A stretch of 64,000 nucleotides of DNA, from contig CP070686.1 in assembly GCA_020353055.1 (NCBI GenBank), positions 557,231-621,230 on the forward strand. Reading direction: 5' to 3'. The position numbers and the translations under genes were made by a program. The DNA comes from Caldifarciminota bacterium (GTDB lineage Bacteria; Hydrothermota; Tepidihabitantia; SM23-42). Shown here one piece after another: positions 1 through 64,000 of the stretch (the stretch's first letter is position 1; the number at the start of each line of letters is the position of its first letter). The notes under the pieces were generated by a model, which saw nothing but the letters and a program-made list of their open reading frames with translations, was not told where the DNA came from and searched no databases.

Positions 1-1076
1 AATAATCGGATGAAGTCGATCGGAGTCGAAGCATATTATCAAGAGACTAAAGATTCGTCTCGGTACAAGTAAGACCACGGCTGTTCATGAAATAGCACTT
101 CGTCCATTTCATCCGGTCAACCTACTCAGTATCGAGCCTGGTTTGTACATAAAAAAGAATGTGGGTGCTAATTCAGGGGAGAGGTAAGCTGGTAAGATTG
201 TCGCGTGCGGAGCACGAGGATCCTCGTTTCTGATTGTTCAGAAACGGAACATCGTCGTCCCGAACCATATTCAAAAAACATAAGGATGCAGCACCCCTGT
301 AATGACCGGCCGCTTGCCCATTATATCCAATCCGGTTTGGTATTCAGAATAAGAATCAGGTATCGTGAATCTGTCCATTGAGAAGAAGGGGGTCTGGAGG
401 TCCTGACATGCTTCGTCCTAACTGTTTATTTCTTAGTTTACGTAATATTTGTTATCAGACTAAGATGATTGAGGAAACTCAGGCAAACAGCAGTTAAATG
501 GAGCTCTCTCCAACTCTTGTATGGCAGCAAGCAACTGAGTCGAGGTGTAATGTTCAGAGAGATTTGATCTTCCTTGTTGGGCGGAACGTACCCGAACATA
601 GAAATCTTTTCATGTGCCTCTACCCGGTCCTATCATCATGCGACGAGATACTCAATTGCATGGGCAACTCTCGTGTCATGGAACTCGATTCACTAGTTAG
701 ATTGCTTTGTCGTCCCGCCCCTTTTCAGACACGACAGCATTGGCGGATCATGATATTCAGCTAACACAACGAATTTCAGGGACGCAACAACAATAGCGCA
801 GCAAAGGAGCGGCAATTCTCGTAGTGACACTTGCCTTTGGAAGACTTCGTGATATCGAATTCGGTAATTCTGTTTATATCCGGCGCTAACAATACAACTG
901 AGATGACAAGTGACCGAACATAATCAACTATCACATTATAAAGGCATTATAAGTCTCACAATATAAGGATTTGTTATTAATTATTAATGTTAAATCTAAT
1001 ATATTAAATATGGATACCAGTCAAGGTGTGCGACCTTATGTCTACAAATGCGTATTACCTATGAAAGGAGTCTGCA
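1..1076. other. Left-end region with little coding signal
   Basis: About 1.1 kb with no convincing gene. The frame beginning at base 1 runs 23 codons and stops with TAA at 70-72; it could be the tail of a gene cut by the window edge, but I recognise nothing in it. Other short open frames here lack a ribosome binding site and protein-like composition. The region contains the inverted repeats at 204-245 and, at about 930-1010, an AT-rich stretch just upstream of the gene at 1077 that may hold its promoter, although no clear -35/-10 pair is visible. Confidence 0.5.
204..245. repeat. Three adjacent perfect inverted repeats
   Basis: Three abutting or overlapping dyads are seen: CGTGC-GGA-GCACG at 204-216, the 12-bp palindrome CGAGGATCCTCG at 215-226, and an 8-bp stem GTTTCTGA/TCAGAAAC with a 4-nt loop at 226-245. 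The third could form a stable RNA hairpin but has no T tract after it, so it is not an obvious intrinsic terminator. The function is unknown. Confidence 0.6.
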
Positions 1077-1484
1077 ATGGAAATGAAACTGCGGATACCA
1101 CGAAAACTTACCATAATTGGAGGTACCCTGATTGCCGCAAGCGGTTTGGTCAATACGGTACTGGGCATGAGCATCCATGCATTGTATTACGATGTTTATC
1201 CAGGCGGAAAAATGGGGCATGTGGGTATATTTGCTGGTATTGTGGCTGTCATACTGGGTCTTTTGATCGTATTTGTCGTTGTGCCGTTGTATAACAGACA
1301 AAATAGGAGCTATATTGCATTAGGAGGCATTCTAACCGTTGTTTTAGGCCATTTAGGTGCGGTCGCAGGGGCTATTTATATAGGAACTCTGGGACTATTG
1401 CTCTGTTATATAGCCGGCTTCTGGGCGATCGCGTTGGCCTTATTCAAGAAAAAGAAGAAGGAGACCCTGCTGGACGTCAGATGA
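1077..1484 (+). CDS. Small multi-pass membrane protein, unknown function
   Basis: A 135-residue protein with about four hydrophobic helices (residues about 10-30, 48-70, 80-100 and 104-126) and a lysine-rich C-terminal tail (KKKKK). The basic N-terminus (KLRIPRK) suggests a cytoplasmic N-terminus by the positive-inside rule. An AAAGGAG Shine-Dalgarno sequence about 6 nt upstream supports the ATG at 1077. No catalytic motif is visible and I do not recognise the family. It stands alone, convergent with the M28 peptidase gene that ends at 1605. Probably an integral inner-membrane protein. Confidence 0.75.
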   Translation: MEMKLRIPRKLTIIGGTLIAASGLVNTVLGMSIHALYYDVYPGGKMGHVGIFAGIVAVILGLLIVFVVVPLYNRQNRSYIALGGILTVVLGHLGAVAGAIYIGTLGLLLCYIAGFWAIALALFKKKKKETLLDVR

Positions 1485-1604
1485 GATGATAGGGAAGAGT
1501 TCACATCGACCTCTCCCCTGGCTGCAAACACTGCCGAGCCGTGCGAGCAAAGCACATGGACTGGCCAAGGAACCGAATTGTGAAAAGTGACCTTTTGACG
1601 TACA

Positions 1605-2789
1605 TTATCTCATGAGTATTGCTTTCTTAACGACCTGCTTCCTGTTAGCCGTCATAATCCGAAGGAAATACACCCCGTTTGGGACTTGTCTGCCAGCATC
1701 GTCGCGCCCATTCCAGTCTGTGTACATCGGCGTACCCTGGTCGGCATTATGAAGCATCAAGCTCCTAACAACCCTGCCTGAAATGTCGTAGATTCGCAGT
1801 GTATTATCCATGATATCTTCACCTGACATGATGCAAATATTAGCCTTACTGCTGAAAGGATTAGGCGAGATCCTGATTTGGATTTCTGAGTAAGCGATCA
1901 AATCGCTGCGTTCACTTACACCTACCGGTGATGAACACGATGCAAGAGCAGCAACAGCTGCTTTTATCACATTGGTACAGAAGGAGATGCTGTTGAACCC
2001 TGCCCCAATGGTGTCGGCTTGAGTATGTAAATATGGATTGTTATTCGGGATATCTTCAATCAACCCGATCGCCGGGTATCCATAGACAGAGAAAGATGAT
2101 TCATCGCTCACCCCGACGCCTTCCCTGGGACTGGTTAGTAGAGTTGTATACGTATCTGCGCATGCGATAAAACGGCTGATCAGAGGAGTGCAGAATGTAT
2201 CACCACAGACCTCAAGGGATTCAGGTTCTGAATCTACATAGCCAATCATATCGTAATTGAAGACAGCCTGTATATCGTCACCCTCCTGATTTGCACGCCA
2301 TGCATACATACCACTGCCCGCAAGGTACAATTCTTCGGCTGAGAATGCTATGAATCTAATATCATACTCAAACTGGTAATCCTTTAGTATCCTCGCCGCT
2401 TCAAGCACCGCGGCCACACCGCTTGCGTTGTCATCGGCCCCAGGAGCAGAATCCTCGTGCACAGTACCGGTATGCGAATCAAAATGCCCACATATAACAT
2501 TATAGCAGCTCTCAGGGTAGACAATACCCCTCTTTATGCCCACAATATTAGCAGGCACAACGTACATGAATGAAAAGGTATCATGATATACACTGTCCAG
2601 ACCGTATGAATCGAACTTGTTGTATATCCACTCTGCGGCCGCAAAACAGGAGTCATGTGTAGGGTGTCTCGTTACGAAATCCTGGAGACGCTGAACATTC
2701 TGAAGGACTGAATCTGAGGACACGCTATCGACCATTTCCTGGATCTGCGGATTCAAATGGAACAACAAAACAACACACATTATTGCCAT
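1605..2789 (-). CDS. Secreted M28-family zinc peptidase with C-terminal sorting domain
   Basis: A 394-residue M28-type metallopeptidase (aminopeptidase-like). The di-zinc site is complete: His in GHFDSHT, bridging Asp in GADDNASG, the Glu-Glu pair in SAEELYLAG, Asp in NYDMIGY, and His in YLHTQADT. After the catalytic domain, from about residue 305 onward, comes a FlgD-like/Por-type C-terminal sorting domain (SPNPFSS, YDISGRVV, NGVYFLRI, ending KKAILMR), suggesting export across the outer membrane and surface attachment or release. The N-terminal hydrophobic stretch is short (about 8 residues), so the signal peptide is weak. The start is firm because a strong GAGGAGGTGAT ribosome site precedes it. 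The gene is monocistronic and lies in tandem with the C25 peptidase gene. Confidence 0.9.
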   Translation of the reverse strand: MAIMCVVLLFHLNPQIQEMVDSVSSDSVLQNVQRLQDFVTRHPTHDSCFAAAEWIYNKFDSYGLDSVYHDTFSFMYVVPANIVGIKRGIVYPESCYNVICGHFDSHTGTVHEDSAPGADDNASGVAAVLEAARILKDYQFEYDIRFIAFSAEELYLAGSGMYAWRANQEGDDIQAVFNYDMIGYVDSEPESLEVCGDTFCTPLISRFIACADTYTTLLTSPREGVGVSDESSFSVYGYPAIGLIEDIPNNNPYLHTQADTIGAGFNSISFCTNVIKAAVAALASCSSPVGVSERSDLIAYSEIQIRISPNPFSSKANICIMSGEDIMDNTLRIYDISGRVVRSLMLHNADQGTPMYTDWNGRDDAGRQVPNGVYFLRIMTANRKQVVKKAILMR

Positions 2790-3000
2790 GTATCACCTCC
2801 TCAATAATATTATAGTATTTAGTGTGAGAAATTTGTGAAATCCGGTCGAAAATCACTGGTTTCTATCAGAAAGTTTGCGCACTTTCCACTTAGTGTAGAA
2901 TGATGTTCCGATTTTCTGGTTAATGCCTTGCCCAAAAGAACTGAGTTTTTCACTCCTGAGCTGTCTCCCCTTACCATCATCAAATCCAATCCAGGTCCGC

Positions 3001-5994
3001 CTAGCGCAAAAAGACTATTTTCTTGATCTCGGCAAAATCATCAGTAGCCAATCTAACGAAGTATACTCCCGTAGATAGTTTTCGGTCATGAGCATCCCTA
3101 CAATCCCATCTAATTGCAGACTGCTGGTCAATGTTGGTTGCGTCCAGCGCAAAATTTTTCACCAACCTCCCACTGACATCATAGATTCCCAGTTCCAATT
3201 TCGTCCCAGCATACTGACCGACGTCGCATTCAATATCCACAATGCCTCTGCTCGGGTTGGGATGCACGTGCAGGAAAGGAATGTTTTCTGAATATGCTGG
3301 TTGATGTTCTTGAATTCCTGTTGGCTCGATGCCGAAATATTGCATTATCGAATCAACGAGAACTAATTTGCTCGAAGGCGGAGCAGCATCCACCAATTCA
3401 CCCAATTCAAAAGAAACCCCGATTGTCTTATTATTGGCAGCGACCCCGAGACCTAGATTATACGGCATATTTAAAAAAATACGATCTGAACCACCAGTTG
3501 GATAGAGGTAATCCCTCGTGATCGCACCACCTTGATACGTAAATACCATATCCTGTGTGAAAGTGCCACTGCAGCCGGTTGCCCAGGATATGTACCCGTT
3601 GGTTGTGGTTTGTGGCTCGATGCTGAATAACGGACAAAAATCATAACCACCGTTTGAAAGCGGGTCTGTACGCCATACCAAACCGCCTTCCAGATAAACT
3701 TTGCCGCCTTGCTCATTAAGGAAGCGTTCGATCTCCTCAGCAGCGCTGCTTGTATCTAATATGACATAATTGTTCCAGTATTCTCCGCTGCAGATGAATA
3801 GTGCCCTATAAATCGAAGCAAAACCATAGGGGAACGTCGTATTATAATCCCCTGAGTAATTGAGGGCAGTGAGCTTTTCATGTATCACCGGCCCGCTTGT
3901 GTGGTCAGGGTCTGGATCCCATATGTAATAATCCTTCGGACCTACATAAATAAGACAGTCTAAAGTGTCAACATATACTCCTGAAGTAACCTCCAACTGC
4001 AGAGACACAGGATGACAGGACGGCGTCTGGGGATCGCTCGAGACAATAAAAGGGTCATCATGGTTTGAAGCCGTGCTTCCGGAAAGGATCGATCCAAAGG
4101 AAGATAAAGAATCTATAACGGCGAGCAGCGAATCGTTACAAATTATCTTACCGACTGTGTTTTCTGCGACATAACTACCGATGTTAACCAATTCGACTGT
4201 TAACTGATTCGTATCGCCTGGAACAATATATAACAGATTGCCTGGAAAATGATGTCCCTTGCGGATAATTACGGGCGCATGCACGGTTATGTTGAACCGT
4301 GACACCCAGCAGGAATCCTGTGCGTCCGTAACTGAGATCTCTAATTGCACATCATGAAGATCCGGGCAATTCGAATCAATCTGGATATTGAACCCGTCAG
4401 CCACGTACGCTGAATCAAAACCCGGTATATCACCGCAGTGTTTTATTGTATCGTTCAACGTGACGAAAGCATCGGGTATGGACTTGCGGATCACCGCCGA
4501 TACTCCGTAGGCAGTCGTATCTCCCCAATTAATCAACCATACGGGCATATCGAGATCCTCACCCGGATTTGCTATTCCGTCACCATTGCCGCCAGTAGAA
4601 TCATCTATTTGAAAAGAACCCAGAATCACATAGGGTGATCCCACACTATAAACCCTTATCATCCTGCAATAGGGCTTTGTATTGCGACCGGTAACCGTGA
4701 TCAATATGGAATCGCCGGCAAGATTCACCGTATCGACAAAGGCGATATGCCCGGCAGCGTTGGTGCGGCCGTAGCGATAGACAGTTGTATCCTGTATCGC
4801 CATCACGCAAACCAGCGCACTTTCGACCGGCGTTGAATTACATTGTACGGAAACTTGCGTCGTACATATGCCTGTTCTTATCCACTCAGGATGCACAACC
4901 TGAAGAGTTCTTGGTGTCCCCGTACGTACCGCCATTTCGGGATCACCAAGGCAATTCCATCCATCATAGTCAAGTGAATCGTTAAATAACTGCCAGTACG
5001 TCACTCTACCCTGCTCAGCAGCTTTACCCAGCGTGCTCATGCTATCACGAAAGATGCTAGTGATCGTTCCGTGCATCAACGCACTCCGCTGGCCAGATGC
5101 CGAACTGAGGCCGGTTGTAGTTCCGTAGAAACCGACCACACCCTTTGGTTGCTCAGAAGTGCCAGCACATAACCACTCACGCCCAATGCCTTCGATCGTC
5201 GCGCACGTCGCCGATACTACAATCGGCAACATCAATCCATTGCTCATCTGTGACGGATAGATGTCACCGAATGGGCCTGTCCAGCGCCCCCAAGCAAGCC
5301 CACGATAAGTTAAGTACGAACATCCACGGTTTATGGCTTCGATAACATCAAGACTATCATGGGTGAGAAAATTGGCAGGCCCCCAGCAGTATCCCACAAA
5401 AGAATCTATATGATTGAACCCGGCATTTACCATGAGTTGATGCGCGGTGCGAGTGACCTTCCAATAGTTGGTGTCGCCGGGAAGTATAGGGTCATCCAAA
5501 TTCACGATGGTCGCGCCCCTGCGAAACCACAGTGAATCATCCATAAAGGGATTCTTCTCGTAGCTCAAGACTTTGGCGACTACCGTCTTTGCTTCAATGC
5601 TGTCGGAAACCCAAAAACGCCCCGGGATCATTTCATTCTGAAAATCACCCATCAAATTAGTATAATAATTATCGCTGTAACATGCTTCCACGCCCTGTAC
5701 GCGAGGGAATGGCAACTGATATTTGTTACCGACGAGCAGCAAGTACTCAGGTCTCGGTACCCAGGTGTTATACGCATTGATAATAAAAGCGCGTATCTGC
5801 GTCGAATCACTGCCTATGTCGGAGAGCTTCACGACCTTTGCTTTCATTCCCTTTTGAGTCTTCCATTCTGCAAGCGGAAGAATCACATTATGGTGCTGGT
5901 CGTGAGTGATGATCAAATAACGAGCACCCGTTTCTTGGGCGAAGAGCTCAATGCTGCAAACACAAATAAATACAATGAGTAAGGTCCTGTACAT
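3001..5994 (-). CDS. Gingipain-like (C25) secreted peptidase-family protein with sorting domain
   Basis: A 997-residue exported protein with a clear signal peptide (residues 1-19, ending LFAQ). The Peptidase C25 fold spans roughly residues 25-360: ARYLIIT near the start, a LLLVGN strand, a Tyr/Asp-rich loop SDNYYTNLMGD, and a cysteine segment VSATCATIEG. At the strand where gingipains carry the catalytic GHG histidine, this protein has YLTYRGLAWG, so the histidine is not evident. Ig-like/CARDB-like modules follow, and the protein ends in a sorting domain (HPNPSRG, YDVSGRLVKNF, STGVYFVRLATD). Its own TTGACG-N16-TATAAT promoter lies upstream. It may be an active protease with an altered dyad, or a non-catalytic adhesin. 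Confidence 0.87.
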   Translation of the reverse strand: MYRTLLIVFICVCSIELFAQETGARYLIITHDQHHNVILPLAEWKTQKGMKAKVVKLSDIGSDSTQIRAFIINAYNTWVPRPEYLLLVGNKYQLPFPRVQGVEACYSDNYYTNLMGDFQNEMIPGRFWVSDSIEAKTVVAKVLSYEKNPFMDDSLWFRRGATIVNLDDPILPGDTNYWKVTRTAHQLMVNAGFNHIDSFVGYCWGPANFLTHDSLDVIEAINRGCSYLTYRGLAWGRWTGPFGDIYPSQMSNGLMLPIVVSATCATIEGIGREWLCAGTSEQPKGVVGFYGTTTGLSSASGQRSALMHGTITSIFRDSMSTLGKAAEQGRVTYWQLFNDSLDYDGWNCLGDPEMAVRTGTPRTLQVVHPEWIRTGICTTQVSVQCNSTPVESALVCVMAIQDTTVYRYGRTNAAGHIAFVDTVNLAGDSILITVTGRNTKPYCRMIRVYSVGSPYVILGSFQIDDSTGGNGDGIANPGEDLDMPVWLINWGDTTAYGVSAVIRKSIPDAFVTLNDTIKHCGDIPGFDSAYVADGFNIQIDSNCPDLHDVQLEISVTDAQDSCWVSRFNITVHAPVIIRKGHHFPGNLLYIVPGDTNQLTVELVNIGSYVAENTVGKIICNDSLLAVIDSLSSFGSILSGSTASNHDDPFIVSSDPQTPSCHPVSLQLEVTSGVYVDTLDCLIYVGPKDYYIWDPDPDHTSGPVIHEKLTALNYSGDYNTTFPYGFASIYRALFICSGEYWNNYVILDTSSAAEEIERFLNEQGGKVYLEGGLVWRTDPLSNGGYDFCPLFSIEPQTTTNGYISWATGCSGTFTQDMVFTYQGGAITRDYLYPTGGSDRIFLNMPYNLGLGVAANNKTIGVSFELGELVDAAPPSSKLVLVDSIMQYFGIEPTGIQEHQPAYSENIPFLHVHPNPSRGIVDIECDVGQYAGTKLELGIYDVSGRLVKNFALDATNIDQQSAIRWDCRDAHDRKLSTGVYFVRLATDDFAEIKKIVFLR

Positions 5995-6011
5995 ACGCTA
6001 CCCTGCACAAA

Positions 6012-6039
6012 ATTATAGCAATAGGGAGAAAGACGTCAA
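6012..6039 (-). promoter_or_regulatory. Promoter of the C25 peptidase gene
   Basis: Reading on the minus strand: TTGACG at 6039-6034, a 16-bp spacer, and TATAAT at 6017-6012. The ATG at 5994 is 17 nt after the -10 box, so this transcript has a short leader. Confidence 0.7.
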
Positions 6040-6138
6040 GACTGATATTTCTCATCCAATAAGCTGATATGAGCGGATTTTATCGCGCTGTGCCCTACAT
6101 TGATTGGACGCGAATGTTTCTATAGAAAGGCTAAAAGG

Positions 6139-7071
6139 TTACTGGTATCCAGCCGTTTCTATCTTCGAATCTGCTCCGTAGTGTTTATCCCGGAACTTCA
6201 AATACATCGATACGAACAACTGAATCAACTTCTTCAATTCTGCGTCTTTCTGAACATACTCATCCTGCATATATATGAGCGCGATCGAAATAATCAATTT
6301 ATCCTTGAACGAATCAAAAGATTCGAGTATACCTGATTCTTCATACATCACCAGGTTGTCAAAACTCGTTAAAACGAGTTGAAACTGATCCTGGTAACTA
6401 CTCGGCACAGGAAGTGCTGCACGTGCCGTCCGGATGACCTCAAGGGCTTCCATGATTGCGATTTCAAGCACACGGTATTCGCTATCGAGAACTTCCATGT
6501 CTTCATCCGCGACATTTATCTGTTGCCACTCTACGTTAATAGCAAGATTCTTCTTGTGCTGACCATATACGGTTGCCAGAAATACTATGTTGTCCTGTAG
6601 TTCAACTGAAAAGCGTTCCTTTAGCGGTCCTTGTAGCCATTTCAATATTGTTGCCACCCTTGCACGTTTCATGATCCGTTCCAGCGACGGTTTTTCTGTC
6701 CTATACAGTCCAGCTTTAATTTTTTTTAAGCACCCATCAGTTATCTCTGTATTCTCGTCGATTTCTTTTTTCAGGCGTTCGTAAACACTGTCGACTCGTA
6801 GTTTCAACGCTGAGTCATGCAAACTTGTGTATGTTCTGTTGATAAACGCTTCGATGAGCTCGCGATTGAACTTCATCTTTTTTGGAACTTTCGGTGCAGA
6901 AAGAACAACTTCAAAATACGCGATGAAATTTTCAATATCCCGCTGTATGATCCGAGATTCTGTCATGTCTTTGACCTCGCCATAAACAACATTGATCATG
7001 TTCTTGGGGTCGGTTTTCCCAAGCAAGAATTCAAAAATATTTTCTATGTCTCCAAGAAAAGACGTAGCCAT
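6139..7071 (-). CDS. Uncharacterised helical protein downstream of hisS
   Basis: A 310-residue, mostly alpha-helical, charged protein with no signal peptide or membrane segment, and hence probably cytosolic. I recognise no family and see no catalytic motif. It starts 5 nt after the hisS stop codon, so it is very likely the last gene of the EIIA-like/VanZ/hisS operon. A structural or regulatory role would be a guess. The region between it and the C25 gene (5995-6138) contains only the C25 promoter. Confidence 0.7.
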   Translation of the reverse strand: MATSFLGDIENIFEFLLGKTDPKNMINVVYGEVKDMTESRIIQRDIENFIAYFEVVLSAPKVPKKMKFNRELIEAFINRTYTSLHDSALKLRVDSVYERLKKEIDENTEITDGCLKKIKAGLYRTEKPSLERIMKRARVATILKWLQGPLKERFSVELQDNIVFLATVYGQHKKNLAINVEWQQINVADEDMEVLDSEYRVLEIAIMEALEVIRTARAALPVPSSYQDQFQLVLTSFDNLVMYEESGILESFDSFKDKLIISIALIYMQDEYVQKDAELKKLIQLFVSMYLKFRDKHYGADSKIETAGYQ

Positions 7072-7076
7072 CTTGA

Positions 7077-8321
7077 TTATTTTCCCCTTACGTTAGCCAG
7101 AAATGCATCAAATTCTTGTATCAAAACTTTCTGTTGTTCACCTAATTGCATGTTCTTTACAGTATAGTATCCGTTCTTCTCTTCATCCTCTCCATAAATA
7201 ACAGTATATGTTGCATTACATTTGTTGGCTCTCTTGACCTGTATCTTTATGGGCTCACCAGGGTCACCCAAAAGACATCTATGACCCTTACCCTGTATCT
7301 GGTCACGGAGGCGGACTATTTTTGTGATATACCTCTCCCCCATTCCAGCGATATAGAACGTTTCCTTCTGGTCAAGTACCGGCAAGTCCTCAGACATTGT
7401 GAGTAATAGTCGTTCCGGACCCATTGCCCAGCCAGTGCAAGGTGTATCCTGACCTCCCAATTCTCTCATTAGCAGATCATAACGCCCGCCGGCTATGATC
7501 GTGTCCTGTGCACCCAACCCGCCGTGTTTGAACTCAAAAACGGTTCTCGTGTAGTAATCGAGTCCCCGTACTAGTTTTTTGTTTTCAGCATAATCGATAC
7601 CAAATTGATTTAGATATTCTTTGACCTTGTGATAATGTTCTGCACACTCGTGGCAAAGATTGTCAGTGATTTTCGGAGCCTCGTCATACACACGCTGACA
7701 CGTTTCTTTCTTACAGTCAAAAATTCGCAGGAAATTGCGTTCGAAACGTCTCTTACAATCACTACATAAATCTGTCATATGATTCTGTAGAAATGATCCT
7801 AATTTCTCCCGGTATTTACCGCGACAATCAGGACAGCCAATTGAGTTGAGTTCAATGGTAAAGTCCTTCGCACCGATCAATACCAGATATCTCTTACCTT
7901 GATCGATTATCTCAGCATCAAAGAAAGGCTTGTTTTCACCCAGCAATTCAATGCCGATCTGCTGGAACTCGCGGTACCTCCCTTTTTGCGGTCTTTCCCG
8001 CCGGTACATAGAACAGATATACAGGAACCGCGCGGGCAAAGTGAGTTTATTTTCGATAAAAGCTCTGAGCACGGATGCGGTGCCTTCCGGTCGTAGAGCA
8101 TAGGTCTTCTTATTGACTTCGAACCTGTAGATCTCGTGCTCTACGATATCGGTAGTTGTTCCAATCGAACGGTCAAAAAGTGCGGCAAACTCGAAGGAGG
8201 GCGTCCGGATCTCTTCATAACCGTTCCGAGTAAAAAAATCGCGCGCCGCTGCGTTCATTGCCTGGAGTCTGCGTAATTCCTTGTCAAACAGATCCCGCGT
8301 TCCTTTAGGCTTCTGATACAT
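7077..8321 (-). CDS. hisS: Histidine--tRNA ligase
   Basis: A 414-residue class II aminoacyl-tRNA synthetase that charges tRNA-His with histidine in the cytosol. Visible landmarks are the N-terminal KGTRDLF, motif 2 around ALRPEGTASVLRAF, the HisS signature RGLDYYTRTVFEF, AGGRYDLL, and motif 3 with GWAMGPERLLL. A C-terminal anticodon-binding domain follows (about residues 325-410). A cysteine-rich insertion (CPDC, CSDC, CHEC, with further Cys near residues 150-225) suggests a bound metal, seen in some HisS proteins. Length is usual for the family. The ATG at 8321 overlaps the 3' end of the upstream VanZ-like gene by 17 bp. Confidence 0.97.
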   Translation of the reverse strand: MYQKPKGTRDLFDKELRRLQAMNAAARDFFTRNGYEEIRTPSFEFAALFDRSIGTTTDIVEHEIYRFEVNKKTYALRPEGTASVLRAFIENKLTLPARFLYICSMYRRERPQKGRYREFQQIGIELLGENKPFFDAEIIDQGKRYLVLIGAKDFTIELNSIGCPDCRGKYREKLGSFLQNHMTDLCSDCKRRFERNFLRIFDCKKETCQRVYDEAPKITDNLCHECAEHYHKVKEYLNQFGIDYAENKKLVRGLDYYTRTVFEFKHGGLGAQDTIIAGGRYDLLMRELGGQDTPCTGWAMGPERLLLTMSEDLPVLDQKETFYIAGMGERYITKIVRLRDQIQGKGHRCLLGDPGEPIKIQVKRANKCNATYTVIYGEDEEKNGYYTVKNMQLGEQQKVLIQEFDAFLANVRGK

Positions 8322-8652
8322 TATTCCCCGTTTCTCTCTGTTTGAAGATAAAATAACTCACCACCACAGCAAATATTCCTGCAAGAATATCAGGCACCTC
8401 GAAATAACGTCCGGGAATGAAGATTTGCTGAAACTCAGCCAGCAGCACAACCAGAAGACCGAGCACAAAGAAGCTTCTCACTTTCATTAACCGTGCAGCG
8501 AGAAATCCCATGATGAAGAAAACGACGAAATGGTAGAATTTGTCTATCGGAAAATCCTTTATCTTTGGCATGTCGATTTTTGGGTACCCTGTGAGCACGA
8601 ATATTGTTATTATCCATGCGATAAGCAAAACCCAACGAACATTTCTTTTCAC
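8305..8652 (-). CDS. VanZ-like membrane protein
   Basis: About 115 residues with four predicted membrane helices and the VanZ-family pattern: the first helix followed by a pro-rich loop, DKFYHFVVFFIMGF, AEFQQIFIPGRYFEVPDILA, and a last helix. VanZ proteins are small inner-membrane proteins, in some cases linked to glycopeptide tolerance, of unclear biochemistry. I chose the GTG at 8652, which overlaps the EIIA-like stop codon as GTGA; a TTG 12 nt upstream is also possible. It is sandwiched and coupled between the EIIA-like gene and hisS. Confidence 0.85.
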   Translation of the reverse strand: MKRNVRWVLLIAWIITIFVLTGYPKIDMPKIKDFPIDKFYHFVVFFIMGFLAARLMKVRSFFVLGLLVVLLAEFQQIFIPGRYFEVPDILAGIFAVVVSYFIFKQRETGNNVSEA

Positions 8653-9086
8653 TCTTCTTCCCAATCACTGACGGCCTTTATCACATCGCCCGGTTTTCTG
8701 CAGTGAAGGAGGTCGGAACGCAAGGAGTCATCATTGAGTAGCCGTAAGCTCTGAGCCAGGAGTGCCGCATGATCATCCTTCTTCGAAAATACGAACAACA
8801 TTATCACGTTGGCTACCGATGATCCGTAGTCATCAAACACCAGACCGTTATGGTTAATTATAATATGCACTTCAGTCCTTTGGATACTATCCTGAACAAC
8901 GCGCGGAAGGAAAATGCCCTTACCGAGTGCCGTCGGCATGATTTTTTCGCGCTCGAGTATTTTGTCTACCGTCGTAGCTACATCTATCACGCTGCTCTTC
9001 TCGAGCATCTTCGATAAAATATCCCGGTAACTATGCCCATCTATATTCAGTAATATTCTTTCAGTGCTGAGATATTGTGCAAGCAT
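8649..9086 (-). CDS. PTS EIIA (PtsN-type)-like domain protein lacking the phospho-histidine
   Basis: A single-domain protein of 145 residues with the fold pattern of the fructose/nitrogen-type PTS EIIA domain. In this family the phosphorylated His sits in a G-I-x-[IL]-P-H motif; here the motif reads GKGIFLPR, with Arg in place of His. The second conserved His (SKKDDHAALL) is retained. It therefore cannot be phosphorylated at the usual site, and a sensor or regulatory role is more likely than sugar transport. No other PTS gene is in the window. The ATG at 9086 lies 6 nt after a GATAAT -10 box, so the message is probably leaderless. It heads the VanZ-hisS operon. Confidence 0.82.
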   Translation of the reverse strand: MLAQYLSTERILLNIDGHSYRDILSKMLEKSSVIDVATTVDKILEREKIMPTALGKGIFLPRVVQDSIQRTEVHIIINHNGLVFDDYGSSVANVIMLFVFSKKDDHAALLAQSLRLLNDDSLRSDLLHCRKPGDVIKAVSDWEEE

Positions 9087-9092
9087 CAACAA

Positions 9093-9120
9093 ATTATCTT
9101 TACTTTTGTTGTTTAGTCAA
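9093..9120 (-). promoter_or_regulatory. Promoter of the EIIA-like/VanZ/hisS operon
   Basis: On the minus strand: TTGACT at 9120-9115, a 16-bp spacer, and GATAAT at 9098-9093. The ATG follows after only 6 nt (9086), so the predicted transcript starts at or next to the start codon. Confidence 0.75.
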
Positions 9121-9140
9121 CAAGCAATCCGAGAGTGATA

Positions 9141-9320
9141 TCAATAACCAGTCCCGTCGTCCGGAACGCGTTCAAAGTTTTGCTTGGAGGCACCGCAATC
9201 AGGACAACCCCAATACTCTGGCAAATCCTCAAAACGGGTTCCTGGTTCAATACCCGATTCCGGATCCCCTTTTTTCGCCACGTATACAAAATCACATATA
9301 GAACAGCGCCACTTTTGCAT
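9141..9320 (-). CDS. Rubredoxin
   Basis: A 59-residue protein starting MQKWRC. The two iron-binding CxxC pairs are CSIC (residues 6-9) and CPDC (39-42), and between them lie the rubredoxin features DPESGIEPGTRFEDLP and W at 37 (EYWGCPDCG). It is a small cytosolic one-electron carrier with a mononuclear Fe(Cys)4 centre, commonly used in anaerobes for oxygen or superoxide detoxification or other redox partners. A GGAGG ribosome site precedes the ATG at 9320. It begins 20 bp after the nucleoside phosphorylase stop, so the two are probably cotranscribed. Confidence 0.95.
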   Translation of the reverse strand: MQKWRCSICDFVYVAKKGDPESGIEPGTRFEDLPEYWGCPDCGASKQNFERVPDDGTGY

Positions 9321-9340
9321 GGATTCCTCCAGGAGTTCTA

Positions 9341-10063
9341 CTAACCTTCACTGAGTTTATGGCTGACATCAAGAACGAGTGTGATGAGTCTGTCCATAGC
9401 TTTTGCCAGCTCTTGATCCGAAACAAATTTAGTGAATTCTTCACCACCACCAACAATATCAGAGACGAGTAAGAATGAAGCTGCATTTAAACCACTCCTG
9501 TTCGCTAGATAATAGATCAAGCTCGTTTCCATTTCAACGGCAATAATACCTTTTGATCTCAATTTTTTTACATAGTCAGGAAACGGATTATAGAATACAT
9601 CCACACTTGCCACCCCACCAAAGATAAGTTTAATGTCCCTTTCTTTGGCAACGTTATTGGCCGTCTCCAATATATTAAATGTTGCATATGGTGCATGAGG
9701 TTCGCCATCGAGATAGGTATGCGTAGCACCATCAAAAGGCGAAGCAGCAACCGCCGCGATCATGTCGAGTGGCTTGATCTCTGCACCGATACCACCGCAC
9801 GTGCCTATTCTGATAAGAGTCTTTACGTCCAGCTGGATGAGTTCTTCGACCACTATTGCGGCCGAGGGACACCCCATCCCAGTAGTCTGAACGCTTATCC
9901 TCTGATCCTTATAAGAACCGGTGTATGCCAGAAGGCCCCGGTTCTTATTGACCATACTTGCATCCTTTAGTAGTTGGCTAATCCTCACCGACCTTGCAGG
10001 ATCGCCGACCAATAAAGTTATCGGTGCATAATCCCCCTTGTTCGCTCTAAGGTGTATCGGCAT
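9341..10063 (-). CDS. Purine/uridine nucleoside phosphorylase (NP-I family, DeoD/Udp type)
   Basis: A 240-residue NP-I family phosphorylase that cleaves nucleosides with phosphate to a base and pentose-1-phosphate (nucleoside salvage, cytosol). Evidence: phosphate-binding GDPARS (residues 20-25), TTGMGCPSA, RIGTCGGI, the ribose/base-site VEMET, and SDIVGGG near the C-terminus where DeoD has its catalytic Asp. Length matches the hexameric DeoD/Udp class. Sequence alone does not separate purine from uridine specificity. A good GAGGAGG ribosome site precedes the ATG, and rubredoxin follows in the same operon. Confidence 0.9.
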   Translation of the reverse strand: MPIHLRANKGDYAPITLLVGDPARSVRISQLLKDASMVNKNRGLLAYTGSYKDQRISVQTTGMGCPSAAIVVEELIQLDVKTLIRIGTCGGIGAEIKPLDMIAAVAASPFDGATHTYLDGEPHAPYATFNILETANNVAKERDIKLIFGGVASVDVFYNPFPDYVKKLRSKGIIAVEMETSLIYYLANRSGLNAASFLLVSDIVGGGEEFTKFVSDQELAKAMDRLITLVLDVSHKLSEG

Positions 10064-10150
10064 TCAACCTCCTCAATAAATCGTTACGTTAAACTTCACA
10101 AATTATTCAAAGATCATTATTAACCGTGGAAGAATATTATAGTCGTAATC

Positions 10151-11362
10151 CTATGTCTCCGGAAGTGCCTCTCCCCCGTCAGTTGCTACTTCATGAACAA
10201 TATCCAATACTGAATCACGATGGGCCATGAATTCATCCATGTATTTCTTCTTCACTGACGGTGCACGCGGGATTTTTACCCGTAGAGGATTTATGGGTAC
10301 TCCATTTTTGTGTAGTTCAAAGTGTAAATGCGGGCCCGTCGATAACCCTGTTGAACCGAGATAGCCGATGAGTTCACCCGATTTCACTCTTTTACCCACA
10401 TAGAGATTCTTGGCAAAACGCGAGAGATGTCCGTATCTCGATCTGAAATTATTAGCATGGCGTATCTCTACCAGATTACCGTAGCCACCCTTCCAACCTC
10501 GGTACGTAACCTTACCAGCACCAATCGAGGCGATCGGAGTACCAATCGGCGCAACGTAGTCCAAACCGTGATGTGGACGCCACCTCTTCAGGATCGGATG
10601 GTACCTACGTTTGGAGTAATGTGAACTGATGTATGAAAAGCGCAATGGTGATTTGAGTAGTGATTTCCGCAATGATTGTCCTTCTTGATTGTAATAATCA
10701 TCATGACCTTCCGGATCGCGATAGTAGAACCCGTAGAAATCGCCTGCGGCTCCTTTGTAGCGTGCAAATGATATCAGCCCGTAGTCGACAAGAGCAGAAT
10801 CACAGAATATTTTTTTGAAGTATATGAAGAAAGAATCACCATCCTGGGTGTCCGTGAAAAAATCGACCTCCCAGGCAAAGACATCAGCGAAACGGATGAC
10901 TAAATGCGATGTCTCGCCGGAAGCCAGCATAGATTCATACAGCGTAGAATTAACCGTGCCGCTGACATAGGCTATTGACGTATCAAAATATGGATAATTC
11001 ATGGCAACTGTCAGATACCCGCTTTCTCTGTTCACGTAATAGGTGTTCTGGAAATTCTGCCGGTATGTTAGGTGAGAAAATCTTCCATCTTCCTTAACCA
11101 GTGAAACTGTATCACCCGGTATACATTTGCGGAACGGGAATCCTGCTTTCTCGAGCGCTGAGATTATCGCCACCCTGGATTCAGCAACCGAGAGTTTGTC
11201 GAGGATGGTCTCAAGGGTTTCGCCTTTTTCCACAACGTGTTTTGTATCGGTGACGATTGTCGTTATGATGAACTCAGGTTCTCTTGAGCAACCAGCAATA
11301 ATGAAAAATAGAATTATTAGCTGACTAAATCTGGTTTTGTACAAAGTCCCTAACCCAATCAT
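10151..11362 (-). CDS. M23-family peptidoglycan endopeptidase, predicted lipoprotein
   Basis: An M23 (LytM-type) zinc metallopeptidase that likely cuts peptidoglycan cross-links in the periplasm. The C-terminal catalytic domain shows H-x-G-L-D-Y (HHGLDYVAP), a central β-strand region, and the HLHFELH motif. The N-terminus has a membrane helix ending in a lipobox (IIAGC), so the mature protein is probably lipid-anchored. A middle region of about 230 residues resembles the N-terminal domains that cap such enzymes. I prefer the ATG at 11362 (403 residues); a TTG at 11344 right before the signal segment is an alternative. Either start overlaps the end of the Lrp-like gene, implying coupling. Confidence 0.88.
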   Translation of the reverse strand: MIGLGTLYKTRFSQLIILFFIIAGCSREPEFIITTIVTDTKHVVEKGETLETILDKLSVAESRVAIISALEKAGFPFRKCIPGDTVSLVKEDGRFSHLTYRQNFQNTYYVNRESGYLTVAMNYPYFDTSIAYVSGTVNSTLYESMLASGETSHLVIRFADVFAWEVDFFTDTQDGDSFFIYFKKIFCDSALVDYGLISFARYKGAAGDFYGFYYRDPEGHDDYYNQEGQSLRKSLLKSPLRFSYISSHYSKRRYHPILKRWRPHHGLDYVAPIGTPIASIGAGKVTYRGWKGGYGNLVEIRHANNFRSRYGHLSRFAKNLYVGKRVKSGELIGYLGSTGLSTGPHLHFELHKNGVPINPLRVKIPRAPSVKKKYMDEFMAHRDSVLDIVHEVATDGGEALPET

Positions 11363-12227
11363 CGTATATTCGATTTCTGTAGGCAAAAGAACAACCCTCA
11401 ACGGTGATTCCTTCTACCTTTGTCAGTGAATGCATGATGACTCTAAAATCGGAAAACCCCCACAGATCGAATTCTATCTGAATATAACGTTTTTTGAATC
11501 GCGACGCGATATTTCCAACAAATCCAATTTCCTTGATGATCTTTCGTAATTCTTTTATTCGAATCTTTGTCACTATAGCAAGATGGACATGCATGTAATT
11601 CTTGATAACACGCCAATCAAAGTTTGGGGCAATCGACAGAATGCCCTGTCGGTTCCTTCGCGTCCATATCAACTGCGACAGTCTCACCTCTTTTTCTGAT
11701 TTCGGTTTCTGCGTTATCCTGTTGATGAGTGTATAGCGTATCTTCTTGGTGTTACAGAATTCATTTATTAGCCGCCAATCTTCTTTTACTAAAGGCCTTG
11801 GCATCATGACATTGTATTCGTCAACCTTATATACCTCCGCATACTTCATTCCGGAAAGTTTATTCGACAGTGACCTAATTTCTCTAAGATTTTTTGCATA
11901 GAATAGCAGTGAGATATTCGGACAAACCCCTTGAGGAAAGGATAAATTTTCAACCATCTCCTCGATAAAAGGAATTGTACTACCTAATCTGAACCGTGCC
12001 GCAGCTTCACCTGCAATGCAACCCCAATACCACTTTCCACCGTGAATGCCGGGTAGAAACAACTTAAATCCATAGCCGCTAATGAGCCCGGTATCCTCAA
12101 AATTCTTGATTCTCAGTAGTATTTCTTTCTGCGATATGTGGAATTTGCTCACAAAATCGTGAACAGGTATTGTGCCTTGTAGTTCGAGCTGTCGAATGAG
12201 ATTCAAATCGATGGGGTCGATTATCAC
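11325..12227 (-). CDS. Lrp/AsnC-type HTH regulator-like protein
   Basis: A 300-residue protein starting with an Lrp/AsnC-like winged helix (residues about 5-55: DLNLIRQLELQG, HISQKEILLRIKNFEDTGLISGYG), as in leucine-responsive regulators. The remainder could be two diverged effector-type halves (about 60-160 and 165-295), but I see no clear ligand motif. It probably binds DNA in the cytosol. The GTG start at 12227 sits only 6 nt after the TATAAT box of a TTGACT-N16-TATAAT promoter, so the mRNA looks leaderless. It is upstream of and overlaps the M23 gene. Confidence 0.7.
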   Translation of the reverse strand: MIIDPIDLNLIRQLELQGTIPVHDFVSKFHISQKEILLRIKNFEDTGLISGYGFKLFLPGIHGGKWYWGCIAGEAAARFRLGSTIPFIEEMVENLSFPQGVCPNISLLFYAKNLREIRSLSNKLSGMKYAEVYKVDEYNVMMPRPLVKEDWRLINEFCNTKKIRYTLINRITQKPKSEKEVRLSQLIWTRRNRQGILSIAPNFDWRVIKNYMHVHLAIVTKIRIKELRKIIKEIGFVGNIASRFKKRYIQIEFDLWGFSDFRVIMHSLTKVEGITVEGCSFAYRNRIYDDWVRDFVQNQI

Positions 12228-12233
12228 TAGCGG

Positions 12234-12261
12234 ATTATAGATGAAATTGCAGAGAAGTCAA
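12234..12261 (-). promoter_or_regulatory. Promoter of the Lrp-like/M23 operon
   Basis: On the minus strand: TTGACT at 12261-12256, a 16-bp spacer, and TATAAT at 12239-12234. The GTG start codon at 12227 follows after 6 nt, giving a predicted leaderless transcript. Confidence 0.8.
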
Positions 12262-12360
12262 CTACTAAAAGCAGAAGCTGAGAATAGCAGAACTGACGAT
12301 AATGAAGTCCTTTGTACTTTTTTTGTTCTCGGCTTCGCTCTAACAGTAATCAGTTCGTAA

Positions 12361-12477
12361 CGATACCAACGGGATTAACGGTAATAGCGCAATCAACGAA
12401 CTGGACGATATTAACGGGACTAACGGAATTAACGAGAGTAGCGGGATTAACGAAAGTAACTGGCTAAACGAAAAAAA
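12361..12477 (+). repeat. Degenerate 9-bp tandem repeat, copy A (13 units)
   Basis: Thirteen consecutive 9-mers in perfect register, consensus CGGGATTAA (pattern CG-R-N-A-N-TAA). The flank immediately left is CAGTTCGTAA, nearly the same as at copy B (29372). It lies between the mnmE stop codon and the Lrp-like promoter. In one frame it spells Asn-Gly-Ile/Asn-Glu-Ser tripeptides, but no start codon precedes it. Confidence 0.85.
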
Positions 12478-12491
12478 ACGTTTGTCGTTCC

Positions 12492-13838
12492 TCATTTCCC
12501 GATGCAGAATTCCTCGAATATGCGGTCGAGGATTTCCTTGCGCAACACGTGTCCGGTCAGTTCACCAATTTCATTTAGTGCACAATGCATTTCATAAGCC
12601 ATGGTCTCGATCGTCGGCGCGCTTTTCGCGTCAACCAGGCACTTCCTTGCGCGGGTAAGCGCATCAATATGGCGGTGCCGCGTAATCAGTACGTCATGCG
12701 TGAGATTGTCAGGCGCGAGAGAACGCTTAATACCATCCTCAAGCGTGTCAATATTCTTACCGGTCATGGCGGATATCTTTATCGAATCGGATAATATGGT
12801 TTCATTACTGAGACGGACGTTGAGATCTATCTTATTTACGATAAGCAATTTCGGTCTGTTTTTAACGAGATTATACAAGTGAATGTCTTCCTCGTTCATG
12901 GATTCTGATCCGTCGAACATCATGAGTATCAAATCAGCATTCTGGATGAGCACTTTCGTTCTCTGCTGCGCGATTTCGTCAGGCCCGGTTGCTTTGTTGA
13001 AAACACCTGCGGTGTCGTACAGTAAGACGTGAATGTCTCCTATTTGCATGCTCTCCTCGAGAAAATCGCGCGTCGTACCGGGTTTCTCGTGGACGATTGC
13101 GCGCTCATGCCCGACGAGCCGGTTAAACAAAGTTGATTTACCAACATTGGCGCGTCCCGTTATCAAGACGCGATACCCGGACTTGATCTTTGTGCCAACC
13201 GATGCACCTTTGAGTAATTCATCGATTTCATTCACAATTCCGATGAGGCTGGTTACTACCCTCCCACGATCATACTCTACACCTTCTTCCTCAGGAAAAT
13301 CTATGTCAGCTTCAACCAGGAATAACGCATCAACTATCTTCGAACGAATATCATATATCTTCTCCGAAAGTTTTCCTTCGTATTGGAGTATGGCTAATCT
13401 ACGCGCCTGCTCGCACGTTGCGTTGACCGTGTCCAGAACTGCCTCTGCCTGTATGAGATCGATCTTTCCGTTAATCAGCGCACGCCTGGTGAATTCTCCC
13501 CGTCGCGCTATTCTCGCCCCGAGTTCATTGAAAGTTCGCACCAGGCGATCAACAATCAAGGGATTACCATGGCAAGAAACCTCAACAACATCTTCGCCAG
13601 TGTAGGAATTTGGTTTATCAAATATTACGGCCAATGCGGTGTCGATCTTCTCGCCGGTTTTTGGGTCGACAGCTTGACCATAGTAGACATGATGTGATTC
13701 ATATTCAACAGTTGGCTGCGCGGGTTTGAATATCTTTTGCAGAAAGGGTATTGCCTGGTTACCGCTGAGTCTGATTACGGCCACGCTCGAATGACCGGAT
13801 GGAGTTGTACAAGCAACTATCGTATCATTTGGGTTCAT
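12492..13838 (-). CDS. mnmE: tRNA modification GTPase MnmE
   Basis: A 448-residue GTPase which, with MnmG, adds the aminomethyl or carboxymethylaminomethyl group to wobble U34 of certain tRNAs. The N-terminal folate-binding domain begins TIVACTTPSGHSSVAVIRLSG. The G domain shows GRANVGKSTLFN (G1), TTRD (G2), DTAG (G3) and NKID (G4). The C-terminal catalytic CIGK (Cys-x-Gly-Lys) is present at the very end. It is the last gene of the rpmH operon and overlaps the khpB 3' end by 14 bp. Downstream is repeat A rather than a clear terminator. Confidence 0.97.
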   Translation of the reverse strand: MNPNDTIVACTTPSGHSSVAVIRLSGNQAIPFLQKIFKPAQPTVEYESHHVYYGQAVDPKTGEKIDTALAVIFDKPNSYTGEDVVEVSCHGNPLIVDRLVRTFNELGARIARRGEFTRRALINGKIDLIQAEAVLDTVNATCEQARRLAILQYEGKLSEKIYDIRSKIVDALFLVEADIDFPEEEGVEYDRGRVVTSLIGIVNEIDELLKGASVGTKIKSGYRVLITGRANVGKSTLFNRLVGHERAIVHEKPGTTRDFLEESMQIGDIHVLLYDTAGVFNKATGPDEIAQQRTKVLIQNADLILMMFDGSESMNEEDIHLYNLVKNRPKLLIVNKIDLNVRLSNETILSDSIKISAMTGKNIDTLEDGIKRSLAPDNLTHDVLITRHRHIDALTRARKCLVDAKSAPTIETMAYEMHCALNEIGELTGHVLRKEILDRIFEEFCIGK

Positions 13839-14424
13839 CGTTCGGAGCGATTATCACATTCTTACTTGCTCCCTTTCCTATACTGTAGAGCTTCACACCC
13901 TTAATCTCGCTCAACTTAGTCTCGACGATCTGCTGCTCCCGTTTGGTCAGCGGATCCAACGCCATTTCACGACCAGTCTGTAACACAATACGTGCGATGG
14001 CCTCGGCCTTTTTCTTCAGAAAATTAGTGCGGCGCATGCGGTACCCACTCACATCAACCAGGATTTTCAGATTCGGGTGAAAACGTTTCATCAGACGCGT
14101 TATCACATACTGAAGCGCCCAGAGTGTTTCTCCTTTCTTTCCGATCAAGATTGCATCGGCATGCCTTGTCTTAATATTAACATAGAAACCCTTATCGTCT
14201 TTGGCAATGTTGATATTCGGTCTGAATCCGCAGCTTTCAAGTATGAATTTGGTCACTTCGAGAAGATGCTGGCGAGGCTCTTTGACTTCCATCTTTATCT
14301 TTACTTCATCTTCCTCTTCAGATATGAGCTCGTATTCAATCTCACTCTGCCTCACCCTTAGTGTTTTTAATCCGGATTCGATGGCTTCGTCGAGATTTTT
14401 CCCTGACGCTTCGGTCACTCTCAT
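13825..14424 (-). CDS. khpB: RNA-binding protein KhpB (Jag)
   Basis: A 199-residue Jag/SpoIIIJ-associated protein: an N-terminal Jag domain (residues 1-50, MRVTEASGKNLDEAIESGL), a KH domain with the GxxG-type IGKKGETL, and a C-terminal R3H domain with R...H-like residues replaced in part (REMALDPLTKREQQIVETKL). KhpB binds RNA and influences envelope synthesis in other bacteria. The ATG at 14424 overlaps the yidC stop as ATGA, so the longer open frame upstream is not the real start. This position, directly after yidC, is conserved across bacteria. Confidence 0.93.
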   Translation of the reverse strand: MRVTEASGKNLDEAIESGLKTLRVRQSEIEYELISEEEDEVKIKMEVKEPRQHLLEVTKFILESCGFRPNINIAKDDKGFYVNIKTRHADAILIGKKGETLWALQYVITRLMKRFHPNLKILVDVSGYRMRRTNFLKKKAEAIARIVLQTGREMALDPLTKREQQIVETKLSEIKGVKLYSIGKGASKNVIIAPNDEPK

Positions 14425-15917
14425 TTTAGTCCTCCTCTCTTGGTTATGAAATGCTCGATCAAAGTAAATATATTGTATGTGAACCAGTACAACTGCAGGC
14501 CCGAGGGCAGATTGATGAATATCCAGACCATAATGATTGGCATGAAGATAACCATCAGTCGCTGCCGCGGGTCGACGGTCGTGGTCAACGATTGTACGAC
14601 CATCATTATACCCATGCTTATCGGCAGAACATAGTAGGGGTCCTTTAAAGAGAGATCGGTTATCCAGAAGATGAAATGGGCATGCCGGAATTCGATCGAA
14701 GTAGTCAGTGTCCGGAAGAGAGCGAAAAAGATAGGCATCTGGATAAGAAGAGGCAAGCATCCGGAGAATGGATTGACCTTATAGGTCTTGTAGAGATGCA
14801 TCATCTCCTGATTCAACCGTTGAGGCTCATTCTTGTATTTTTGCTGAATTTTCTTGAGTTCAGGCTGGACCATCTGCATCTTGTGTTGGGACATTATCAT
14901 CTGCCGGGACAGTGGGAAAAAAACCAATTTTACCAAAAGCCCAAAGATCATGATCGCGAAACCATAGTTGCCGATAAGCGAGTATATGAAGTTCAGCACC
15001 GCCATAATGACTCGCGAAATTGGTCCCCAGAAACCACCAGAAGCAATTTCTTCATAGTTTTTATTGTATTTGGATAGTTGTTCGCGATCCATGGGTAACA
15101 GGAGCACACTCATGTCCAGATCGGTTCCACTCACGATTTCTGCTCCGAAACGATCTTTGGCACCACCCATGTAGTAGCAGCCAAATGATGCATTGCGCGT
15201 TTCGACCTGTTCTATCTCACCCGGTATTTTGTAGAAAGAAACTTTTTCGACACCTGAAGTATTGTTAACAGCCAAGATAAAGTATTTCGTACGAAGGGCA
15301 AACCAGTCTAAATCACCGCTGTATGTGAACGAATCCTTGATCTTCTTGGTGACTGTTTGGACTTCTTCGTTCTTGATATAAACGTTGAAGTTCCGGAGGT
15401 CGTCACCCACGTTCTTAGGCTCGGTGATATTCAAACCTGCTTTAAGACTCATTGTATGGCCTTGCGCGTCGGTTGAAACCCGCAGCGAAAATCCGTAATC
15501 CTGATCAAACCGGTAAGTCTTTACCAGTTTCTTCTCGTCGTCATAAAAGACAACTGAATCATCGTTGACAGTGTGAGATAATTGCAGAATGTTGCTGAGA
15601 CTATCCTTCAGCATACTGGTGAATAAATGCCGGCCCGGCGGCACGATATCAACATCGTAATCTTTCAAGTACAAGGATGCTACGGATCCACCGTAACTCG
15701 ACAGTACGAGTCGGACATGGCGGCGGTCAATGACAATCGAATCTTCGGTGACTGGTGTGGGTTCCTGTTCAGAGAACTCAACTGCCTCCACAACCGTATC
15801 CTGCACCACGGGTTCAGGGACAACTGTCTTTTGAGCTGGCCTGCTGAAAAAAGTCCAGATCAGCAGAATAGCAATGATTATGGCAAAGGCCATCGCAGTC
15901 CTTGTACGATCACTCAT
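14421..15917 (-). CDS. yidC: Membrane protein insertase YidC
   Basis: A 498-residue YidC insertase of the Gram-negative type: one N-terminal membrane helix (residues about 8-24), a large periplasmic beta-domain (about 60-310), then the conserved five-helix insertase core (FGLLVKLVFFPLS, the cytosolic coiled hairpin MQMVQPELKKIQQKY, and PFSGCLPLLIQMPIFFALF). It inserts and folds inner-membrane proteins alone or with SecYEG. The ATG at 15917 (MSDRTRTAMAF) overlaps the yidD stop by 8 bp; the upstream in-frame codons belong to yidD. The periplasmic domain supports a diderm envelope. Confidence 0.96.
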   Translation of the reverse strand: MSDRTRTAMAFAIIIAILLIWTFFSRPAQKTVVPEPVVQDTVVEAVEFSEQEPTPVTEDSIVIDRRHVRLVLSSYGGSVASLYLKDYDVDIVPPGRHLFTSMLKDSLSNILQLSHTVNDDSVVFYDDEKKLVKTYRFDQDYGFSLRVSTDAQGHTMSLKAGLNITEPKNVGDDLRNFNVYIKNEEVQTVTKKIKDSFTYSGDLDWFALRTKYFILAVNNTSGVEKVSFYKIPGEIEQVETRNASFGCYYMGGAKDRFGAEIVSGTDLDMSVLLLPMDREQLSKYNKNYEEIASGGFWGPISRVIMAVLNFIYSLIGNYGFAIMIFGLLVKLVFFPLSRQMIMSQHKMQMVQPELKKIQQKYKNEPQRLNQEMMHLYKTYKVNPFSGCLPLLIQMPIFFALFRTLTTSIEFRHAHFIFWITDLSLKDPYYVLPISMGIMMVVQSLTTTVDPRQRLMVIFMPIIMVWIFINLPSGLQLYWFTYNIFTLIEHFITKRGGLK

Positions 15918-16140
15918 TCTTTTCCATCCTTTTTGGTACTGGATCCCAACCGCCAATACAGAACGGATTACAGCGCAGAATGCGCCAAAAACTTAAATAA
16001 AGACCCCGAGCAAAACCATGTTCTCTGAATGCTTCTATTGCATATGTTGAACAGGTCGGTTCAAAACGACACACTCTTGGGAGAACCTTTCCGATGGTCA
16101 AACGGTACGCCTGAACGAGATAGATGAACACACGACTCAT
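15910..16140 (-). CDS. yidD: Membrane protein insertion efficiency factor YidD
   Basis: A 76-residue YidD with its conserved pattern: YQ-x-x-IGK-type segment (AYRLTIGKVLPRVCRFEPTC), the CRF-P-CS-Y-A core, the GxxxGxxLxxWRILRCNPF segment, and GGxDPVP. These small peripheral inner-membrane proteins assist YidC-dependent insertion. The ATG overlaps the rnpA stop as ATGA, and the 3' end overlaps the yidC start. Confidence 0.96.
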   Translation of the reverse strand: MSRVFIYLVQAYRLTIGKVLPRVCRFEPTCSTYAIEAFREHGFARGLYLSFWRILRCNPFCIGGWDPVPKRMEKNE

Positions 16141-16457
16141 CTTCCCTCCTTGAATTTCTGTATGGCGTCAAGGGCTTCACCAAGTGTGATTTTTGTATCT
16201 GCGTAGAGTATTATCTTCATCCCTTTAAAGTCATCTTTATTCATTCGATATGCCTCCCTTAATATTCTCCTTATCCTATTTCGCCTTACGGCGCAACCGC
16301 TTTTCCTGGAGGCAATGAAACCAGCTTTCCGGATGTCGGACGAACCGAATATGAATCTGACTTTCCCGTATTTTCTTTTCCGCCCTCGTGCGAATAACTG
16401 TTTGAACTCCGAACTCGCCTTGAGTATTTCAGTTCGTGGAAGTACCTGTTTTCTTAT
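16137..16457 (-). CDS. rnpA: Ribonuclease P protein component, with non-standard start codon
   Basis: Protein subunit of RNase P, which removes tRNA 5' leaders. The frame from 16457 encodes about 106 residues with the family hallmarks: SSEFKQLFARGRKRKYG near the N-terminus and the RNR motif region SRKSGCAVRRNRIRRILREAYR. No ATG, GTG or TTG exists in this frame between the upstream in-frame stop and the conserved core. The likeliest start is ATA at 16457-16455, 7 nt after an AGAAGG Shine-Dalgarno-like sequence. The frame stays open back through all of rpmH, reminiscent of Thermus, but offers no standard start there either. The stop overlaps yidD (ATGA). Confidence 0.9.
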   Translation of the reverse strand: MRKQVLPRTEILKASSEFKQLFARGRKRKYGKVRFIFGSSDIRKAGFIASRKSGCAVRRNRIRRILREAYRMNKDDFKGMKIILYADTKITLGEALDAIQKFKEGR

Positions 16458-16483
16458 TTCGTTACCTTCTGCCCTGCGTATGA

Positions 16484-16618
16484 CTATACAACGAGCTTTT
16501 TCCGCCCCTTTTTTCTTCTTCTCTTCAGCACCTGTTTTCCTGCCTTGGACTTCATACGTTTGCGAAATCCATGTGTCTTTTTCCGCTTCCTGCGACTCGG
16601 TTGATAGGTTCGTTTCAT
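16484..16618 (-). CDS. rpmH: Large ribosomal subunit protein bL34
   Basis: A 44-residue highly basic ribosomal protein beginning [18 protein letters not shown], with [15 protein letters not shown]: the canonical bL34 sequence. First gene of the rpmH-rnpA-yidD-yidC-khpB-mnmE operon. The ATG at 16618 is only 7 nt past the -10 box of its promoter, so the transcript is probably leaderless; an earlier in-frame start at 16669 would lie upstream of the promoter and is rejected. Confidence 0.98.
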
Positions 16619-16625
16619 TGAATTT

Positions 16626-16653
16626 ATTATATTCAAAATTATGGCAAAGTCAA
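16626..16653 (-). promoter_or_regulatory. Promoter of the rpmH operon
   Basis: On the minus strand: TTGACT at 16653-16648, a 16-bp spacer, and TATAAT at 16631-16626. The start codon is 7 nt further. It is divergent from the HEAT-gene promoter 78 bp away. Confidence 0.85.
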
Positions 16654-16730
16654 TGATTTGTTGACACAACGTCTAATCATATAAAAAGGTGGCGGGGCTG
16701 AGCGAGCAATGCGTTTTTTTTACAAAATTA

Positions 16731-16758
16731 TTGACTAAACAAAAGATATGTCTATAAT
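16731..16758 (+). promoter_or_regulatory. Promoter of the HEAT/HD-GYP operon
   Basis: TTGACT at 16731-16736, a 16-bp spacer, and TATAAT at 16753-16758. The ATG at 16767 follows after 8 nt, leaving no room for a Shine-Dalgarno sequence. Confidence 0.85.
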
Positions 16759-16766
16759 TAACTTAA

Positions 16767-18305
16767 ATGAAGGACAATGTCGCGCAAATTATCCTAGGCC
16801 TTACCAAATCTTTCAAAACAATGCAGATGTATGGTATGAACCATTCATCTTTTCGCCACTTCTTCGAGCCTTTCTATCAGAAAACAGCAGAACATCTAAG
16901 AGACCATAACGAAATAAGCTTCAAAGTCGAGAAATTCCAGATGGTTCACGATGATCAGGTGGTCTACAAAGAAGAAGAGATGGATATGAGTATTGCGTTC
17001 AGACTGTTCAAGGATGGAATCCGCAACATAAGCTTCATGAGCGGATTGACATCTGATGAACTTCTCCTTTTCGTGGATGTCATCAGCCGGCCGGCGAAGG
17101 ATTGGGACGTTGCACTGGGGCTGTGGGAATGCAATTTCACCCATATCACTTTTTACGTCATAGAAGCGGAGGAAGTCCCTGACTACCGCGTCCCGGATGT
17201 CCCCATTCAGTATGTTGACTACGACGAGAAACTCAAACAGCTGATCCTTAGGGAAAAAATAGACATCGATGCAGTAATCATACCCGACCTTGACCTTGAT
17301 GAGGTCGAAGATTTGAAAAAATGCATATCAATCGAAGAGAAGATTGCCATACTCCCGGTGGTCATAAAAACACTCGGTGATTATCTTTTGACGGATCGCT
17401 CCGAAGAAATCATAGACGGCCTGATCGAAATCCTGGAAAGTTGCGTCAACATGAAGGATTTTTACAATGCACGCCGCATCGCGTACAAATTGAAGGATAT
17501 CCCGAAGATAAATTTCATAGAACGTTTCGAAAACGAAACAACAATAGCAAGCTTCAGAGAAACTCTCAACGTACCCGAGGACGAAGTATTCAATGAATTC
17601 CTCGCATTCCTTGGTTTCTTTGGCGAGAAATCCATTCCCTTTCTCATGGAGTTGATGCCATTTATCGAACGTACTGACCGTCTGAACGCGCTGAGGCACA
17701 GAGTCGCACACATAGCAGAGGATAACCCTTCACCGATAGCCTCGTTTCTTCACAGTAAAGAACCCGGCACGGTTCTTAATGCAATCAACATCCTTGGTCT
17801 GATCAAACCAGCAGACATTGCCAAAATGCTTGACCCGCTCGTCATTCATCCTAACCGAGAGGTCAGGTTAGCGGTCATTGAAGCTCTCGGCAATGCCGGG
17901 CAAATCGATATTGTAATCAAATACATCAACGACCCTGATGTAGAGGCGAGGATAAGGTCGTTGCGTATACTGAGCAAGTTCAAGCGCCCGGAAATATATC
18001 CTGTGTTGCTCGAACGAATAAAGCACGGCAGTTTTCTCAGACTGGATTTTGCCGAGCAGCGTGAGATATTCAGCGTGCTTACGGCAAATGCCGGGGATGA
18101 CTTTGTAGAAACGATGCAGGGGATACTTTTCAAGCGTAAGTGGTTTGGAAAGAAGAAATACAGAGTGATGCGACGTTTGGCTGCACTGGCGTTGAATCAG
18201 ATCGGCACTGATGAATCAATTGCGGTACTGAAAAATGGAATGCAGAAACGCAACAAAGATATCAAATTTGCCTGTGAGACGGTGCTCAAGGAGAGATCAT
18301 CATGA
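16767..18305 (+). CDS. HEAT-repeat protein with an N-terminal module shared with the next gene
   Basis: A 512-residue cytosolic protein. The N-terminal ~140 residues (FKTMQMYGMNH, then FMSGLTSDELLLFVDVI) resemble the N-terminus of the HD-GYP protein encoded next, suggesting a common sensory or dimerisation module. The C-terminal half (about 290-510) contains HEAT-like helical repeats (NREVRLAVIEALGNAG, DPDVEARIRSLRIL, RRLAALALNQIGTDESIAVL), typical of protein-protein scaffolds. No catalytic motif. Predicted leaderless mRNA. The stop codon overlaps the HD-GYP start (ATGA), so the two proteins are made together and probably interact. Confidence 0.8.
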   Translation: MKDNVAQIILGLTKSFKTMQMYGMNHSSFRHFFEPFYQKTAEHLRDHNEISFKVEKFQMVHDDQVVYKEEEMDMSIAFRLFKDGIRNISFMSGLTSDELLLFVDVISRPAKDWDVALGLWECNFTHITFYVIEAEEVPDYRVPDVPIQYVDYDEKLKQLILREKIDIDAVIIPDLDLDEVEDLKKCISIEEKIAILPVVIKTLGDYLLTDRSEEIIDGLIEILESCVNMKDFYNARRIAYKLKDIPKINFIERFENETTIASFRETLNVPEDEVFNEFLAFLGFFGEKSIPFLMELMPFIERTDRLNALRHRVAHIAEDNPSPIASFLHSKEPGTVLNAINILGLIKPADIAKMLDPLVIHPNREVRLAVIEALGNAGQIDIVIKYINDPDVEARIRSLRILSKFKRPEIYPVLLERIKHGSFLRLDFAEQREIFSVLTANAGDDFVETMQGILFKRKWFGKKKYRVMRRLAALALNQIGTDESIAVLKNGMQKRNKDIKFACETVLKERSS

Positions 18306-19663
18306 ACATATACATTGCAGGTAAGACTGTAGTTGGGTTGCTGTATCCCCTATTCAAAGCAGTTCAGGTTTATGATGTCAACAACAATGTAGTAATCAAT
18401 ACGGCACAGAAATTCATTAGCGGTATCGAAGAACTTTTATCTACGTTCTCGAGCCTTGAATTCGTCCGGTACCGTGATTATGTATTTTTCAACAAACAGA
18501 GATTAAAATACGAAATAGATAGTTACGCAAACCTCCAATTCATGAATACGCAGCTCCAGATGTTGAATATCAAATCAATAACCTTCAAGCGTGGTATTAC
18601 CCAGGAGGAGGTCATTGATTTCGCCAGTATTTTCAAAGAAGACCGAATCACTTTCCAACGCAAACTGGCGGAAAAGAAATTTCAGCACATTGACATCGAA
18701 ATCCTCAAGAGTGATAAAGAACCAGATGAACCAATCGAAAACGGACAGATGGCAAAAAGGACTTATTTCAAGGCTCTAAAAGTAACGAAGAATCTTATGC
18801 AGAACCTCTGGACCGGACGGCCAGTGGATGTCAAAAGTTCCCGTCGAGTAATCTACGGCCTCGTTGATTCGATCTCCAGAGATGAATTCGGGATACTTGC
18901 ACTTACTACAATCAAGAACTTCGATGAGTACACTTTCAACCATTCCCTCAATGTCGGAATCCTCTCGTTGGCACTCGGACAGCGAATCGGTCTTGACCGG
19001 AAAAATCTGGCTCGGCTCGGTACATCGGGCATCCTGCATGATATCGGCAAGGTTGAGATATCAAAAGAATTAATAAACAAGATCCAGAAACTCACAAATG
19101 ATGAGTGGGAGACACTAAAATTGCATTCAAATTATGGGGTACGTGAAATCCTCAAGACTCGTGGGCTGGATGAGACTTCAATGTTTGCTATAACTGTGGC
19201 ATATCAACATCATTGGAATTATGACGGCACTGGCTACCCCCTGAGGGAAAAAGAGGATGAGCCAACCCTATTCTCAAGGATCGTCCGGATATGTGACTCT
19301 TATGATGCGATGACGACCGCCCGGGGTTACCAGCCTGTCCCCTATTTACCACACTTTGCCTTGAGGGTAATATGGTCGAACCAGAACCGGTTGTTCGATC
19401 CGATATTGGCAAAGGTGTTCACCCAGCTTCTCGGTATTTATCCGGTGGGCAGTTGTCTGGAACTCAGTAGCGGTGAGATAGGCGTAGTCATGCGACAGAA
19501 TCCGAGCACCATTGACTTGCCGAACATTAAAATCGTCGTTGATAGCAGTAGCAATAAAATCGACGGTAGGATGATTGATCTGGCCGCACACACCGAAATA
19601 AAGATCATCCGCCCAACGTATCCTCAAATATATGGCATCAATCCTGCCGCCTACTTCTTGTAG
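18302..19663 (+). CDS. HD-GYP-type phosphodiesterase-like protein
   Basis: 453 residues. An N-terminal module like that of the HEAT protein (residues 1-135) is followed by an HD-GYP domain (about 185-380) with NHSLNVGILS, HDIGK, HSNYGVREIL, the GYP motif HHWNYDGTGYP and ICDSYDAMTT. HD-GYP enzymes hydrolyse cyclic dinucleotides, usually c-di-GMP. The GYP motif departs from the common HHExxDGxGYP (Trp where Glu is usual), so activity is likely but not certain. A C-terminal beta-rich tail follows. Coupled by an ATGA overlap to the HEAT gene. Confidence 0.85.
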   Translation: MNIYIAGKTVVGLLYPLFKAVQVYDVNNNVVINTAQKFISGIEELLSTFSSLEFVRYRDYVFFNKQRLKYEIDSYANLQFMNTQLQMLNIKSITFKRGITQEEVIDFASIFKEDRITFQRKLAEKKFQHIDIEILKSDKEPDEPIENGQMAKRTYFKALKVTKNLMQNLWTGRPVDVKSSRRVIYGLVDSISRDEFGILALTTIKNFDEYTFNHSLNVGILSLALGQRIGLDRKNLARLGTSGILHDIGKVEISKELINKIQKLTNDEWETLKLHSNYGVREILKTRGLDETSMFAITVAYQHHWNYDGTGYPLREKEDEPTLFSRIVRICDSYDAMTTARGYQPVPYLPHFALRVIWSNQNRLFDPILAKVFTQLLGIYPVGSCLELSSGEIGVVMRQNPSTIDLPNIKIVVDSSSNKIDGRMIDLAAHTEIKIIRPTYPQIYGINPAAYFL

Positions 19664-19693
19664 CTTAAGTGTGCTGCCGCAATCGATAAGATT

Positions 19694-20875
19694 ATGATGA
19701 GAACAATAATTGTCGATCAAGAGAAGACAATCACTGATGAATTGAATAATATCGGTGTAGACCCTGATGCCTTTTCAATATTCATCAAAAAAACCCAATG
19801 CATGACCCTGAAGTTCAGCAACCTATCATGTGCACAGGTCAACGTCCTAAAACAAACTGCGCTCATTTGTGGTGCTGACGCCGCGATTCCCAAAAACGCT
19901 TACAGAGGCGGCCGCGGCAAAAGATTCCCACTCATTTTGTTCGCGAACCTTCGTGAAATTGAAAAGATGGAACAGCGTCTTCGTGAGCAGCCGTGGATGG
20001 GATACATACGCAGCGAGTTAGCATCGCTCTTACTTGACACCAAAAAGCCTGTTCTGAAAATTGGCAGGAAGAAATTGACGATGGACCGGACATATATTAT
20101 GGGCGTAATCAACCTGACTCCGGATTCATTCTACAGTGGCAGCCGTTACACCGACATGTCAATCATAGAGGAAGTAGTGAGCGAAATGAATGAAGAGGGT
20201 GTTGATTTCATTGACATTGGTGCCGAATCGACAAGACCGAAGAGCATACCGGTCGGTGAAAAAGAGGAAATAATGAGGTTGAAGCGTGTGCTGCCTGCGG
20301 TTGCCAAACTCACACGCGTTCCGATATCGGTCGATACCTATAAAGCCAAAGTCGCGGCTCTTGCCATCGACTTGGGTGCAACCATAATAAACGATGTGTC
20401 AGGACTCAGATTCGATAAACGCATGGCCAAGACGATTGCACGTAACCGTGTCAGCACGATAATTATGCACATGAAGGGTAAACCGAGAACCATGCAAAGA
20501 AATCCTCGATACAAGGATCTCATGTCCGAGATTCACGATTTTCTGCAGAAAAGGATCGATTATGCTGTAGAATCAGGTATTGATGAGGATCGAATAATTA
20601 TCGACCCTGGACTGGGTTTTGGCAAAGCCCTGACCGATAACTATATAATAATAAGGCGCCTCAGTGAACTCAAGCAATTAGGGCGACCGATACTGGTCGG
20701 CCATTCAAGAAAATCATTTGTTGGCAATCCTTTCGGCCTCGGACCAAAAGATCGACTGGAGGGCACCCTGGCCATTCAGTCCCTGCTCATACAGAATGGT
20801 GCTTCGATATTCAGGGTACATGATGTCACCGAGGCTAAGAAAGTAGGTTCGGTAATCGATCTCATAGTACGATGA
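19694..20875 (+). CDS. folP: Dihydropteroate synthase with N-terminal extension
   Basis: A 393-residue protein. Residues about 130-393 are a dihydropteroate synthase, which joins 4-aminobenzoate to hydroxymethyldihydropterin pyrophosphate in folate synthesis: MGVINLTPDSFYSG, DIGAESTRP, SVDTYKAKVA, INDVSG, DPGLGFGK, and the VGHSRKSF loop. The first ~125 residues are an extra domain found in some long FolP proteins and absent from E. coli FolP; its role is unknown. No Shine-Dalgarno sequence is evident at 19694, and the next ATG (19697) is equally possible. The 3' end overlaps cdaA (ATGA). Confidence 0.93.
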   Translation: MMRTIIVDQEKTITDELNNIGVDPDAFSIFIKKTQCMTLKFSNLSCAQVNVLKQTALICGADAAIPKNAYRGGRGKRFPLILFANLREIEKMEQRLREQPWMGYIRSELASLLLDTKKPVLKIGRKKLTMDRTYIMGVINLTPDSFYSGSRYTDMSIIEEVVSEMNEEGVDFIDIGAESTRPKSIPVGEKEEIMRLKRVLPAVAKLTRVPISVDTYKAKVAALAIDLGATIINDVSGLRFDKRMAKTIARNRVSTIIMHMKGKPRTMQRNPRYKDLMSEIHDFLQKRIDYAVESGIDEDRIIIDPGLGFGKALTDNYIIIRRLSELKQLGRPILVGHSRKSFVGNPFGLGPKDRLEGTLAIQSLLIQNGASIFRVHDVTEAKKVGSVIDLIVR

Positions 20876-21627
20876 GACTATTTGGATTTCTTCCCATCAG
20901 AGCAATAGATATCATCGACATAATCGTCGTCGCTTTTTTGCTCTATGCTTTCTTCAAATTCGTTAAAGGAACGAAAGCGACGTCGATTCTCGTCGGGCTG
21001 GTTCTTTTCTTCGTGATTTCTTTCATATCCCGCTGGCTGGACCTTAAGGCACTTTCCTGGATCATGAATTCAATACTCGCCCTCTGGGTCGTTGCTTTCG
21101 TTATCGTCTTTCAACCTGAGATCAGAAACGCCCTCGCGCGCATCGGGCGCCAGAGACCGGTAAAGTTCTTCTTGAAACTTGAAGAAGTGGGAGTCATGGA
21201 TGAAGTTATAGATGCCGTGAAGAAAATGTCAGATGATCGAATCGGCGCGCTAATAGTAGTACAAAAAAGCATCGGCTTGAAGGATATAATTGATACCGGT
21301 GTACACATTGACGCTCAGGTTAACTCGTCTATGTTGCGGACCATATTCTTCCCCGAAACCCCGCTACACGACGGGGCATGCGTGATTCAGGGGGACAAGA
21401 TAACCGCCGCAGGTTGCGTACTGCCCCTCAGCGAAAATCCAAGTTTAGGCATTACCTACGGGCTGCGCCACCGTGCGGCCCTTGGCATGGCTGAGCAAAG
21501 CGATGCACTCTGCATCGTGGTTTCGGAAGAGACAGGCAACATCGCGTATGCCTATAAGGGCAAGCTCCTCACAAAAGTCGATGTCGAATCCTTGAAGAAA
21601 TCAGTGGAAGCAATTATCCAAGATTGA
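20872..21627 (+). CDS. cdaA: Diadenylate cyclase (c-di-AMP synthase)
   Basis: A 251-residue CdaA-type protein: three N-terminal membrane helices (residues about 12-90), then the DAC domain with the catalytic DGA (PLHDGACVI) and RHR (GLRHRAALG) motifs, which makes c-di-AMP from two ATP. Membrane-attached, active site in the cytosol. The start overlaps folP. In many bacteria cdaA sits near cell-wall or folate genes. The matching PgpH-type phosphodiesterase is at 40631-42715, so synthesis and breakdown are both encoded in this window. Confidence 0.96.
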   Translation: MRLFGFLPIRAIDIIDIIVVAFLLYAFFKFVKGTKATSILVGLVLFFVISFISRWLDLKALSWIMNSILALWVVAFVIVFQPEIRNALARIGRQRPVKFFLKLEEVGVMDEVIDAVKKMSDDRIGALIVVQKSIGLKDIIDTGVHIDAQVNSSMLRTIFFPETPLHDGACVIQGDKITAAGCVLPLSENPSLGITYGLRHRAALGMAEQSDALCIVVSEETGNIAYAYKGKLLTKVDVESLKKSVEAIIQD

Positions 21628-21729
21628 AACCCGTTGCGGTACTGCCGCATGAAAATCAATTCATACAGAACAACCCGTCAAGAAGCGTGTGGTAAATCAA
21701 CAAGAATATCATATCGAGTTAGCAGCAGG

Positions 21730-21757
21730 TTGACACAAGAAATCATTTAATTAGAAT
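21730..21757 (+). promoter_or_regulatory. Promoter of the sppA operon
   Basis: TTGACA at 21730-21735, a 16-bp spacer, and TAGAAT at 21752-21757, followed by a GGAGGT ribosome site at 21765-21770. The leader is short. Confidence 0.75.
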
Positions 21758-21773
21758 ATTCCGCGGAGGTGTG

Positions 21774-22601
21774 ATGCAAACGAAACATATAGTAATCATT
21801 GCTGCGGCGATCGCAGTCATCATGGTCGGTGTGATCGTCGGCGTAGGTATGCGTGGTCCGTTACCAGGAGGAAGCATCGGTGTCGTTGAGATCGACAACA
21901 TTATCTACACACCGAAGCACATCGTTACGGATCTAAAGAATTTCGGCGATGACCCGGGGATAAAGGCGATTATCCTCAGAATAAATTCACCCGGCGGCGT
22001 TGTTGCCGCTTCTCAGGAGATCTTTGATGCGGTAAAACGTCAGCAGCAAAAGAAGCCGGTCGTAACGTCGATGGAGACTGTTGCCGCTTCAGGTGCCTAT
22101 TATATTGCTTTACCCAGCGACGTTATTATCGCCAACCCGGGTACAGTCACTGGATCAATCGGCGTGATAATGGAGTGGCCGGTCTTGGAAAAACTATTAC
22201 AGAAATTGGGCATTGAGTTCGAAGTAGTCAAATCAAAGGAACATAAGGACATTGGCTCTGCTTACCGAAGGCTGAACGAAAGAGAGAGAGAGTTGATGCA
22301 GGCGGTTGTCACGGATGTTTATGATCAATTCGTAAGGGTAACATCTGAGTACCGCAATATCCCACTGGACAGCGTACTAAAATATGCAGACGGCAGAGTT
22401 TTCACCGGGAACCAGGCGAAAGACCTTGGATTTATTGATACACTTGGCTCATTTGAGTTCGCAGTTGACCTTACGGGCGACCTGGTAAATATCGATGAAC
22501 CACATCTGGTATATCCAGCGAAGCGATTGAGTTTTGTCGATCTATTTCTCAAACCCATGGAACACATCACCTTACCCAAACTCTATTTCCTGTGGCGCTA
22601 A
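21774..22601 (+). CDS. sppA: Signal peptide peptidase SppA-type serine protease (S49)
   Basis: A 275-residue S49 peptidase that degrades leftover signal peptides in or at the membrane. An N-terminal membrane anchor (residues about 5-25) is followed by the crotonase-like fold: RINSPGGVVAASQEI, the nucleophile serine in VAASGAYYIA, VTGSIGVIM, and the lysine base in SKEHKDIGS. Length fits the short, single-domain SppA class. A GTG 3 nt upstream of the ATG at 21774 directly abuts the GGAGGT site, so I prefer the ATG. The 3' end overlaps the next gene. Confidence 0.93.
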   Translation: MQTKHIVIIAAAIAVIMVGVIVGVGMRGPLPGGSIGVVEIDNIIYTPKHIVTDLKNFGDDPGIKAIILRINSPGGVVAASQEIFDAVKRQQQKKPVVTSMETVAASGAYYIALPSDVIIANPGTVTGSIGVIMEWPVLEKLLQKLGIEFEVVKSKEHKDIGSAYRRLNERERELMQAVVTDVYDQFVRVTSEYRNIPLDSVLKYADGRVFTGNQAKDLGFIDTLGSFEFAVDLTGDLVNIDEPHLVYPAKRLSFVDLFLKPMEHITLPKLYFLWR

Positions 22602-22879
22602 AATCAAACATACTCGCAACTGCTATTTATGTTTTCTTTTCTGTCATGCTGGCGGTCATAACGTCTTGCGGTGGTCCTGACCGCACGAAAGTCTTGGCTC
22701 AGTATCTAATGGAAGTAAAACGCCTTAGGGACGACGGATTGAGTGGAATCGCGCTCCAGGACTCAATTAAAACAATGGAGAGTGCGTTTGGCATTGACCC
22801 AGAAGATGAAATCGCGAAACTCAGTGAAAACCCTGATGAGTGGGTGAAACTTCTGAAGGATTTGAAGCGTGGCCGGTAA
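22592..22879 (+). CDS. Small predicted lipoprotein
   Basis: A 95-residue protein starting with GTG inside the sppA 3' end. Residues 9-26 form a signal segment ending in a lipobox (VITSC), so Cys26 is probably lipidated and the rest (about 70 mostly helical residues: YLMEVKRLRDDGL, LKDLKRGR) faces the periplasm. I do not recognise a family. It overlaps both neighbours, consistent with a coupled operon with sppA and the GH84-like gene. Confidence 0.7.
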   Translation: MALKSNILATAIYVFFSVMLAVITSCGGPDRTKVLAQYLMEVKRLRDDGLSGIALQDSIKTMESAFGIDPEDEIAKLSENPDEWVKLLKDLKRGR

Positions 22880-23720
22880 GGTCTTCGGAGTAGTCGAAGG
22901 ATTCTACCGCCGGCCATACACATTCGATCAAAGACTCGACCTCATCGATTTTCTCAACAGTTTGAATCTCAATACCTATGTATATGGACCGAAAGCTGAT
23001 AAATTTCACCGTCGAAAGTGGCGTGAGAAGTACTCCGGCAAGAAAATACGAGAATTCGAGATCCTCAATCGACATTGTATCGAGCGTTCCATTAATTTCG
23101 TGTATGCGCTGAGCCCTGTCTACAGGACAGATATCGAAGAAGTCATTGAGAAAATAGAAACGCTCTTCGAAACTGGTATACGTCAATTCAGCATCTTTTT
23201 CGACGATATCAAGGTACCTTTAACAAAGGATACTGCAAAGAAACAAGTTGATGTCGTCAATGGTCTCTATGAATATCTCCAGGGAAGGATGAAAAAGACA
23301 CGTCTCTCCTTCTGTCCTACCCAGTATCATGGTTTCAAGAAGACTGAATACATCAAATATTTGGCGGCACACCTGCGGATGAACATCGATACCTTCTGGA
23401 CTGGCAAAAATGTCGTCTCGCAGACGATAACGGACAGAGAAGTTATCAGAATCAATGGAATACTAAGTCGACCAGTGTTGATATGGGACAACATCTTTGC
23501 AAATGACTATATTCCGGGTACGATTCTGCGTTTTCCCTATCGCAGACGCTCACCAGGAATAGTTGAACACACCAGGGGGATTCTCCTTAACCCTATGAAT
23601 AACTACCGTAAATCAAAGCCTTTGATCAAAACCGCTGCCATGTTCTTCCACAATCCACAAACCTATGATGCACGGAGGGCCTGGAACCTCGTTTCGGCTG
23701 AACAGAATAAGCAAACATAA
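22869..23720 (+). CDS. GH84-type beta-N-acetylglucosaminidase (O-GlcNAcase-like) domain protein
   Basis: A 283-residue stand-alone catalytic domain of the GH84/NAGidase family. Matching motifs are GVVEGFYRRPYT at the N-terminus, YGPKADKFHR, the catalytic Asp-Asp pair in FFDDI, FCPTQYHG, WTGKNVVSQTI, and the substrate-site IWDN...ND (IWDNIFANDY). Family members remove beta-linked N-acetylglucosamine by substrate-assisted catalysis. Unlike most bacterial GH84 enzymes it has no signal peptide and no extra domains, so it is probably cytosolic; substrate unknown. The GTG start overlaps the lipoprotein gene. Confidence 0.87.
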   Translation: MAGKVFGVVEGFYRRPYTFDQRLDLIDFLNSLNLNTYVYGPKADKFHRRKWREKYSGKKIREFEILNRHCIERSINFVYALSPVYRTDIEEVIEKIETLFETGIRQFSIFFDDIKVPLTKDTAKKQVDVVNGLYEYLQGRMKKTRLSFCPTQYHGFKKTEYIKYLAAHLRMNIDTFWTGKNVVSQTITDREVIRINGILSRPVLIWDNIFANDYIPGTILRFPYRRRSPGIVEHTRGILLNPMNNYRKSKPLIKTAAMFFHNPQTYDARRAWNLVSAEQNKQT

Positions 23721-23951
23721 TTAAACACACAGAGATACATACGTATGTAAATTACTATATATATGCCATATCATCCTATAATTCACAGTATTAAACGAAT
23801 TCTTAAACTGATTTCTAACAAAAAAGCAAATCAGTAATTGCCATTGTTCAAGGTGCATCCAGAAAGCTGCCTTGTGAGGAACCACGAATTAATTCGCCGG
23901 GATTGTTGACTTAAGGTCATATCCGACTATAATACTGAAAGGAGATTTAGC
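23721..23951 (+). other. Intergenic region containing the DUF3467 promoter
   Basis: 231 bp, AT-rich, without an open frame of note. It ends with the promoter at 23906-23933 and a GGAG ribosome site at 23941-23944. No terminator hairpin with a T tract is visible after the GH84 gene. Confidence 0.5.
23906..23933 (+). promoter_or_regulatory. Promoter of the DUF3467 gene
   Basis: TTGACT at 23906-23911, a 16-bp spacer, and TATAAT at 23928-23933; the ATG at 23952 has its own GGAG site, so this transcript carries a short leader. Confidence 0.8.
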
Positions 23952-24248
23952 ATGCAAGAACCAAAAACACCATTAAATATTGAAATAAGCCCTGAACAAT
24001 CCGAGGGGATATATTCCAATGGAGTAGGCATTCATCATACGCCTTCAGAATTTATCCTTGATTTTCTGCGTGTTCTCCCAGGAGCTCAAAAAGCAAAGGT
24101 CTTCACCCGTATCATCATGACGCCGCAGAACGTAATATTATTGAGAAATGCATTAGACGATAATGTCAAGAAATATGAGGAACGTTTTGGCAACATCAAA
24201 ATCTTCGGCAAAAACGAAAAAGAAATCGGTTTTAAGAAAAGTAATTGA
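23952..24248 (+). CDS. DUF3467 family protein
   Basis: A 98-residue protein of the DUF3467 type: a NIEISPEQSEGIYSNGVGI strand region, then HTPSEFILDFLRVLPG, and AKVFTRIIMTPQNVILLRNAL, followed by a charged helix. The family is widespread, small, cytosolic and of unknown function. Its 3' end overlaps the CCA-adding enzyme gene by 86 bp in a different frame. Confidence 0.9.
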   Translation: MQEPKTPLNIEISPEQSEGIYSNGVGIHHTPSEFILDFLRVLPGAQKAKVFTRIIMTPQNVILLRNALDDNVKKYEERFGNIKIFGKNEKEIGFKKSN

Positions 24249-25341
24249 TTTCTTCGTAAAATCGGAATATCACGCCTATCTGGTCGGCGGCTACGTACGA
24301 GACTCTACGTTAGGCAGAGAATCGGTTGATATTGATGTCGTAGTCGAAGGTGATGGTGTTAAGGCTGCTCGCTTATTGAACGCGAGTCTAAAGGGGAAAC
24401 TGACGAGCCACAATGAATTTGGTACGGCCTCGATCAGCATTGATAGTTATAGGGTCGACCTTGCTAGCGCCCGGACCGAAAAATACCCCTCTCCGGCACA
24501 TCTCCCCCATGTCTATCCATCAACGATAGTCGAGGACCTGAATCGCCGAGATTTCACAATAAATGCCATAGCGATGTCTATCTCAAAGGAGAATTTTGGG
24601 GAAATATTCGACCCGTTCGACGGTATGAGCGATATCAAAAGAAAATTGATAAGAATTCTTCATAGAAACAGTTTTGTGGACGATCCAACGCGTATTTTCC
24701 GGGCCCTGAGGTACAAGAATCGATTCGGATTCAAATTGGAGGACGAAACCGAGCGCCAGATGAAGCAGGCGGTAAAGGAAAGGATGGTTCAGAAACTAAG
24801 TGCCCAGCGCATCCTTAACGAACTCGGGTTAATATTCGCTGAAACATCATTCAAGGCAATGGTCAACGACCTGTCCCACTACGGTGTTATCGAGGTAAAA
24901 CGGAGTGAACTCAAACTGATGCCTGGATCCAGCAAACATGCTTTCTTTTTCTTGTTGTCGAGACTTCCGAGGAATGCTATTCCATTGTCAAAAGAAGACA
25001 GGAAGATCGTCGATGATTTTAGAAATATCACGGGCATCATGGCAAAATTGAGCAGAACGAGCAAAAGAAGCGCAATCTACTCGATCCTCTATCCGATGAC
25101 TGATGAGTTGATCGAAGCAATAGCGCTGCTAAAGCCTGAACTCACGGATAAGATAAAGACCTATCGTAGGATGCTTAAATTAAAACCGTTCATTACTGGT
25201 CAGGACCTGCGTAAATACAGAGTTGTACCAAGTAAATCATACGCGAAGGTCTTGAAAAAACTATTTGCTCTGCAACTCGACAGCAAATTCAAGAACCGCA
25301 AAGAAGCTATCGTTTACCTCAAGGCCAAAAAGAAAAGATGA
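24163..25341 (+). CDS. CCA tRNA nucleotidyltransferase / poly(A) polymerase family protein
   Basis: Up to 392 residues. A class II nucleotidyltransferase of the CCA-adding/PcnB family: LVGGYVRDSTLGRESVDIDVV holds the flexible G-G/R-D motif and the catalytic DxD, followed by RRDFTINAIAM, the FDGMSDIKRKLIRIL segment, and DDPTRIFRALRYKNRFG. It most likely adds or repairs the 3' CCA of tRNAs. The start is uncertain because the frame overlaps DUF3467 by 86 bp; ATG at 24163 or 24175, or TTG at 24187, are candidates and none can avoid the overlap without losing the GG motif region. The stop overlaps the M50 gene (ATGA). Confidence 0.92.
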   Translation: MSRNMRNVLATSKSSAKTKKKSVLRKVIDFFVKSEYHAYLVGGYVRDSTLGRESVDIDVVVEGDGVKAARLLNASLKGKLTSHNEFGTASISIDSYRVDLASARTEKYPSPAHLPHVYPSTIVEDLNRRDFTINAIAMSISKENFGEIFDPFDGMSDIKRKLIRILHRNSFVDDPTRIFRALRYKNRFGFKLEDETERQMKQAVKERMVQKLSAQRILNELGLIFAETSFKAMVNDLSHYGVIEVKRSELKLMPGSSKHAFFFLLSRLPRNAIPLSKEDRKIVDDFRNITGIMAKLSRTSKRSAIYSILYPMTDELIEAIALLKPELTDKIKTYRRMLKLKPFITGQDLRKYRVVPSKSYAKVLKKLFALQLDSKFKNRKEAIVYLKAKKKR

Positions 25342-25994
25342 ATCAGCTATTAGGCCTGGTCATTTCATTGCCGGCGATTCTGATGGTCATCACCGTACAT
25401 GAATATTTCCACGGCTATGTGGCATACCGCTTAGGTGACCCGACCGCAAAATTCGCGGGACGACTAACCTTGAATCCAATCAAACACATCGACCTTTTTG
25501 GATTTCTCGCATTTCTGCTATTCAGATTCGGATGGGCCAAACCTGTGCCAATCAATCCCTACAACTTTCGAGACATGAAAAAAGGAATGCTCTACACCTC
25601 ACTCGCGGGACCGCTGTCAAACTTCCTCTTCGCAATTCCATTGGGCATTCTGTTACGCGTATTCCCGGCGTTACTACAAAACAGTACACTTCTGCCAATC
25701 GGCGGGATTATCGGCTTGGGACTTTTCTATAGTCTGATATTATGCGCCTTCAATCTAATACCGATCCCGCCGCTTGATGGGTCCAAGGTCCTTTTCAGTC
25801 TCCTGCCTCCACGGTATGCCCACATTGAGTATTGGCTCGAAAGATACGGCTTCATGCTACTCATTGGACTGATATTCTTCGATCGAATAACAGGTATCCC
25901 CATATTATGGGGATGGATCGGACCTTTTGTGAGCATTTTCACGAGAATATTCGCAGGCACGCCGGCTTTTATGGCATTTCTCCGTTTTTTCTAG
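25338..25994 (+). CDS. Site-2-protease-like M50 membrane metallopeptidase
   Basis: A 218-residue rhomboid-size M50 protein with about six membrane helices. The zinc site is HEYFH (HExxH) in the first part, with the third ligand Asp in PPLDGSKVL where the family has NPDG/PLDGG. These short intramembrane proteases have no PDZ domain, unlike RseP at 46477-47796; substrates are unknown. The ATG overlaps the CCA gene stop. Confidence 0.9.
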   Translation: MNQLLGLVISLPAILMVITVHEYFHGYVAYRLGDPTAKFAGRLTLNPIKHIDLFGFLAFLLFRFGWAKPVPINPYNFRDMKKGMLYTSLAGPLSNFLFAIPLGILLRVFPALLQNSTLLPIGGIIGLGLFYSLILCAFNLIPIPPLDGSKVLFSLLPPRYAHIEYWLERYGFMLLIGLIFFDRITGIPILWGWIGPFVSIFTRIFAGTPAFMAFLRFF

Positions 25995-26048
25995 TATAGT
26001 GTCATTGTCAAATCATGATTTCACACAAGCAAAGAATAGGGGGACATA

Positions 26049-28349
26049 ATGAGCAGAGTCATTAAGATCACAATAGCCATAGTCTCCATAGTAGTAATCT
26101 TGATTTTCGCAGGTTACGTGGCAATCAGGTCATTTCTTACACCAGAAAGAGCGCGACGGGTAACCGAACAGATCGCCACTCAATCTCTGCAACGTCCAGT
26201 CAAGGTTGGTAGGGTCAACCTGTCAATCGGTTTTAAGATCTCGATAAGCGTGAGCGACGTATCAGTTCCCAATGTCGAAGGATTCAGCACTCAGCCAATG
26301 ATCCAGATAGAAAGAACCTTGCTCAATCTAAAATTGCTGCCATTGCTGCAAAGACGTATCGTGATCGGCAGCATCAATTTTGACCAGCTCACGCTGAACC
26401 TGGAACGCAACACCGACAAGGAACTGAATATACTCGCGTTGATGCCGAAAGAAGCAAAGGGGCCAGGATGGGCCATTTCACTGGACAAGCTGCACCTCAA
26501 AAAATGCGAGTTCAAATATTATGATGCAGTGACCAAGTCCGAGTACAGGCTGCACGACATCAACCAGGAAATCCGTTTCAGACAAAGTCTGATATCGATC
26601 AAGGGAAATCAACGTGCGCTTGTGCCCAACAACAAAATATTGCCAGAAAAGGACATCCTTATCGAAAACGCCGTCGAATACGACACCTCATCGAAAGACG
26701 TACGCATAAGGAGTTTTAAAGTACGTCTTGATCCAGCATTGCTAACCGTTTCAGGCAGTATCAATAAAAGCAGATTATTCGATCTTGATGGTGAAATATC
26801 AGTGAAGGATATGTCCAAGGCTCTCGAACTTCTGCCTGATGAGTACCGCTTCGAAAGGCTCAACGGAGCCGTCAATGGCACGTTCTCTTTATCGGGGACT
26901 ACTGAAGAGCCAAAGATTGAAGGAACATGTGAAATCAAAGATGTTACGGTCATGCCAAAAGGCATGATCCGCGCTGCAGAGAAGATAAACGGAACCTTGT
27001 CATTCAACCGCAGCAGCGTCCGGGATATCATTATAGGGGGCAAGATAGGGAAAACAGAATTCAACATCGCAGGGTATGTTACAAATCTCGACTCACCCAC
27101 ACCTCTATTGAATATCACGACAAGACTCAACGGTAATTTGCAGGACCTTCAATCGATAACACCTGAAACGAAAGATATCAAGTTATCGGGCATCCTCGCC
27201 ACCGACATATCATTGAAAGGTACTCTGAAGAATCCAAAGTACTTCGGAGACATCAGCATTGGAGACGCATCGATCGACGGTATCGGCTTGGGCAAACCGG
27301 TGAGCGGCTTAAGCATCAAAGGAAATATCCAGAATGATGCAGTAAGAATCAGCGAATGCCGTGGACGAATCGGCAAATCCGATTTCTCGCTCAGCGGTTT
27401 CGTCTCAAACTTCAAGAAGCCGGTAGTGCAAATAAATAGCCGCTCAAATCTCATTGATCTCGATGAATTACTTCCCCCAAAGGGGACCGCTGCCGGATCA
27501 TCCGGAAAAGGCACCGCGGGTAAGCCGATACCCCTGACTTTACAGGGTAATGTCATCATCAACAGACTGACTGGAATAGACATGGAATTCACCAATGTCA
27601 ATGCAAATTTCAGTTATGTCGATGGAATAATTGATCTCAAGAATTGTCGCGCGCAGGCTTTCGACGGGCAAGTCTACTTTGACTTTTACTACAATGCTTA
27701 CAGCCCTGAGCCCTATCGGATCAATACGAGAATGACATCTGTGCAAGCACAGAAGATAACGAAGAGATTTCTTGGCTTTGACCGAATAAAGGGTAATCTC
27801 AGCGGCATCGCAAACTTGAATGGAAACGGTTTGGATCAACAATCTGTCCGGTCTAACATCAACGGATCAGGAAACCTGAAGATTACCAATGGCGAATTCA
27901 ACAACTTTGATTTTCTGATGAAACTCTTGGCGTGGATGGGTCTGAAGGACCAGAAGGTCGTGAAGTTCAATGATTTTAATACTGGTTTCAGAATCGCTAA
28001 CGGACGCGCCATCGCAGACGACTGGACACTCTCAGCGCGAGTAGGGAATTTTCTGACCAAGGGAACCATCGGGTTGAACGGTGTGGTCGACTTGCGCATA
28101 GCGATAACACTTTCAAAGCATTACTCAGATATAGTCAAAGGCTATCACGGAGACTGGATATTCTTTTCTGACAAAGACGGCCGTACCGTGGTCGATGTCA
28201 TTGCCAAGGGAAAATTCAACGCGCCACAATTCACTCTCGACCGTAACAGCATACAGCAGCGGATAAAAGGAAATATCAAAAATGAGTTCGACAAGAAGAT
28301 AAAGGATTTCGAATCAAATTTGAAAGATATCCTGAAGGGTATAAAATAG
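26049..28349 (+). CDS. AsmA-family (AsmA/TamB-like) envelope protein
   Basis: A 766-residue protein with one N-terminal membrane anchor (residues about 5-27) and a long beta-rich periplasmic body, including the AsmA_2-like C-terminal part (GNLSGIANLNGNGLD, NGRAIADDWTLS, GVVDLRIAI). AsmA-family proteins form long grooved bridges thought to carry phospholipids between the membranes of diderm bacteria. A GGGGGACATA ribosome site precedes the ATG. The C-terminus ends in a charged helix (KDFESNLKDILKGIK). It supports a diderm cell plan and is followed closely by mutM. Confidence 0.88.
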   Translation: MSRVIKITIAIVSIVVILIFAGYVAIRSFLTPERARRVTEQIATQSLQRPVKVGRVNLSIGFKISISVSDVSVPNVEGFSTQPMIQIERTLLNLKLLPLLQRRIVIGSINFDQLTLNLERNTDKELNILALMPKEAKGPGWAISLDKLHLKKCEFKYYDAVTKSEYRLHDINQEIRFRQSLISIKGNQRALVPNNKILPEKDILIENAVEYDTSSKDVRIRSFKVRLDPALLTVSGSINKSRLFDLDGEISVKDMSKALELLPDEYRFERLNGAVNGTFSLSGTTEEPKIEGTCEIKDVTVMPKGMIRAAEKINGTLSFNRSSVRDIIIGGKIGKTEFNIAGYVTNLDSPTPLLNITTRLNGNLQDLQSITPETKDIKLSGILATDISLKGTLKNPKYFGDISIGDASIDGIGLGKPVSGLSIKGNIQNDAVRISECRGRIGKSDFSLSGFVSNFKKPVVQINSRSNLIDLDELLPPKGTAAGSSGKGTAGKPIPLTLQGNVIINRLTGIDMEFTNVNANFSYVDGIIDLKNCRAQAFDGQVYFDFYYNAYSPEPYRINTRMTSVQAQKITKRFLGFDRIKGNLSGIANLNGNGLDQQSVRSNINGSGNLKITNGEFNNFDFLMKLLAWMGLKDQKVVKFNDFNTGFRIANGRAIADDWTLSARVGNFLTKGTIGLNGVVDLRIAITLSKHYSDIVKGYHGDWIFFSDKDGRTVVDVIAKGKFNAPQFTLDRNSIQQRIKGNIKNEFDKKIKDFESNLKDILKGIK

Positions 28350-28373
28350 AAACCGCGATGGAAGCAGGAGCAC

Positions 28374-29198
28374 GTGCCGGAACTCCCAGAAGTTGAGACT
28401 ATCGCGCGCGAGTTACGTCCTAAAATCCGTGGCAAGACGATCACCAACTGCATTGTATTGCGGCCAGATGTCATTGCCCATCCCAAACCACAGCAGTTCT
28501 GTAATGCTATAGTTGGCGATAAAATCCAGGAAGTCAGCAGAAGGGCAAAATATTTGATCTTGCACCTCGGTGACGAGAAAAAATTAGTCTTCCACCTGCG
28601 CCTCTCCGGGACCATGGTCATTGGGCCATCGCATAGTGAACCTCATAGATTTTCACGTCTTGTCTTAGTGCTGAATGACTGCCAGCTACTGTTCAACGAG
28701 CCGCGGGTGCTGGGCCGCGTATACCTGATAAGAGCAGATGACATTCCACCCAATTTGAAGGGATTCTACAACCTTGGATGTGAGCCGATATCCGATGATT
28801 TCACAGCGGATTACTTGAAGACCAAGATAAAACATAGGAAGGCCAGGATTAAATCACTTCTCCTCGATCAAAACATCTGCGCCGGCATGGGCAATATCTA
28901 TTCTGACGAAGCTCTTTTCCGCGCCGGCATCAGACCTTTAAGGAGGGCTAACCGAATAACGTTGAAAGAGATAAGTAAACTTACAAAAGCGTTGAGAGAC
29001 ATCATAACCGAAGGGATTCTTAACTTCGGCACATCTGTTTCAGATTACACAAGGACGAACGGAAAAAACGGCAACTTTCAGAATTTTCTCTGCGTTTACG
29101 GGCGCGAGGGTGAACCTTGTAGAAAGTGCGGTACATTGATAGTGCTCAAAAAGATCGGCAACCGCGGCACGAGATACTGCCCGAAGTGCCAACGTTGA
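28374..29198 (+). CDS. mutM: Formamidopyrimidine-DNA glycosylase
   Basis: A 274-residue Fpg/MutM base-excision repair enzyme (8-oxoguanine and formamidopyrimidine glycosylase/AP lyase). After the initiator come the catalytic Pro-Glu (PELPEVETIARELRP), HLRLSGTM, the H2TH segment ICAGMGNIYSDEALFRAGI, and a C-terminal zinc finger C-x2-C...C-x2-C (PCRKCG, YCPKC). The GTG start at 28374 is fixed by the need for Pro2. It begins 24 bp after the AsmA-like stop. Confidence 0.97.
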   Translation: MPELPEVETIARELRPKIRGKTITNCIVLRPDVIAHPKPQQFCNAIVGDKIQEVSRRAKYLILHLGDEKKLVFHLRLSGTMVIGPSHSEPHRFSRLVLVLNDCQLLFNEPRVLGRVYLIRADDIPPNLKGFYNLGCEPISDDFTADYLKTKIKHRKARIKSLLLDQNICAGMGNIYSDEALFRAGIRPLRRANRITLKEISKLTKALRDIITEGILNFGTSVSDYTRTNGKNGNFQNFLCVYGREGEPCRKCGTLIVLKKIGNRGTRYCPKCQR

Positions 29199-29371
29199 CC
29201 ACGGAAAGACGAGAAATTAGGAAAATCAGAACATAAGAGGATACATACAAAATATCGGCACAGGAACTTCGTTCGGTTTAATCCAGGACCGCCGCTTCAC
29301 TCTCTACGCCACAAGCGTGAAGCTGAACATATCCGAATAACCGAATTTCTAATGACCAAAACAGTTGGTAG

Positions 29372-29479
29372 CGCTACTAACGATATTAGCGAAAATATCG
29401 GGCATAACGAAGTTAAGTAAATTAACGGGAGCAACGAGCTAAACGGCATTAACGAAAGTAGCGAGATTAACGTATTAAT
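29372..29479 (+). repeat. Degenerate 9-bp tandem repeat, copy B (12 units)
   Basis: Twelve consecutive 9-mers with the same pattern as copy A (CG-R-N-A-N-TAA, for example CGGCATTAA, CGAGATTAA). It is preceded by CAGTTGGTAG, matching copy A's flank at 8 of 10 positions. It runs toward the valS promoter. Register is lost after 29479 (an 8-nt unit), and one more unit-like 9-mer follows. Confidence 0.85.
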
Positions 29480-29513
29480 GCACTAAACGATCGTAATGTA
29501 TTCTCGTCGCACG

Positions 29514-29541
29514 TTGACACAACCACACAAATGTGTATATT
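29514..29541 (+). promoter_or_regulatory. Promoter of the valS operon
   Basis: TTGACA at 29514-29519, a 16-bp spacer, and TATATT at 29536-29541, with the ATG 6 nt later at 29548; predicted leaderless. Confidence 0.75.
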
Positions 29542-29547
29542 TACTCT

Positions 29548-32145
29548 ATGATAGAATTTCCCACTCGTTATGACCCTGGCGGAATCGAGAAAAAATGGTA
29601 CCGTTTTTGGATGGAATCGAAGTTCTTTACGCCTGACGCCAGCTCTAAGAAACCGCCCTACACCATCATGATACCGCTGCCCAATGTGACGGGACGCCTT
29701 ACTCTTGGGCATGTGTTGAACAATTCTCTGCAGGACATACTGATAAGGTACAAGAAGCTTTCGGGCCACGAAACACTGTGGCTAATGGGTATGGACCATG
29801 CGGGCATAGCTACGCAGGTGGTGGTAGAAGAAAAACTGCGCAGTCAGGGAATGACTAAAGAGGACCTGGGTCGTGAAAAATTCATAGAGGAAGTCTGGAA
29901 ATGGAAAGAAGAATACGCGAAGATCATCAGAGGACAATTACAGAAAGCTGGATACTCACTGGACTGGTCACGCGAACAGTTTACGTTATCTGAGAATTAT
30001 TCCAAGAAAGTGATAAAGGTATTCGTCGACCTGTACAATAGAGGGCTGATTTATCGCGGCGAATATATTATCAACTGGTGCCCAAGGTGTCTGACCGCAC
30101 TATCTGACGAACAGGTCGAGACCGAAGAGAAACCCGGTAAGCTATACTATATCAAGTACCCGGTGGTCGGCAGTGATGAATCAATAACCGTTGCCACAAC
30201 AAGACCCGAAACAATGCTCGGTGATACGGCCGTTTGCGTTAATCCTCAAGACAAGCGTTACAGAAGGTTTATCGGCCGACGGGCTATCCTGCCGATCATG
30301 GAGAGGGAAATACAAATCATTTCCGATGAATATGTTGACCCGGAATTCGGAACCGGTGCGTTGAAGGTCACTCCAGCGCACGACCCATTTGATTTCGAAT
30401 TGGCAAAAAAACACAAGTTAGAATTCATCGATATCATGAACCCGGATGGTACTCTGAACGCACTCACCAGAGGGTTCAACGGGCAGGACCGTTATGAAGC
30501 AAGAAAGCAGATCATCGAACAGCTGAAACGGTCTGGCTTGCTGGAAAAAGTAGAGAAATACAAATTGCCTCTATCCAAGTGCGAACGCTGCGACACGGCA
30601 ATTGAGCCGCGAATATCAAAACAATGGTTTGTGCGAATGAAACCGCTCGCCGAACCGGCGCTGAAAGTTGTAAAGGGAAACAAGGTACGTATATTTCCAA
30701 AGCGATGGGTCAATCTATATAATTATTGGATGGAAAATGTGCGGGACTGGTGCATCTCCCGACAACTCTGGTGGGGACATCGAATACCAGTGTATTACTG
30801 CAATTCATGCTATGATCCTGACAGCGCCGATTCAGAACAGGGCATCATGGTTTCTGAAGCAAAACCCGCTCGATGCACAAACTGCGGTTCAAATGAAATC
30901 TATCAGGATGAAGACGTCCTCGACACCTGGTTCTCTTCCTGGCTCTGGCCTTTTGCTACGCTCGGTTGGCCTGACGATAGCAAGGATTACCGTCGTTTCT
31001 ACCCCACACAAACACTTGTTACGGGGTGGGATATAATCTACTTATGGGTTGCACGTATGATCATGGCAGGGCTCGAATTTACCAAGACAGTTCCGTTCAC
31101 CAACGTCATGTTTCATGTCATGGTCCGCGATGAAAAGGGAAGAAAGATGTCGAAAAGTCTGGGTAATTCACCGGACCCAGCGAATCTCATAGAGAAGTAT
31201 GGAGCCGATGCCTTGAGGTTTGGTTTGTTACTGATAACACCGCGTGAACAGGATGTTCTCTTTCGGGAAAATTCGATTGACGTCGGGAGAAAATTCTGTA
31301 ATAAGCTATGGAATGCCGCGCGCTTGATATCCATGACTCTGGAGCAGGGTGAAGCATTCGATCCCAAAAAAATATCATTATACGACGCATGGATTATAGA
31401 GCGTTTCAACCTGCTACTAATGAAGATCCAAGGGCATTTTAATTCTTTTGAAATAAATGCAATAACCCGGGAACTTTATGATTTTGTCTGGCATACCTTC
31501 TGCGACTGGTACCTGGAATTTCTTAAGATAAAACCTTCCCCGGCTGCAAGACACCTTTTGAAGCAACTGTTGATAGTGCTACACCCGTTCATGCCGTTCG
31601 TCACCGAAGAATTATACCAGAAGTTCGGTTTCAGCCAAAAGAGCATCATGCTTGAGACATGGCCTGATGAGATTCCCATCACAAATAAGGCAGCGCAAGT
31701 GGATCAACTAGTAAGGTTGATTGAGGAGATACGTAATGTCCGCGGAATTTTCAACATAGGGGTAAAAGACAAAATCACGGTGATTATCGACACGAAAGAT
31801 GACATGGCCGTTTTTCTAAAGGAAAACGAGGATACCATAAAAAGACTATCGGGCGCCGGAGACGTGAAGTACGGTCCACCCGGTAAAGAATCCCTCGCCA
31901 GCATCATACTGCCGGAGATAGAGTGCTATGTAATCCTGTCGGGCATCGACCTCGCAAGGGAAAAGGAACGTCTTCACAATGAGGTCGATTTCCTCACAAA
32001 ACGCATCGACGAAATAAAACATCGGCTTAATAATCCAAGTTACGTGAACAAAGCAAGTGAGATAACCAGACAGAAGGAAAAAGAACGTCTTGAAACCTTC
32101 TTGAAGAAAAAAGAAGGTATTCAGAAAGCGATGAAAAGAATATGA
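29548..32145 (+). CDS. valS: Valine--tRNA ligase
   Basis: An 865-residue class I aminoacyl-tRNA synthetase. The HIGH-type motif appears as PNVTGRLTLGHVLNN, the KMSKS loop as GRKMSKSLGN, and the CP1 editing domain as TTRPETMLGDTAVCV. Cys pairs near residues 415-450 (CNSC, CTNC) suggest a zinc knuckle. A C-terminal coiled coil is present. The start at 29548 (MIEFPTRYDPGGIEKKW) lies just after the -10 box; the ORF's earlier TTG/ATG codons fall within the promoter. The stop overlaps the next gene (ATGA). Confidence 0.97.
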   Translation: MIEFPTRYDPGGIEKKWYRFWMESKFFTPDASSKKPPYTIMIPLPNVTGRLTLGHVLNNSLQDILIRYKKLSGHETLWLMGMDHAGIATQVVVEEKLRSQGMTKEDLGREKFIEEVWKWKEEYAKIIRGQLQKAGYSLDWSREQFTLSENYSKKVIKVFVDLYNRGLIYRGEYIINWCPRCLTALSDEQVETEEKPGKLYYIKYPVVGSDESITVATTRPETMLGDTAVCVNPQDKRYRRFIGRRAILPIMEREIQIISDEYVDPEFGTGALKVTPAHDPFDFELAKKHKLEFIDIMNPDGTLNALTRGFNGQDRYEARKQIIEQLKRSGLLEKVEKYKLPLSKCERCDTAIEPRISKQWFVRMKPLAEPALKVVKGNKVRIFPKRWVNLYNYWMENVRDWCISRQLWWGHRIPVYYCNSCYDPDSADSEQGIMVSEAKPARCTNCGSNEIYQDEDVLDTWFSSWLWPFATLGWPDDSKDYRRFYPTQTLVTGWDIIYLWVARMIMAGLEFTKTVPFTNVMFHVMVRDEKGRKMSKSLGNSPDPANLIEKYGADALRFGLLLITPREQDVLFRENSIDVGRKFCNKLWNAARLISMTLEQGEAFDPKKISLYDAWIIERFNLLLMKIQGHFNSFEINAITRELYDFVWHTFCDWYLEFLKIKPSPAARHLLKQLLIVLHPFMPFVTEELYQKFGFSQKSIMLETWPDEIPITNKAAQVDQLVRLIEEIRNVRGIFNIGVKDKITVIIDTKDDMAVFLKENEDTIKRLSGAGDVKYGPPGKESLASIILPEIECYVILSGIDLAREKERLHNEVDFLTKRIDEIKHRLNNPSYVNKASEITRQKEKERLETFLKKKEGIQKAMKRI

Positions 32146-32552
32146 AGTATATAGGCTGGATAATCGCCATTTTGTTGTTCGCACTACTGTTATATACATA
32201 TCGCACAAAATACGCACCGCTGCAGAAGGACGTCACCGAATTGCGTGAAGAAATCTCAATGTGGGAAGATGTCCTGAGAGGCGAGAAAGGTGTAAAAGGT
32301 GAACGCCAGCGATTTGCCACTGATCGATTCTTTGACAATGATAAACTCACACCATTTGCCGAAGTAGAAATTCTACGCAAATTCGATATGCGCAATAGGG
32401 GAATCGAAATCTATCTGACCGCGCCGAACGCTTTCACGCGAGCAGGTGATCTCCTCAGATTTTTCTCTGAGCAACATATTAAGTACCGTAATCTTTCATT
32501 GTACGCTGCTGTAGATTCCATAGAACGTTTTGAGTACAAGTTCATTAAGTGA
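32142..32552 (+). CDS. Membrane-anchored coiled-coil protein, unknown function
   Basis: 136 residues: an N-terminal membrane helix (about 4-22), a short coiled coil (LQKDVTELREEISMWEDVL), then a compact C-terminal domain of about 70 residues. The layout resembles bitopic division or pilus-assembly proteins, but no family is recognised. It is coupled to valS by an ATGA overlap and to the next gene by a GTGA overlap. Confidence 0.7.
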   Translation: MKYIGWIIAILLFALLLYTYRTKYAPLQKDVTELREEISMWEDVLRGEKGVKGERQRFATDRFFDNDKLTPFAEVEILRKFDMRNRGIEIYLTAPNAFTRAGDLLRFFSEQHIKYRNLSLYAAVDSIERFEYKFIK

Positions 32553-32923
32553 TACCCTACCTCTGTAAAGGAAGAACCCTACCTTGTCTGCTACTGCTGC
32601 TCTTGGTTCTCTCAGGCTCCGCGCAGGCGGAAAAAAACGCGAATATAGCAATGCTACTATGTGTATTCCCCGGCGGTGGTCAATTCTACACGGAACAGTA
32701 CGTAACTGGTGTGGTCATCGGAGCCGCTGAAATCGCGCTCGGCTACTACGCTTACAAATATCACCGTGAAGAGGATTACACACGACGTAATTCTATGCTT
32801 TGGTGGGGATTATTCACCTTCGGTTTTTCACTGGCCGATGCGTATGTCGGTGCTAAGATGCATGGTTTTGATGTGGAAACTGATATAGATAAGGTAAGTT
32901 TGAGCTACAAGATAAGATTTTAG
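32549..32923 (+). CDS. Exported small membrane protein (DUF5683-like)
   Basis: A 124-residue protein with a signal peptide (to about residue 27, SGSAQA) followed by a FPGGGQFYTEQYVTG motif, typical of DUF5683/TM2-like proteins, and two more hydrophobic segments. Function unknown. The GTG start overlaps the preceding stop codon (GTGA). It is the end of the valS operon and is convergent with ligA. Confidence 0.72.
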   Translation: MIPYLCKGRTLPCLLLLLLVLSGSAQAEKNANIAMLLCVFPGGGQFYTEQYVTGVVIGAAEIALGYYAYKYHREEDYTRRNSMLWWGLFTFGFSLADAYVGAKMHGFDVETDIDKVSLSYKIRF

Positions 32924-33032
32924 AACAGCTGGTTAATACTGCATGACCTGGGTCATCAGACCGATATCTCAGGCATCTCGTTACGGAAAATCAGTCAAGA
33001 CACATCCCAGAGTACTGGACAATTTTGATCGA

Positions 33033-35072
<2,040 letters not shown>

Positions 35073-35089
35073 CATTTGGAAAAATAATG

Positions 35090-35117
35090 TTGACTTTATT
35101 GTGTGAATGTATAGAAT
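35090..35117 (+). promoter_or_regulatory. Promoter of nadB
   Basis: TTGACT at 35090-35095, a 16-bp spacer, and TAGAAT at 35112-35117; the ATG at 35124 follows after 6 nt. Only 17 bp separate its -35 box from that of ligA. Confidence 0.8.
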
Positions 35118-35123
35118 TACCTA

Positions 35124-36659
35124 ATGCCTAAGCAGGTAGATTTTCTAGTAGTAGGTTCGGGCATTGCCGGCTTGACTTTTGCTACCAAAGCAGCCAAGTA
35201 TGGTAAAGTATCAGTCCTCACCAAGAAAAGGAAGGCGGATTCCAGTACTAACTATGCTCAGGGTGGAATCGCAGCTGTATTTGGTAAAGAGGATGCTCCC
35301 GAGTATCATATAGCAGATACCATCAAGGCAGGCGAAGGCCTGTGCCACAATGATGCGGTCGCTACAATGGTACGCGAAGGTCCTGCATTGGTCAAAGAAC
35401 TGCATTCTATGGGATGTCGGTTCTCTATGAATTCCAATGGGAACTTCGATCTCGGAAGAGAAGGTGGCCATTCTAAAAGGCGCATTGTACACGCAAAAGA
35501 CTTTACCGGGCAGGAGATCGAACGAGTTCTGCTTGAGGAGACTAAGAAAGTTGGGGTGATCATCAGTGAAAATGAAATCGCCCTCGACCTTCTAATACAG
35601 AACGGTGATTGCCTCGGAATTTACTACCTTGATGCTGATACTCGTCAAATTGACGTTATTTACGCAAACGCAACAGTTCTGGCAACTGGCGGCGTAGGAC
35701 AGGTGTACCAGCATACCACAAACCCACCGATTGCCACGGGCGACGGTATTGCGATGGCTTACCGTGCTGGCGCAATGATTGCGAATATGGAATTCGTGCA
35801 ATTTCACCCAACTGCGGTATACAACATTAAGATAGATGGCCGTTCGTTTCTGATTTCGGAAGCCGTCCGCGGTGAAGGTGGCGTGTTGAAGACGAAGGAC
35901 GGAATCGCATTCATGGAGAAATACGCCCCTGCCGGAAATCTCGCACCCCGTGATGTTGTTGCCCGGGCATGTTTGAGTGAAATGATCGCGACCAACGCCA
36001 AATACGTACTGCTTGACGTATCTCATCTCCAGGCGGATTTCATCAAGAATCGGTTCCCTACCATATACGAAACCTGTCTCTCCTGGGGTATCGATATCAC
36101 CCGTGAACCGATTCCAGTTGTACCGGCGGCACACTATCTGTGTGGAGGGATATTCGTCAACGAATGGGCAGAATCCTCGATACCAAGATTGTTCGCGCTG
36201 GGTGAATGCAGTTGCACAGGCGTGCACGGAGCGAATCGTCTGGCTTCGAACTCCCTGCTTGAAGCACTGGTTTTCGCAAGCCGAGCCTCAGAGCGAGTAA
36301 AGAAGATCAACGACATTCACCCGACAGAAAAACTACACATCAGAAAAAGTGCCAAAACAGGTCCGAACTTGATGTTCCAGATCAAAGAAATAATGGACGA
36401 GAATGTCGGGTTGATCAGAAACGAAAAAACACTACTTACGGCAAAAGCAACGATCGATAAATTCCAAGCCTGTTTTGAGGATGGGATCCACATAATCAAT
36501 GCCGAGTCGCGCAACACATCTGTGATTGCGCAAATCATCATCGAGAGCGCGCTAGAACGTAAAGAATCACGTGGGCTGCATTATATGACTGATTTTCCGA
36601 AAAAAAACAGTAAATATTGCAGCGATACCATAAAGCACATCGATGTTAAACACGATTGA
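35124..36659 (+). CDS. nadB: L-aspartate oxidase
   Basis: A 511-residue flavoprotein that oxidises L-aspartate to iminoaspartate, the first step of de novo NAD synthesis. The FAD-binding Rossmann motif is VVGSGIAGLTFATKAAKYG, followed by STNYAQGGIAAV, GREGGHSKRRIVHAKD, the active-site FHPTAVY and SEAVRGEGG, and the C-terminal GECSCTGVHGANRLASNSLLEALVF. In anaerobes fumarate can serve as electron acceptor. nadA and nadC are not in the window. Predicted leaderless mRNA. Confidence 0.96.
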   Translation: MPKQVDFLVVGSGIAGLTFATKAAKYGKVSVLTKKRKADSSTNYAQGGIAAVFGKEDAPEYHIADTIKAGEGLCHNDAVATMVREGPALVKELHSMGCRFSMNSNGNFDLGREGGHSKRRIVHAKDFTGQEIERVLLEETKKVGVIISENEIALDLLIQNGDCLGIYYLDADTRQIDVIYANATVLATGGVGQVYQHTTNPPIATGDGIAMAYRAGAMIANMEFVQFHPTAVYNIKIDGRSFLISEAVRGEGGVLKTKDGIAFMEKYAPAGNLAPRDVVARACLSEMIATNAKYVLLDVSHLQADFIKNRFPTIYETCLSWGIDITREPIPVVPAAHYLCGGIFVNEWAESSIPRLFALGECSCTGVHGANRLASNSLLEALVFASRASERVKKINDIHPTEKLHIRKSAKTGPNLMFQIKEIMDENVGLIRNEKTLLTAKATIDKFQACFEDGIHIINAESRNTSVIAQIIIESALERKESRGLHYMTDFPKKNSKYCSDTIKHIDVKHD

Positions 36660-36695
36660 TACCAAGAGTGATGTGTCAACTAAATAGGAAAAAGG

Positions 36696-36983
36696 ATGGA
36701 ACAAGGAGAATTTGAGGTTTTATTAGAAGTAGGTCAGGCTTATTTGCTTAGCAAAGATTATGATAAAGCAATAACCAAGTTCAGTGAGGCGCTGAGGATA
36801 AACCCTCACGACCCGGAAACATACTACTATCTGGGACTCGCATACGAAGGCGCAGAAAAATATGCGGAAGCTGCGCAGACATACGAGAAAACGCTAAAAA
36901 TCGACCGCGGTCATGGCAATGCTGAAATTCGCCTGAACGAAGTCCAGAAGAAAATCGCAGAAGCAAAAAAGAAAAAGAAATGA
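36696..36983 (+). CDS. Tetratricopeptide-repeat protein
   Basis: A 95-residue protein with two TPR units (AYLLSKDYDKAITKFSEALRINP and TYYYLGLAYEGAEKYAEAAQTYEK) and a lysine-rich tail. TPRs mediate protein contacts. It is the first gene of a tight TPR/zinc-ribbon/J-domain/83-residue-protein cluster: its stop codon overlaps the zinc-ribbon start (ATGA). Confidence 0.9.
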   Translation: MEQGEFEVLLEVGQAYLLSKDYDKAITKFSEALRINPHDPETYYYLGLAYEGAEKYAEAAQTYEKTLKIDRGHGNAEIRLNEVQKKIAEAKKKKK

Positions 36984-37120
36984 TCTGCCCGAGGTGCCGA
37001 CGGAAGATGACAGAAAAACGCGGCACACATCATAAAAAGAAAAAGTATGTTTGCTCTAAGTGCGGCAAGGTTCGTTTCATTCAATTGAAGCATAGAAAGG
37101 TTGTTAATGTTGGAGGCTAA
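36980..37120 (+). CDS. Small zinc-ribbon protein
   Basis: A 46-residue basic protein starting MICPRC with two CxxC knuckles (CPRC at 3-6, CSKC at 25-28) spaced like a zinc ribbon and a lysine-rich linker (HHKKKK). It probably binds one Zn and may contact nucleic acid or a protein. Translationally coupled to the TPR gene. Its stop TAA (37118-37120) is 2 nt before the likely start of the J-domain gene, and its last codons include that gene's GGAGG ribosome site. Confidence 0.8.
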   Translation: MICPRCRRKMTEKRGTHHKKKKYVCSKCGKVRFIQLKHRKVVNVGG

Positions 37121-37122
37121 AT

Positions 37123-37770
37123 ATCAAGTCGGATAATTATTACAGCATATTAGGACTCATGCAAAATGCAACTCTTGGAGAGATCAAAAAGGCCTATCTT
37201 GCTCTCGTACAAGAATACCACCCGGACCGTTTCGCCGATGGAAAGGAGAAACAGAAAGCCCATGAAATATTTGCCCGCGTCACAGCCGCCTACCGTACCC
37301 TTTCAGATGAGAAACTCCGTTCAAAATATGACCAGTCTCTGGCCAAATATACCACCGATGCAGATGAAGCAAAGGAAATCCAGGCAAAGAATCTATTCAA
37401 CCGAGCGGTAGATCACATAAACAATGGTGAAGCGTGGCCTGCATTGAATCTACTGCGTACTGCATATAGCTATGACATGCGCCCGATCTATCTATCATAC
37501 CTCGGACTTGCGCAAGTATACACCAAGCGAAACCAGTCTGACGGTTTCAAGAAACTCGAACATGCGCTGAAAAAAGAATTGTTCAACCCGACGATGCATT
37601 ATAACCTTGGGCTCGCATTGGAGTTCGTCGGCAAGACAAAGGAAGCCATTCGTGCATATCAACAAACGCTCACCTGGGATCCAAAACATAAGCGGGCAAG
37701 ATTAGGGATCGTACGTCTGAGCGCCTCGAAGAAAGGATTTATTTCCAAACTCTTCGGAGGCAGCAAGTGA
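37123..37770 (+). CDS. J-domain (DnaJ-like) protein with TPR-like tail and non-standard start
   Basis: About 215 residues. An N-terminal J domain (DNYYSILGL, helix II, HPD in EYHPDRF, then YRTLSDEKLRSKYD) stimulates DnaK-type chaperones; the rest has TPR-like repeats (LSYLGLAQVYTKRN, MHYNLGLALEFVGKTKEAIRAYQ). The first in-frame ATG (37159) would delete J-domain helix I, which is encoded in frame upstream with no ATG, GTG or TTG. The best start is ATC at 37123, 6 nt after a GGAGG sequence. The stop overlaps the next gene (GTGA). Confidence 0.85.
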   Translation: MKSDNYYSILGLMQNATLGEIKKAYLALVQEYHPDRFADGKEKQKAHEIFARVTAAYRTLSDEKLRSKYDQSLAKYTTDADEAKEIQAKNLFNRAVDHINNGEAWPALNLLRTAYSYDMRPIYLSYLGLAQVYTKRNQSDGFKKLEHALKKELFNPTMHYNLGLALEFVGKTKEAIRAYQQTLTWDPKHKRARLGIVRLSASKKGFISKLFGGSK

Positions 37771-38018
37771 AGAAAACACCTACACTGGCCCTCTTCGAGG
37801 AACTGTGCGAGAAGTTGTCGATTGTCGTCAAATACGATAGGTTCTTCGGCAAAGGAGGTTACTGCCGATTGCGGGATAAATCCTACTTCATTATCAACGA
37901 AAGACTCTCGAGCGAGGCAAAGGAACACATATTCCTTCATGAAATGCGGAGTATCGAACTAAAGGATGTTGCATTACCTTCGAAGTTGAAGGAATTATTT
38001 GAAAAAAAATGCTCCTGA
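37767..38018 (+). CDS. Uncharacterised small protein coupled to the J-domain gene
   Basis: An 83-residue protein starting with GTG in a GTGA overlap. It contains GKGGYCRLRDKSYFIINERLS and AKEHIFLHEM. I do not recognise a named family; its close coupling to the J-domain gene suggests a shared role. The last four codons and the stop double as the A-rich side and 5' arm of a terminator for the opposite strand (38002-38029). Confidence 0.65.
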   Translation: MKKTPTLALFEELCEKLSIVVKYDRFFGKGGYCRLRDKSYFIINERLSSEAKEHIFLHEMRSIELKDVALPSKLKELFEKKCS

Positions 38019-38029
38019 AAAAGGAGCAT
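38002..38029 (-). terminator. Intrinsic terminator of the CNNM operon
   Basis: A perfect 7-bp stem ATGCTCC/GGAGCAT (38009-38015 and 38023-38029) with a 7-nt loop. On the minus strand it is followed by eight Ts. It lies 29 bp past the stop codon of the last CNNM-type gene and overlaps the convergent small gene. No T tract on the plus side, so it acts one way. Confidence 0.85.
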
Positions 38030-38057
38030 AGGCAAATTCCGCATATCACCAATCATA

Positions 38058-38981
38058 TCATTTTTCATCTCTGATTTCACCCACTAATTCTTCGATTAAA
38101 TCTTCAAGCGTGACTATTCCCACCTGATGTTCGCCGTCGACAACGATCGCCATATGCTCTCCTTTCTGCTTCATCATAAGGAAAATTGTCATGCATCTTT
38201 CATCGGCACGCACAAAGAATGGTTCACGTAGTGTAATTTCGCCCGAATATAAATAGTCCTTTATGTTAAAAATACCAACGATATTGCTGCGGGTATCTAC
38301 ATAAACAGGAATCCTGGTGAATATTCTTGCTTCGCTTTTGACAATGGTATCGAGTTCAAAGCCCTGTGCACAAATAAATGCTGCGTTCAGCGGAATCATT
38401 ACCTCCCCCACTTTTCTCGTAGAAAAATTGAATAGCCTGGAGGCGAGTTTACTCGATTCCTCCTCGTACTCACTCATTGCATGCACGATATCAAGTCGTC
38501 GTATCGAATGCGATTCACTGGTGCTGCGGAATAGTACGGCAATATACTTGGCTATGCTGGCGTATAGCCAGACCACGGGATAGGTAAGGAATTCTATATA
38601 GTAAATGGTATTCGACAAGGCGCTCATTGTTTCAACCGGATGAGAGAGAGCAATCGATTTCGGTATAAATTGACCAAAAAACAATGAAAATAAGGAAAGT
38701 GTTACTGTAGATACTATGATACCATTGTCGCCCATCAAATCCACAAAGAATCTTGCATATAGAGTTGACGCAATAACGATTATGAAATTTTCGCACACGA
38801 GGATCGTTGAGAAGAATCTCTCGGGATGGGCAATAAAATCATCAAGCCGTAATGCCCAGCGCTTTTCTTCTCGCTTAGCTCTGAGGATCTTTATCTTCTC
38901 AATACTGACAAGGCCGGTTTCACTTGCTGTAAAAATCCCTATGCTTATGGAAAGTATCAGCGGAATAATGAAATAGATCAT
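38058..38981 (-). CDS. CNNM/CorC-family membrane protein (DUF21 + CBS pair), copy 2
   Basis: A 307-residue protein with an N-terminal DUF21 transmembrane domain (helices about 1-20, 60-80, 90-108, 120-145) with FTASETGL and FGQFIPKSIALSHP, and a CBS pair (VGEVMIP, IFTRIPVYVDT, GIFNIKDYL, HMAIVVDGEHQVGIVTLEDLIEELVGEI). Such proteins are linked to Mg2+/Co2+ efflux or sensing. It lacks the CorC_HlyC C-terminal domain that its neighbour has. The start overlaps the neighbour's stop (ATGA). Confidence 0.9.
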   Translation of the reverse strand: MIYFIIPLILSISIGIFTASETGLVSIEKIKILRAKREEKRWALRLDDFIAHPERFFSTILVCENFIIVIASTLYARFFVDLMGDNGIIVSTVTLSLFSLFFGQFIPKSIALSHPVETMSALSNTIYYIEFLTYPVVWLYASIAKYIAVLFRSTSESHSIRRLDIVHAMSEYEEESSKLASRLFNFSTRKVGEVMIPLNAAFICAQGFELDTIVKSEARIFTRIPVYVDTRSNIVGIFNIKDYLYSGEITLREPFFVRADERCMTIFLMMKQKGEHMAIVVDGEHQVGIVTLEDLIEELVGEIRDEK

Positions 38982-40237
38982 AACTTCCTCACAAGCACCT
39001 TTTCGATGATACGATCATGGATCTCTTCAACTGTTAACTCAAGACCCGACACCTGGATCGTCTGTTTCTCACCGGGAATTTTGCCGAGGTTGCTAAGAAT
39101 ATATCCCGCCAGTCTTTCACCCTCGTCGGCAAAAGGTTCGATCTGTAGAATCCGTGCAAGATCACCAATATTGATATCACCTTCAAAAAGAAAAGTGTTT
39201 GCGTCAAGCTTCTTATAGGGCAAATCGGCAATTTCATCGTACTCATCAATGATCTCTCCAAACAGAGATTCCAGAATATCCTCCAATGTTACGATGCCGG
39301 TAAAATTGCCGAATTCATCGACAACAATACTAATATGGATACCCTTTTTCCTGAATTCACCAAGAAGATTATCCAGCTGCTTCGTTTCGGGTACCACGTA
39401 GAGCTCGCGCATCATGTCCGTGATGCTCCTCCCGGATTCCTGTTTCCTTATGCTGTGCATGAAGAGATCTTTAGCGTAGAGGATACCGATCACCTCACTT
39501 TTCTCGTCAAATACACATATCCTTGAGTGTTTCTCTTCCGTGACTACCTTACGGGCTCGTTCAATGCTCGCCGTGGCCTCAATACCCACAACTTTTTGCC
39601 GGGGAGTCATTATCTGACTTACAGTCATCTTTCCGAATTTAAGTATCTGAAAGCCGACCTCCTCCTCACCTTCATCAAGAACCTTGAAACGCTTTGCCTC
39701 GGAAAGCATCAATTTGATTTCCTTGTCAGATATCGTCTCCTGCCGCCCGGCCATGCGGCGACCGAGTACCCGATGCATGACCCCTTCCATGCTTCTCGAG
39801 ACAGGAGAGAACACCCACGAGAGATATTCAATGAACTTACCAAACCGCAATGCCAGGCTCTCCGCATTCGAAATTGCCACGGTCTTGGGCGCAATTTCTC
39901 CGAAAATCAATATGACAGAAGTCATCAGAATAAATTCAACGATAAAGGCAATAGTCGTGTCCAGGCTATGGCGGTGAATCATTTGAAGCAGTATGACCGC
40001 GCCGACCGACGAAGCACCTACGTTCACTAAAAGATTAGCCAGGAGGATGGTTGCGAGCGTCTTACCAGAACTCTTCTTTATCCTTTCAAGCGTTCGTGCG
40101 CCTTTTCTTTCTTCGAAAAGAAGCGTCCTCAGCCGGAATCGAGAAATCGAAAACACCGCTGCCTCCATCCCGGAGAAGAAAGCACTGCAGCAGAGGAAAA
40201 AACAGATGAGAAGGATGTTGATGAGCAGACTATCCAT
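38978..40237 (-). CDS. CNNM/CorC-family membrane protein (DUF21 + CBS + CorC_HlyC), copy 1
   Basis: A 419-residue full-length family member: DUF21 domain (SGMEAAVFSISRFRLR, IFGEIAPKTVAISN), a CBS pair (VSQIMTPRQKVVGIE, RICVFDEKSEVIGILYAKDLF, HISIVVDEFGNFTGIVTLEDILESLFGEI) and a C-terminal CorC_HlyC domain (ANTFLFEGDINIGDL, ERLAGYILSNLGKIPG). Likely Mg2+-linked efflux or regulation. The ATG at 40237 overlaps the ybeY stop by 8 bp, so the long upstream in-frame extension is not translated. Confidence 0.92.
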   Translation of the reverse strand: MDSLLINILLICFFLCCSAFFSGMEAAVFSISRFRLRTLLFEERKGARTLERIKKSSGKTLATILLANLLVNVGASSVGAVILLQMIHRHSLDTTIAFIVEFILMTSVILIFGEIAPKTVAISNAESLALRFGKFIEYLSWVFSPVSRSMEGVMHRVLGRRMAGRQETISDKEIKLMLSEAKRFKVLDEGEEEVGFQILKFGKMTVSQIMTPRQKVVGIEATASIERARKVVTEEKHSRICVFDEKSEVIGILYAKDLFMHSIRKQESGRSITDMMRELYVVPETKQLDNLLGEFRKKGIHISIVVDEFGNFTGIVTLEDILESLFGEIIDEYDEIADLPYKKLDANTFLFEGDINIGDLARILQIEPFADEGERLAGYILSNLGKIPGEKQTIQVSGLELTVEEIHDRIIEKVLVRKL

Positions 40238-40601
40238 TACGCAAATACTCCGTACATTTCTTATGCATGGCCGTGGTCTCATGTTCATCACGATGGTCAT
40301 ATCCCAAAAGATGTAGGAGGCCGTGTAAGATATAGTAATGTAATTCAAACGCACCAGTTGCCTTCTCGTCAGCCACATATATTTCAGAGATCTCACCAAG
40401 ATCAAACGAGATAACATTCGTCTTTTTATTCTTTTTGAAGTATGATTTATTCAGATTTCTGAGGTAGAGACTATCCGCAATTATTATGTTTATGGAGTTA
40501 ATTTCCTTTCCTTCTTTTCTCAAAACCCGTCTCACTAATTTACGGATGTATTCTTTCTTGATACGTGGACGATCAGTAGTATTATAAATGTTAATCCGCA
40601 T
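40230..40601 (-). CDS. ybeY: Endoribonuclease YbeY (rRNA maturation factor)
   Basis: A 123-residue metallo-endoribonuclease acting in 16S rRNA 3'-end maturation and ribosome quality control. The zinc motif HxxxHxxxxxH is HGLLHLLGYDH, preceded by LNKSYFKKNKKTNVISFDLG. It sits in the phoH-pgpH-ybeY-CNNM order found in many bacteria; it starts 29 bp after the pgpH stop and overlaps the CNNM gene. Confidence 0.96.
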   Translation of the reverse strand: MRINIYNTTDRPRIKKEYIRKLVRRVLRKEGKEINSINIIIADSLYLRNLNKSYFKKNKKTNVISFDLGEISEIYVADEKATGAFELHYYILHGLLHLLGYDHRDEHETTAMHKKCTEYLRNG

Positions 40602-40630
40602 CGTTGGTGCTGAGCCGGAATGAAAAATGA

Positions 40631-42715
40631 CTATTTCTCTTTTCTTCCCTCACCAGTGGTTGTACGCTTATTGACCTGCTCATAATCTACACGTGGATGA
40701 AAAACTCCGGTAAGAATCGGCGTAAAGGCAGTCTTTATTTGTTCAAGGTCGCTGCGGTTGATAGGACAGTCATCTAACTGACCATCATTGAATTTCTTGT
40801 CGATATTCTCTTTCACAATCTTCTGGAGCTTGGCCACGGTGATGTTGTGCTCACCACGTGCCGCCGCTTCAACGCTGTCCGCAAGCATAACCAGAGCAGT
40901 CTCCTTGGTCTTCGGCCGCGGACCAGGATAGCGATAGGAATCCTGTGCTGTATCCTTTGATTCGGCCAGTGCCATTCTGTAAAACATTTCGATCATCGTC
41001 GTACCATGATGCTGTTCTATCACCTCGATCAATCGCTTGGGCAACTTCATTTTACGTGCTGCCTCGATGCCATCTTTGACATGAGAGATAATGACCAGAG
41101 CACTCATCTGTGGCTTCAATGTGTCATGAGGATTTCTCATGCCGATTTGATTTTCAATGAAATATTCTGGCTTTTTCAACTTACCTATATCATGGTAATA
41201 AGCACCCACCCGGGCAAGGATTGGATCGGCGCCGATAAATCGTGCCCCTGCTTCGGCGAGGTTGCCGACGACGATCGAATGGTGGTATGTTCCCGGTGCT
41301 TCGATTGCCATTTCTTTGAAGATAGGCAGATTAAGATTACCAAGTTCAATCAGTGTGAGATCGGTTGTGAAATCGAATAACTTTTCGAACAGCGGCAAGA
41401 ATAGTACAAAACTCAAATTTACGAGAATGCTGTTAAACACGCCGGCTCCAAGGTGCATCAGATTGATGCCACCTTCGGCAAGATAGATATCGATAAAAAG
41501 AATTGCACATACATTAGCCACCGCCAAATATATCAACGGCCGGTAGAATGCTAACCTCGAATTGATGGTCTGGCTTGAAAAAGTAGCCACAAGACCGCTC
41601 ACAAAAAGAAATGTGAAAATCCCCATCGAATTCAAAATGACACCTATGACAACTGCGAAAATGGCAGTGAATAAAATTGCCACATGAAAATTAAAATACA
41701 AAGCGAACATAAAAATAAAAAAGGCCACCGGCGTCAGGAATATCAGATCGGTAGCATACAGAAGCTTGGCAATAATGAGATAAGCACCAGACATAAGGCA
41801 TATGAAGTACAAGTTCTTGATTTCAAACAATTTGGCATTTGTTGTCCGATCAAACTTGAACAACAAGAAAAGCAGAGCCAGGTATAGAATATTCCGGAAA
41901 AGGAGTGTCTTTGCAATTTCCCAGGTTCCAATAGATGTGTACGTACTCTCTAAGGCAAGAATCTTTTCAACTGTCTGACTGTCAACACGCTTGTGTTTCT
42001 CGGCTACGATTTCGCCTTTCAGTACCTTACCTTTGGTCTTCGGGATATTTGCAAAGACCTCATCAATCCTTTCGTTCGTCCTTTCAGGGTCGAATCTTAT
42101 GTTAGGAGATACAAAAAATTGCACCAGGCCGCGGTATTCGGACGGCCGATTGACTGATGCTATGCTTACCGCTTCTTCGGACGTGAAAAGACGATCAGCG
42201 GATTCGAGGGTTTCCTCATTACCGCTTACTATGGCGACGATCCGATTGTCAGCGGTCTTCCTGTCAATGATACCATCCGCGTAGAGTTCTGACAGCCCCT
42301 TGGTGAGACGGTCGAGCGTGGTTCTTGTGTTTCTTAATACATACCTGATGGAACTGCTGTTGAGCGCGTACTGCTTCTGAATCAGATATATCATCGAATC
42401 CCTGGTTATGCTCAATAGGCGTACCGAATCAATCAATGATGCCAATCCCGCAATTTCAGTCGAAATACCCTGGAAGACCGTATTATCAAGTTCAAATACC
42501 GGCGGAATTCTCCGGGCAATTTCCTCACGCTCTTCCTGCAATCTTTGTTCAGTTTTGGGAATGAAGAAATCGTAGGGTGCGATGATGTCATATGGTGCAA
42601 TCTCTCCAGTGGCAATATCATATTTCTGCGGTACGGCCGGCGGTGGAAAGATGATATTGAGCAGGAGTATCGTACCTATGAACAGAAGAAGTTCAGGTTG
42701 TATTTTTGATATCAT
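40631..42715 (-). CDS. pgpH: PgpH-type 7TM-HD cyclic-di-AMP phosphodiesterase
   Basis: A 694-residue protein: N-terminal membrane helix (about 9-26), an extracytoplasmic 7TMR-HDED domain (about 50-260), seven membrane helices (about 270-440) and a cytosolic HD domain with HHSIVVGNLAEAGA, YYHDIGK, VIISHVKDG, HHGTTMI and MLADSVEAAAR. PgpH breaks c-di-AMP to pApA, balancing CdaA. Its start overlaps the phoH 3' end by 23 bp. Confidence 0.95.
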   Translation of the reverse strand: MISKIQPELLLFIGTILLLNIIFPPPAVPQKYDIATGEIAPYDIIAPYDFFIPKTEQRLQEEREEIARRIPPVFELDNTVFQGISTEIAGLASLIDSVRLLSITRDSMIYLIQKQYALNSSSIRYVLRNTRTTLDRLTKGLSELYADGIIDRKTADNRIVAIVSGNEETLESADRLFTSEEAVSIASVNRPSEYRGLVQFFVSPNIRFDPERTNERIDEVFANIPKTKGKVLKGEIVAEKHKRVDSQTVEKILALESTYTSIGTWEIAKTLLFRNILYLALLFLLFKFDRTTNAKLFEIKNLYFICLMSGAYLIIAKLLYATDLIFLTPVAFFIFMFALYFNFHVAILFTAIFAVVIGVILNSMGIFTFLFVSGLVATFSSQTINSRLAFYRPLIYLAVANVCAILFIDIYLAEGGINLMHLGAGVFNSILVNLSFVLFLPLFEKLFDFTTDLTLIELGNLNLPIFKEMAIEAPGTYHHSIVVGNLAEAGARFIGADPILARVGAYYHDIGKLKKPEYFIENQIGMRNPHDTLKPQMSALVIISHVKDGIEAARKMKLPKRLIEVIEQHHGTTMIEMFYRMALAESKDTAQDSYRYPGPRPKTKETALVMLADSVEAAARGEHNITVAKLQKIVKENIDKKFNDGQLDDCPINRSDLEQIKTAFTPILTGVFHPRVDYEQVNKRTTTGEGRKEK

Positions 42716-43598
42716 ACGCTCTAATTATTCTTTGCACAAGATGATGTCTGACTACATCTTTTTCGTTAAGGTAGATAAATTCAATACCGTCGATACTTTT
42801 GAGCAAATGCTGTATTTCGATCAATCCAGAGAAAACGTTGGTGGGTAAATCAACTTGCGTTATGTCACCCGTCACCACAACCTTCGAGCGCCAACCCATA
42901 CGTGTTAAAAACATCTTCATCTGCATACCTGTCGTATTCTGCGCTTCGTCGAGGATGATGAATGCATCGTTGAGAGTCCGACCCCTCATGTACGCCAGAG
43001 GTGCGACCTCAATGGTCTTCATATCAAGGTATCTCCGGATCCGGTCGTATGGAAGAAAATCATTGAGGGCATCATACAGCGGACGCAAGTAAGGATCGAC
43101 TTTTTCTTCTATAGCACCTGGCAAGAACCCCAAAGATTCACCCGCTTCCACGGCAGGACGCGTCAGCACAAGGCGCTCCACCTTCTTCTCTATGAGAAAA
43201 GACACGGCCTTTGCAACAGCAAGGTATGTCTTACCAGTACCAGCCGGTCCTATACTCACGACAATATCATGACTATCAATAGCCTTCATGTACTCGGCCT
43301 GACCGGACGATTTGGCCTTGATGAGTCTTTTCGGAGTTGGAACCGAATTGGTCTCGCCTGCTGCGTGTTTTCTACCGGTGTCAGACACTTGTTCTTCTAT
43401 TCCTTCTGCGTTTTTCAGGCGGGCACGGAATAATTTCTGCGCCGCCTTCACATTTTTCTCGTCACCTTTCAAATAGATATAATTACCGCGCATCGATACG
43501 CTAACACCATAGCGCGTCTGGATCTCTTTAAGAAAGTCGTCCTGAAATCCGGATATTGTTGTTGGGTCAGAATCTGATATTGGTATTGATACTTTCAC
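42693..43598 (-). CDS. phoH: PhoH-like ATPase
   Basis: A 301-residue PhoH-family protein: an N-terminal KH-like region (YGVSVSMRGNYIYLKG), then the ATPase with Walker A SIGPAGTGKTYLAVAKAV, LTRPAVEAGESLGFLPG, and Walker B FIILDEAQNTT. It is thought to be an RNA helicase/ATPase working with YbeY. The GTG start lies 6 nt after a strong GC-rich hairpin (43605-43631). First gene of the phoH-pgpH-ybeY-CNNM-CNNM operon. Confidence 0.95.
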   Translation of the reverse strand: MKVSIPISDSDPTTISGFQDDFLKEIQTRYGVSVSMRGNYIYLKGDEKNVKAAQKLFRARLKNAEGIEEQVSDTGRKHAAGETNSVPTPKRLIKAKSSGQAEYMKAIDSHDIVVSIGPAGTGKTYLAVAKAVSFLIEKKVERLVLTRPAVEAGESLGFLPGAIEEKVDPYLRPLYDALNDFLPYDRIRRYLDMKTIEVAPLAYMRGRTLNDAFIILDEAQNTTGMQMKMFLTRMGWRSKVVVTGDITQVDLPTNVFSGLIEIQHLLKSIDGIEFIYLNEKDVVRHHLVQRIIRAYDIKNTT

Positions 43599-43604
43599 TT
43601 GAAT

Positions 43605-43631
43605 GGGAGGGGCGAGTACTCAACCCCTCCC
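43605..43631 (-). terminator. GC-rich hairpin between the LysM gene and phoH
   Basis: A perfect 8-bp stem GGGAGGGG/CCCCTCCC with an 11-nt loop that itself contains the palindrome GAGTACTC. It lies 8 nt after the LysM gene stop codon and 6 nt before the phoH GTG. No T tract follows, so it could be a terminator-like, RNA-stabilising or regulatory hairpin rather than a classical terminator. Confidence 0.55.
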
Positions 43632-43638
43632 TTGCACA

Positions 43639-44235
43639 TTAATCATGAGGTATCACAAATTCCTGATTTGGATAAATGAAATCAGGGTCTTTGATCTTGT
43701 CTTTATTTGCCTCGTAGATTTCAGGCCATCTTTTTGCATCAGAGTATATCGACAGATATGATGCAATCAGCCAGAGACAATCACCAGATCCAACGGTGTA
43801 TTGATCCAAGGTCGGGATAAGCAATACCCAGCCCGGGTAAATAAGATTGGGATCGGAGATTTTATCGGTATTTGCTTCATGTATCCATGGCCATTTTGAA
43901 CCATCACGATACACAGTACGCATACTCGCGATCTTCGAAAGCCAATCTCCATCCACCACTGTATACCTGCCCCACTGACAGTGTTTCCAGGTTTCGCGTA
44001 ATTCGGTAGCCTGCTCTGTCAGACCTGTATACATCATCTCCATTTTGGAAACCGATGTTCTCATTTCGGCAACCTCAGGTTCGAGTGCGGCGATATCAGC
44101 GTTTACCTTGTCGAGTTCGGCCATTACGTTTGCGAGTTCAGCCTGCGCTTCCTCTTCGGTCATTTTTTCCTGGGCTGATGCTAAGACAGGAACCACGAAG
44201 CAAAGAACAAGTGCAATAGATAGTATCTTTTTCAT
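43639..44235 (-). CDS. Exported coiled-coil protein with two LysM domains
   Basis: 198 residues: a signal peptide (residues 1-22, ending VLASA), a coiled-coil stretch (about 28-70, EEAQAELANVMAELDKVNADI), and two LysM-like modules (GDWLSKIASMRTVYRDGSKWPWIHEAN and GDCLWLIASYLSIYSDAKRWPEIYEAN), ending FVIPHD. LysM binds peptidoglycan, so it likely bridges the wall in the periplasm. A GAGGAGG ribosome site supports the ATG at 44235. It is 10 bp after the coiled-coil lipoprotein gene. Confidence 0.9.
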   Translation of the reverse strand: MKKILSIALVLCFVVPVLASAQEKMTEEEAQAELANVMAELDKVNADIAALEPEVAEMRTSVSKMEMMYTGLTEQATELRETWKHCQWGRYTVVDGDWLSKIASMRTVYRDGSKWPWIHEANTDKISDPNLIYPGWVLLIPTLDQYTVGSGDCLWLIASYLSIYSDAKRWPEIYEANKDKIKDPDFIYPNQEFVIPHD

Positions 44236-44245
44236 TTTGTCCTCC

Positions 44246-44503
44246 TCACTTCGCACAGCGGGCATCGATCTTGGCCTGCAACTCGGCGATTTCCGCTTCC
44301 AGTGCATCTATTTCAGCTTCGAGTTCTGTACGTCTTGCCATCATTTCGTCTTTCTCAGCCTGGAGATCAGCAAGTTCCGATTGTGCAGCTTCGAGGGCAG
44401 CTTGGGCTTCAGCCAAAGCATCGAGTGTTTCCTGCTTCGCCATCTTAGGACCGCAACCGATAATCAAGACGGCCAGGAACAATAACGCAACTGTCTTTTT
44501 CAT
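44246..44503 (-). CDS. Small Lpp-like coiled-coil lipoprotein
   Basis: An 85-residue protein with a lipoprotein signal (LAVLIIGC, lipidated Cys17) followed by an almost uninterrupted heptad-like coiled coil rich in Ala, Glu and Leu (about 24-82). It resembles Braun-type lipoproteins in layout, without their C-terminal Lys. Probably an abundant trimeric outer-membrane lipoprotein acting with the LysM protein. An AGGAGGT site and its own promoter precede it. Confidence 0.85.
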   Translation of the reverse strand: MKKTVALLFLAVLIIGCGPKMAKQETLDALAEAQAALEAAQSELADLQAEKDEMMARRTELEAEIDALEAEIAELQAKIDARCAK

Positions 44504-44537
44504 AATACCTCCTCCCTGCATTATAATCATATAGCAA

Positions 44538-44565
44538 ACTATAATCATATTTGAAAGTATGTCAA
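44538..44565 (-). promoter_or_regulatory. Promoter of the coiled-coil lipoprotein/LysM operon
   Basis: On the minus strand: TTGACA at 44565-44560, a 16-bp spacer, and TATAGT at 44543-44538, giving a leader of about 27 nt with a strong ribosome site. Confidence 0.75.
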
Positions 44566-44660
44566 TAGCCAAAGCACATCGCAAGCCATGGGAACTAGGG
44601 ACATCGGTGTGTGTTGGAGTCGATATATCGTGTTTTTCGCTGTATTTTGTACCACATCTG

Positions 44661-44688
44661 TTGACTTTCCCCTATTTATGACTATCAT
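44661..44688 (+). promoter_or_regulatory. Promoter of the ispD operon
   Basis: TTGACT at 44661-44666, a 16-bp spacer, and TATCAT at 44683-44688. The ATG at 44694 is 5 nt later; predicted leaderless. Confidence 0.75.
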
Positions 44689-44693
44689 TGAGC

Positions 44694-45359
44694 ATGGGAA
44701 TTCATGCAATAGTAGTCGCTGCTGGCACGGGCAGAAGATTCGGCGGCAAAAAACAGTTCTTTCTTGTCCACGGACGCCCGCTTTTCCTCTATGCGGCAGA
44801 TGTACTCCAATTACATGAGAAAGTCGATACGATAACCCTTGTTGTACCCAAGAGAAAGATAAAAACCATACGGAAAATCATCAAGAATTTCGGACTAAGT
44901 AAGGTCGGCAGCGTTGTCGCTGGTGGCAAGAGAAGACAGGATTCGGTTGTTAACGGACTGCGAACTGTGAGAAGCGAATCTGGCATTGTCATCATTCATG
45001 ATGCAGCAAGGCCATTGATCACGAAGGCAATGATCACAAAGGGTATTATTATGTGCCGTAAATACAAGGCGGTCATCCTCGCGGTCAGAGTCAGCGATAC
45101 AGTAAAGAGAGTCATCAAGCGCCGCGTTCAGGATACGATTCCCCGTGAAGATCTGTTTCTTGTACAGACACCTCAATTCTTCAACTTACGCACGATTAGA
45201 AAGGCTGTCAGGTCGGCAGATTTTCGAATCGAATACACGGACGAAGCGGCAATCCTCGAATCTCTTGGTGAATCTGTCTATATCTGTCAGGGCGACCGGA
45301 ATAATATCAAGGTCACGGACCGCAAGGACCTGAAAACAATCGAGAAACTACTGGCATGA
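44694..45359 (+). CDS. ispD: 2-C-methyl-D-erythritol 4-phosphate cytidylyltransferase
   Basis: A 221-residue enzyme of the MEP isoprenoid pathway that makes CDP-methylerythritol from MEP and CTP. The nucleotide-binding N-terminus is IVVAAGTGRRFGGKKQFF; GGKRRQDSVVNGL, VIIHDAARPL and YTDEAAILESLG are also typical. The start is ATG 44694 because a TTG 6 nt upstream overlaps the -10 box. The stop overlaps dxr (ATGA), giving consecutive pathway genes, followed by rseP. Confidence 0.96.
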   Translation: MGIHAIVVAAGTGRRFGGKKQFFLVHGRPLFLYAADVLQLHEKVDTITLVVPKRKIKTIRKIIKNFGLSKVGSVVAGGKRRQDSVVNGLRTVRSESGIVIIHDAARPLITKAMITKGIIMCRKYKAVILAVRVSDTVKRVIKRRVQDTIPREDLFLVQTPQFFNLRTIRKAVRSADFRIEYTDEAAILESLGESVYICQGDRNNIKVTDRKDLKTIEKLLA

Positions 45360-46483
45360 AAAAAGTAATCATCCTTGGCTCGACCGGCTCTATCGGCCGC
45401 AACGCTGTCCAGGTCATCAGGAACCTCCCTCGGTACAAAATCGTCGGTCTTGCTGCATACCGCAATCATCGGCTACTGGCTCAGCAGGCTGCGCTGGTCA
45501 AACCGCAAATCATTACACTCATAAATAAAGGCCAGCACAGAAACCTAAAGAGAAAACTCCACAGGGTGAAACTACTGAGCGGCGAGGATGGCATAGCCGA
45601 AATGATCGAAACTCTCGATGCAGACAAGATTATCTGTGCGCTCGCAAGCTCCACTGGTATCAGGGGTATTATGCGTGCGATTGAGAGAAGAATCGAGCTG
45701 TGCCTTGCAACAAAGGAAATACTGGTGAATTATGGAAGCCTGGTGATGAAAAAGGCAAGAAAATGCCGCGTCAGGATTATCCCCATTGACAGCGAACATT
45801 CCGCAATCTATCAGTGTCTGGAAGGTAGGGACAGAGATGGAGTAATGAATATTATCCTTACCGCTTCGGGTGGACCTTTCCTGAGAAAATCTCTCCGCAA
45901 CGTCAGGAAGAAAGATGTGCTCAACCATCCTGTTTGGAAAATGGGTAAGAAGATTACCGTCGATTCGGCAACAATGATGAATAAGGGTCTTGAAGTCATA
46001 GAAGCATACCATCTCTTCGGTTTTCCGGCACACATGATAAAGGTTGTGATCCATCCTGAAGCAATATGTCATTCACTCGTGCAATTCAAGGATGGAACAA
46101 TGTTGGCTCAACTGTCGACACCAGATATGAGATTGCCAATTCAGTATGCGCTTACAGCACCGGACCGTATACCATCCACCACAACATATCTCGACATATC
46201 TCAACAAAAGACGCTGACTTTTGCAGCGCCAAATCTAAAGAAATTCCCCTGTCTGGACCTTGCATACCGCGCACTTGACGCCGGAAAAACGATGCCGGCG
46301 GTGCTCAATACAGCGAATGAGGAAGCAGTCAGATTATTCCTTGATGACAAGATAAAGTTCCAACACATTCCTAAAATAATCGAAAAGGTGGTCGCGCAGC
46401 ATCAACCTCATGAAGGCAATCTCGATCATTACATGCAGGCGACCATGTGGGCAAGAGAAAAGGTGAAAAGCATAGTATGTTAG
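45356..46483 (+). CDS. dxr: 1-deoxy-D-xylulose 5-phosphate reductoisomerase
   Basis: A 375-residue enzyme that converts DXP to MEP with NADPH, the committed step of the MEP pathway. The NADPH-binding N-terminus is ILGSTGSIGRNAVQVI; LATKEILVNYG, IPIDSEHSAIYQCL, LTASGGPF, and VDSATMMNKGLEVIEAYHLFG are characteristic. It overlaps ispD by 4 bp and rseP by 7 bp. Target of fosmidomycin in other organisms. Confidence 0.97.
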   Translation: MKKVIILGSTGSIGRNAVQVIRNLPRYKIVGLAAYRNHRLLAQQAALVKPQIITLINKGQHRNLKRKLHRVKLLSGEDGIAEMIETLDADKIICALASSTGIRGIMRAIERRIELCLATKEILVNYGSLVMKKARKCRVRIIPIDSEHSAIYQCLEGRDRDGVMNIILTASGGPFLRKSLRNVRKKDVLNHPVWKMGKKITVDSATMMNKGLEVIEAYHLFGFPAHMIKVVIHPEAICHSLVQFKDGTMLAQLSTPDMRLPIQYALTAPDRIPSTTTYLDISQQKTLTFAAPNLKKFPCLDLAYRALDAGKTMPAVLNTANEEAVRLFLDDKIKFQHIPKIIEKVVAQHQPHEGNLDHYMQATMWAREKVKSIVC

Positions 46484-47796
46484 TGACTATACTCGCATTT
46501 CTCTTCATTCTGGCATTTTCCGTAACGATACACGAATTCGGGCACTTCCTGATCGCTAAACTCTTCAAGATACCGGTAGAAAAATTCTCTATCGGGTACG
46601 GACCCCCGTTGATTCGAAAAAAAATCGGTGAAACTGATTTTCGCATCGCATATTTTCCTCTTGGTGGCTATGTCAAGATTGCTGGCGAGGATGAAGGCGA
46701 GATTACACAGAAGAACACCGAACACACTGAAAAGAAAAGCAGAGAAGCTACTGAAGAAATCAGGGATGTACCGGGTTTTTATGATGCGCCCATATACAAA
46801 CGTGTTCTGATTGTACTCAGCGGACCGCTCTTCAATATCGTTTCAGCGGTCTTTGTATTTATTGCAGTAATAGGCATATACGGTATGTTGATAAACCCGT
46901 ATATGAGAATCGAAGTAGAACCTGACACTGCAGCTGATTATGCTGGTTTAATTACACGTGACTCGATCGTCAGCATTTCCGGACTCATGGTCAATGATTG
47001 GGACGAAGCGTCCGAGATACTCGCAGCGCGTGAAGGCAAGACAATATCCATCGGCCTGATGCGCGATAGGACATATTTGGAAAAGGAAATGTTGATAAAA
47101 CTGGACTCTCTGGGAATCGTACCACTCGTCCCGCCCATACTTGGTTCTCTCAAACTTGACGGACCGGCCCAGAAGGCGGGTATGAAAACGGGTATCCGTA
47201 TCTTGCAGATTGACGATGTGAAAATAGATTCATGGAACCAGATGATAGAAATAGTGCGAGAATCAAGGAATATACCTCTACGATTCGTCTGGGAGGAACG
47301 TGGTGAAATTAAGGAAGCCGAGATCACGCCGGTACCATTCTACGACCCGCTGAGTGAAGATACGATCGGACAGATCGGAGCCGTGATGCCCCTGGAGCGC
47401 AGGCACTTACCCCTGACAGACGTTGTATCGCTATCAGTACAGCGAAGCGGCGAGGTTCTATGGTTAACTCTGAAGACTCTATACCAGTTGATCGTAGGTC
47501 GAATATCACGCCGTTCAATAGGAGGCCCTATAGCGATCGCCCAGCTAAGCGGCGAGTCCGCACGATGGGGTTTTGAGAACTTGCTCGGATTGTTAGCGAT
47601 CATATCGATTAATCTGGGACTCATCAACCTCTTTCCGATTCCTGCACTGGACGGCGGTCATGTGGTGATATCGATGATCGAGGCAACGAGGAAAAAGAGA
47701 TTTTCGCATCGTACGCGTTTGATTATTCAACAGGTCGGGTATGCGATCATCCTGCTCCTCGTCATTTTCATCACGTTCAATGACATCACCAGATGA
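46477..47796 (+). CDS. rseP: RIP metalloprotease RseP (M50, PDZ)
   Basis: A 439-residue site-2 protease. HEFGH zinc motif in the first helix (TIHEFGHFLIAKLF), FSIGYGPP, YFPLGGYVKIAGE, a periplasmic PDZ region (about 190-290: GMKTGIRILQIDDVKIDSWNQ), and the C-terminal NLFPIPALDGGHV with the third metal ligand. RseP releases membrane-bound anti-sigma factors and clears signal peptides. The ATG at 46477 lies inside the dxr 3' end; an earlier in-frame ATG at 46447 is unlikely. An ispD-dxr-rseP order is common. Confidence 0.95.
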   Translation: MLVTILAFLFILAFSVTIHEFGHFLIAKLFKIPVEKFSIGYGPPLIRKKIGETDFRIAYFPLGGYVKIAGEDEGEITQKNTEHTEKKSREATEEIRDVPGFYDAPIYKRVLIVLSGPLFNIVSAVFVFIAVIGIYGMLINPYMRIEVEPDTAADYAGLITRDSIVSISGLMVNDWDEASEILAAREGKTISIGLMRDRTYLEKEMLIKLDSLGIVPLVPPILGSLKLDGPAQKAGMKTGIRILQIDDVKIDSWNQMIEIVRESRNIPLRFVWEERGEIKEAEITPVPFYDPLSEDTIGQIGAVMPLERRHLPLTDVVSLSVQRSGEVLWLTLKTLYQLIVGRISRRSIGGPIAIAQLSGESARWGFENLLGLLAIISINLGLINLFPIPALDGGHVVISMIEATRKKRFSHRTRLIIQQVGYAIILLLVIFITFNDITR

Positions 47797-47941
47797 TTTA
47801 CATCATCTTGAGATTCAGGCGGATCTGTGCGGATTCAGACGGACATTCAAATCCGTTCCGTACCATTCCCATCCATTTCCCTCTCTCTCGCTCCTTTTCA
47901 ATCCATTATCATCTTTCTACATCTAATAAATCATTCGATTT
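47797..47941 (+). other. Short intergenic region before the radical-SAM-like gene
   Basis: 145 bp, with a pyrimidine-rich plus strand at 47860-47925. I see neither a convincing promoter nor a terminator. Confidence 0.4.
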
Positions 47942-49246
47942 ATGAAGATTCTTTTCTACAATCCGGCACCCAGTCAGAGCCGTTATACACCTTTTGAAGC
48001 GCTACGCGGAAGCCCGTTCTTCAGAAGACCCAACTATGACGCAATGCGTATGGCTTACCTTGCACGGAAACATGATTTCGTATACATCGATGAGCAGATC
48101 GAAGCAATACCACATATATCGCCTGATATTGTAATCGTACACATACCGCTTAATCTTGGCCGCCACGCCGAGAATCTCATTGCCTCTAAATGGGGCGATG
48201 AAATACCCACCGTCTGCTATGGTTCATATCCAACGCTATTCGCCGCCGATACCAGGAAATACTGCACAACGACCGTGGTGGGTGATATCTGCACCGTGTG
48301 GAAGGATATAGTCCTTGATTTCACGAACAAGAAGCTGAACAAGGTCTACACATCAGATAGAACCAAGCACTTTGATATCGACCGACAGCTGGAGATGAAA
48401 TTCGGGTTTACTCCCTTCTTCTCCCAGATCAGGACATCTTTTGGATGTCGTTGCGAGGAAGAGCACAGGGATTATTGCTACGAGAATGTTTTACACAAAA
48501 GTGTAACTCGGTGGAGTATCAGCAAGGCAACCGAGGCAGTCGCCCAGGTCAAACGAAAGGCGGTATTTGTGCTGGACGACGATTTCCTATGTGACCTCGA
48601 TTATGGCATGAGACTCCTGGAAAAGTGCTGGCGTTTCAAGAAAATGTGGATATTCCAAACAACGAGTAACATATTCAAGAACCCGGGCATATTTCATCGA
48701 TTACGCGATGACGGCGTACGTATTATCTATCTGAAGGAAGACTGGCTCGGACGAGACCTGATCGAAAACATCGATAATGAAACATATCTAAAGGAAAAAG
48801 AATACCAGATAGGCATGATTCACAACTGCCGTATCACGGCCGGTTGTAAGATCAGATTGGGTTATGAAGGGGAAGACAGCAAATTCTACCAGAAATTGCT
48901 GAAGTTCCTCTTGAAACTGAAGGTCGACGTGATCGAACTCGCGGTACAGACGCCGCTACCCAAAACAAGGACCTACGAACGATACATGAAAAAAGGACAA
49001 ATTGTCCAGGATTTTTCACTCTACGACCAATGGATGCCAGTCGTTAACACTCCTGGAATGGCTCCTCAGGCTCTTTATTCAACTATGGAATGGCTACGGG
49101 ATCGCTTTTACTCGTGGGATTCAATAATGCTGCGCAATATTATTGTATCACCGAGACTGGGTTTCTATAATACAGTATTCTTTTACTTGATACCGAATCT
49201 ATCATACCGCAGCAATTTTCTCGAGAAAGTAGGATACCCACCGTAG
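47942..49246 (+). CDS. Radical-SAM/B12-binding-like protein with an atypical cysteine motif
   Basis: A 434-residue protein whose layout matches B12-binding radical SAM proteins: an N-terminal Rossmann-like part (MKILFYNPAPSQSRYTPFEALRGSP, PDIVIVHIPL) and then a barrel-like part (SQIRTSFGCR, KAVFVLDDDFLCD, LRDDGVRIIYL, TYERYMKKG). Where the family has C-x3-C-x2-C, this protein has GCRCEEEHRDYCY, so three cysteines are present but with C-x-C-x7-C spacing. It may be a divergent cluster site or a degenerate non-radical protein. No signal peptide. Not operon-linked; convergent with queE. Confidence 0.6.
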   Translation: MKILFYNPAPSQSRYTPFEALRGSPFFRRPNYDAMRMAYLARKHDFVYIDEQIEAIPHISPDIVIVHIPLNLGRHAENLIASKWGDEIPTVCYGSYPTLFAADTRKYCTTTVVGDICTVWKDIVLDFTNKKLNKVYTSDRTKHFDIDRQLEMKFGFTPFFSQIRTSFGCRCEEEHRDYCYENVLHKSVTRWSISKATEAVAQVKRKAVFVLDDDFLCDLDYGMRLLEKCWRFKKMWIFQTTSNIFKNPGIFHRLRDDGVRIIYLKEDWLGRDLIENIDNETYLKEKEYQIGMIHNCRITAGCKIRLGYEGEDSKFYQKLLKFLLKLKVDVIELAVQTPLPKTRTYERYMKKGQIVQDFSLYDQWMPVVNTPGMAPQALYSTMEWLRDRFYSWDSIMLRNIIVSPRLGFYNTVFFYLIPNLSYRSNFLEKVGYPP

Positions 49247-49266
49247 TAGTAGTAAGCAGGTCAAGT

Positions 49267-49950
49267 TTACCGTAATCCCAAGCATTTATGGATCTGCGGG
49301 ATTACCCTCACATCGTCAATGATCTGCAGTGCTGCTTTCTGCAACTCGAGCAGCCGGGTTATACGCTCGCCAGAAGCCGGTTGGATGACAAGCGGTATAT
49401 CCTTCCGCACGCGAGCGATAATTCTGCACACGGTAGATAGTTCCTCCAACTGAATGTCATTAGTTATCACAACCTTCACAAAAACATCCTTCTTTACGGC
49501 ATGAACGAGCGAACGTTCATGCTCAGTCCACAAAGGACATTGGCCAGTGGCACTGGGTACTTTGAAATCAAGCGATACTGTGTCAAAAAACCCGACGACT
49601 TCCTCAAGGTTTTCAGGCAGTGAGCCGTTGGTTTCTAGATACAATGATTTCTTCGATTCGGTCAATCGATGACATAGACCTTTCAGAAAATCCACCTGCA
49701 GCAATGGCTCGCCACCGGTAATTGCGACAGATCTATCTGCTATCTTGTCGAGCAGAAAGTCAATTGTAACAGGGTTTGCATACATAACCCCATTATATAA
49801 CAGGTGGCCTTTCGGGGACCTCGCATCTTTAGTATCGCAGTAAGCGCATGAAAGATTACATCCGTAAAATCTTACGAATGTCATCCGCTGCCCCACTTTC
49901 AAACCTTCGCCTTGCAGCGATGAAAAAATTTCTCTAACAAAACCTTTCAT
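49267..49950 (-). CDS. queE: 7-carboxy-7-deazaguanine synthase
   Basis: A 227-residue radical SAM enzyme that contracts carboxytetrahydropterin to 7-carboxy-7-deazaguanine on the way to preQ0 and queuosine. N-terminal EIFSSLQGEGLKVGQ, the cluster motif GCNLSCAYCDT (C-x3-C-x2-C), AITGGEPLLQ, LETNGSLP. Located 50 bp after a DUF366 gene. No other queuosine genes are in the window. Confidence 0.95.
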   Translation of the reverse strand: MKGFVREIFSSLQGEGLKVGQRMTFVRFYGCNLSCAYCDTKDARSPKGHLLYNGVMYANPVTIDFLLDKIADRSVAITGGEPLLQVDFLKGLCHRLTESKKSLYLETNGSLPENLEEVVGFFDTVSLDFKVPSATGQCPLWTEHERSLVHAVKKDVFVKVVITNDIQLEELSTVCRIIARVRKDIPLVIQPASGERITRLLELQKAALQIIDDVRVIPQIHKCLGLR

Positions 49951-49999
49951 TAAGAAAACATTATGTGATTATTAGACCCGGGTCATTGGGTAAATTTAC

Positions 50000-50557
50000 T
50001 CACTCTACCCATTTAACCTTGCATCTTGTTTTGTATATTTTATCTACCTCTTCAACGTATTTTCGAACGACTCTATCAGCAAATGTGAGAGGTTCGATAC
50101 TGTAATCTGCAAGACCTTTTGTTTTCACGGGTGTGTTCAGCGAAGACACATTAATGCCAAAGTGTATGACGGAAGAAACGGGCGTAACGGTAGCAACAGA
50201 AATCGAAAGTTTCGAATCTCCGTCGAACAGATCAGTATGAGATCGGCTCACGACACGATCACCAAGTTGCTCGTTCAGTAAATCCTTGACAATGTTAACG
50301 AGCAGCAACTGTCTAAGCACGCCTTTTTCAAGGTCGGTATCGTGATGCTCAACGATGAAGTGAAGCATGTTATCCGAGTATATCCTGTTCTCCGCCTTGA
50401 GATCCTCGATATCAACCATTTCGGTTTGCTTTACGTCACATGGCCCGCCAAAGGCAACGATGGAGTCACCTATAACGCCGAACAGGAGATAGGCAAAATT
50501 GCTCCTGAGCTGCTCTCCTGTGTACGCGAGTCTGTCTTTTGCCACGTGATATTTCAT
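50000..50557 (-). CDS. DUF366 family protein
   Basis: A 185-residue protein matching DUF366 by its N-terminal DRLAYTGEQLRSNFAY and the acidic HFIVEHHD region with IHFGINVSSL. The family occurs in archaea and some bacteria, function unknown. The start overlaps the TPR gene stop (ATGA), and queE follows 50 bp later, which suggests, but does not show, a role near 7-deazaguanine metabolism. Confidence 0.8.
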   Translation of the reverse strand: MKYHVAKDRLAYTGEQLRSNFAYLLFGVIGDSIVAFGGPCDVKQTEMVDIEDLKAENRIYSDNMLHFIVEHHDTDLEKGVLRQLLLVNIVKDLLNEQLGDRVVSRSHTDLFDGDSKLSISVATVTPVSSVIHFGINVSSLNTPVKTKGLADYSIEPLTFADRVVRKYVEEVDKIYKTRCKVKWVE

Positions 50558-50811
50558 TCTTCAATCAATTTGTCCAAATGTTCTTGAGCAGACCTGTTAT
50601 CAGGGTCCAATTTAAGAACGAGCCGAAAGGCATCGCGAGCATCACCAGTCTCATTGAGCGCTTCAAAGGCAATACCCAGGTTATAGTAGAGCTTTGGATC
50701 GGTTTTCTGTATCTTCTCCGCCCTACGGAGAACTTTGATCGCTTCGTCATATCGTTGGCTTAGAATATAGAATCCGCCTAACTCGACCAGGTCACTGTAA
50801 TCGTCGTTCAT
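50554..50811 (-). CDS. Small TPR protein
   Basis: 85 residues with two TPR units (GGFYILSQRYDEAIKVLRRAEKIQ and LYYNLGIAFEALNETGDARDAFR). Coupled by 4-bp overlaps on both sides (trkA upstream, DUF366 downstream). A protein-interaction adaptor, partner unknown. Confidence 0.9.
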   Translation of the reverse strand: MNDDYSDLVELGGFYILSQRYDEAIKVLRRAEKIQKTDPKLYYNLGIAFEALNETGDARDAFRLVLKLDPDNRSAQEHLDKLIEE

Positions 50812-51494
50812 AGTTTCCTGATTTTGTCAATATCCTCATTACGTCCGAGCAAGATGAATACATCACCCGAGATGATTTCATCAGACCCGCCGGGGCCAAC
50901 AATGAATTCCTCTTTGAAGTCTGTCGAACCATCGGGCTTGGAATATGGAATTTTCCTCTTGATGCCGACCACGCTCACCTTATATTTATCGCGCAGATTG
51001 AGTTCGGACAGCGTCTTGTTGGCAAACTTTTTTGGCACAACCATCTCAACGATACCGTAGGTCTCCGATACCTCAATGAAATCAAATATCTTTGGGCTAG
51101 CAAGACTCTGTGCCAACCGATCGGCCATCTCCCTTTCCGGAATCGTTATCCGATCGGCGCCAACCTTCTTGAGGATTTTTGAATGTAAATCACCTTTTGC
51201 CTTAACAATGACTTGTTTGACTCCAAGTTCTTTCAATGTCAGTGTGATCATGATGCTGTCCTCAACAGTGTCACCCATGCTCACGATTGCAGTATCGAAA
51301 TCCTGCACACCCAGCTCACGCAGGGATTTTTCATCGGTAGCATCAAGAACCACCGCCTGCGAAACCACACCTTCCATCTCTTTCACCTGTGCTTCGTCCT
51401 TGTCTATCGCCAGGACATCGAAATTCATCTCGCTCAATGCTCGTGCAATACTGGACCCAAACCGTCCCAGACCAATAACTACGAATTGTCTCAT
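50808..51494 (-). CDS. TrkA/KtrA-type potassium channel regulatory subunit (RCK_N + RCK_C)
   Basis: A 228-residue cytosolic regulator: RCK_N Rossmann fold (VIGLGRFGSSIARALSEMNFDVLAID, with NAD/ATP-binding GxGxxG) and RCK_C domain (about 135-220, IVEMVVPKKFANKTLSELNLRDK). It gates Trk/Ktr potassium transporters; RCK_C domains of this type bind c-di-AMP in other bacteria, a possible link to CdaA and PgpH here. The membrane subunit is not in the window. The ribosome site lies in the end of the aconitase-family small-subunit gene. Confidence 0.93.
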   Translation of the reverse strand: MRQFVVIGLGRFGSSIARALSEMNFDVLAIDKDEAQVKEMEGVVSQAVVLDATDEKSLRELGVQDFDTAIVSMGDTVEDSIMITLTLKELGVKQVIVKAKGDLHSKILKKVGADRITIPEREMADRLAQSLASPKIFDFIEVSETYGIVEMVVPKKFANKTLSELNLRDKYKVSVVGIKRKIPYSKPDGSTDFKEEFIVGPGGSDEIISGDVFILLGRNEDIDKIRKL

Positions 51495-52013
51495 TCATCC
51501 TCCTCGTATCTTGCCTCTACCGAGTTTCTTCCGCAGGTGGGCGATCAAACCGCCATCACCTAATATATCCAGCACAAACGCCGGCAGTTTCGAAGCTTGA
51601 ACCGTTTCACCTGTTCCACAATTCTTTATCGAGCCTTTCTCCAAATCGACCTCGATTTCATCCCCGTGCGTGACCATGCTTGCCGTACCGGGTGCAACCA
51701 GTACCGGGAGGCCGAGGTTAATGGCGTTACGGTAGAAAATACGGGCGAAGGAATCGGCAACGACTGCGCGGATGCCGAAGTATTTCAGACACGTGGCTGC
51801 TTGCTCACGTGAAGATCCGCAACCGAAATTCTTACCGGCAACTATGATGTCGCCGCTCTTTGCTTCTTTCAAGAAATCCGGGTATACTGCTTCGAAGCAA
51901 TGTTTTGCCATCTCTTCTCGGTCGGTGGTGATGGAGAGATATTTACCTGGATAGATTACGTCGGTGTTGATATCATCACCAAATCTATAGATTCTACCCC
52001 TTATCGGTTCCAT
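51495..52013 (-). CDS. Aconitase-family (LeuD-like) small subunit, set 1
   Basis: A 172-residue swivel-domain subunit of the isopropylmalate isomerase/homoaconitase family. [21 protein letters not shown] begins it; [13 protein letters not shown] and [17 protein letters not shown] are characteristic. It pairs with the large subunit at 52022-53275 to isomerise a 2- or 3-hydroxy tricarboxylate. The loop after PGKYL, which varies with substrate in archaeal enzymes, reads SITT, which I cannot assign. No leuA or leuB is nearby, so it may act on citrate or a relative. Confidence 0.88.
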
Positions 52014-52021
52014 TTGATTCC

Positions 52022-53275
52022 CTATTTATGATTGCTATCCGGTACGGTTATTACACCCGATACCGCTGAAAAAGCAACGGTAGCCGGAGAAGCCAGGTAT
52101 ACGAAGGATTCGGAACTTCCCATTCTACCCCTAAAATTGCGGTTAGTCGTGGATATGCATACTTCACCAGGAGCCATCAATCCCTGGTGCGCACCCAGAC
52201 ACGGTCCACAACCCGGATTCAGGACGAGCCCTCCTGCCTTGACGAAAGTTTCGAGATAGCCTCTTTTCATGGCCTCAAGGTAGACATTTCTGGAGGCCGG
52301 AACCACCAAAAGCCGTACGCTCGAAGCGACTTTCTTACCGTCGAGTATCCCGGCGGCAACTGCCAGGTCTTCGAGACGACCGTTAGTACACGAACCGATG
52401 AGCGCCTGGTCGATCCTGGTGCCGGCGACTTCGATGACCGGTTTCACATTGTCAACGGTATGGGGACAGGAGACCGTGCTTGCCAGAGAGGAAACATCAA
52501 CCTTCATCTCGTGAACATACTCGGCATCGGCATCGGGGACGAGCGGATTGAACTTGCGATCCGTACGTTCCTTAACATAATCGACGGTTTTCTTATCGGG
52601 AACGATAAATGCTACCTTGGCACCCATTTCCATTGAGAGATTGGTCAAAACCATTCTAGATGCGACACTCATGCTACTTATAGTATCCCCGGAAAATTCC
52701 ACCGCACGGTAATCAGCACCAGTTGCGCCTATTTTGCCGATGATATGCAGAATTAGATCCTTGGCCGATATGTACTCACGGAATTCACCCGTCACAACTA
52801 TTCTCATCGATTCCGGAACCATGAACCAGAGTTCACCGGTTGCCCATACACCAGCCATTTCGGTTGCACCAATGCCCGTAGCAAAGGCACCAAAAGCACC
52901 GTGGGTTGTCGTGTGTGAATCAGTGCCGACCATGACGTCGCCGGGTCTGCTGTGCCCGTTCTCGGGCAGTATCTGATGACAGATACCTTCCTTCAAGTCG
53001 TAGAAATACTTGATATTTTGCTCGGACACGAATTGCCGGATTCGCTGATGGGTTGCAGCCGTTTTTTCACTTTCGGCGGGAACACGATGGTCAAATAGAA
53101 TCACGATACGATCTGGGTCCCATACTTTCTGCACACCTATTTCTTTGAAAGCTCGCAATACAACATCGGCATTTTCGTGAGACATAGCCACATCGATTTT
53201 TGCGGTGACTATTTCCCGCGGCTTAACCGACTTTCTACCTGCAGCGCGGGCAAGAATTTTCTCGGCAAGCGTCAT
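52022..53275 (-). CDS. Aconitase-family (LeuC-like) large subunit, set 1
   Basis: A 417-residue 4Fe-4S subunit. Begins [39 protein letters not shown]; cluster ligands in IGSCTNGR and [18 protein letters not shown] near the end. It dehydrates/rehydrates a tricarboxylic acid with set-1 LeuD-like partner, encoded 8 bp downstream. Homoaconitase/IPM isomerase or aconitase activity cannot be told apart by eye. It follows the citryl-CoA-lyase-type gene. Confidence 0.9.
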
Positions 53276-53291
53276 GTTGTGTCACTCATTC

Positions 53292-54056
53292 TCATTTATC
53301 CGGAGGTCTCTCCCACGGACCGTCGTATTCAGTCTCCTGGGTACACATTCGTCTCATCGGTTTCTCTGATGTCATCTCTTCATAGACATGCGCGATCATA
53401 CCGGCTACCCTGCCGATCAGAAAAAAGGCCTTACCTAATCGCCAGTCAAAACCCATATCCGATATTATCGCTGCGATAGCACCATCGACGTTTATCGGCA
53501 GTGCCTTTTTGCTGGCGAATTCTCGCTCAATCGCAACGGATAGTTCTACATGTTCGCGGTTGAACCCCAAATCTCTAGCCAGGTCGAACAAACGCCGCGT
53601 TCGTGGATCCTTGGTGTGTATACGGTGTCCAAATCCGGGCATACGTTTCCCTGAATCGCGTATCTGCTTCAGTAGTTCACGGGCAGTCATATCGTGCGAC
53701 CACCCCTTCTCTTTACCTATCTTCACCCATTCCTGCAGAATGCGGGCTCCTTCCTCAATCGCACCCCCGTGCACATCACCAACCGCAAGTATCCCGGCTG
53801 CAACCGCGGTCGGTAAGGGAACCCCTGCCGATGCAACCAGCCTCGCTGCATGTGTAGTTGGAGGCGTAATGCCGTGATCGACCGAAGAAGTGATCAAGGC
53901 ATCGATCATCTGCGCTTCCTTTTTGTCTGGCATTTTTCCGTTCAAGAGAAGAAAGAAGACCGAGGCAAACGGAACACTTCCGATCAGATCTTCCTGACGA
54001 TAACCTCGCGTTACTATATGATTAGGTTCGATTTTTGAAATACCAGTCTTCCACAT
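53292..54056 (-). CDS. Citryl-CoA lyase-type short citrate synthase-family protein
   Basis: A 254-residue protein that corresponds to the catalytic core of citrate synthase, lacking much of its N-terminal half. Conserved residues: DHGITPPTTHAAR, with His in the place of the catalytic His of ATP-citrate lyase (DHGPAVSGAH), GDVHGGAIEEG, GFGHRIHTKDPR, NVDGAIAAI with catalytic Asp, and RVAGMIAHVYEE. Short members of this kind are citryl-CoA lyases, splitting citryl-CoA to acetyl-CoA and oxaloacetate. A downstream position to the SucCD-like genes fits this. A minimal citrate synthase is the alternative. AGGAGG ribosome site before the ATG. Confidence 0.8.
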   Translation of the reverse strand: MWKTGISKIEPNHIVTRGYRQEDLIGSVPFASVFFLLLNGKMPDKKEAQMIDALITSSVDHGITPPTTHAARLVASAGVPLPTAVAAGILAVGDVHGGAIEEGARILQEWVKIGKEKGWSHDMTARELLKQIRDSGKRMPGFGHRIHTKDPRTRRLFDLARDLGFNREHVELSVAIEREFASKKALPINVDGAIAAIISDMGFDWRLGKAFFLIGRVAGMIAHVYEEMTSEKPMRRMCTQETEYDGPWERPPDK

Positions 54057-54090
54057 ACTTCCTCCTAGTCAGCCGCAAGACTATACAAAC

Positions 54091-54972
54091 TCATGATACA
54101 TCACGGCCGAGGGTTTTCTTGACCAACCCAGGAATCTCGCTCAGGGTTTGCGCGATGAGTGCGCCATACTTCTCCAAAGCGATAATCTTGCTGGCGGCCG
54201 TGCCCATCTTTCCTTCGATTATCGCACCTGCATGACCCAGTCTCTTCCCTTGAGGCGCCGCTTTGCCAGTAATGTATGCAATAACTGGTTTCGACATTTC
54301 TTTGATATAGGGAGCGGCCAGCTCCTCATATACCCCACCTATTTCACCGGCCATTACGACCGCATCGGTCTCATCGTCATGCTCAAACAATCTAAGTACA
54401 TCCTCAAAATTCGTACCCAGTATTGGGTCACCACCCAAACCTACAGATGTTGATTCACCAAGCCCGGCGAGGTTAAGTGAATTTGCTACGTAGTATGTTA
54501 CTGCACCGCTGCGGGCGACAGTACCGATCCGTCCCGGTTGAAAAGCGATCTTTGGCAACATACCGATCAGGGCTTTGCCAGGTGATATCACTCCCGGTGT
54601 ATTTCCGCCGATGATCATGATACCCTTCTCTTGTGCTACACACCGTGCATATAGCATGTCGTGTACGGGTATTCGTTCAGTAATCACAATTATTGTCTTT
54701 ATACCGGCATCGATGGCTTCAAGGATCGCATCCTTGGCGAAACGAGGAGGCACCCAGACACTCGACACAGTGGCATTGGGATGTTCAGCAAGACAGTCCA
54801 TAACCGTATCGTATACCGGAATGCCCTCGACTTCCTGCCCTACCTTGCCCGGTGTTACACCACCGACTATCTTAGTGCCGTACTCGAGCATGAATTTAGT
54901 GTGTAACGCGGCATTAGTCCCGGTGACTCCCTGAACAATGGTTTCGATGTTGTTATCAATTATGATCGCCAT
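54091..54972 (-). CDS. SucD-like acid-CoA ligase alpha subunit (possibly citryl-CoA synthetase small subunit)
   Basis: A 293-residue protein of the succinyl-CoA synthetase alpha family: CoA-binding domain [31 protein letters not shown], and the phospho-His in [11 protein letters not shown]. The sequence [21 protein letters not shown] differs from the succinate-specific consensus (GPNCPG), which leaves room for another acid such as citrate or malate. It sits between the SucC-like beta gene and the citryl-CoA lyase-type gene, so citrate is the favoured guess. Confidence 0.85.
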
Positions 54973-54979
54973 CTACTAC

Positions 54980-56167
54980 CTACTGCTTCTCCTCTTGCGC
55001 AGCACGGATCGTTTCCTTTATCACCTCTTCGATGGGCATATCGTATGCGTAGACTTTGATCTTCTTGAAAAACTCGGCGTGTACACTCTTCGCTTGCTCG
55101 ATGATTTTTCTCCCCTGTTCCTCCATGTTGCCTGCCATTCTCATGATCATCGGCTTAGTGGGTCTATTTTCTACAACATACTGGACCACGGCCCTTGCCC
55201 AATCATCACATCTTGAGATACCACCAAACCGCGCGCCGAAAATCGCCTTCACACGCGGATTATCGAGCAACAAACCCAACATAGTGCGCAACTTCTCCTG
55301 GGTCGGAGCGCCACCAGAATCCATGAAATTTGCCGGCCTACCGCCATAATGCTGTATAAGGTCGATCGCGGCGATACCAAAACCTGCACCACCAGGGAAT
55401 ACGCCGATATCACCATCCAGGTCCACATAGGGTATTCCTGCCCTTTTCGCAATCCTCTCACGTTCGGTCAACTCCCCAACTTCATGTCTTGCAGTGATAC
55501 CCAGTTCCTTCAAATCAGGATGGCGATACATGGCATCCTCATCTAAATCGACCTTGGCATCAAGTGCAAACAGCCTATCGTCATCGGACACAACAAGGGG
55601 ATTGATCTCTGCCACCTTACAATCATAGCCGAGAAATAGACGGTAAAGACCCAGCACCAACTCGGTACCGGCGTTGAGCAAAGGACCATTTAATCTCAAA
55701 CCACTGGCCACCTTTCTAGCCATAAATGGTGCGATAACACTACCTGGGTTCAAGTGATACTTTAGCAATGCCTGGGGTGAAGTCTGGGCAACTTCCTCAA
55801 TTTCGACGCCGCCTTGACGGCTGGTCATTATTAGATAGCGATGTTCAAGCCGGTCAATTATGACCGCAAGATAAAGTTCCTGTTTGATGGTAATTTTCTG
55901 TTCAACGAGAACACGGTCGATCGTATACCCGGCATGTTCTTGACCCAATAAATTGGATATCTTTTCCAGAGCTTCGGTATGGTCTGATGCGAATTGGATG
56001 AGCCCTGATTTACCGCGACCGCCGGCAAATGCCTGCGCTTTTATCACCACTGGATATATCACCTTGTCGAGATTCTGATAGCTGTTTCTATCTATGACAA
56101 CACCAGGAGGCACTGGCAACCCACGCCGAGCAAAGATCCGTTTGGCTTCGTACTCGTAAAGTCTCAT
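54980..56167 (-). CDS. SucC-like acid-CoA ligase beta subunit (possibly citryl-CoA synthetase large subunit)
   Basis: A 395-residue ATP-grasp beta subunit: LYEYEAKRIFARRGLPVPPG, nucleotide site IKAQAFAGGRGKSG, AEINPLVV, and a C-terminal ligase domain. Departures from SucC are FPGGAGFGI (usually NGAG), MDSGGAPTQEK (usually DVGGGA) and FGARFGGISRCDD (usually NIFGGIMRCD). The SGGAP segment resembles the SGAPS segment of ATP-citrate lyase. With the alpha subunit it forms acyl-CoA from acid, CoA and ATP/GTP. It has its own promoter-like sequence. Confidence 0.85.
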   Translation of the reverse strand: MRLYEYEAKRIFARRGLPVPPGVVIDRNSYQNLDKVIYPVVIKAQAFAGGRGKSGLIQFASDHTEALEKISNLLGQEHAGYTIDRVLVEQKITIKQELYLAVIIDRLEHRYLIMTSRQGGVEIEEVAQTSPQALLKYHLNPGSVIAPFMARKVASGLRLNGPLLNAGTELVLGLYRLFLGYDCKVAEINPLVVSDDDRLFALDAKVDLDEDAMYRHPDLKELGITARHEVGELTERERIAKRAGIPYVDLDGDIGVFPGGAGFGIAAIDLIQHYGGRPANFMDSGGAPTQEKLRTMLGLLLDNPRVKAIFGARFGGISRCDDWARAVVQYVVENRPTKPMIMRMAGNMEEQGRKIIEQAKSVHAEFFKKIKVYAYDMPIEEVIKETIRAAQEEKQ

Positions 56168-56176
56168 ATGGGTTTA

Positions 56177-56204
56177 ATTATATTTACTCCAGGTAGGAAT
56201 GCAA
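56177..56204 (-). promoter_or_regulatory. Promoter of the SucC-like operon
   Basis: On the minus strand: TTGCAT at 56204-56199, a 16-bp spacer, and TATAAT at 56182-56177. The ATG follows after 9 nt. The -35 box is weaker than the others. Confidence 0.6.
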
Positions 56205-56214
56205 GAGCAAGACG

Positions 56215-56724
56215 TTAATCTGTTCTCGCTATATCGAAATCAATGAAATCACAATGGTGGATAACGATCGCTTCGGGCGACCGGGTTACGCTCTCACCTT
56301 CTTTTGAATGTGCGGCTACTATGTGGGCGATTTCGACTGGCAGACCGGCTTCAAGAACAAGGCCATAACCAGAAACCGGATGGCGTACCATCTTCCCGAA
56401 CTCGCTCTTAACAATGGTCTTGCCTTTCCTGGTATATTCAATGAGCTTGCCAACATCGTGCACAAGAGCACCCGTTATCAGCACATCCATATTTAGATCC
56501 TGCCTTGTCTGACCTATGGCCATAGCCATATCAGTGACCCTTCTGGTGTGCTCTATCAAGCTGGTTTTTACGTCGGTCAGGAGAGTGAAAGGAACGTCGT
56601 CGATCTTGTCCCAACCCCCCTTTGCTACTGCCAGTTGCCATGTCTTGACAACACCCTCTCTTAAATCTTTGTTCATTATTTTGTTGATCTGAGGGAAAGA
56701 ATCTTCTACATAATTTCTATCCAT
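56215..56724 (-). CDS. HD-domain phosphohydrolase-like protein
   Basis: A 169-residue HD-superfamily protein: IEHTRRV, ALVHDVGK (HD pair), HPVSGYGL, AHSKEG, and IHHCDFIDFD make a complete metal site. Such enzymes hydrolyse nucleotides or other phosphoesters; substrate unknown. It lies inside the carbon-metabolism cluster between the set-2 aconitase small subunit and the SucC-like gene, so a regulatory or metabolite-repair role near that pathway is possible. Confidence 0.85.
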   Translation of the reverse strand: MDRNYVEDSFPQINKIMNKDLREGVVKTWQLAVAKGGWDKIDDVPFTLLTDVKTSLIEHTRRVTDMAMAIGQTRQDLNMDVLITGALVHDVGKLIEYTRKGKTIVKSEFGKMVRHPVSGYGLVLEAGLPVEIAHIVAAHSKEGESVTRSPEAIVIHHCDFIDFDIARTD

Positions 56725-56743
56725 TGGCTACCCCTCCTGAATT

Positions 56744-57235
56744 TCACTCAGTACGTTTAAGGTATTCGAGTAAACCGCCCGCCTGCATTATATCGAGCTC
56801 CAGCGCAGATAATGTACGCGCTTGTATGTGAGTGCCGCGGGTCTGGTTCTTGATCAATCCAGTACTTATGTCAATTTCCAACTCATCGCCATCCACCAGT
56901 GATTTTGTGTGCTCCAACATCAGAATCGGCAGACCCGTGTTCACACAATTACGGTGGAATATTCTGGCAAATGATTCCGCAATAACGACCGCGACACCGA
57001 TCCCTTTGATGGCAACCGGTGCATGTTCGCGTGAAGAACCACAGCCAAAGTTCTTGCCGGCAACAATGATATCACCAGATGAGACATTGTCGATGAATTC
57101 TTCTCCGCGATCAGTGCCTTCCATTGCATGACGTGCCATTTCAACCTTGTCGGTCAGGGGTAGGTACTTACCAGGATAGATCTGATCCGTGTCGATGTCG
57201 TCACCGAACCTCCACAAACGGCCTTTGACAATCAT
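56744..57235 (-). CDS. Aconitase-family (LeuD-like) small subunit, set 2
   Basis: A 163-residue swivel-domain subunit: [57 protein letters not shown]. The PGKYL loop is followed by PLTD, unlike set 1 (SITT), so the two sets may have different substrates. Its start overlaps the large-subunit stop by 4 bp, so the pair is translationally coupled. Confidence 0.88.
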   Translation of the reverse strand: MIVKGRLWRFGDDIDTDQIYPGKYLPLTDKVEMARHAMEGTDRGEEFIDNVSSGDIIVAGKNFGCGSSREHAPVAIKGIGVAVVIAESFARIFHRNCVNTGLPILMLEHTKSLVDGDELEIDISTGLIKNQTRGTHIQARTLSALELDIMQAGGLLEYLKRTE

Positions 57236-58476
57236 AGACTCCTCGGATCGGTTATCTGACCGGTTACGGCGGTGGCTGCCGCAGTTGCCGGTGAGGCAAG
57301 ATATACGTTTGCTCCCCTACCCAACTTGCCGATAAAATTGCGGTTTGAAGTTGAAACCAACGTCTCTCCCGGCGCGAGTATACCAGGGTGACCAGTAGTG
57401 CAAAGAGCACACCCCGGGTTGGTTACAACGGCTCCACTTGCCAGGAAGATCTCATGAACACCGGACTGTATCGCTTCCCTTGCCACTTCCATTGTCGCCG
57501 GTACAACGATCAACCTCAATCCTTCTTTTACCTTACGTCCCTTCAATATCTCTGCGGCAACCAGTAAATCTTCATGCCGGCCATTAGTGCAGGAACCGAT
57601 GAATACCTGATCGACCTTCACCCCGGAGACTTCCGCGACATCTTTTACATTATCTGGTGCATGAGGACAGGATATTTGGGGAACAAGCTGCCCAACGCTG
57701 AACCTGTAGACCTTCGAGTATTTTGCATCTTCATCCGCGGAGATCTTCTCCAAAGGCTCCTTGGCGCGTTTCTTAATGAAATCAAGCACTCGTTCATCAG
57801 GAACGATGAAACCAACATCACCCGACATCTCGGTGACCAAACTCGCCATGGTTATGCGCTCGGATAAGCCCATATGCACAACAGTCTCTCCTGAGAACTC
57901 GATCGCCTTATTGAGGGCACCGCTTGTTGTTATTTCCTTGACTATCGTCAGTATCAAATCCTTTACGCCGACATGCTCTGCGAACTCACCGCTGATTTCA
58001 ATCTTTATCGTTTCCGGCACCTGAAACCATAATTTGCCCTTATACATTGCACCGGCAATGTCAGTAGTTCCCATACCAAAACCCGCAGCACCCACCGCTC
58101 CCAGAAGATTCATATGGCTGTCAGTGCCCACAATAACATCCCATGGTTTTACCAACCCGTTTTCGAGCAATATGTGCTGTCCTATCCCGGTATTGACATC
58201 AAACAATCTCGTACCTTGACGCCGTGCGAAATCGCGCAATATCTTTTGGTTCGTAGCAACCTTCTCATTACGTGCTGGGATATGGAGGTCAAATGTTATT
58301 GCCACCCTATCTGGATCAAAAACAGATTGAGTGCCGTAACTCTGCTCATACTCCTGAATAACATTCGGTCCACCGAAGTCACGCATGGCTACAAGATTTA
58401 GTTTTGCCCATATGTAGTCACCGGGCTTAACATCTCTACCGGCCGCTCGTGAGAAGATCTTTTCAATAATCGTCAT
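57232..58476 (-). CDS. Aconitase-family (LeuC-like) large subunit, set 2
   Basis: A 414-residue 4Fe-4S subunit: MTIIEKIFSRAAGRDVKPGDY, GTDSHMNLLGAVGAAGFGMGTTD, cluster ligands in IGSCTNGR and NPGCALCTTGHPG, and SNRNFIGKLG. It starts 25 bp downstream of isocitrate dehydrogenase in the same direction, so citrate/isocitrate isomerisation (aconitase role) is attractive for this set. A 3-isopropylmalate or homocitrate role cannot be excluded. Confidence 0.9.
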   Translation of the reverse strand: MTIIEKIFSRAAGRDVKPGDYIWAKLNLVAMRDFGGPNVIQEYEQSYGTQSVFDPDRVAITFDLHIPARNEKVATNQKILRDFARRQGTRLFDVNTGIGQHILLENGLVKPWDVIVGTDSHMNLLGAVGAAGFGMGTTDIAGAMYKGKLWFQVPETIKIEISGEFAEHVGVKDLILTIVKEITTSGALNKAIEFSGETVVHMGLSERITMASLVTEMSGDVGFIVPDERVLDFIKKRAKEPLEKISADEDAKYSKVYRFSVGQLVPQISCPHAPDNVKDVAEVSGVKVDQVFIGSCTNGRHEDLLVAAEILKGRKVKEGLRLIVVPATMEVAREAIQSGVHEIFLASGAVVTNPGCALCTTGHPGILAPGETLVSTSNRNFIGKLGRGANVYLASPATAAATAVTGQITDPRSL

Positions 58477-58501
58477 GTCTATTCAGAAAGTCACTTTTCT
58501 T

Positions 58502-59593
58502 CTAACACTTATCGGCAATCGCCTCGGCCATCTCCAAACTCGTAGCATTACCACCCATGTCATACGTTCGTACTTTACCTTCAGTTATGATTGCAGCAAT
58601 TGCTTCTTCGACCCGTATGGCGGACTTAGTTTCACCGAGCCATTCAAGCATCATCTTGGCAGCTAGAATCGTCGCAATTGGGTTGACCTTGTACATGCCG
58701 GCGTACTTTGGAGCAGATCCATGGGTGGGTTCAAATAGCGCATAATCAATTCCGATATTGCCGCTTGACCCGAAGCCTAGACCTCCTGTCATCTGTGCGC
58801 ATAGATCGGATATTATGTCGCCATAGAGATTAGGAGCAACGAGAACATCGTAATCATGAGGCCTTTTCAGTAGCCACTGGCACAGTGAATCGACATTTGC
58901 ATCACCGTGCTCAATAGCAGAATAGGATTTCGCTATATCATAGAAAATTTCAAGGAACAAACCGTCTGTGGCGCGCACTACATTTGCCTTGTGTACGCAG
59001 GTCACCTTCTTACGTTTGTGCTTACTGGCAAAATCAAATGCTGCTTCGATTATTCTCCGGCATCCCTTCGGCGTATTCACTTTAATAGAAATTGCTGCCT
59101 CAGGCGATACCCTCTCCATCCCCCTCACCTTGAGCATTTCTTTAGGGATTGGGTAGAATTCGACACCAGAATACAGATCTTCAGTGTTCTCCCGGAAAAT
59201 AACAAAATCAATATCTTCTTTGTAATTCAAAGGATTACCCGGATACGCGCGACAGGGCCTCTTGCAAATGTAAAGGTCGAATAACTGACGCATGCGCACG
59301 ATCGGACTTCGATAGATATAGCCTTTGTTCTGCATCGCTTTGTCGAGTTCTTTGTCAGCGACTGTCTTTGGTTTCGAAGTGATCGCCCCGAACATGGCAG
59401 CGTCGGTCATCTTCATCAAATCGATGGTTCTTGTCGGCAGGGGATCGCCCTCTTTGCACCAGAATTCCCAACCTACGTCGCCGTGTATATACTCTGCATC
59501 AAGCTTAATTTTATCAAGTACTATCTTAGTAGCATCGAGCACATCCTTGCCTATGCCATCGCCCGGTAACCAGGCAATCCTATGTTTTGCCAT
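58502..59593 (-). CDS. Isocitrate/isopropylmalate dehydrogenase family protein, probably isocitrate dehydrogenase
   Basis: A 363-residue decarboxylating dehydrogenase: LPGDGIGKDVLDATKIVL, RSPIVRMRQLFDLYICKRPCRA (substrate Ser and Arg), FVIFRENTEDLYSGVEF, K in HKANVVRATDG, APNLYGDIISDLCAQMTGGLGFG, and EPTHGSAPKYAGMYKVNP. These segments fit isocitrate dehydrogenase better than IPMDH. In an oxidative direction it yields 2-oxoglutarate; in a reductive TCA setting it carboxylates it. An AAGGAGA ribosome site precedes the ATG. Coenzyme choice not assigned. Confidence 0.88.
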   Translation of the reverse strand: MAKHRIAWLPGDGIGKDVLDATKIVLDKIKLDAEYIHGDVGWEFWCKEGDPLPTRTIDLMKMTDAAMFGAITSKPKTVADKELDKAMQNKGYIYRSPIVRMRQLFDLYICKRPCRAYPGNPLNYKEDIDFVIFRENTEDLYSGVEFYPIPKEMLKVRGMERVSPEAAISIKVNTPKGCRRIIEAAFDFASKHKRKKVTCVHKANVVRATDGLFLEIFYDIAKSYSAIEHGDANVDSLCQWLLKRPHDYDVLVAPNLYGDIISDLCAQMTGGLGFGSSGNIGIDYALFEPTHGSAPKYAGMYKVNPIATILAAKMMLEWLGETKSAIRVEEAIAAIITEGKVRTYDMGGNATSLEMAEAIADKC

Positions 59594-59694
59594 TTCATTC
59601 TCCTTTACTGCTTAGCACCTTCATTCAAATACGGCCTGTGACTTTTCGCACAACGAGCCACACAAGATGATATTGAATGTCGATATCGAGTGTT

Positions 59695-60819
59695 TTATTG
59701 CTGATTGACCGTACCTTGATAGATACGCCACTTTTTGTAGAGCTTTGCCCCCATTTTCTTGATTCCGTTATTAACCTCGTAATTGTCCTCGAGCGTCCAG
59801 GACAGCTCGCCTCCCTTGTAGCCCAGGCGTTTTCCTACCTTGAATGATTCCAAATACAATAGTGACTCCAAACCCATCTTTTGAAATTGCTTTCGGACTC
59901 CCATGATAACCAACCTTGCTTCGGTGATCTGCCGCTTGTAATACAGGAATTTCAGCATTTCAATAAACCCGAGTTTACCATTGAGTCTCTTCAATACTTC
60001 GTTATAATTCGGCACACTAAGTGATACTGCGGCAGGCACGTTGTTTATCTCGATGATCAATACGAGATCCGGTATTATGAGTGGCTTGAGAACCTTGGCT
60101 ATTTCCTTAAACTCGGCCTCGGTCATAGCCACAGACCCCCAATTGGGACTCCATGCATCATTGTAAACCTCGCGTATTTTCTTCACTTCTTTCGTGAAAT
60201 CCTTCATATTCACAGCACGCAGTTTCAGATCCGGCACGCGCCGACGCACGATGGATGTTATACGTTCAAGATATTCGATTGGAGCATCATCAGTGTCGAC
60301 ATAATATGCATATAGATCTTTGGCTTTCGTTAAACCCGATGCCAGAGCAAGTTCATGATAATATTCGGGAGTATAAGTCATCATGATAAAAGGAGAAGAA
60401 AAATATCCTTCTAATAGAAAGCCACATTCGTCGTTTGTCGATGGGTTCATCGGTCCGATGAATGTGCTCATACCTTTCTCGCGATGGAATTTCTCGGCTG
60501 TTCCGTAAAGCGCCCGGGCAACCTCGGCATCATTTTCGCACTCAAAAAAGCCGAAGTAGCCGGTGTTTTCTTTCCAACAATCGATGAAATTACGATCAAC
60601 AATAGCTCCAATCCTGCCGACCAAATGCTCATTTCGATACGCGAGCAGCAGTTCGCGCTCTGAGTGTTCCCAAAAAGGATTCTGGGACACATCGAATAGA
60701 TGATACATATCTTTCCTCAGCGGAGGGACCCAATATCTGTCATCCTTGTAAAGGCCGTACGGGAATTCAATGAATGCCTTCAGTTGTTTTTCATTCTCGA
60801 CACGGACGATTGAAATCAT
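59695..60819 (-). CDS. GNAT-like acyltransferase, candidate bacterial ceramide synthase
   Basis: A 374-residue protein with GNAT-like features: LLAYRNEHLVGRIGAIVDRNF and FFECENDAEVARALYGTAEKF in an N-terminal half, and the acyl-CoA-type fold signature GVRKQFQKMGLESLLYLESF near the end. No signal peptide. It starts in an ATGA overlap with the alpha-oxoamine synthase gene, so their products are made together. Proteins of this kind act as bacterial ceramide synthases next to serine palmitoyltransferase in some bacteria; this function is inferred from pairing and rough resemblance only. Confidence 0.7.
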   Translation of the reverse strand: MISIVRVENEKQLKAFIEFPYGLYKDDRYWVPPLRKDMYHLFDVSQNPFWEHSERELLLAYRNEHLVGRIGAIVDRNFIDCWKENTGYFGFFECENDAEVARALYGTAEKFHREKGMSTFIGPMNPSTNDECGFLLEGYFSSPFIMMTYTPEYYHELALASGLTKAKDLYAYYVDTDDAPIEYLERITSIVRRRVPDLKLRAVNMKDFTKEVKKIREVYNDAWSPNWGSVAMTEAEFKEIAKVLKPLIIPDLVLIIEINNVPAAVSLSVPNYNEVLKRLNGKLGFIEMLKFLYYKRQITEARLVIMGVRKQFQKMGLESLLYLESFKVGKRLGYKGGELSWTLEDNYEVNNGIKKMGAKLYKKWRIYQGTVNQQ

Positions 60820-62003
60820 TTTACCAACCCGGTTTCCTTTGCACACTTCGCGAATGTATCAAGCACTATTTCTATGTCCTCATCGGTGTGCGTCGCCATG
60901 TAACTGGTTCTTATCAAAGCACGACCAGGTGGTGTTGCGGGTGAAATCACAGGATTCGCAAACACGTGGTTCGTATATAACATCTTCCAGAACATAAAGC
61001 ATGCTTCATCAGCACCTATGATGACGGGTACCACCGGGGATTCCGATGCACCGACATCGAGTCCGATATTCTTGAAACCCTTCAGTATGCGGTCGGTTAT
61101 TTCCCACAGCCGTTGTCTACGTTCCGGCTCGGACTTGATTATGTCCAAGGAAAATTGCGCACTCGCAACTGACGCCGGAGTCATACTGGCAGAAAAAATC
61201 AACGCCCGCGCCGTATGTTTGATATGTGTTATCACATCCTTTTCGCCTACGGCAAACCCGCCGAGTGAGGCGAACGCCTTGCTAAAAGTGCCCATGATGA
61301 GATCCACATCGTTTAGCACGTCAAAGTGCTCGCATGCCCCGCGGCCTTGTTTTCCGAGGACTCCGATACCGTGCGCATCATCAACCAGCAATCTTGTGTT
61401 ATACTTTTTCTTTAAACGCACGACCTCGCTTAGGTTAGCCAGATCGCCCTCCATGCTGAACACTCCATCAACAATGATGAGCTTTCCATTGTCTTCCGGG
61501 AGCGACTGTAGAATCCGTTCGAGCTCCTGCATGTTGTTGTGAGGATACTTCTTGACGACTCCAAACGACAAACGACAGCCATCAATGATTGACGCATGGT
61601 TTTGACGGTCGATGATAATGATATCATCCTTCCCTACGATCGACGATATGATTCCCAAGTTGGTCTGAAATCCGGTCGAAAAAACAATGGCACCTCCCTT
61701 GTCAAAGAAATCTGCGAGGTCCTGCTCCAGTTTAACATGAATGTCCAGGGTACCATTGAGAAAACGCGATCCGGAACAGGTCGAACCATATTTCCGAACC
61801 GCATTAATGACTGTTTCCCTCATCCGTGAATCGGCAGCAAGACCAAGATACCCGTTCGAACCGATCATGATGAACTCCTCACCATCGATCGTGACGCGAT
61901 GGTCCTGCGTCGATTGGATGGGTGTGAAATATGGATAGATCCCGAACTGCTGCGCCGTTTCCACCATATTAACGATTGCTTCGCATTTCTTGAATAGATC
62001 CAT
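60816..62003 (-). CDS. Alpha-oxoamine synthase (KBL/BioF/serine palmitoyltransferase family)
   Basis: A 395-residue PLP enzyme that condenses an amino acid with an acyl-CoA. SNGYLGLAADSRM, GSTCSGSRFLNGTLDIH, VFSTGFQTNLGI, DDAHGIGVLG, and the PLP lysine in GTFSKAFASLGGF. The pocket does not by eye separate glycine C-acetyltransferase, 8-amino-7-oxononanoate synthase and serine palmitoyltransferase; no other biotin or threonine genes are near. Coupling to an acyltransferase favours the sphingoid-base role. Predicted leaderless mRNA. Confidence 0.88.
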   Translation of the reverse strand: MDLFKKCEAIVNMVETAQQFGIYPYFTPIQSTQDHRVTIDGEEFIMIGSNGYLGLAADSRMRETVINAVRKYGSTCSGSRFLNGTLDIHVKLEQDLADFFDKGGAIVFSTGFQTNLGIISSIVGKDDIIIIDRQNHASIIDGCRLSFGVVKKYPHNNMQELERILQSLPEDNGKLIIVDGVFSMEGDLANLSEVVRLKKKYNTRLLVDDAHGIGVLGKQGRGACEHFDVLNDVDLIMGTFSKAFASLGGFAVGEKDVITHIKHTARALIFSASMTPASVASAQFSLDIIKSEPERRQRLWEITDRILKGFKNIGLDVGASESPVVPVIIGADEACFMFWKMLYTNHVFANPVISPATPPGRALIRTSYMATHTDEDIEIVLDTFAKCAKETGLVK

Positions 62004-62010
62004 TTAGGCA

Positions 62011-62038
62011 ATTATATACATATGTGTCGATAAGTCAA
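62011..62038 (-). promoter_or_regulatory. Promoter of the alpha-oxoamine synthase/acyltransferase operon
   Basis: On the minus strand: TTGACT at 62038-62033, a 16-bp spacer, and TATAAT at 62016-62011; the ATG follows after 7 nt. Confidence 0.85.
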
Positions 62039-62051
62039 TATTCGCAGTATT

Positions 62052-63329
62052 TTAAATCTTTTTTGCGCGTATGTGTCTCAGGAACCACTTGATGTCGAAT
62101 ATTCTGTCCAATTCCTGAGGACTGAGATATCTGGTTACTCGCCTGTCGGACTTAGCGACCACCTTTAGATGGGTTCTGGTCTGGACTGCTTTGAAGGATG
62201 CTTTCTGTACAATGCTGTAAGCACGTACACGCTCCATGCCCTTTTCAATCAAAGCATTCATAAGACGCTGAGATGCGTACACCCCCTGACTCATCTCGAT
62301 ATTCTCCCTCATCCTATCAGGGAACACCTGTAGGTTCTTGATTACATAAAGCATCTTCTCCGTAATATAATGCACTAGATGTAGCATATCAGGAAAAATC
62401 ACCCGTTCCACCGATGAATTGGTAAGATCCCTTTCATGCCAGAGACTCACGTTCTCAAGGGAACTGAACATGTAACCGCGGATTACCTTCACTAACCCAC
62501 ATACCCGCTCGCATATTATAGGGTTCTTCTTATGGGGCATCGCTGAAGACCCTTTCTGCCCCTTGGTGAACGGTTCTGAAACTTCGCCTATTTCCGAACG
62601 TGAAAGGTTACGTAGTTCGGTGGCGATGCGCTCAAGCCCACACGCATATAATGTATAGGCGGCGGCGAGTTCTCCGAAACGATCCCTCGGTAAGACCTGA
62701 GTACTGACCGGTTCCGGTTTCAGCCCTAATTTTCGCATAACCTTCTTTTCGATCCGTGGCGGCAAAATTGTATACGTGCCGACAGCGCCGGATAGTTTGC
62801 CGTACGATATATTCTTCTTCGCGTTCAATATTCGTTTGTAATTTCTCACGGTTTCCTCGGACCACGAGGCTACCTTGTAACCGAATGTAATTGGTTGGGC
62901 AAATACCCCATGGGTCCGTCCGATCTCCGGGGAGTCCTTGTATCTAACCCTGAGCCTGTGTAATTGACGACACAGTCTATTGATGTCCCCCAATATAATG
63001 TCTGTTGCTTGTAGGATAATCAAAACGAATGCCGTATCGACGAGATCGTAGGAAGTCATCCCGAAGTGAAGCCAGCGGCCGTCCTTTGCCACCTTCTCGC
63101 GTACCGCCTCGAGGAACGCGATGACGTCATGATTGGTTATCTTTTCGATCTCATCGATCCTTTCCGGAGTCACTTTGACATTCCTCAATTTACGACTCAG
63201 CCCCTTTGGTATGATATGCTCGGCTTCTTCGACCTCGGCAACGACCCTTTCAACATCAAGCCACACATGGAACTTGTATTCTTGACTAAGTATCCTGGAA
63301 AGTCCTTTTGTTTGATAACGTTTTATCAT
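62052..63329 (-). CDS. purB: Adenylosuccinate lyase
   Basis: A 425-residue fumarase/aspartase-superfamily lyase that releases fumarate from SAICAR and adenylosuccinate in purine synthesis. HFGMTSYDLVDTA, RTHGVFAQPITFG, the signature loop KGQKGSSAMPHKKNP, and ENVSLWHERDLTNSSVERV. Length is normal. The start overlaps the htrA-like stop as ATGA. Confidence 0.96.
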   Translation of the reverse strand: MIKRYQTKGLSRILSQEYKFHVWLDVERVVAEVEEAEHIIPKGLSRKLRNVKVTPERIDEIEKITNHDVIAFLEAVREKVAKDGRWLHFGMTSYDLVDTAFVLIILQATDIILGDINRLCRQLHRLRVRYKDSPEIGRTHGVFAQPITFGYKVASWSEETVRNYKRILNAKKNISYGKLSGAVGTYTILPPRIEKKVMRKLGLKPEPVSTQVLPRDRFGELAAAYTLYACGLERIATELRNLSRSEIGEVSEPFTKGQKGSSAMPHKKNPIICERVCGLVKVIRGYMFSSLENVSLWHERDLTNSSVERVIFPDMLHLVHYITEKMLYVIKNLQVFPDRMRENIEMSQGVYASQRLMNALIEKGMERVRAYSIVQKASFKAVQTRTHLKVVAKSDRRVTRYLSPQELDRIFDIKWFLRHIRAKKI

Positions 63330-64000
63330 AAGCCTAAATAAAGTTTTACGATACGACCATTACGGTCAATGATTATATTCAAGTCGCGTTGATAAGTGGA
63401 CGCTTTTTGAAAATCTGTTTTGTTGCGAATACGCATCTCACCGACCTTCAGGATGACATCACCCGGTGTTATACCCAATCTCTCCCCCAGGCTGTTCGGA
63501 TCAACCTTCGTCACGACAACACCCTCACTGTAGGCCAGGCCGTATTTGCGCATGAGTTCTCTGTTGATATCCTGAACGTGCATACCGTAGACAACGACCC
63601 TCGTTTTTAGCAGGGCGGTCTCCTTGAATTCTTCGACCACGAAGTCGGCACTGATCGTGTCGTTATTGCGCCTTAATGAAAAATCAAGTTTATCCCCAAC
63701 ATAGACGTTGGCAATGAGCCTGTTCCAATCCGTGATACGTGAAATCGTCCGTCCATTTATGTTCAGTATCCGATCACCGTCTCTAATACCTGCTCTTCTT
63801 GCGGCACTCTCGGCATCGACCGCGCTGACAACGACCGTTCGACCACTACCATGAACTGATGCGGCGCTGTCTCCGTCGGCTTCTACTATCGACAACCCGA
63901 TCCATGGAACTCTGACACGTCCATGCTGGCGTGCTTCATCGATGAACTTTTTGACGTCGTTTATTGGTCGGGCAAAACCTATGCCTTCGGATCCACCCCC
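63326..64000 (-). CDS. HtrA/DegP-type serine protease, partial (N-terminus beyond window)
   Basis: Only the C-terminal 224 residues are in the window; the protein runs off the right edge. The first visible residues, GSEGIGFARPINDVKKFI, are the end of the trypsin-like domain of HtrA. Two PDZ domains follow: one around RVRVPWIGLSIVEADG to about residue 105 (AARRAGIRDGDRILNINGRTI), and a second with GLAYSEGVVVTKVDPNSLGERLG and PGDVILKVGEMRI. Periplasmic protein quality control is likely. It is coupled to purB by ATGA. Confidence 0.93.
   Translation of the reverse strand, partial: GGGSEGIGFARPINDVKKFIDEARQHGRVRVPWIGLSIVEADGDSAASVHGSGRTVVVSAVDAESAARRAGIRDGDRILNINGRTISRITDWNRLIANVYVGDKLDFSLRRNNDTISADFVVEEFKETALLKTRVVVYGMHVQDINRELMRKYGLAYSEGVVVTKVDPNSLGERLGITPGDVILKVGEMRIRNKTDFQKASTYQRDLNIIIDRNGRIVKLYLGL

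Follow-up and report, generated by a model that had tools for sequence, protein, structure and literature searches.

Degenerate 9-bp tandem arrays with gene-directed polarity in intergenic regions of candidate division WOR-3 bacteria

Results

Two degenerate 9-bp arrays flank mnmE and valS

Two degenerate tandem repeats, copies A and B, found in a 64,000-nucleotide stretch of DNA from an uncultured bacterium (the window), are members of a family of polar intergenic arrays that is specific to this lineage and lies close to genes. The window comprises positions 557231–621230 of contig C1 of genome G000, on a single 2.69-Mb contig. Relatives of its MnmE protein assign the window to candidate division WOR-3; among named records, CP070802.1 (bin1351) comes closest, with an MnmE 78% identical. 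Copy A is located between mnmE and a conserved neighbour gene; copy B has a mutM-like gene on one side and valS on the other:

11325–12227, minus strand: gene next to mnmE, without a Pfam match, kept beside mnmE across the genus
12234–12261, minus strand: sigma-70-like promoter TTGACT-16-TATAAT of the gene at 11325–12227, conserved in 8 of 8 genus members
12350–12360, plus strand: left edge of copy A, TCAGTTCGTAA, one weak unit with a TAA end; the CAGTT that it shares with copy B is no terminus of the family at large
12361–12477, plus strand: copy A, a 13-unit 9-bp array, CGRNANTAR on this strand; G003 and G007 have orthologous arrays, identically placed and oriented
12492–13838, minus strand: mnmE (tRNA modification GTPase), whose stop codon and the right end of copy A are 14 bp apart
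28374–29198, plus strand: gene of the formamidopyrimidine-DNA glycosylase family (mutM-like), left of copy B
29372–29479, plus strand: copy B, a 12-unit array with one unit broken, its right end toward the valS promoter
29548–32145, plus strand: valS (valyl-tRNA synthetase), toward which copy B is directed

The units of copy A are, in order, CGATACCAA, CGGGATTAA, CGGTAATAG, CGCAATCAA, CGAACTGGA, CGATATTAA and CGGGACTAA, followed by CGGAATTAA, CGAGAGTAG, CGGGATTAA again, CGAAAGTAA, CTGGCTAAA and CGAAAAAAA. An initial annotation of the window had described 13 units in strict 9-bp register, and this was borne out: scored against an 11-unit consensus, the array reaches 93 of 99 at best, and the highest-scoring of twelve 64-kb Markov windows reached 63. 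The CG that it placed at unit positions 1–2 is kept in 12 of the 13 units and fails in one; its 'usually TAA' at positions 7–9 was generous, as strict TAA is found in 6 units and TAA or TAG in 8.

The right end of copy A points toward the mnmE stop codon, and the CGTTANTNY strand therefore reads outward from mnmE. The promoter at 12234–12261 lies about 100 bp past the left end of the array, and the protein encoded at 11325–12227 may, by our reading of it, be winged-helix/AsnC-like. An array is also present at the copy B junction in G003 (stretch L171). The RNA of copy A has no stable fold (z-scores −0.38 and −0.07), the plus strand of copy B has a fold z of −2.1, and an Rfam search of positions 12000–12800 gave no match up to E = 1.

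Family size and distribution

A search of the G000 genome with the pattern AACGRNANTAACGRNANTAACG, one mismatch allowed, revealed 161 forward and 50 reverse matches (211 in total; control, 0). In 542 kb of chosen stretches fetched from this genome we found 81 arrays of at least five units (Markov control, 0), only one of them within a gene as called by our simple caller. The initial annotation had suggested a defined element placed twice, to be looked for genome-wide in intergenic sites and abandoned if there were no further copies and no conservation in relatives. Both further copies and conservation were found, and the element is indeed defined and intergenic, but 'twice' was too low: about 80–90 arrays occur in 542 kb of the 2.69-Mb genome, and those of the whole genome number roughly a hundred.

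The CAGTT left flank is common to copies A and B (CAGTTCGTAACG and CAGTTGGTAGCG), as had been noted, but it is not a flank shared by the family. Of the 89 arrays in the G000 stretches 10 have it, and in two relatives it is not commoner on the left than on the right; therefore it is not an element terminus.

The arrays of G000 are strongly clustered, at C1:837–887 kb (~50 kb) and 1190–1220 kb (~30 kb), and each cluster has one prevailing orientation over genes of both strands. At about 10500–12100 of stretch L013 (C1:1195529–1197079), two back-to-back inverted array pairs surround a reading frame which, as we called it, runs into one of the arrays; the gene just ahead of this frame has what we read as a C-terminal-sorting-like tail.

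The same pattern gave 390 matches in G003 and 123 in G007, the two closest relatives, and none in five further genus members. A looser AACG-N5 pattern matched 27 of 147 genomes of the phylum, distant families included, with very low control counts except in G128. AACG repeated every 9 bases is patchy across the phylum and its spacers are species-specific: the units read CGRNANTAR in the clade of the window, AACG[AC]TC[TC] in G017 and AACGARAYR in G130. Across the phylum, nothing but AACG and the 9-bp step is retained. In the literature searched, neither intergenic repeats of WOR-3 nor degenerate tandem repeats were the subject of any paper.

Other degenerate short-period families (AGTATCN, 7 bp; an AATTCG type, 7 bp; AGAAGCTN, 8 bp) lie between the arrays or to their left, at L157, L161 and L165 of G003 and at C1:753085–753250 and 883848–883991 of G000, so that the intergenic DNA resembles an ordered succession of degenerate arrays of different kinds. 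G005, a genus member without 9-bp arrays, is the richest in AGTATCN arrays (18 matches), as if species favoured different degenerate families.

Unit structure

Positions 1, 2 and 8 of the unit are 94–96% constant and positions 5 and 7 about 84% constant, while positions 3, 4, 6 and 9 vary nearly independently of one another. Adjacent units resemble each other less than expected: at lag 1 there are no identical pairs (4.6 expected) and 13 pairs with one difference (30.5 expected), and within arrays identical pairs at any lag number 4 (15.3 expected). Under within-array shuffling the dissimilarity of neighbours has P of about 0.001. Identical neighbours are significantly depleted in G000 and G003, and most other lineages deviate in the same direction; the effect is reversed in G025 (4 identical neighbours, 1.8 expected), and 7 of 8 lineages have no excess of them. 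Fresh slippage or unequal exchange therefore did not make these arrays, and on a simple reading near-identical neighbours are lost through slippage deletion.

The arrays contain 4.3–5.0 distinct units per five. Viral contigs were rejected as further carriers, since their AACG period-9 matches are overwhelmingly coding low-complexity repeats, in open coding frames and mostly with 1–3 distinct units of five, a slippage signature. The idea of uptake sequences was also rejected; isolated units are only weakly enriched in intergenic DNA.

Polarity and flanking elements

When the TAACG strand is read from left to right, the nearer gene is the right-hand one in 123 of 149 arrays from three species. 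This polarity is present at all intergenic lengths, including regions shorter than 300 bp (23 of 30). Where arrays of opposite strands adjoin in one junction, the order is minus-plus in ten cases and plus-minus in none. The gene end faced by the array is either a stop (median distance 47 bp) or a start, and the CGTT strand reads away from the gene at both types of border. Among 47 arrays facing a start, 34 have a sigma-70-like promoter (at least 9/12) between array and gene, compared with 7 in shuffles; the −35 boxes of these promoters are mostly 0–40 bp from the array.

The two flanks of the arrays also differ. TTGAC was counted 50 times on the right and 11 times on the left, GCAATCTC-type elements 34 times on the left and once on the right, and degenerate arrays of the AGAAG type 23 times on the left and never on the right. 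In more than one WOR-3 family (L209–L216 of G074; many G000 arrays), a palindrome-like element, GTCATTGCGAG...GCAATCTC, stands immediately before arrays, as if element and array formed a composite.

Neither replication nor transcription accounts for the orientation: it is independent of GC skew, and between tandem genes of G000 27 arrays have the same orientation as the genes and 23 the opposite one. Outside the clade of the window, G074/075 have the same polarity with a slightly G-rich outward strand, and the polarity test was not significant in G017 and G025. In G130, from a distant family (L243–L260), the arrays are on the sense strand and several are immediately upstream of a Shine-Dalgarno sequence, unlike those of the window's clade.

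Conservation between species

At orthologous junctions of the three species where the intergenic region of each member of the pair measured at least 120 bp, an array was present in both in 23 cases, in one only in 5 and 6, and in neither in 20 (Fisher P = 2.5e-5); this comparison is biased, because the stretches of all species were chosen for holding arrays, though it is internal to overlapping segments. The coinciding arrays share their orientation in 22 of 23 cases. Identity at 4-fold sites among the three species is 0.41–0.50 (random, 0.27). In alignment tests, which rest on short arrays, unit-level homology was detectable in 4 of 22 orthologous pairs, copy A in G003 included, while the other 18 behaved as random pairs at the variable positions; unit number also differs between orthologous arrays. 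Thus position and orientation are kept between species while unit content turns over, and place and core outlast the variable letters. Together with the family hits, this supports the suspicion of the initial annotation that the strict 9-bp register is under constraint while the middle of the unit is free to vary.

In G005, which has no 9-bp arrays, the mnmE junction is bare and compact, so the array at this junction is probably a gain, and a dispensable one. The arrays as a family are dispensable too, given the five close relatives that have none.

Composition of the outward RNA

In the clade of the window, the number of YC dinucleotides per 78 nt is 10.3 in the outward RNA, 3.9 in the inward RNA and 8.6 in array-free gene flanks, so that the outward gain over such flanks is modest. 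C exceeds G in 72% of cases for the outward and in 16% for the inward RNA. Rho (PF07497) is encoded in 8 of 8 genomes of the genus. An intrinsic-terminator-like hairpin was found at 8 of 306 gene ends tested in G000, G003 and G007. Replacement of intrinsic terminators by arrays was considered and set aside, as hairpins were too few to compare (2 of 57 ends with an array and 6 of 249 without).

Discussion

Comparison with known repeat systems

The closest parallel is provided by the GGGNATC arrays of Xanthomonas and Nostoc, which lie nearer to the 5' neighbouring ORF whatever the orientation of that ORF (Rehm et al., 2015, PMC4692102). They are found at the same place in a relative in 83% of cases, with unit number changing, and inverted pairs occur; the unit is 7 bp long, G-rich and proposed to form G-quadruplexes (PMC4692102). 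The WOR-3 arrays are likewise many, short, intergenic and conserved in position, with inverted pairs, and the rule of proximity to the 5' ORF holds for their CGTT strand (the 123 of 149 arrays above). However, their unit has 9 bp, four of its nine positions are variable, identical neighbours are avoided, and the sequence is unrelated. Judged from position frequencies, CGRNANTAR has no constant G-run on either strand that could form a quadruplex. The same polarity without G-tracts argues that the rule does not stem from quadruplexes.

TAACTGA heptamers are known from Beggiatoaceae, Cyanobacteria and Bacteroidetes, with about 170 intergenic sets (MacGregor, 2015, PMC4679880); they are exact 7-mers, mainly at start codons (PMC4679880). 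Patchy taxonomy, gene-directed orientation and occasional splitting by related units are common to both systems, and the G130 arrays resemble these heptamers in lying just upstream of ribosome-binding sites. The WOR-3 arrays differ in being degenerate, of 9-bp period and, in the clade of the window, equally common at stop ends.

REPs are palindromic and are mobilised by Y1 (RAYT) transposases. REP/BIME elements are similarly intergenic, patchy and present in many copies, and the REP-like GTCATTGCGAG...GCAATCTC lies directly to the left of many WOR-3 arrays, but the WOR-3 unit is directional, not palindromic, and its arrays do not track the presence of Y1_Tnp. In the clade of the window the outward RNA recalls rut sites in being unstructured, richer in C than in G and regular in YC, but in G074/075 the composition is opposite, and rut sites have no fixed CGTT core and a C spacing wider than 9. 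Calothrix has tandem heptanucleotides of the STRR type. As cited in PMC4692102, they resemble the WOR-3 arrays in that several short tandem-unit families occur within one genome and differ in having 7-bp units, not 9-bp ones; neither polarity nor neighbour statistics appear to be given for them there.

Possible nature of the arrays

We tentatively propose, as a possible and far from assured reading, that the arrays act as outward-facing boundary (insulator) elements of transcription units, perhaps of a Rho type, a function that we infer. In favour of it are the genome-wide intergenic placement of the arrays, their polarity, the promoters between array and start, the unlike left and right flanks, and the conservation of position while the variable letters change. 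The RNA read outward would be either read-through past a stop or divergent antisense transcript from a promoter. Unstructured and pyrimidine-rich, (CGUUANUNY)n, with YC about every 9 nt, it could load Rho or some other RNA- or DNA-binding protein for which the CGTT core is the signal. Variation at the free positions would then do no harm, and slippage deletion would clear away near-identical neighbours. The Rho-type version is suggested by the regular YC and C excess of the outward RNA, the lack of a stable fold in copy A, the presence of Rho throughout the genus and the near absence of intrinsic terminators. Against it stand the fixed CGTT core, which Rho does not need, and a YC spacing of 9 nt, below the 11–13 nt used by RhoTermPredict (PMC6407284). 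The opposite composition in G074/075, the sense-strand arrays of G130 and the lack of significant polarity in G017 and G025 also speak against the proposal, as do the dispensability of the arrays and the modest gain in outward YC.

Nearly as likely, the arrays may be non-functional, self-perpetuating intergenic repeats whose units are shuffled through TAACG microhomology or by some enzyme. Polarity would then arise by directional accretion, other repeats would insert on the left, and slippage would delete near-identical neighbours. Units indeed look like random draws from a genome-wide pool (at longer lags they are about as alike as units of other arrays), a few arrays are clear copies, flanks included, and the species-specific vocabularies, the close relatives without arrays and the other repeat families on the left side agree with this explanation. 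Yet polarity persists in intergenic regions below 300 bp, the arrays stand close against promoters and stops, and the constant positions outlive a near-saturating divergence. No known engine was found either: RVT_1 was not detected in any of the 8 genus genomes, which led us to reject a reverse-transcriptase origin, and RAYT mobilisation was rejected because Y1_Tnp (subfamilies pooled) is present in 8 of 8 genomes, equally in species without arrays, while arrays are present in 3. In third place, and rather unlikely, the array could be bound by a sequence-specific DNA protein of the nucleoid or polar-roadblock type that recognises AACG/CGTT at 9-bp steps, any effect on transcription being secondary. 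The retention of just this core and step across the phylum would fit such a protein, as would the lack of a stable fold and of an Rfam match for copy A; less easily explained are a 9-bp period out of phase with the DNA helix and the mild enrichment of isolated single units in intergenic DNA, and the profiles sought (RVT_1, Y1_Tnp and Rho) named no candidate.

Two further explanations are already contradicted by the data. The initial annotation had offered old unequal exchange followed by drift as its alternative, and an ordinary VNTR born of slippage or unequal exchange and later mutated would account for the tandem register and for the unit-number differences between orthologous arrays. It predicts similar neighbours, whereas adjacent units are less alike than random ones in G000 and G003, most lineages have no excess of identical neighbours, and the slippage signature of the viral AACG repeats is missing from these arrays; we consider it improbable. 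A coding repeat (an N-[DEG]-x tripeptide) has in its favour that the frame AAC GRN ANT is open by construction, but the arrays are intergenic, and codon position 2 is variable although the third position (the C of CG) ranks with the best-conserved bases. Chance is opposed by the consensus score of copy A, well above the Markov maximum. For both, the probability is negligible.

Returning to the boundary elements, a bolder and doubtful extension would be a phylum-level class of directional boundary arrays. A dedicated factor would read AACG/CGTT alone at 9-nt steps, neighbouring units would have to differ, both ends of transcription units would be insulated, and spacers would be species-specific dialects; the GGGNATC polarity law would then be general and independent of quadruplexes.

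Significance

The dissimilarity of neighbouring units, unusual as a statistic, sets these arrays apart from repeats born of slippage and is measurable in whatever genome is at hand. Should the arrays be boundaries, they would illustrate how transcription units are kept apart in a genome with almost no detectable intrinsic terminators. Moreover, the polarity rule of the G-quadruplex heptamers recurs here in an unrelated sequence without G-tracts, and thus the rule needs another cause.

Follow-up and report, generated by a model that had tools for sequence, protein, structure and literature searches.

Introduction

Intergenic direct repeats with the unit TAACTGA have been described from marine Beggiatoaceae, Cyanobacteria and Bacteroidetes (MacGregor 2015, PMC4679880). 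Those of Beggiatoaceae are the closest published case to the arrays reported here. A sequence-only reading of a 64,000-nucleotide stretch of a Caldifarciminota genome (hereafter, the window) had pointed to two copies, A and B, of a 9-bp repeat, copy B lying upstream of valS. In this study, copies A and B were identified as two members of a family of degenerate 9-bp arrays that is spread over the whole genome and restricted to one clade.

Like the TAACTGA repeats (PMC4679880), these are short direct-repeat arrays found genome-wide and mostly in intergenic DNA (148 of 163 here), patchily distributed across phyla, with a unit that starts with TAAC, an array end close to a gene edge, and a proposed binding protein. 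The unit of the TAACTGA repeats is a fixed 7 bp, and most of them face a start codon within a few nucleotides (PMC4679880); that of the arrays here is a degenerate 9 bp, TAACGRDAN, and 67 arrays face starts and 81 face stops. Unlike the TAACTGA repeats, the start-facing arrays here tend to stop before the −35 box, and the arrays are coupled to REP-like palindromes. The arrays thus belong to the TAACTGA-repeat kind and differ from it in unit, degeneracy and placement rule.

Three other repeat types bear comparison. Cyanobacterial short tandemly repeated repetitive (STRR) sequences are dispersed tandem arrays of degenerate heptamers; the arrays here likewise have degenerate short units in dispersed tandem arrays, but units of 9 bp, and STRR sequences are not known to have an outward polarity. 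REP/BIME mosaics and REPINs are palindromic intergenic modules with RAYT transposases. The arrays resemble them in being part of an intergenic mosaic with palindromic REP-like modules, in genomes that carry Y1 transposases; unlike REP/BIME modules, the TAACGRDAN unit is non-palindromic and tandem, and unlike in REPIN/RAYT systems, no link to a RAYT gene was found at three Y1 loci of the window genome. Staphylococcal STAR elements are also interspersed intergenic direct repeats. A literature search found no description of a 9-bp TAACG array among the titles listed, some of which seemed to be mainly chance hits, primers for instance, and none of tandem repeats in WOR-3.

Results

The nine-base repeat of copy B was recovered both by direct reading and by a position-weight chain finder. 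Array B lies on the plus strand at 29369 to 29493 of the window (score 95) and consists of 14 imperfect TAACGRDAN units with the 3′ end toward valS; it contains one 8-bp step near its end and is more degenerate than most arrays of the family. The extent first given, 29362 to 29479, covers the flank and 12 units, and the array runs about 14 bp further. Array A (12358 to 12474, plus strand, score 117) has 13 units and ends 17 nt from the stop codon of mnmE (12492 to 13838, minus strand, assigned by Pfam), which faces its 3′ end. The sequence-only reading was right that the two arrays share the unit pattern and the window strand, and that copy A lies between minus-strand genes, namely mnmE and an ORF starting at 12227. 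The latter gene starts at GTG 12227, has a −10 box about 6 nt before the start codon (region of about 12227 to 12262) and seems leaderless.

The 10-nt left flanks, AATCAGTTCG for array A (12348 to 12357, plus strand) and the CAGT-type AAACAGTTGG for array B (29359 to 29368, plus strand), are identical at 8 of 10 positions, as had been noticed; random 10-mers reach at least 8/10 identity at a rate of 0.00025. CAGT occurs in the 14 nt 5′ of 29 of 163 arrays, compared with 5 of 163 at a control distance. The two-unit pattern TARCGNNANTARCGNNAN, with at most one mismatch, occurs 14 times in the window, whereas shuffles lead one to expect 0.73 (5 in the highest shuffle); 13 of the 14 fall inside array A or B. 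A weak array-like stretch at 50167 to 50202 (score 24) lies within a predicted gene and is probably due to chance.

Array B separates mutM/fpg (formamidopyrimidine-DNA glycosylase; 28374 to 29198, plus strand) from valS (valyl-tRNA synthetase; 29548 to 32145, plus strand), both assigned by Pfam. The valS promoter, TTGACA-N16-TATATT at 29514 to 29541 on the plus strand, was aligned by eye in eight genus genomes. Its −35 box is 34 bp from the end first given for copy B, as claimed, and 20 bp from the last recognisable unit. The ORF list places the valS start at GTG 29533. Since ATG 29548 sits only 6 nt after the −10 box, valS is probably leaderless. This arrangement of −10 box and start codon looks kept among the genus genomes.

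The window genome (G000, 2.69 Mb) belongs to the candidate WOR-3 lineage. Locus coordinates identify its congener G007 as candidate division WOR-3 bin1351 (CP070802.1), a name that NCBI now files under Caldifarciminota. The exact three-unit pattern has 66 matches in G000, and the reversed pattern has none. Two species of the same genus, G003 and G007, have 144 and 55 matches, respectively; among the other five genus members, one has a single match and four have none. Overall, 12 of 61 genomes searched, G000 included, contain an exact three-unit match, and the four-unit pattern matches 7 of 147 genomes of the phylum (control, 0). The matches in G000 are biased in strand (48 plus, 18 minus), a bias absent in G003 and G007. 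At a score of at least 22, the selected stretches and the window contain 65 arrays in G000, 38 in G007 and 57 in G003, densities that are biased upward because the stretches were picked for exact matches; the reversed controls gave none, and the chain finder found no array in 247 kb of reversed sequence. In 204 kb of G000, comprising the unselected stretches and the window, there were 3 arrays at a score of at least 30. An intergenic lag-9 autocorrelation peak appeared in the selected stretches of the three array species and only faintly in the unselected stretches of G000 (0.275 versus a median of 0.266). Base preferences at all nine unit positions are similar in G000, G003 and G007, position 6 being a purine in 94% of inner units.

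Among the 163 arrays, 148 are intergenic with two neighbours, 13 lie in predicted coding sequence and 2 at stretch ends; some of the 13 probably reflect wrong start calls. A search of Rfam with the arrays gave no match. A dense array cluster in L148-L149 (G000:C1:1188000-1222000) surrounds secreted-type genes, including a peptidase C25 with Por_Secre_tail, FG-GAP, and M1 and M14 peptidases.

Array polarity was scored against genes predicted by a simple codon-usage script rather than a standard caller, excluding the 13 coding and 2 stretch-end arrays. The 3′ end of the array is nearer to a gene in 125 of 148 cases and the 5′ end in 23 (p = 3.6e-18). In other words, the TAACG strand runs out of the spacer toward a gene, and it is the spacer rather than transcription that sets this strict polarity. 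Where the flanking genes are co-directional, 57 arrays lie antisense to them and 44 sense. Arrays therefore keep no fixed orientation to transcription, as had been proposed from the two copies; this mixture favours a DNA-level element over a leader or simple terminator, in agreement with the same proposal. What the proposal missed is that orientation nevertheless follows a rule: each array tends to be directed outward, at the functional edge closest to it, and orientation is kept at orthologous loci.

More than one array block is present in 27 of 120 spacers. All 8 pairs of opposed neighbours that share a spacer diverge, and none converges; some same-strand neighbour pairs ('++' and '--') represent a single array broken into blocks. 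Of 88 single arrays, 69 are confined to the final 40% of the spacer, measured along the direction of the array. A hidden second array at the far edge, as expected of terminal inverted arrays, was ruled out, because none of 101 far edges of single-orientation spacers had even a weak outward array (score of at least 12).

Of the 67 arrays that face starts, 37 have a −35/−10 pair no more than 60 nt beyond their 3′ end (mirrored control, 5), and 27 end within 20 nt of such a pair. Over the same 60 nt, a promoter pair was found for 8 of the 81 stop-facing arrays (control, 10), and the median distance from their 3′ end to the stop codon is 37 nt. From these promoter-pair counts and stop-codon distances, arrays tend to end where selected sequence begins, at a −35 box or a stop codon.

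Outward polarity was also seen in 8 of 9 arrays of three other WOR-3 genera, one further array lying in coding sequence. In Firestonebacteria, a gene edge is nearer in 25 of 28 of the 9-bp arrays among the matches listed, a count that excludes 1 coding and 7 edge cases. The outward-read unit there, RAACGTTAN, shares the AACGNNANN frame with TAACGRDAN. Short RAACGTTAN arrays (outward strand) lie beside gene edges at L043, L050, L103 and other Firestonebacteria loci, and the inner end is TAACGTAAA or similar on the other strand. Alistipes/Rikenellaceae arrays gave 5 clean cases, too few to judge polarity.

The spacer upstream of valS carries an array of 14 units in G000, 5 in G003 and 4 in G007. 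In the five other genus members (G001, G002, G004, G005 and G006), no array is present there, although the promoter region is conserved. The mnmE site has 13 units in G000, 18 in two blocks in G003 and 4 in G007, and none of the same five species has an array at this site. The valS spacers of array-less species (L170, L171, L172, L173 and L174) contain other degenerate short repeats of 7 or 8 bp, such as AGTATCR, and lag-7 autocorrelation is high in the spacers of G006 and G009. In G007, valS itself is split into residues 1–165 and 159–870 almost 1 Mb apart (G007:C1:1221842-1222336 and 2183946-2186078), through an assembly error or a rearrangement.

Among 23 syntenic spacers, arrays occur on both sides in 16, in G000 only in 4 and in the other genome only in 3, the count of 16 being biased upward because these stretches were picked for exact matches. 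Of the 16 shared spacers, 15 contain one or more pairs of like orientation, and in the remaining one, a weak case, the orientations are opposite. In 13 orthologous pairs drawn from these spacers, the gene-proximal last unit is the most conserved (0.68 versus 0.47, permutation p = 0.0002), and conservation counted from this end fades by the fourth to fifth unit. Counted from the 5′ side, the first (p = 0.023) and fourth (p = 0.008) units are above non-orthologues.

The analysis of unit turnover started from 166 blocks, of which those with fewer than 3 units and 3 near-duplicate arrays were dropped. Adjacent units are identical in 7 of 518 cases, compared with 19.7 expected from a pool shuffle or 8.7 from a within-array shuffle, and neighbours are less alike than chance at the variable bases. 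Seven pairs of duplicated composite mosaics differ at 14% of flank positions. Within their units, positions 2, 4, 5 and 8 differ at 2–7%, position 1 at 9%, positions 3 and 6 at 23% and 26%, and positions 7 and 9 at 52% and 42%, respectively. This slow core with fast variable bases fits whole-unit exchange or replacement, with the core kept by selection or homogenisation. Unit strings common to separate loci within a genome are in weak excess (k = 3: 1 pair, null 0.2); those common between genomes are in clearer excess (6 versus 0.4) and are partly orthologues. The variable positions have no codon pattern by eye and the arrays lie outside conserved genes, so that a coding-gene remnant was rejected. 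The slipped coding remnant in relatives that the sequence-only reading had set against its own interpretation did not appear either; the arrays are nearly all intergenic and bear no slippage signature.

A REP-like palindrome, TCATTGCGAG...GAAGCAATCTCAG, lies directly 5′ of many arrays (L148, L149, L163, L164 and others). Within 120 nt of its right arm, 19 arrays lie 3′ of the arm and share its orientation, and 6 lie 5′ of it and have the opposite one; the other two arrangements of side and orientation were found for none. Around the left arm, 14 arrays on the 3′ side share its orientation and 2 are opposite, and on the 5′ side 12 are opposite and 1 is the same, giving 3 of 29 exceptions to the right-arm rule.

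Composite mosaics of about 85–280 bp including an array are duplicated within G000 at 73–88% identity. The earlier suggestion of a mobile array thereby gains partial support. Y1_Tnp (Y1 transposase) is present in all eight genus genomes, array-bearing or not; it was rejected as a distinguishing mobiliser, being no rarer in the five species that have an array at neither the valS nor the mnmE site. At three Y1 loci of G000 no REP-array composite adjoined the transposase gene, and one weak array (score 26) and one GCAATCTC arm were nearby. Three exact 141-bp repeats between distant places of G000 (L151/L152, the pair that includes an array, L154/L166 and L159/L252) are probably assembly k-mer overlaps, and were left out of the evidence for copying. 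Reverse-transcriptase-templated, telomere-like repeats were rejected, with RVT_1 in 0 of 8 genus genomes versus 3 of 14 control genomes.

Discussion

The arrays are dispersed, inherited, polar, conserved in the core and coupled to REP-like modules. We tentatively favour, at somewhat short of an even chance, an explanation in which they form the polar end of an intergenic mosaic and a protein-bound row at the gene border. Each array would be that end of a mosaic intergenic repeat which lies closest to the gene and points outward, with REP-like palindromes and other short repeats occupying the 5′ side. Such an array may act at the DNA level by offering a series of binding sites to a sequence-specific protein that reads TAACGNNA, and the bound row might mark or insulate the line at which selected sequence gives way to spacer filler. 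At valS, the array would immediately precede a promoter that is probably leaderless, and would stay outside the mRNA. Against this explanation, start- and stop-facing arrays have no obvious common regulatory role, five genus members manage without an array at the valS and mnmE sites, the REP left arms are less regular than the right arms, 13 of 163 arrays fall in predicted coding sequence, and array B is more degenerate than most.

A close rival to the boundary explanation is a polar mobile mosaic of BIME or MITE type that has no function, in which the array is the terminal module, the transposase acts in trans, and the observed polarity combines that of the element with purifying selection along the edges of genes. 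A function-free insertion element with the array at one end would account for the polarity equally well, and unit exchange among arrays, rather than selection, could likewise produce a slow core beside fast variable positions. The duplicated array-bearing composites, the polar coupling of REP and array, and the Y1 transposases of all eight genus genomes agree with this possibility. However, the same transposases are as common where arrays are lacking at both sites, no composite adjoins the three Y1 loci, array cores vary less than the element flanks, and weak outward arrays are missing from all 101 far edges. We consider the mobile mosaic possible, and less probable than the protein-bound border.

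An RNA-level role is unlikely. The reverse complement, NUHYCGUUA, would place YC every 9 nt in an unstructured RNA, like a Rho-utilisation site that terminates polymerase entering from the gene edge. The short distance to the stop codon in half of the stop-facing arrays (37 nt or less) and the position-6 purine are consistent with this, as are terminator-like hairpins no more frequent than chance in two 20-kb samples (15 sites versus 18.3 in shuffles for window positions 20000 to 39999; 20 versus 16.5 for L148), and 6 of 8 folded array strands were no more stable than shuffles. But 67 of the 148 arrays face starts, where only antisense transcripts would be affected, relatives have no general C-over-G excess at spacer edges, and one array (L164:3398-3512) folds better than shuffles on both strands (z about −2.4), probably owing to an inner inverted segment. 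A Rho-like role may be possible for the stop-facing half only, and skew and structure argue little for it.

It is more improbable still that the arrays are rows of activator-binding sites, comparable to an UP-like enhancer, for an adjoining promoter such as that of valS. The 27 of 67 start-facing arrays that end within 20 nt of a −35/−10 pair would suit such a role, but 81 of 148 arrays face a stop codon, with promoters ahead no commoner than in the control, and the valS promoter is retained without an array in five relatives. A promoter-activating role fits only the start-facing arrays. Recent replication slippage of a neutral minisatellite, for which the tandem 9-bp layout and the interspecific variation in unit number might speak, is rejected as very improbable, because neighbouring units differ more than chance, one common unit recurs at far more than 100 loci of three species and also at some loci in other genera, and the arrays are strictly polar.

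Returning to the protein-bound border, a broader proposal is rather doubtful at present: that AACGNNANN arrays pointing outward and ending at a −35 box or stop codon constitute a new polar class of boundary element in several WOR-3 families and, as RAACGTTAN, in Firestonebacteria, read by a putative DNA-binding protein of 9-bp periodicity that would separate spacer transcription or chromosome packaging from genes. Short intergenic direct repeats have been recorded in several phyla, mostly without a placement rule. The arrays described here have one: their measurable polarity is linked to whichever functional element of the adjacent gene comes first, promoter or stop codon, and is kept at orthologous sites despite unit turnover, and the rule seems to extend to another phylum. 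If a protein reads the arrays, a new boundary or insulator system would be exposed; if none does, the arrays would show selection at gene edges shaping non-functional intergenic mosaics.
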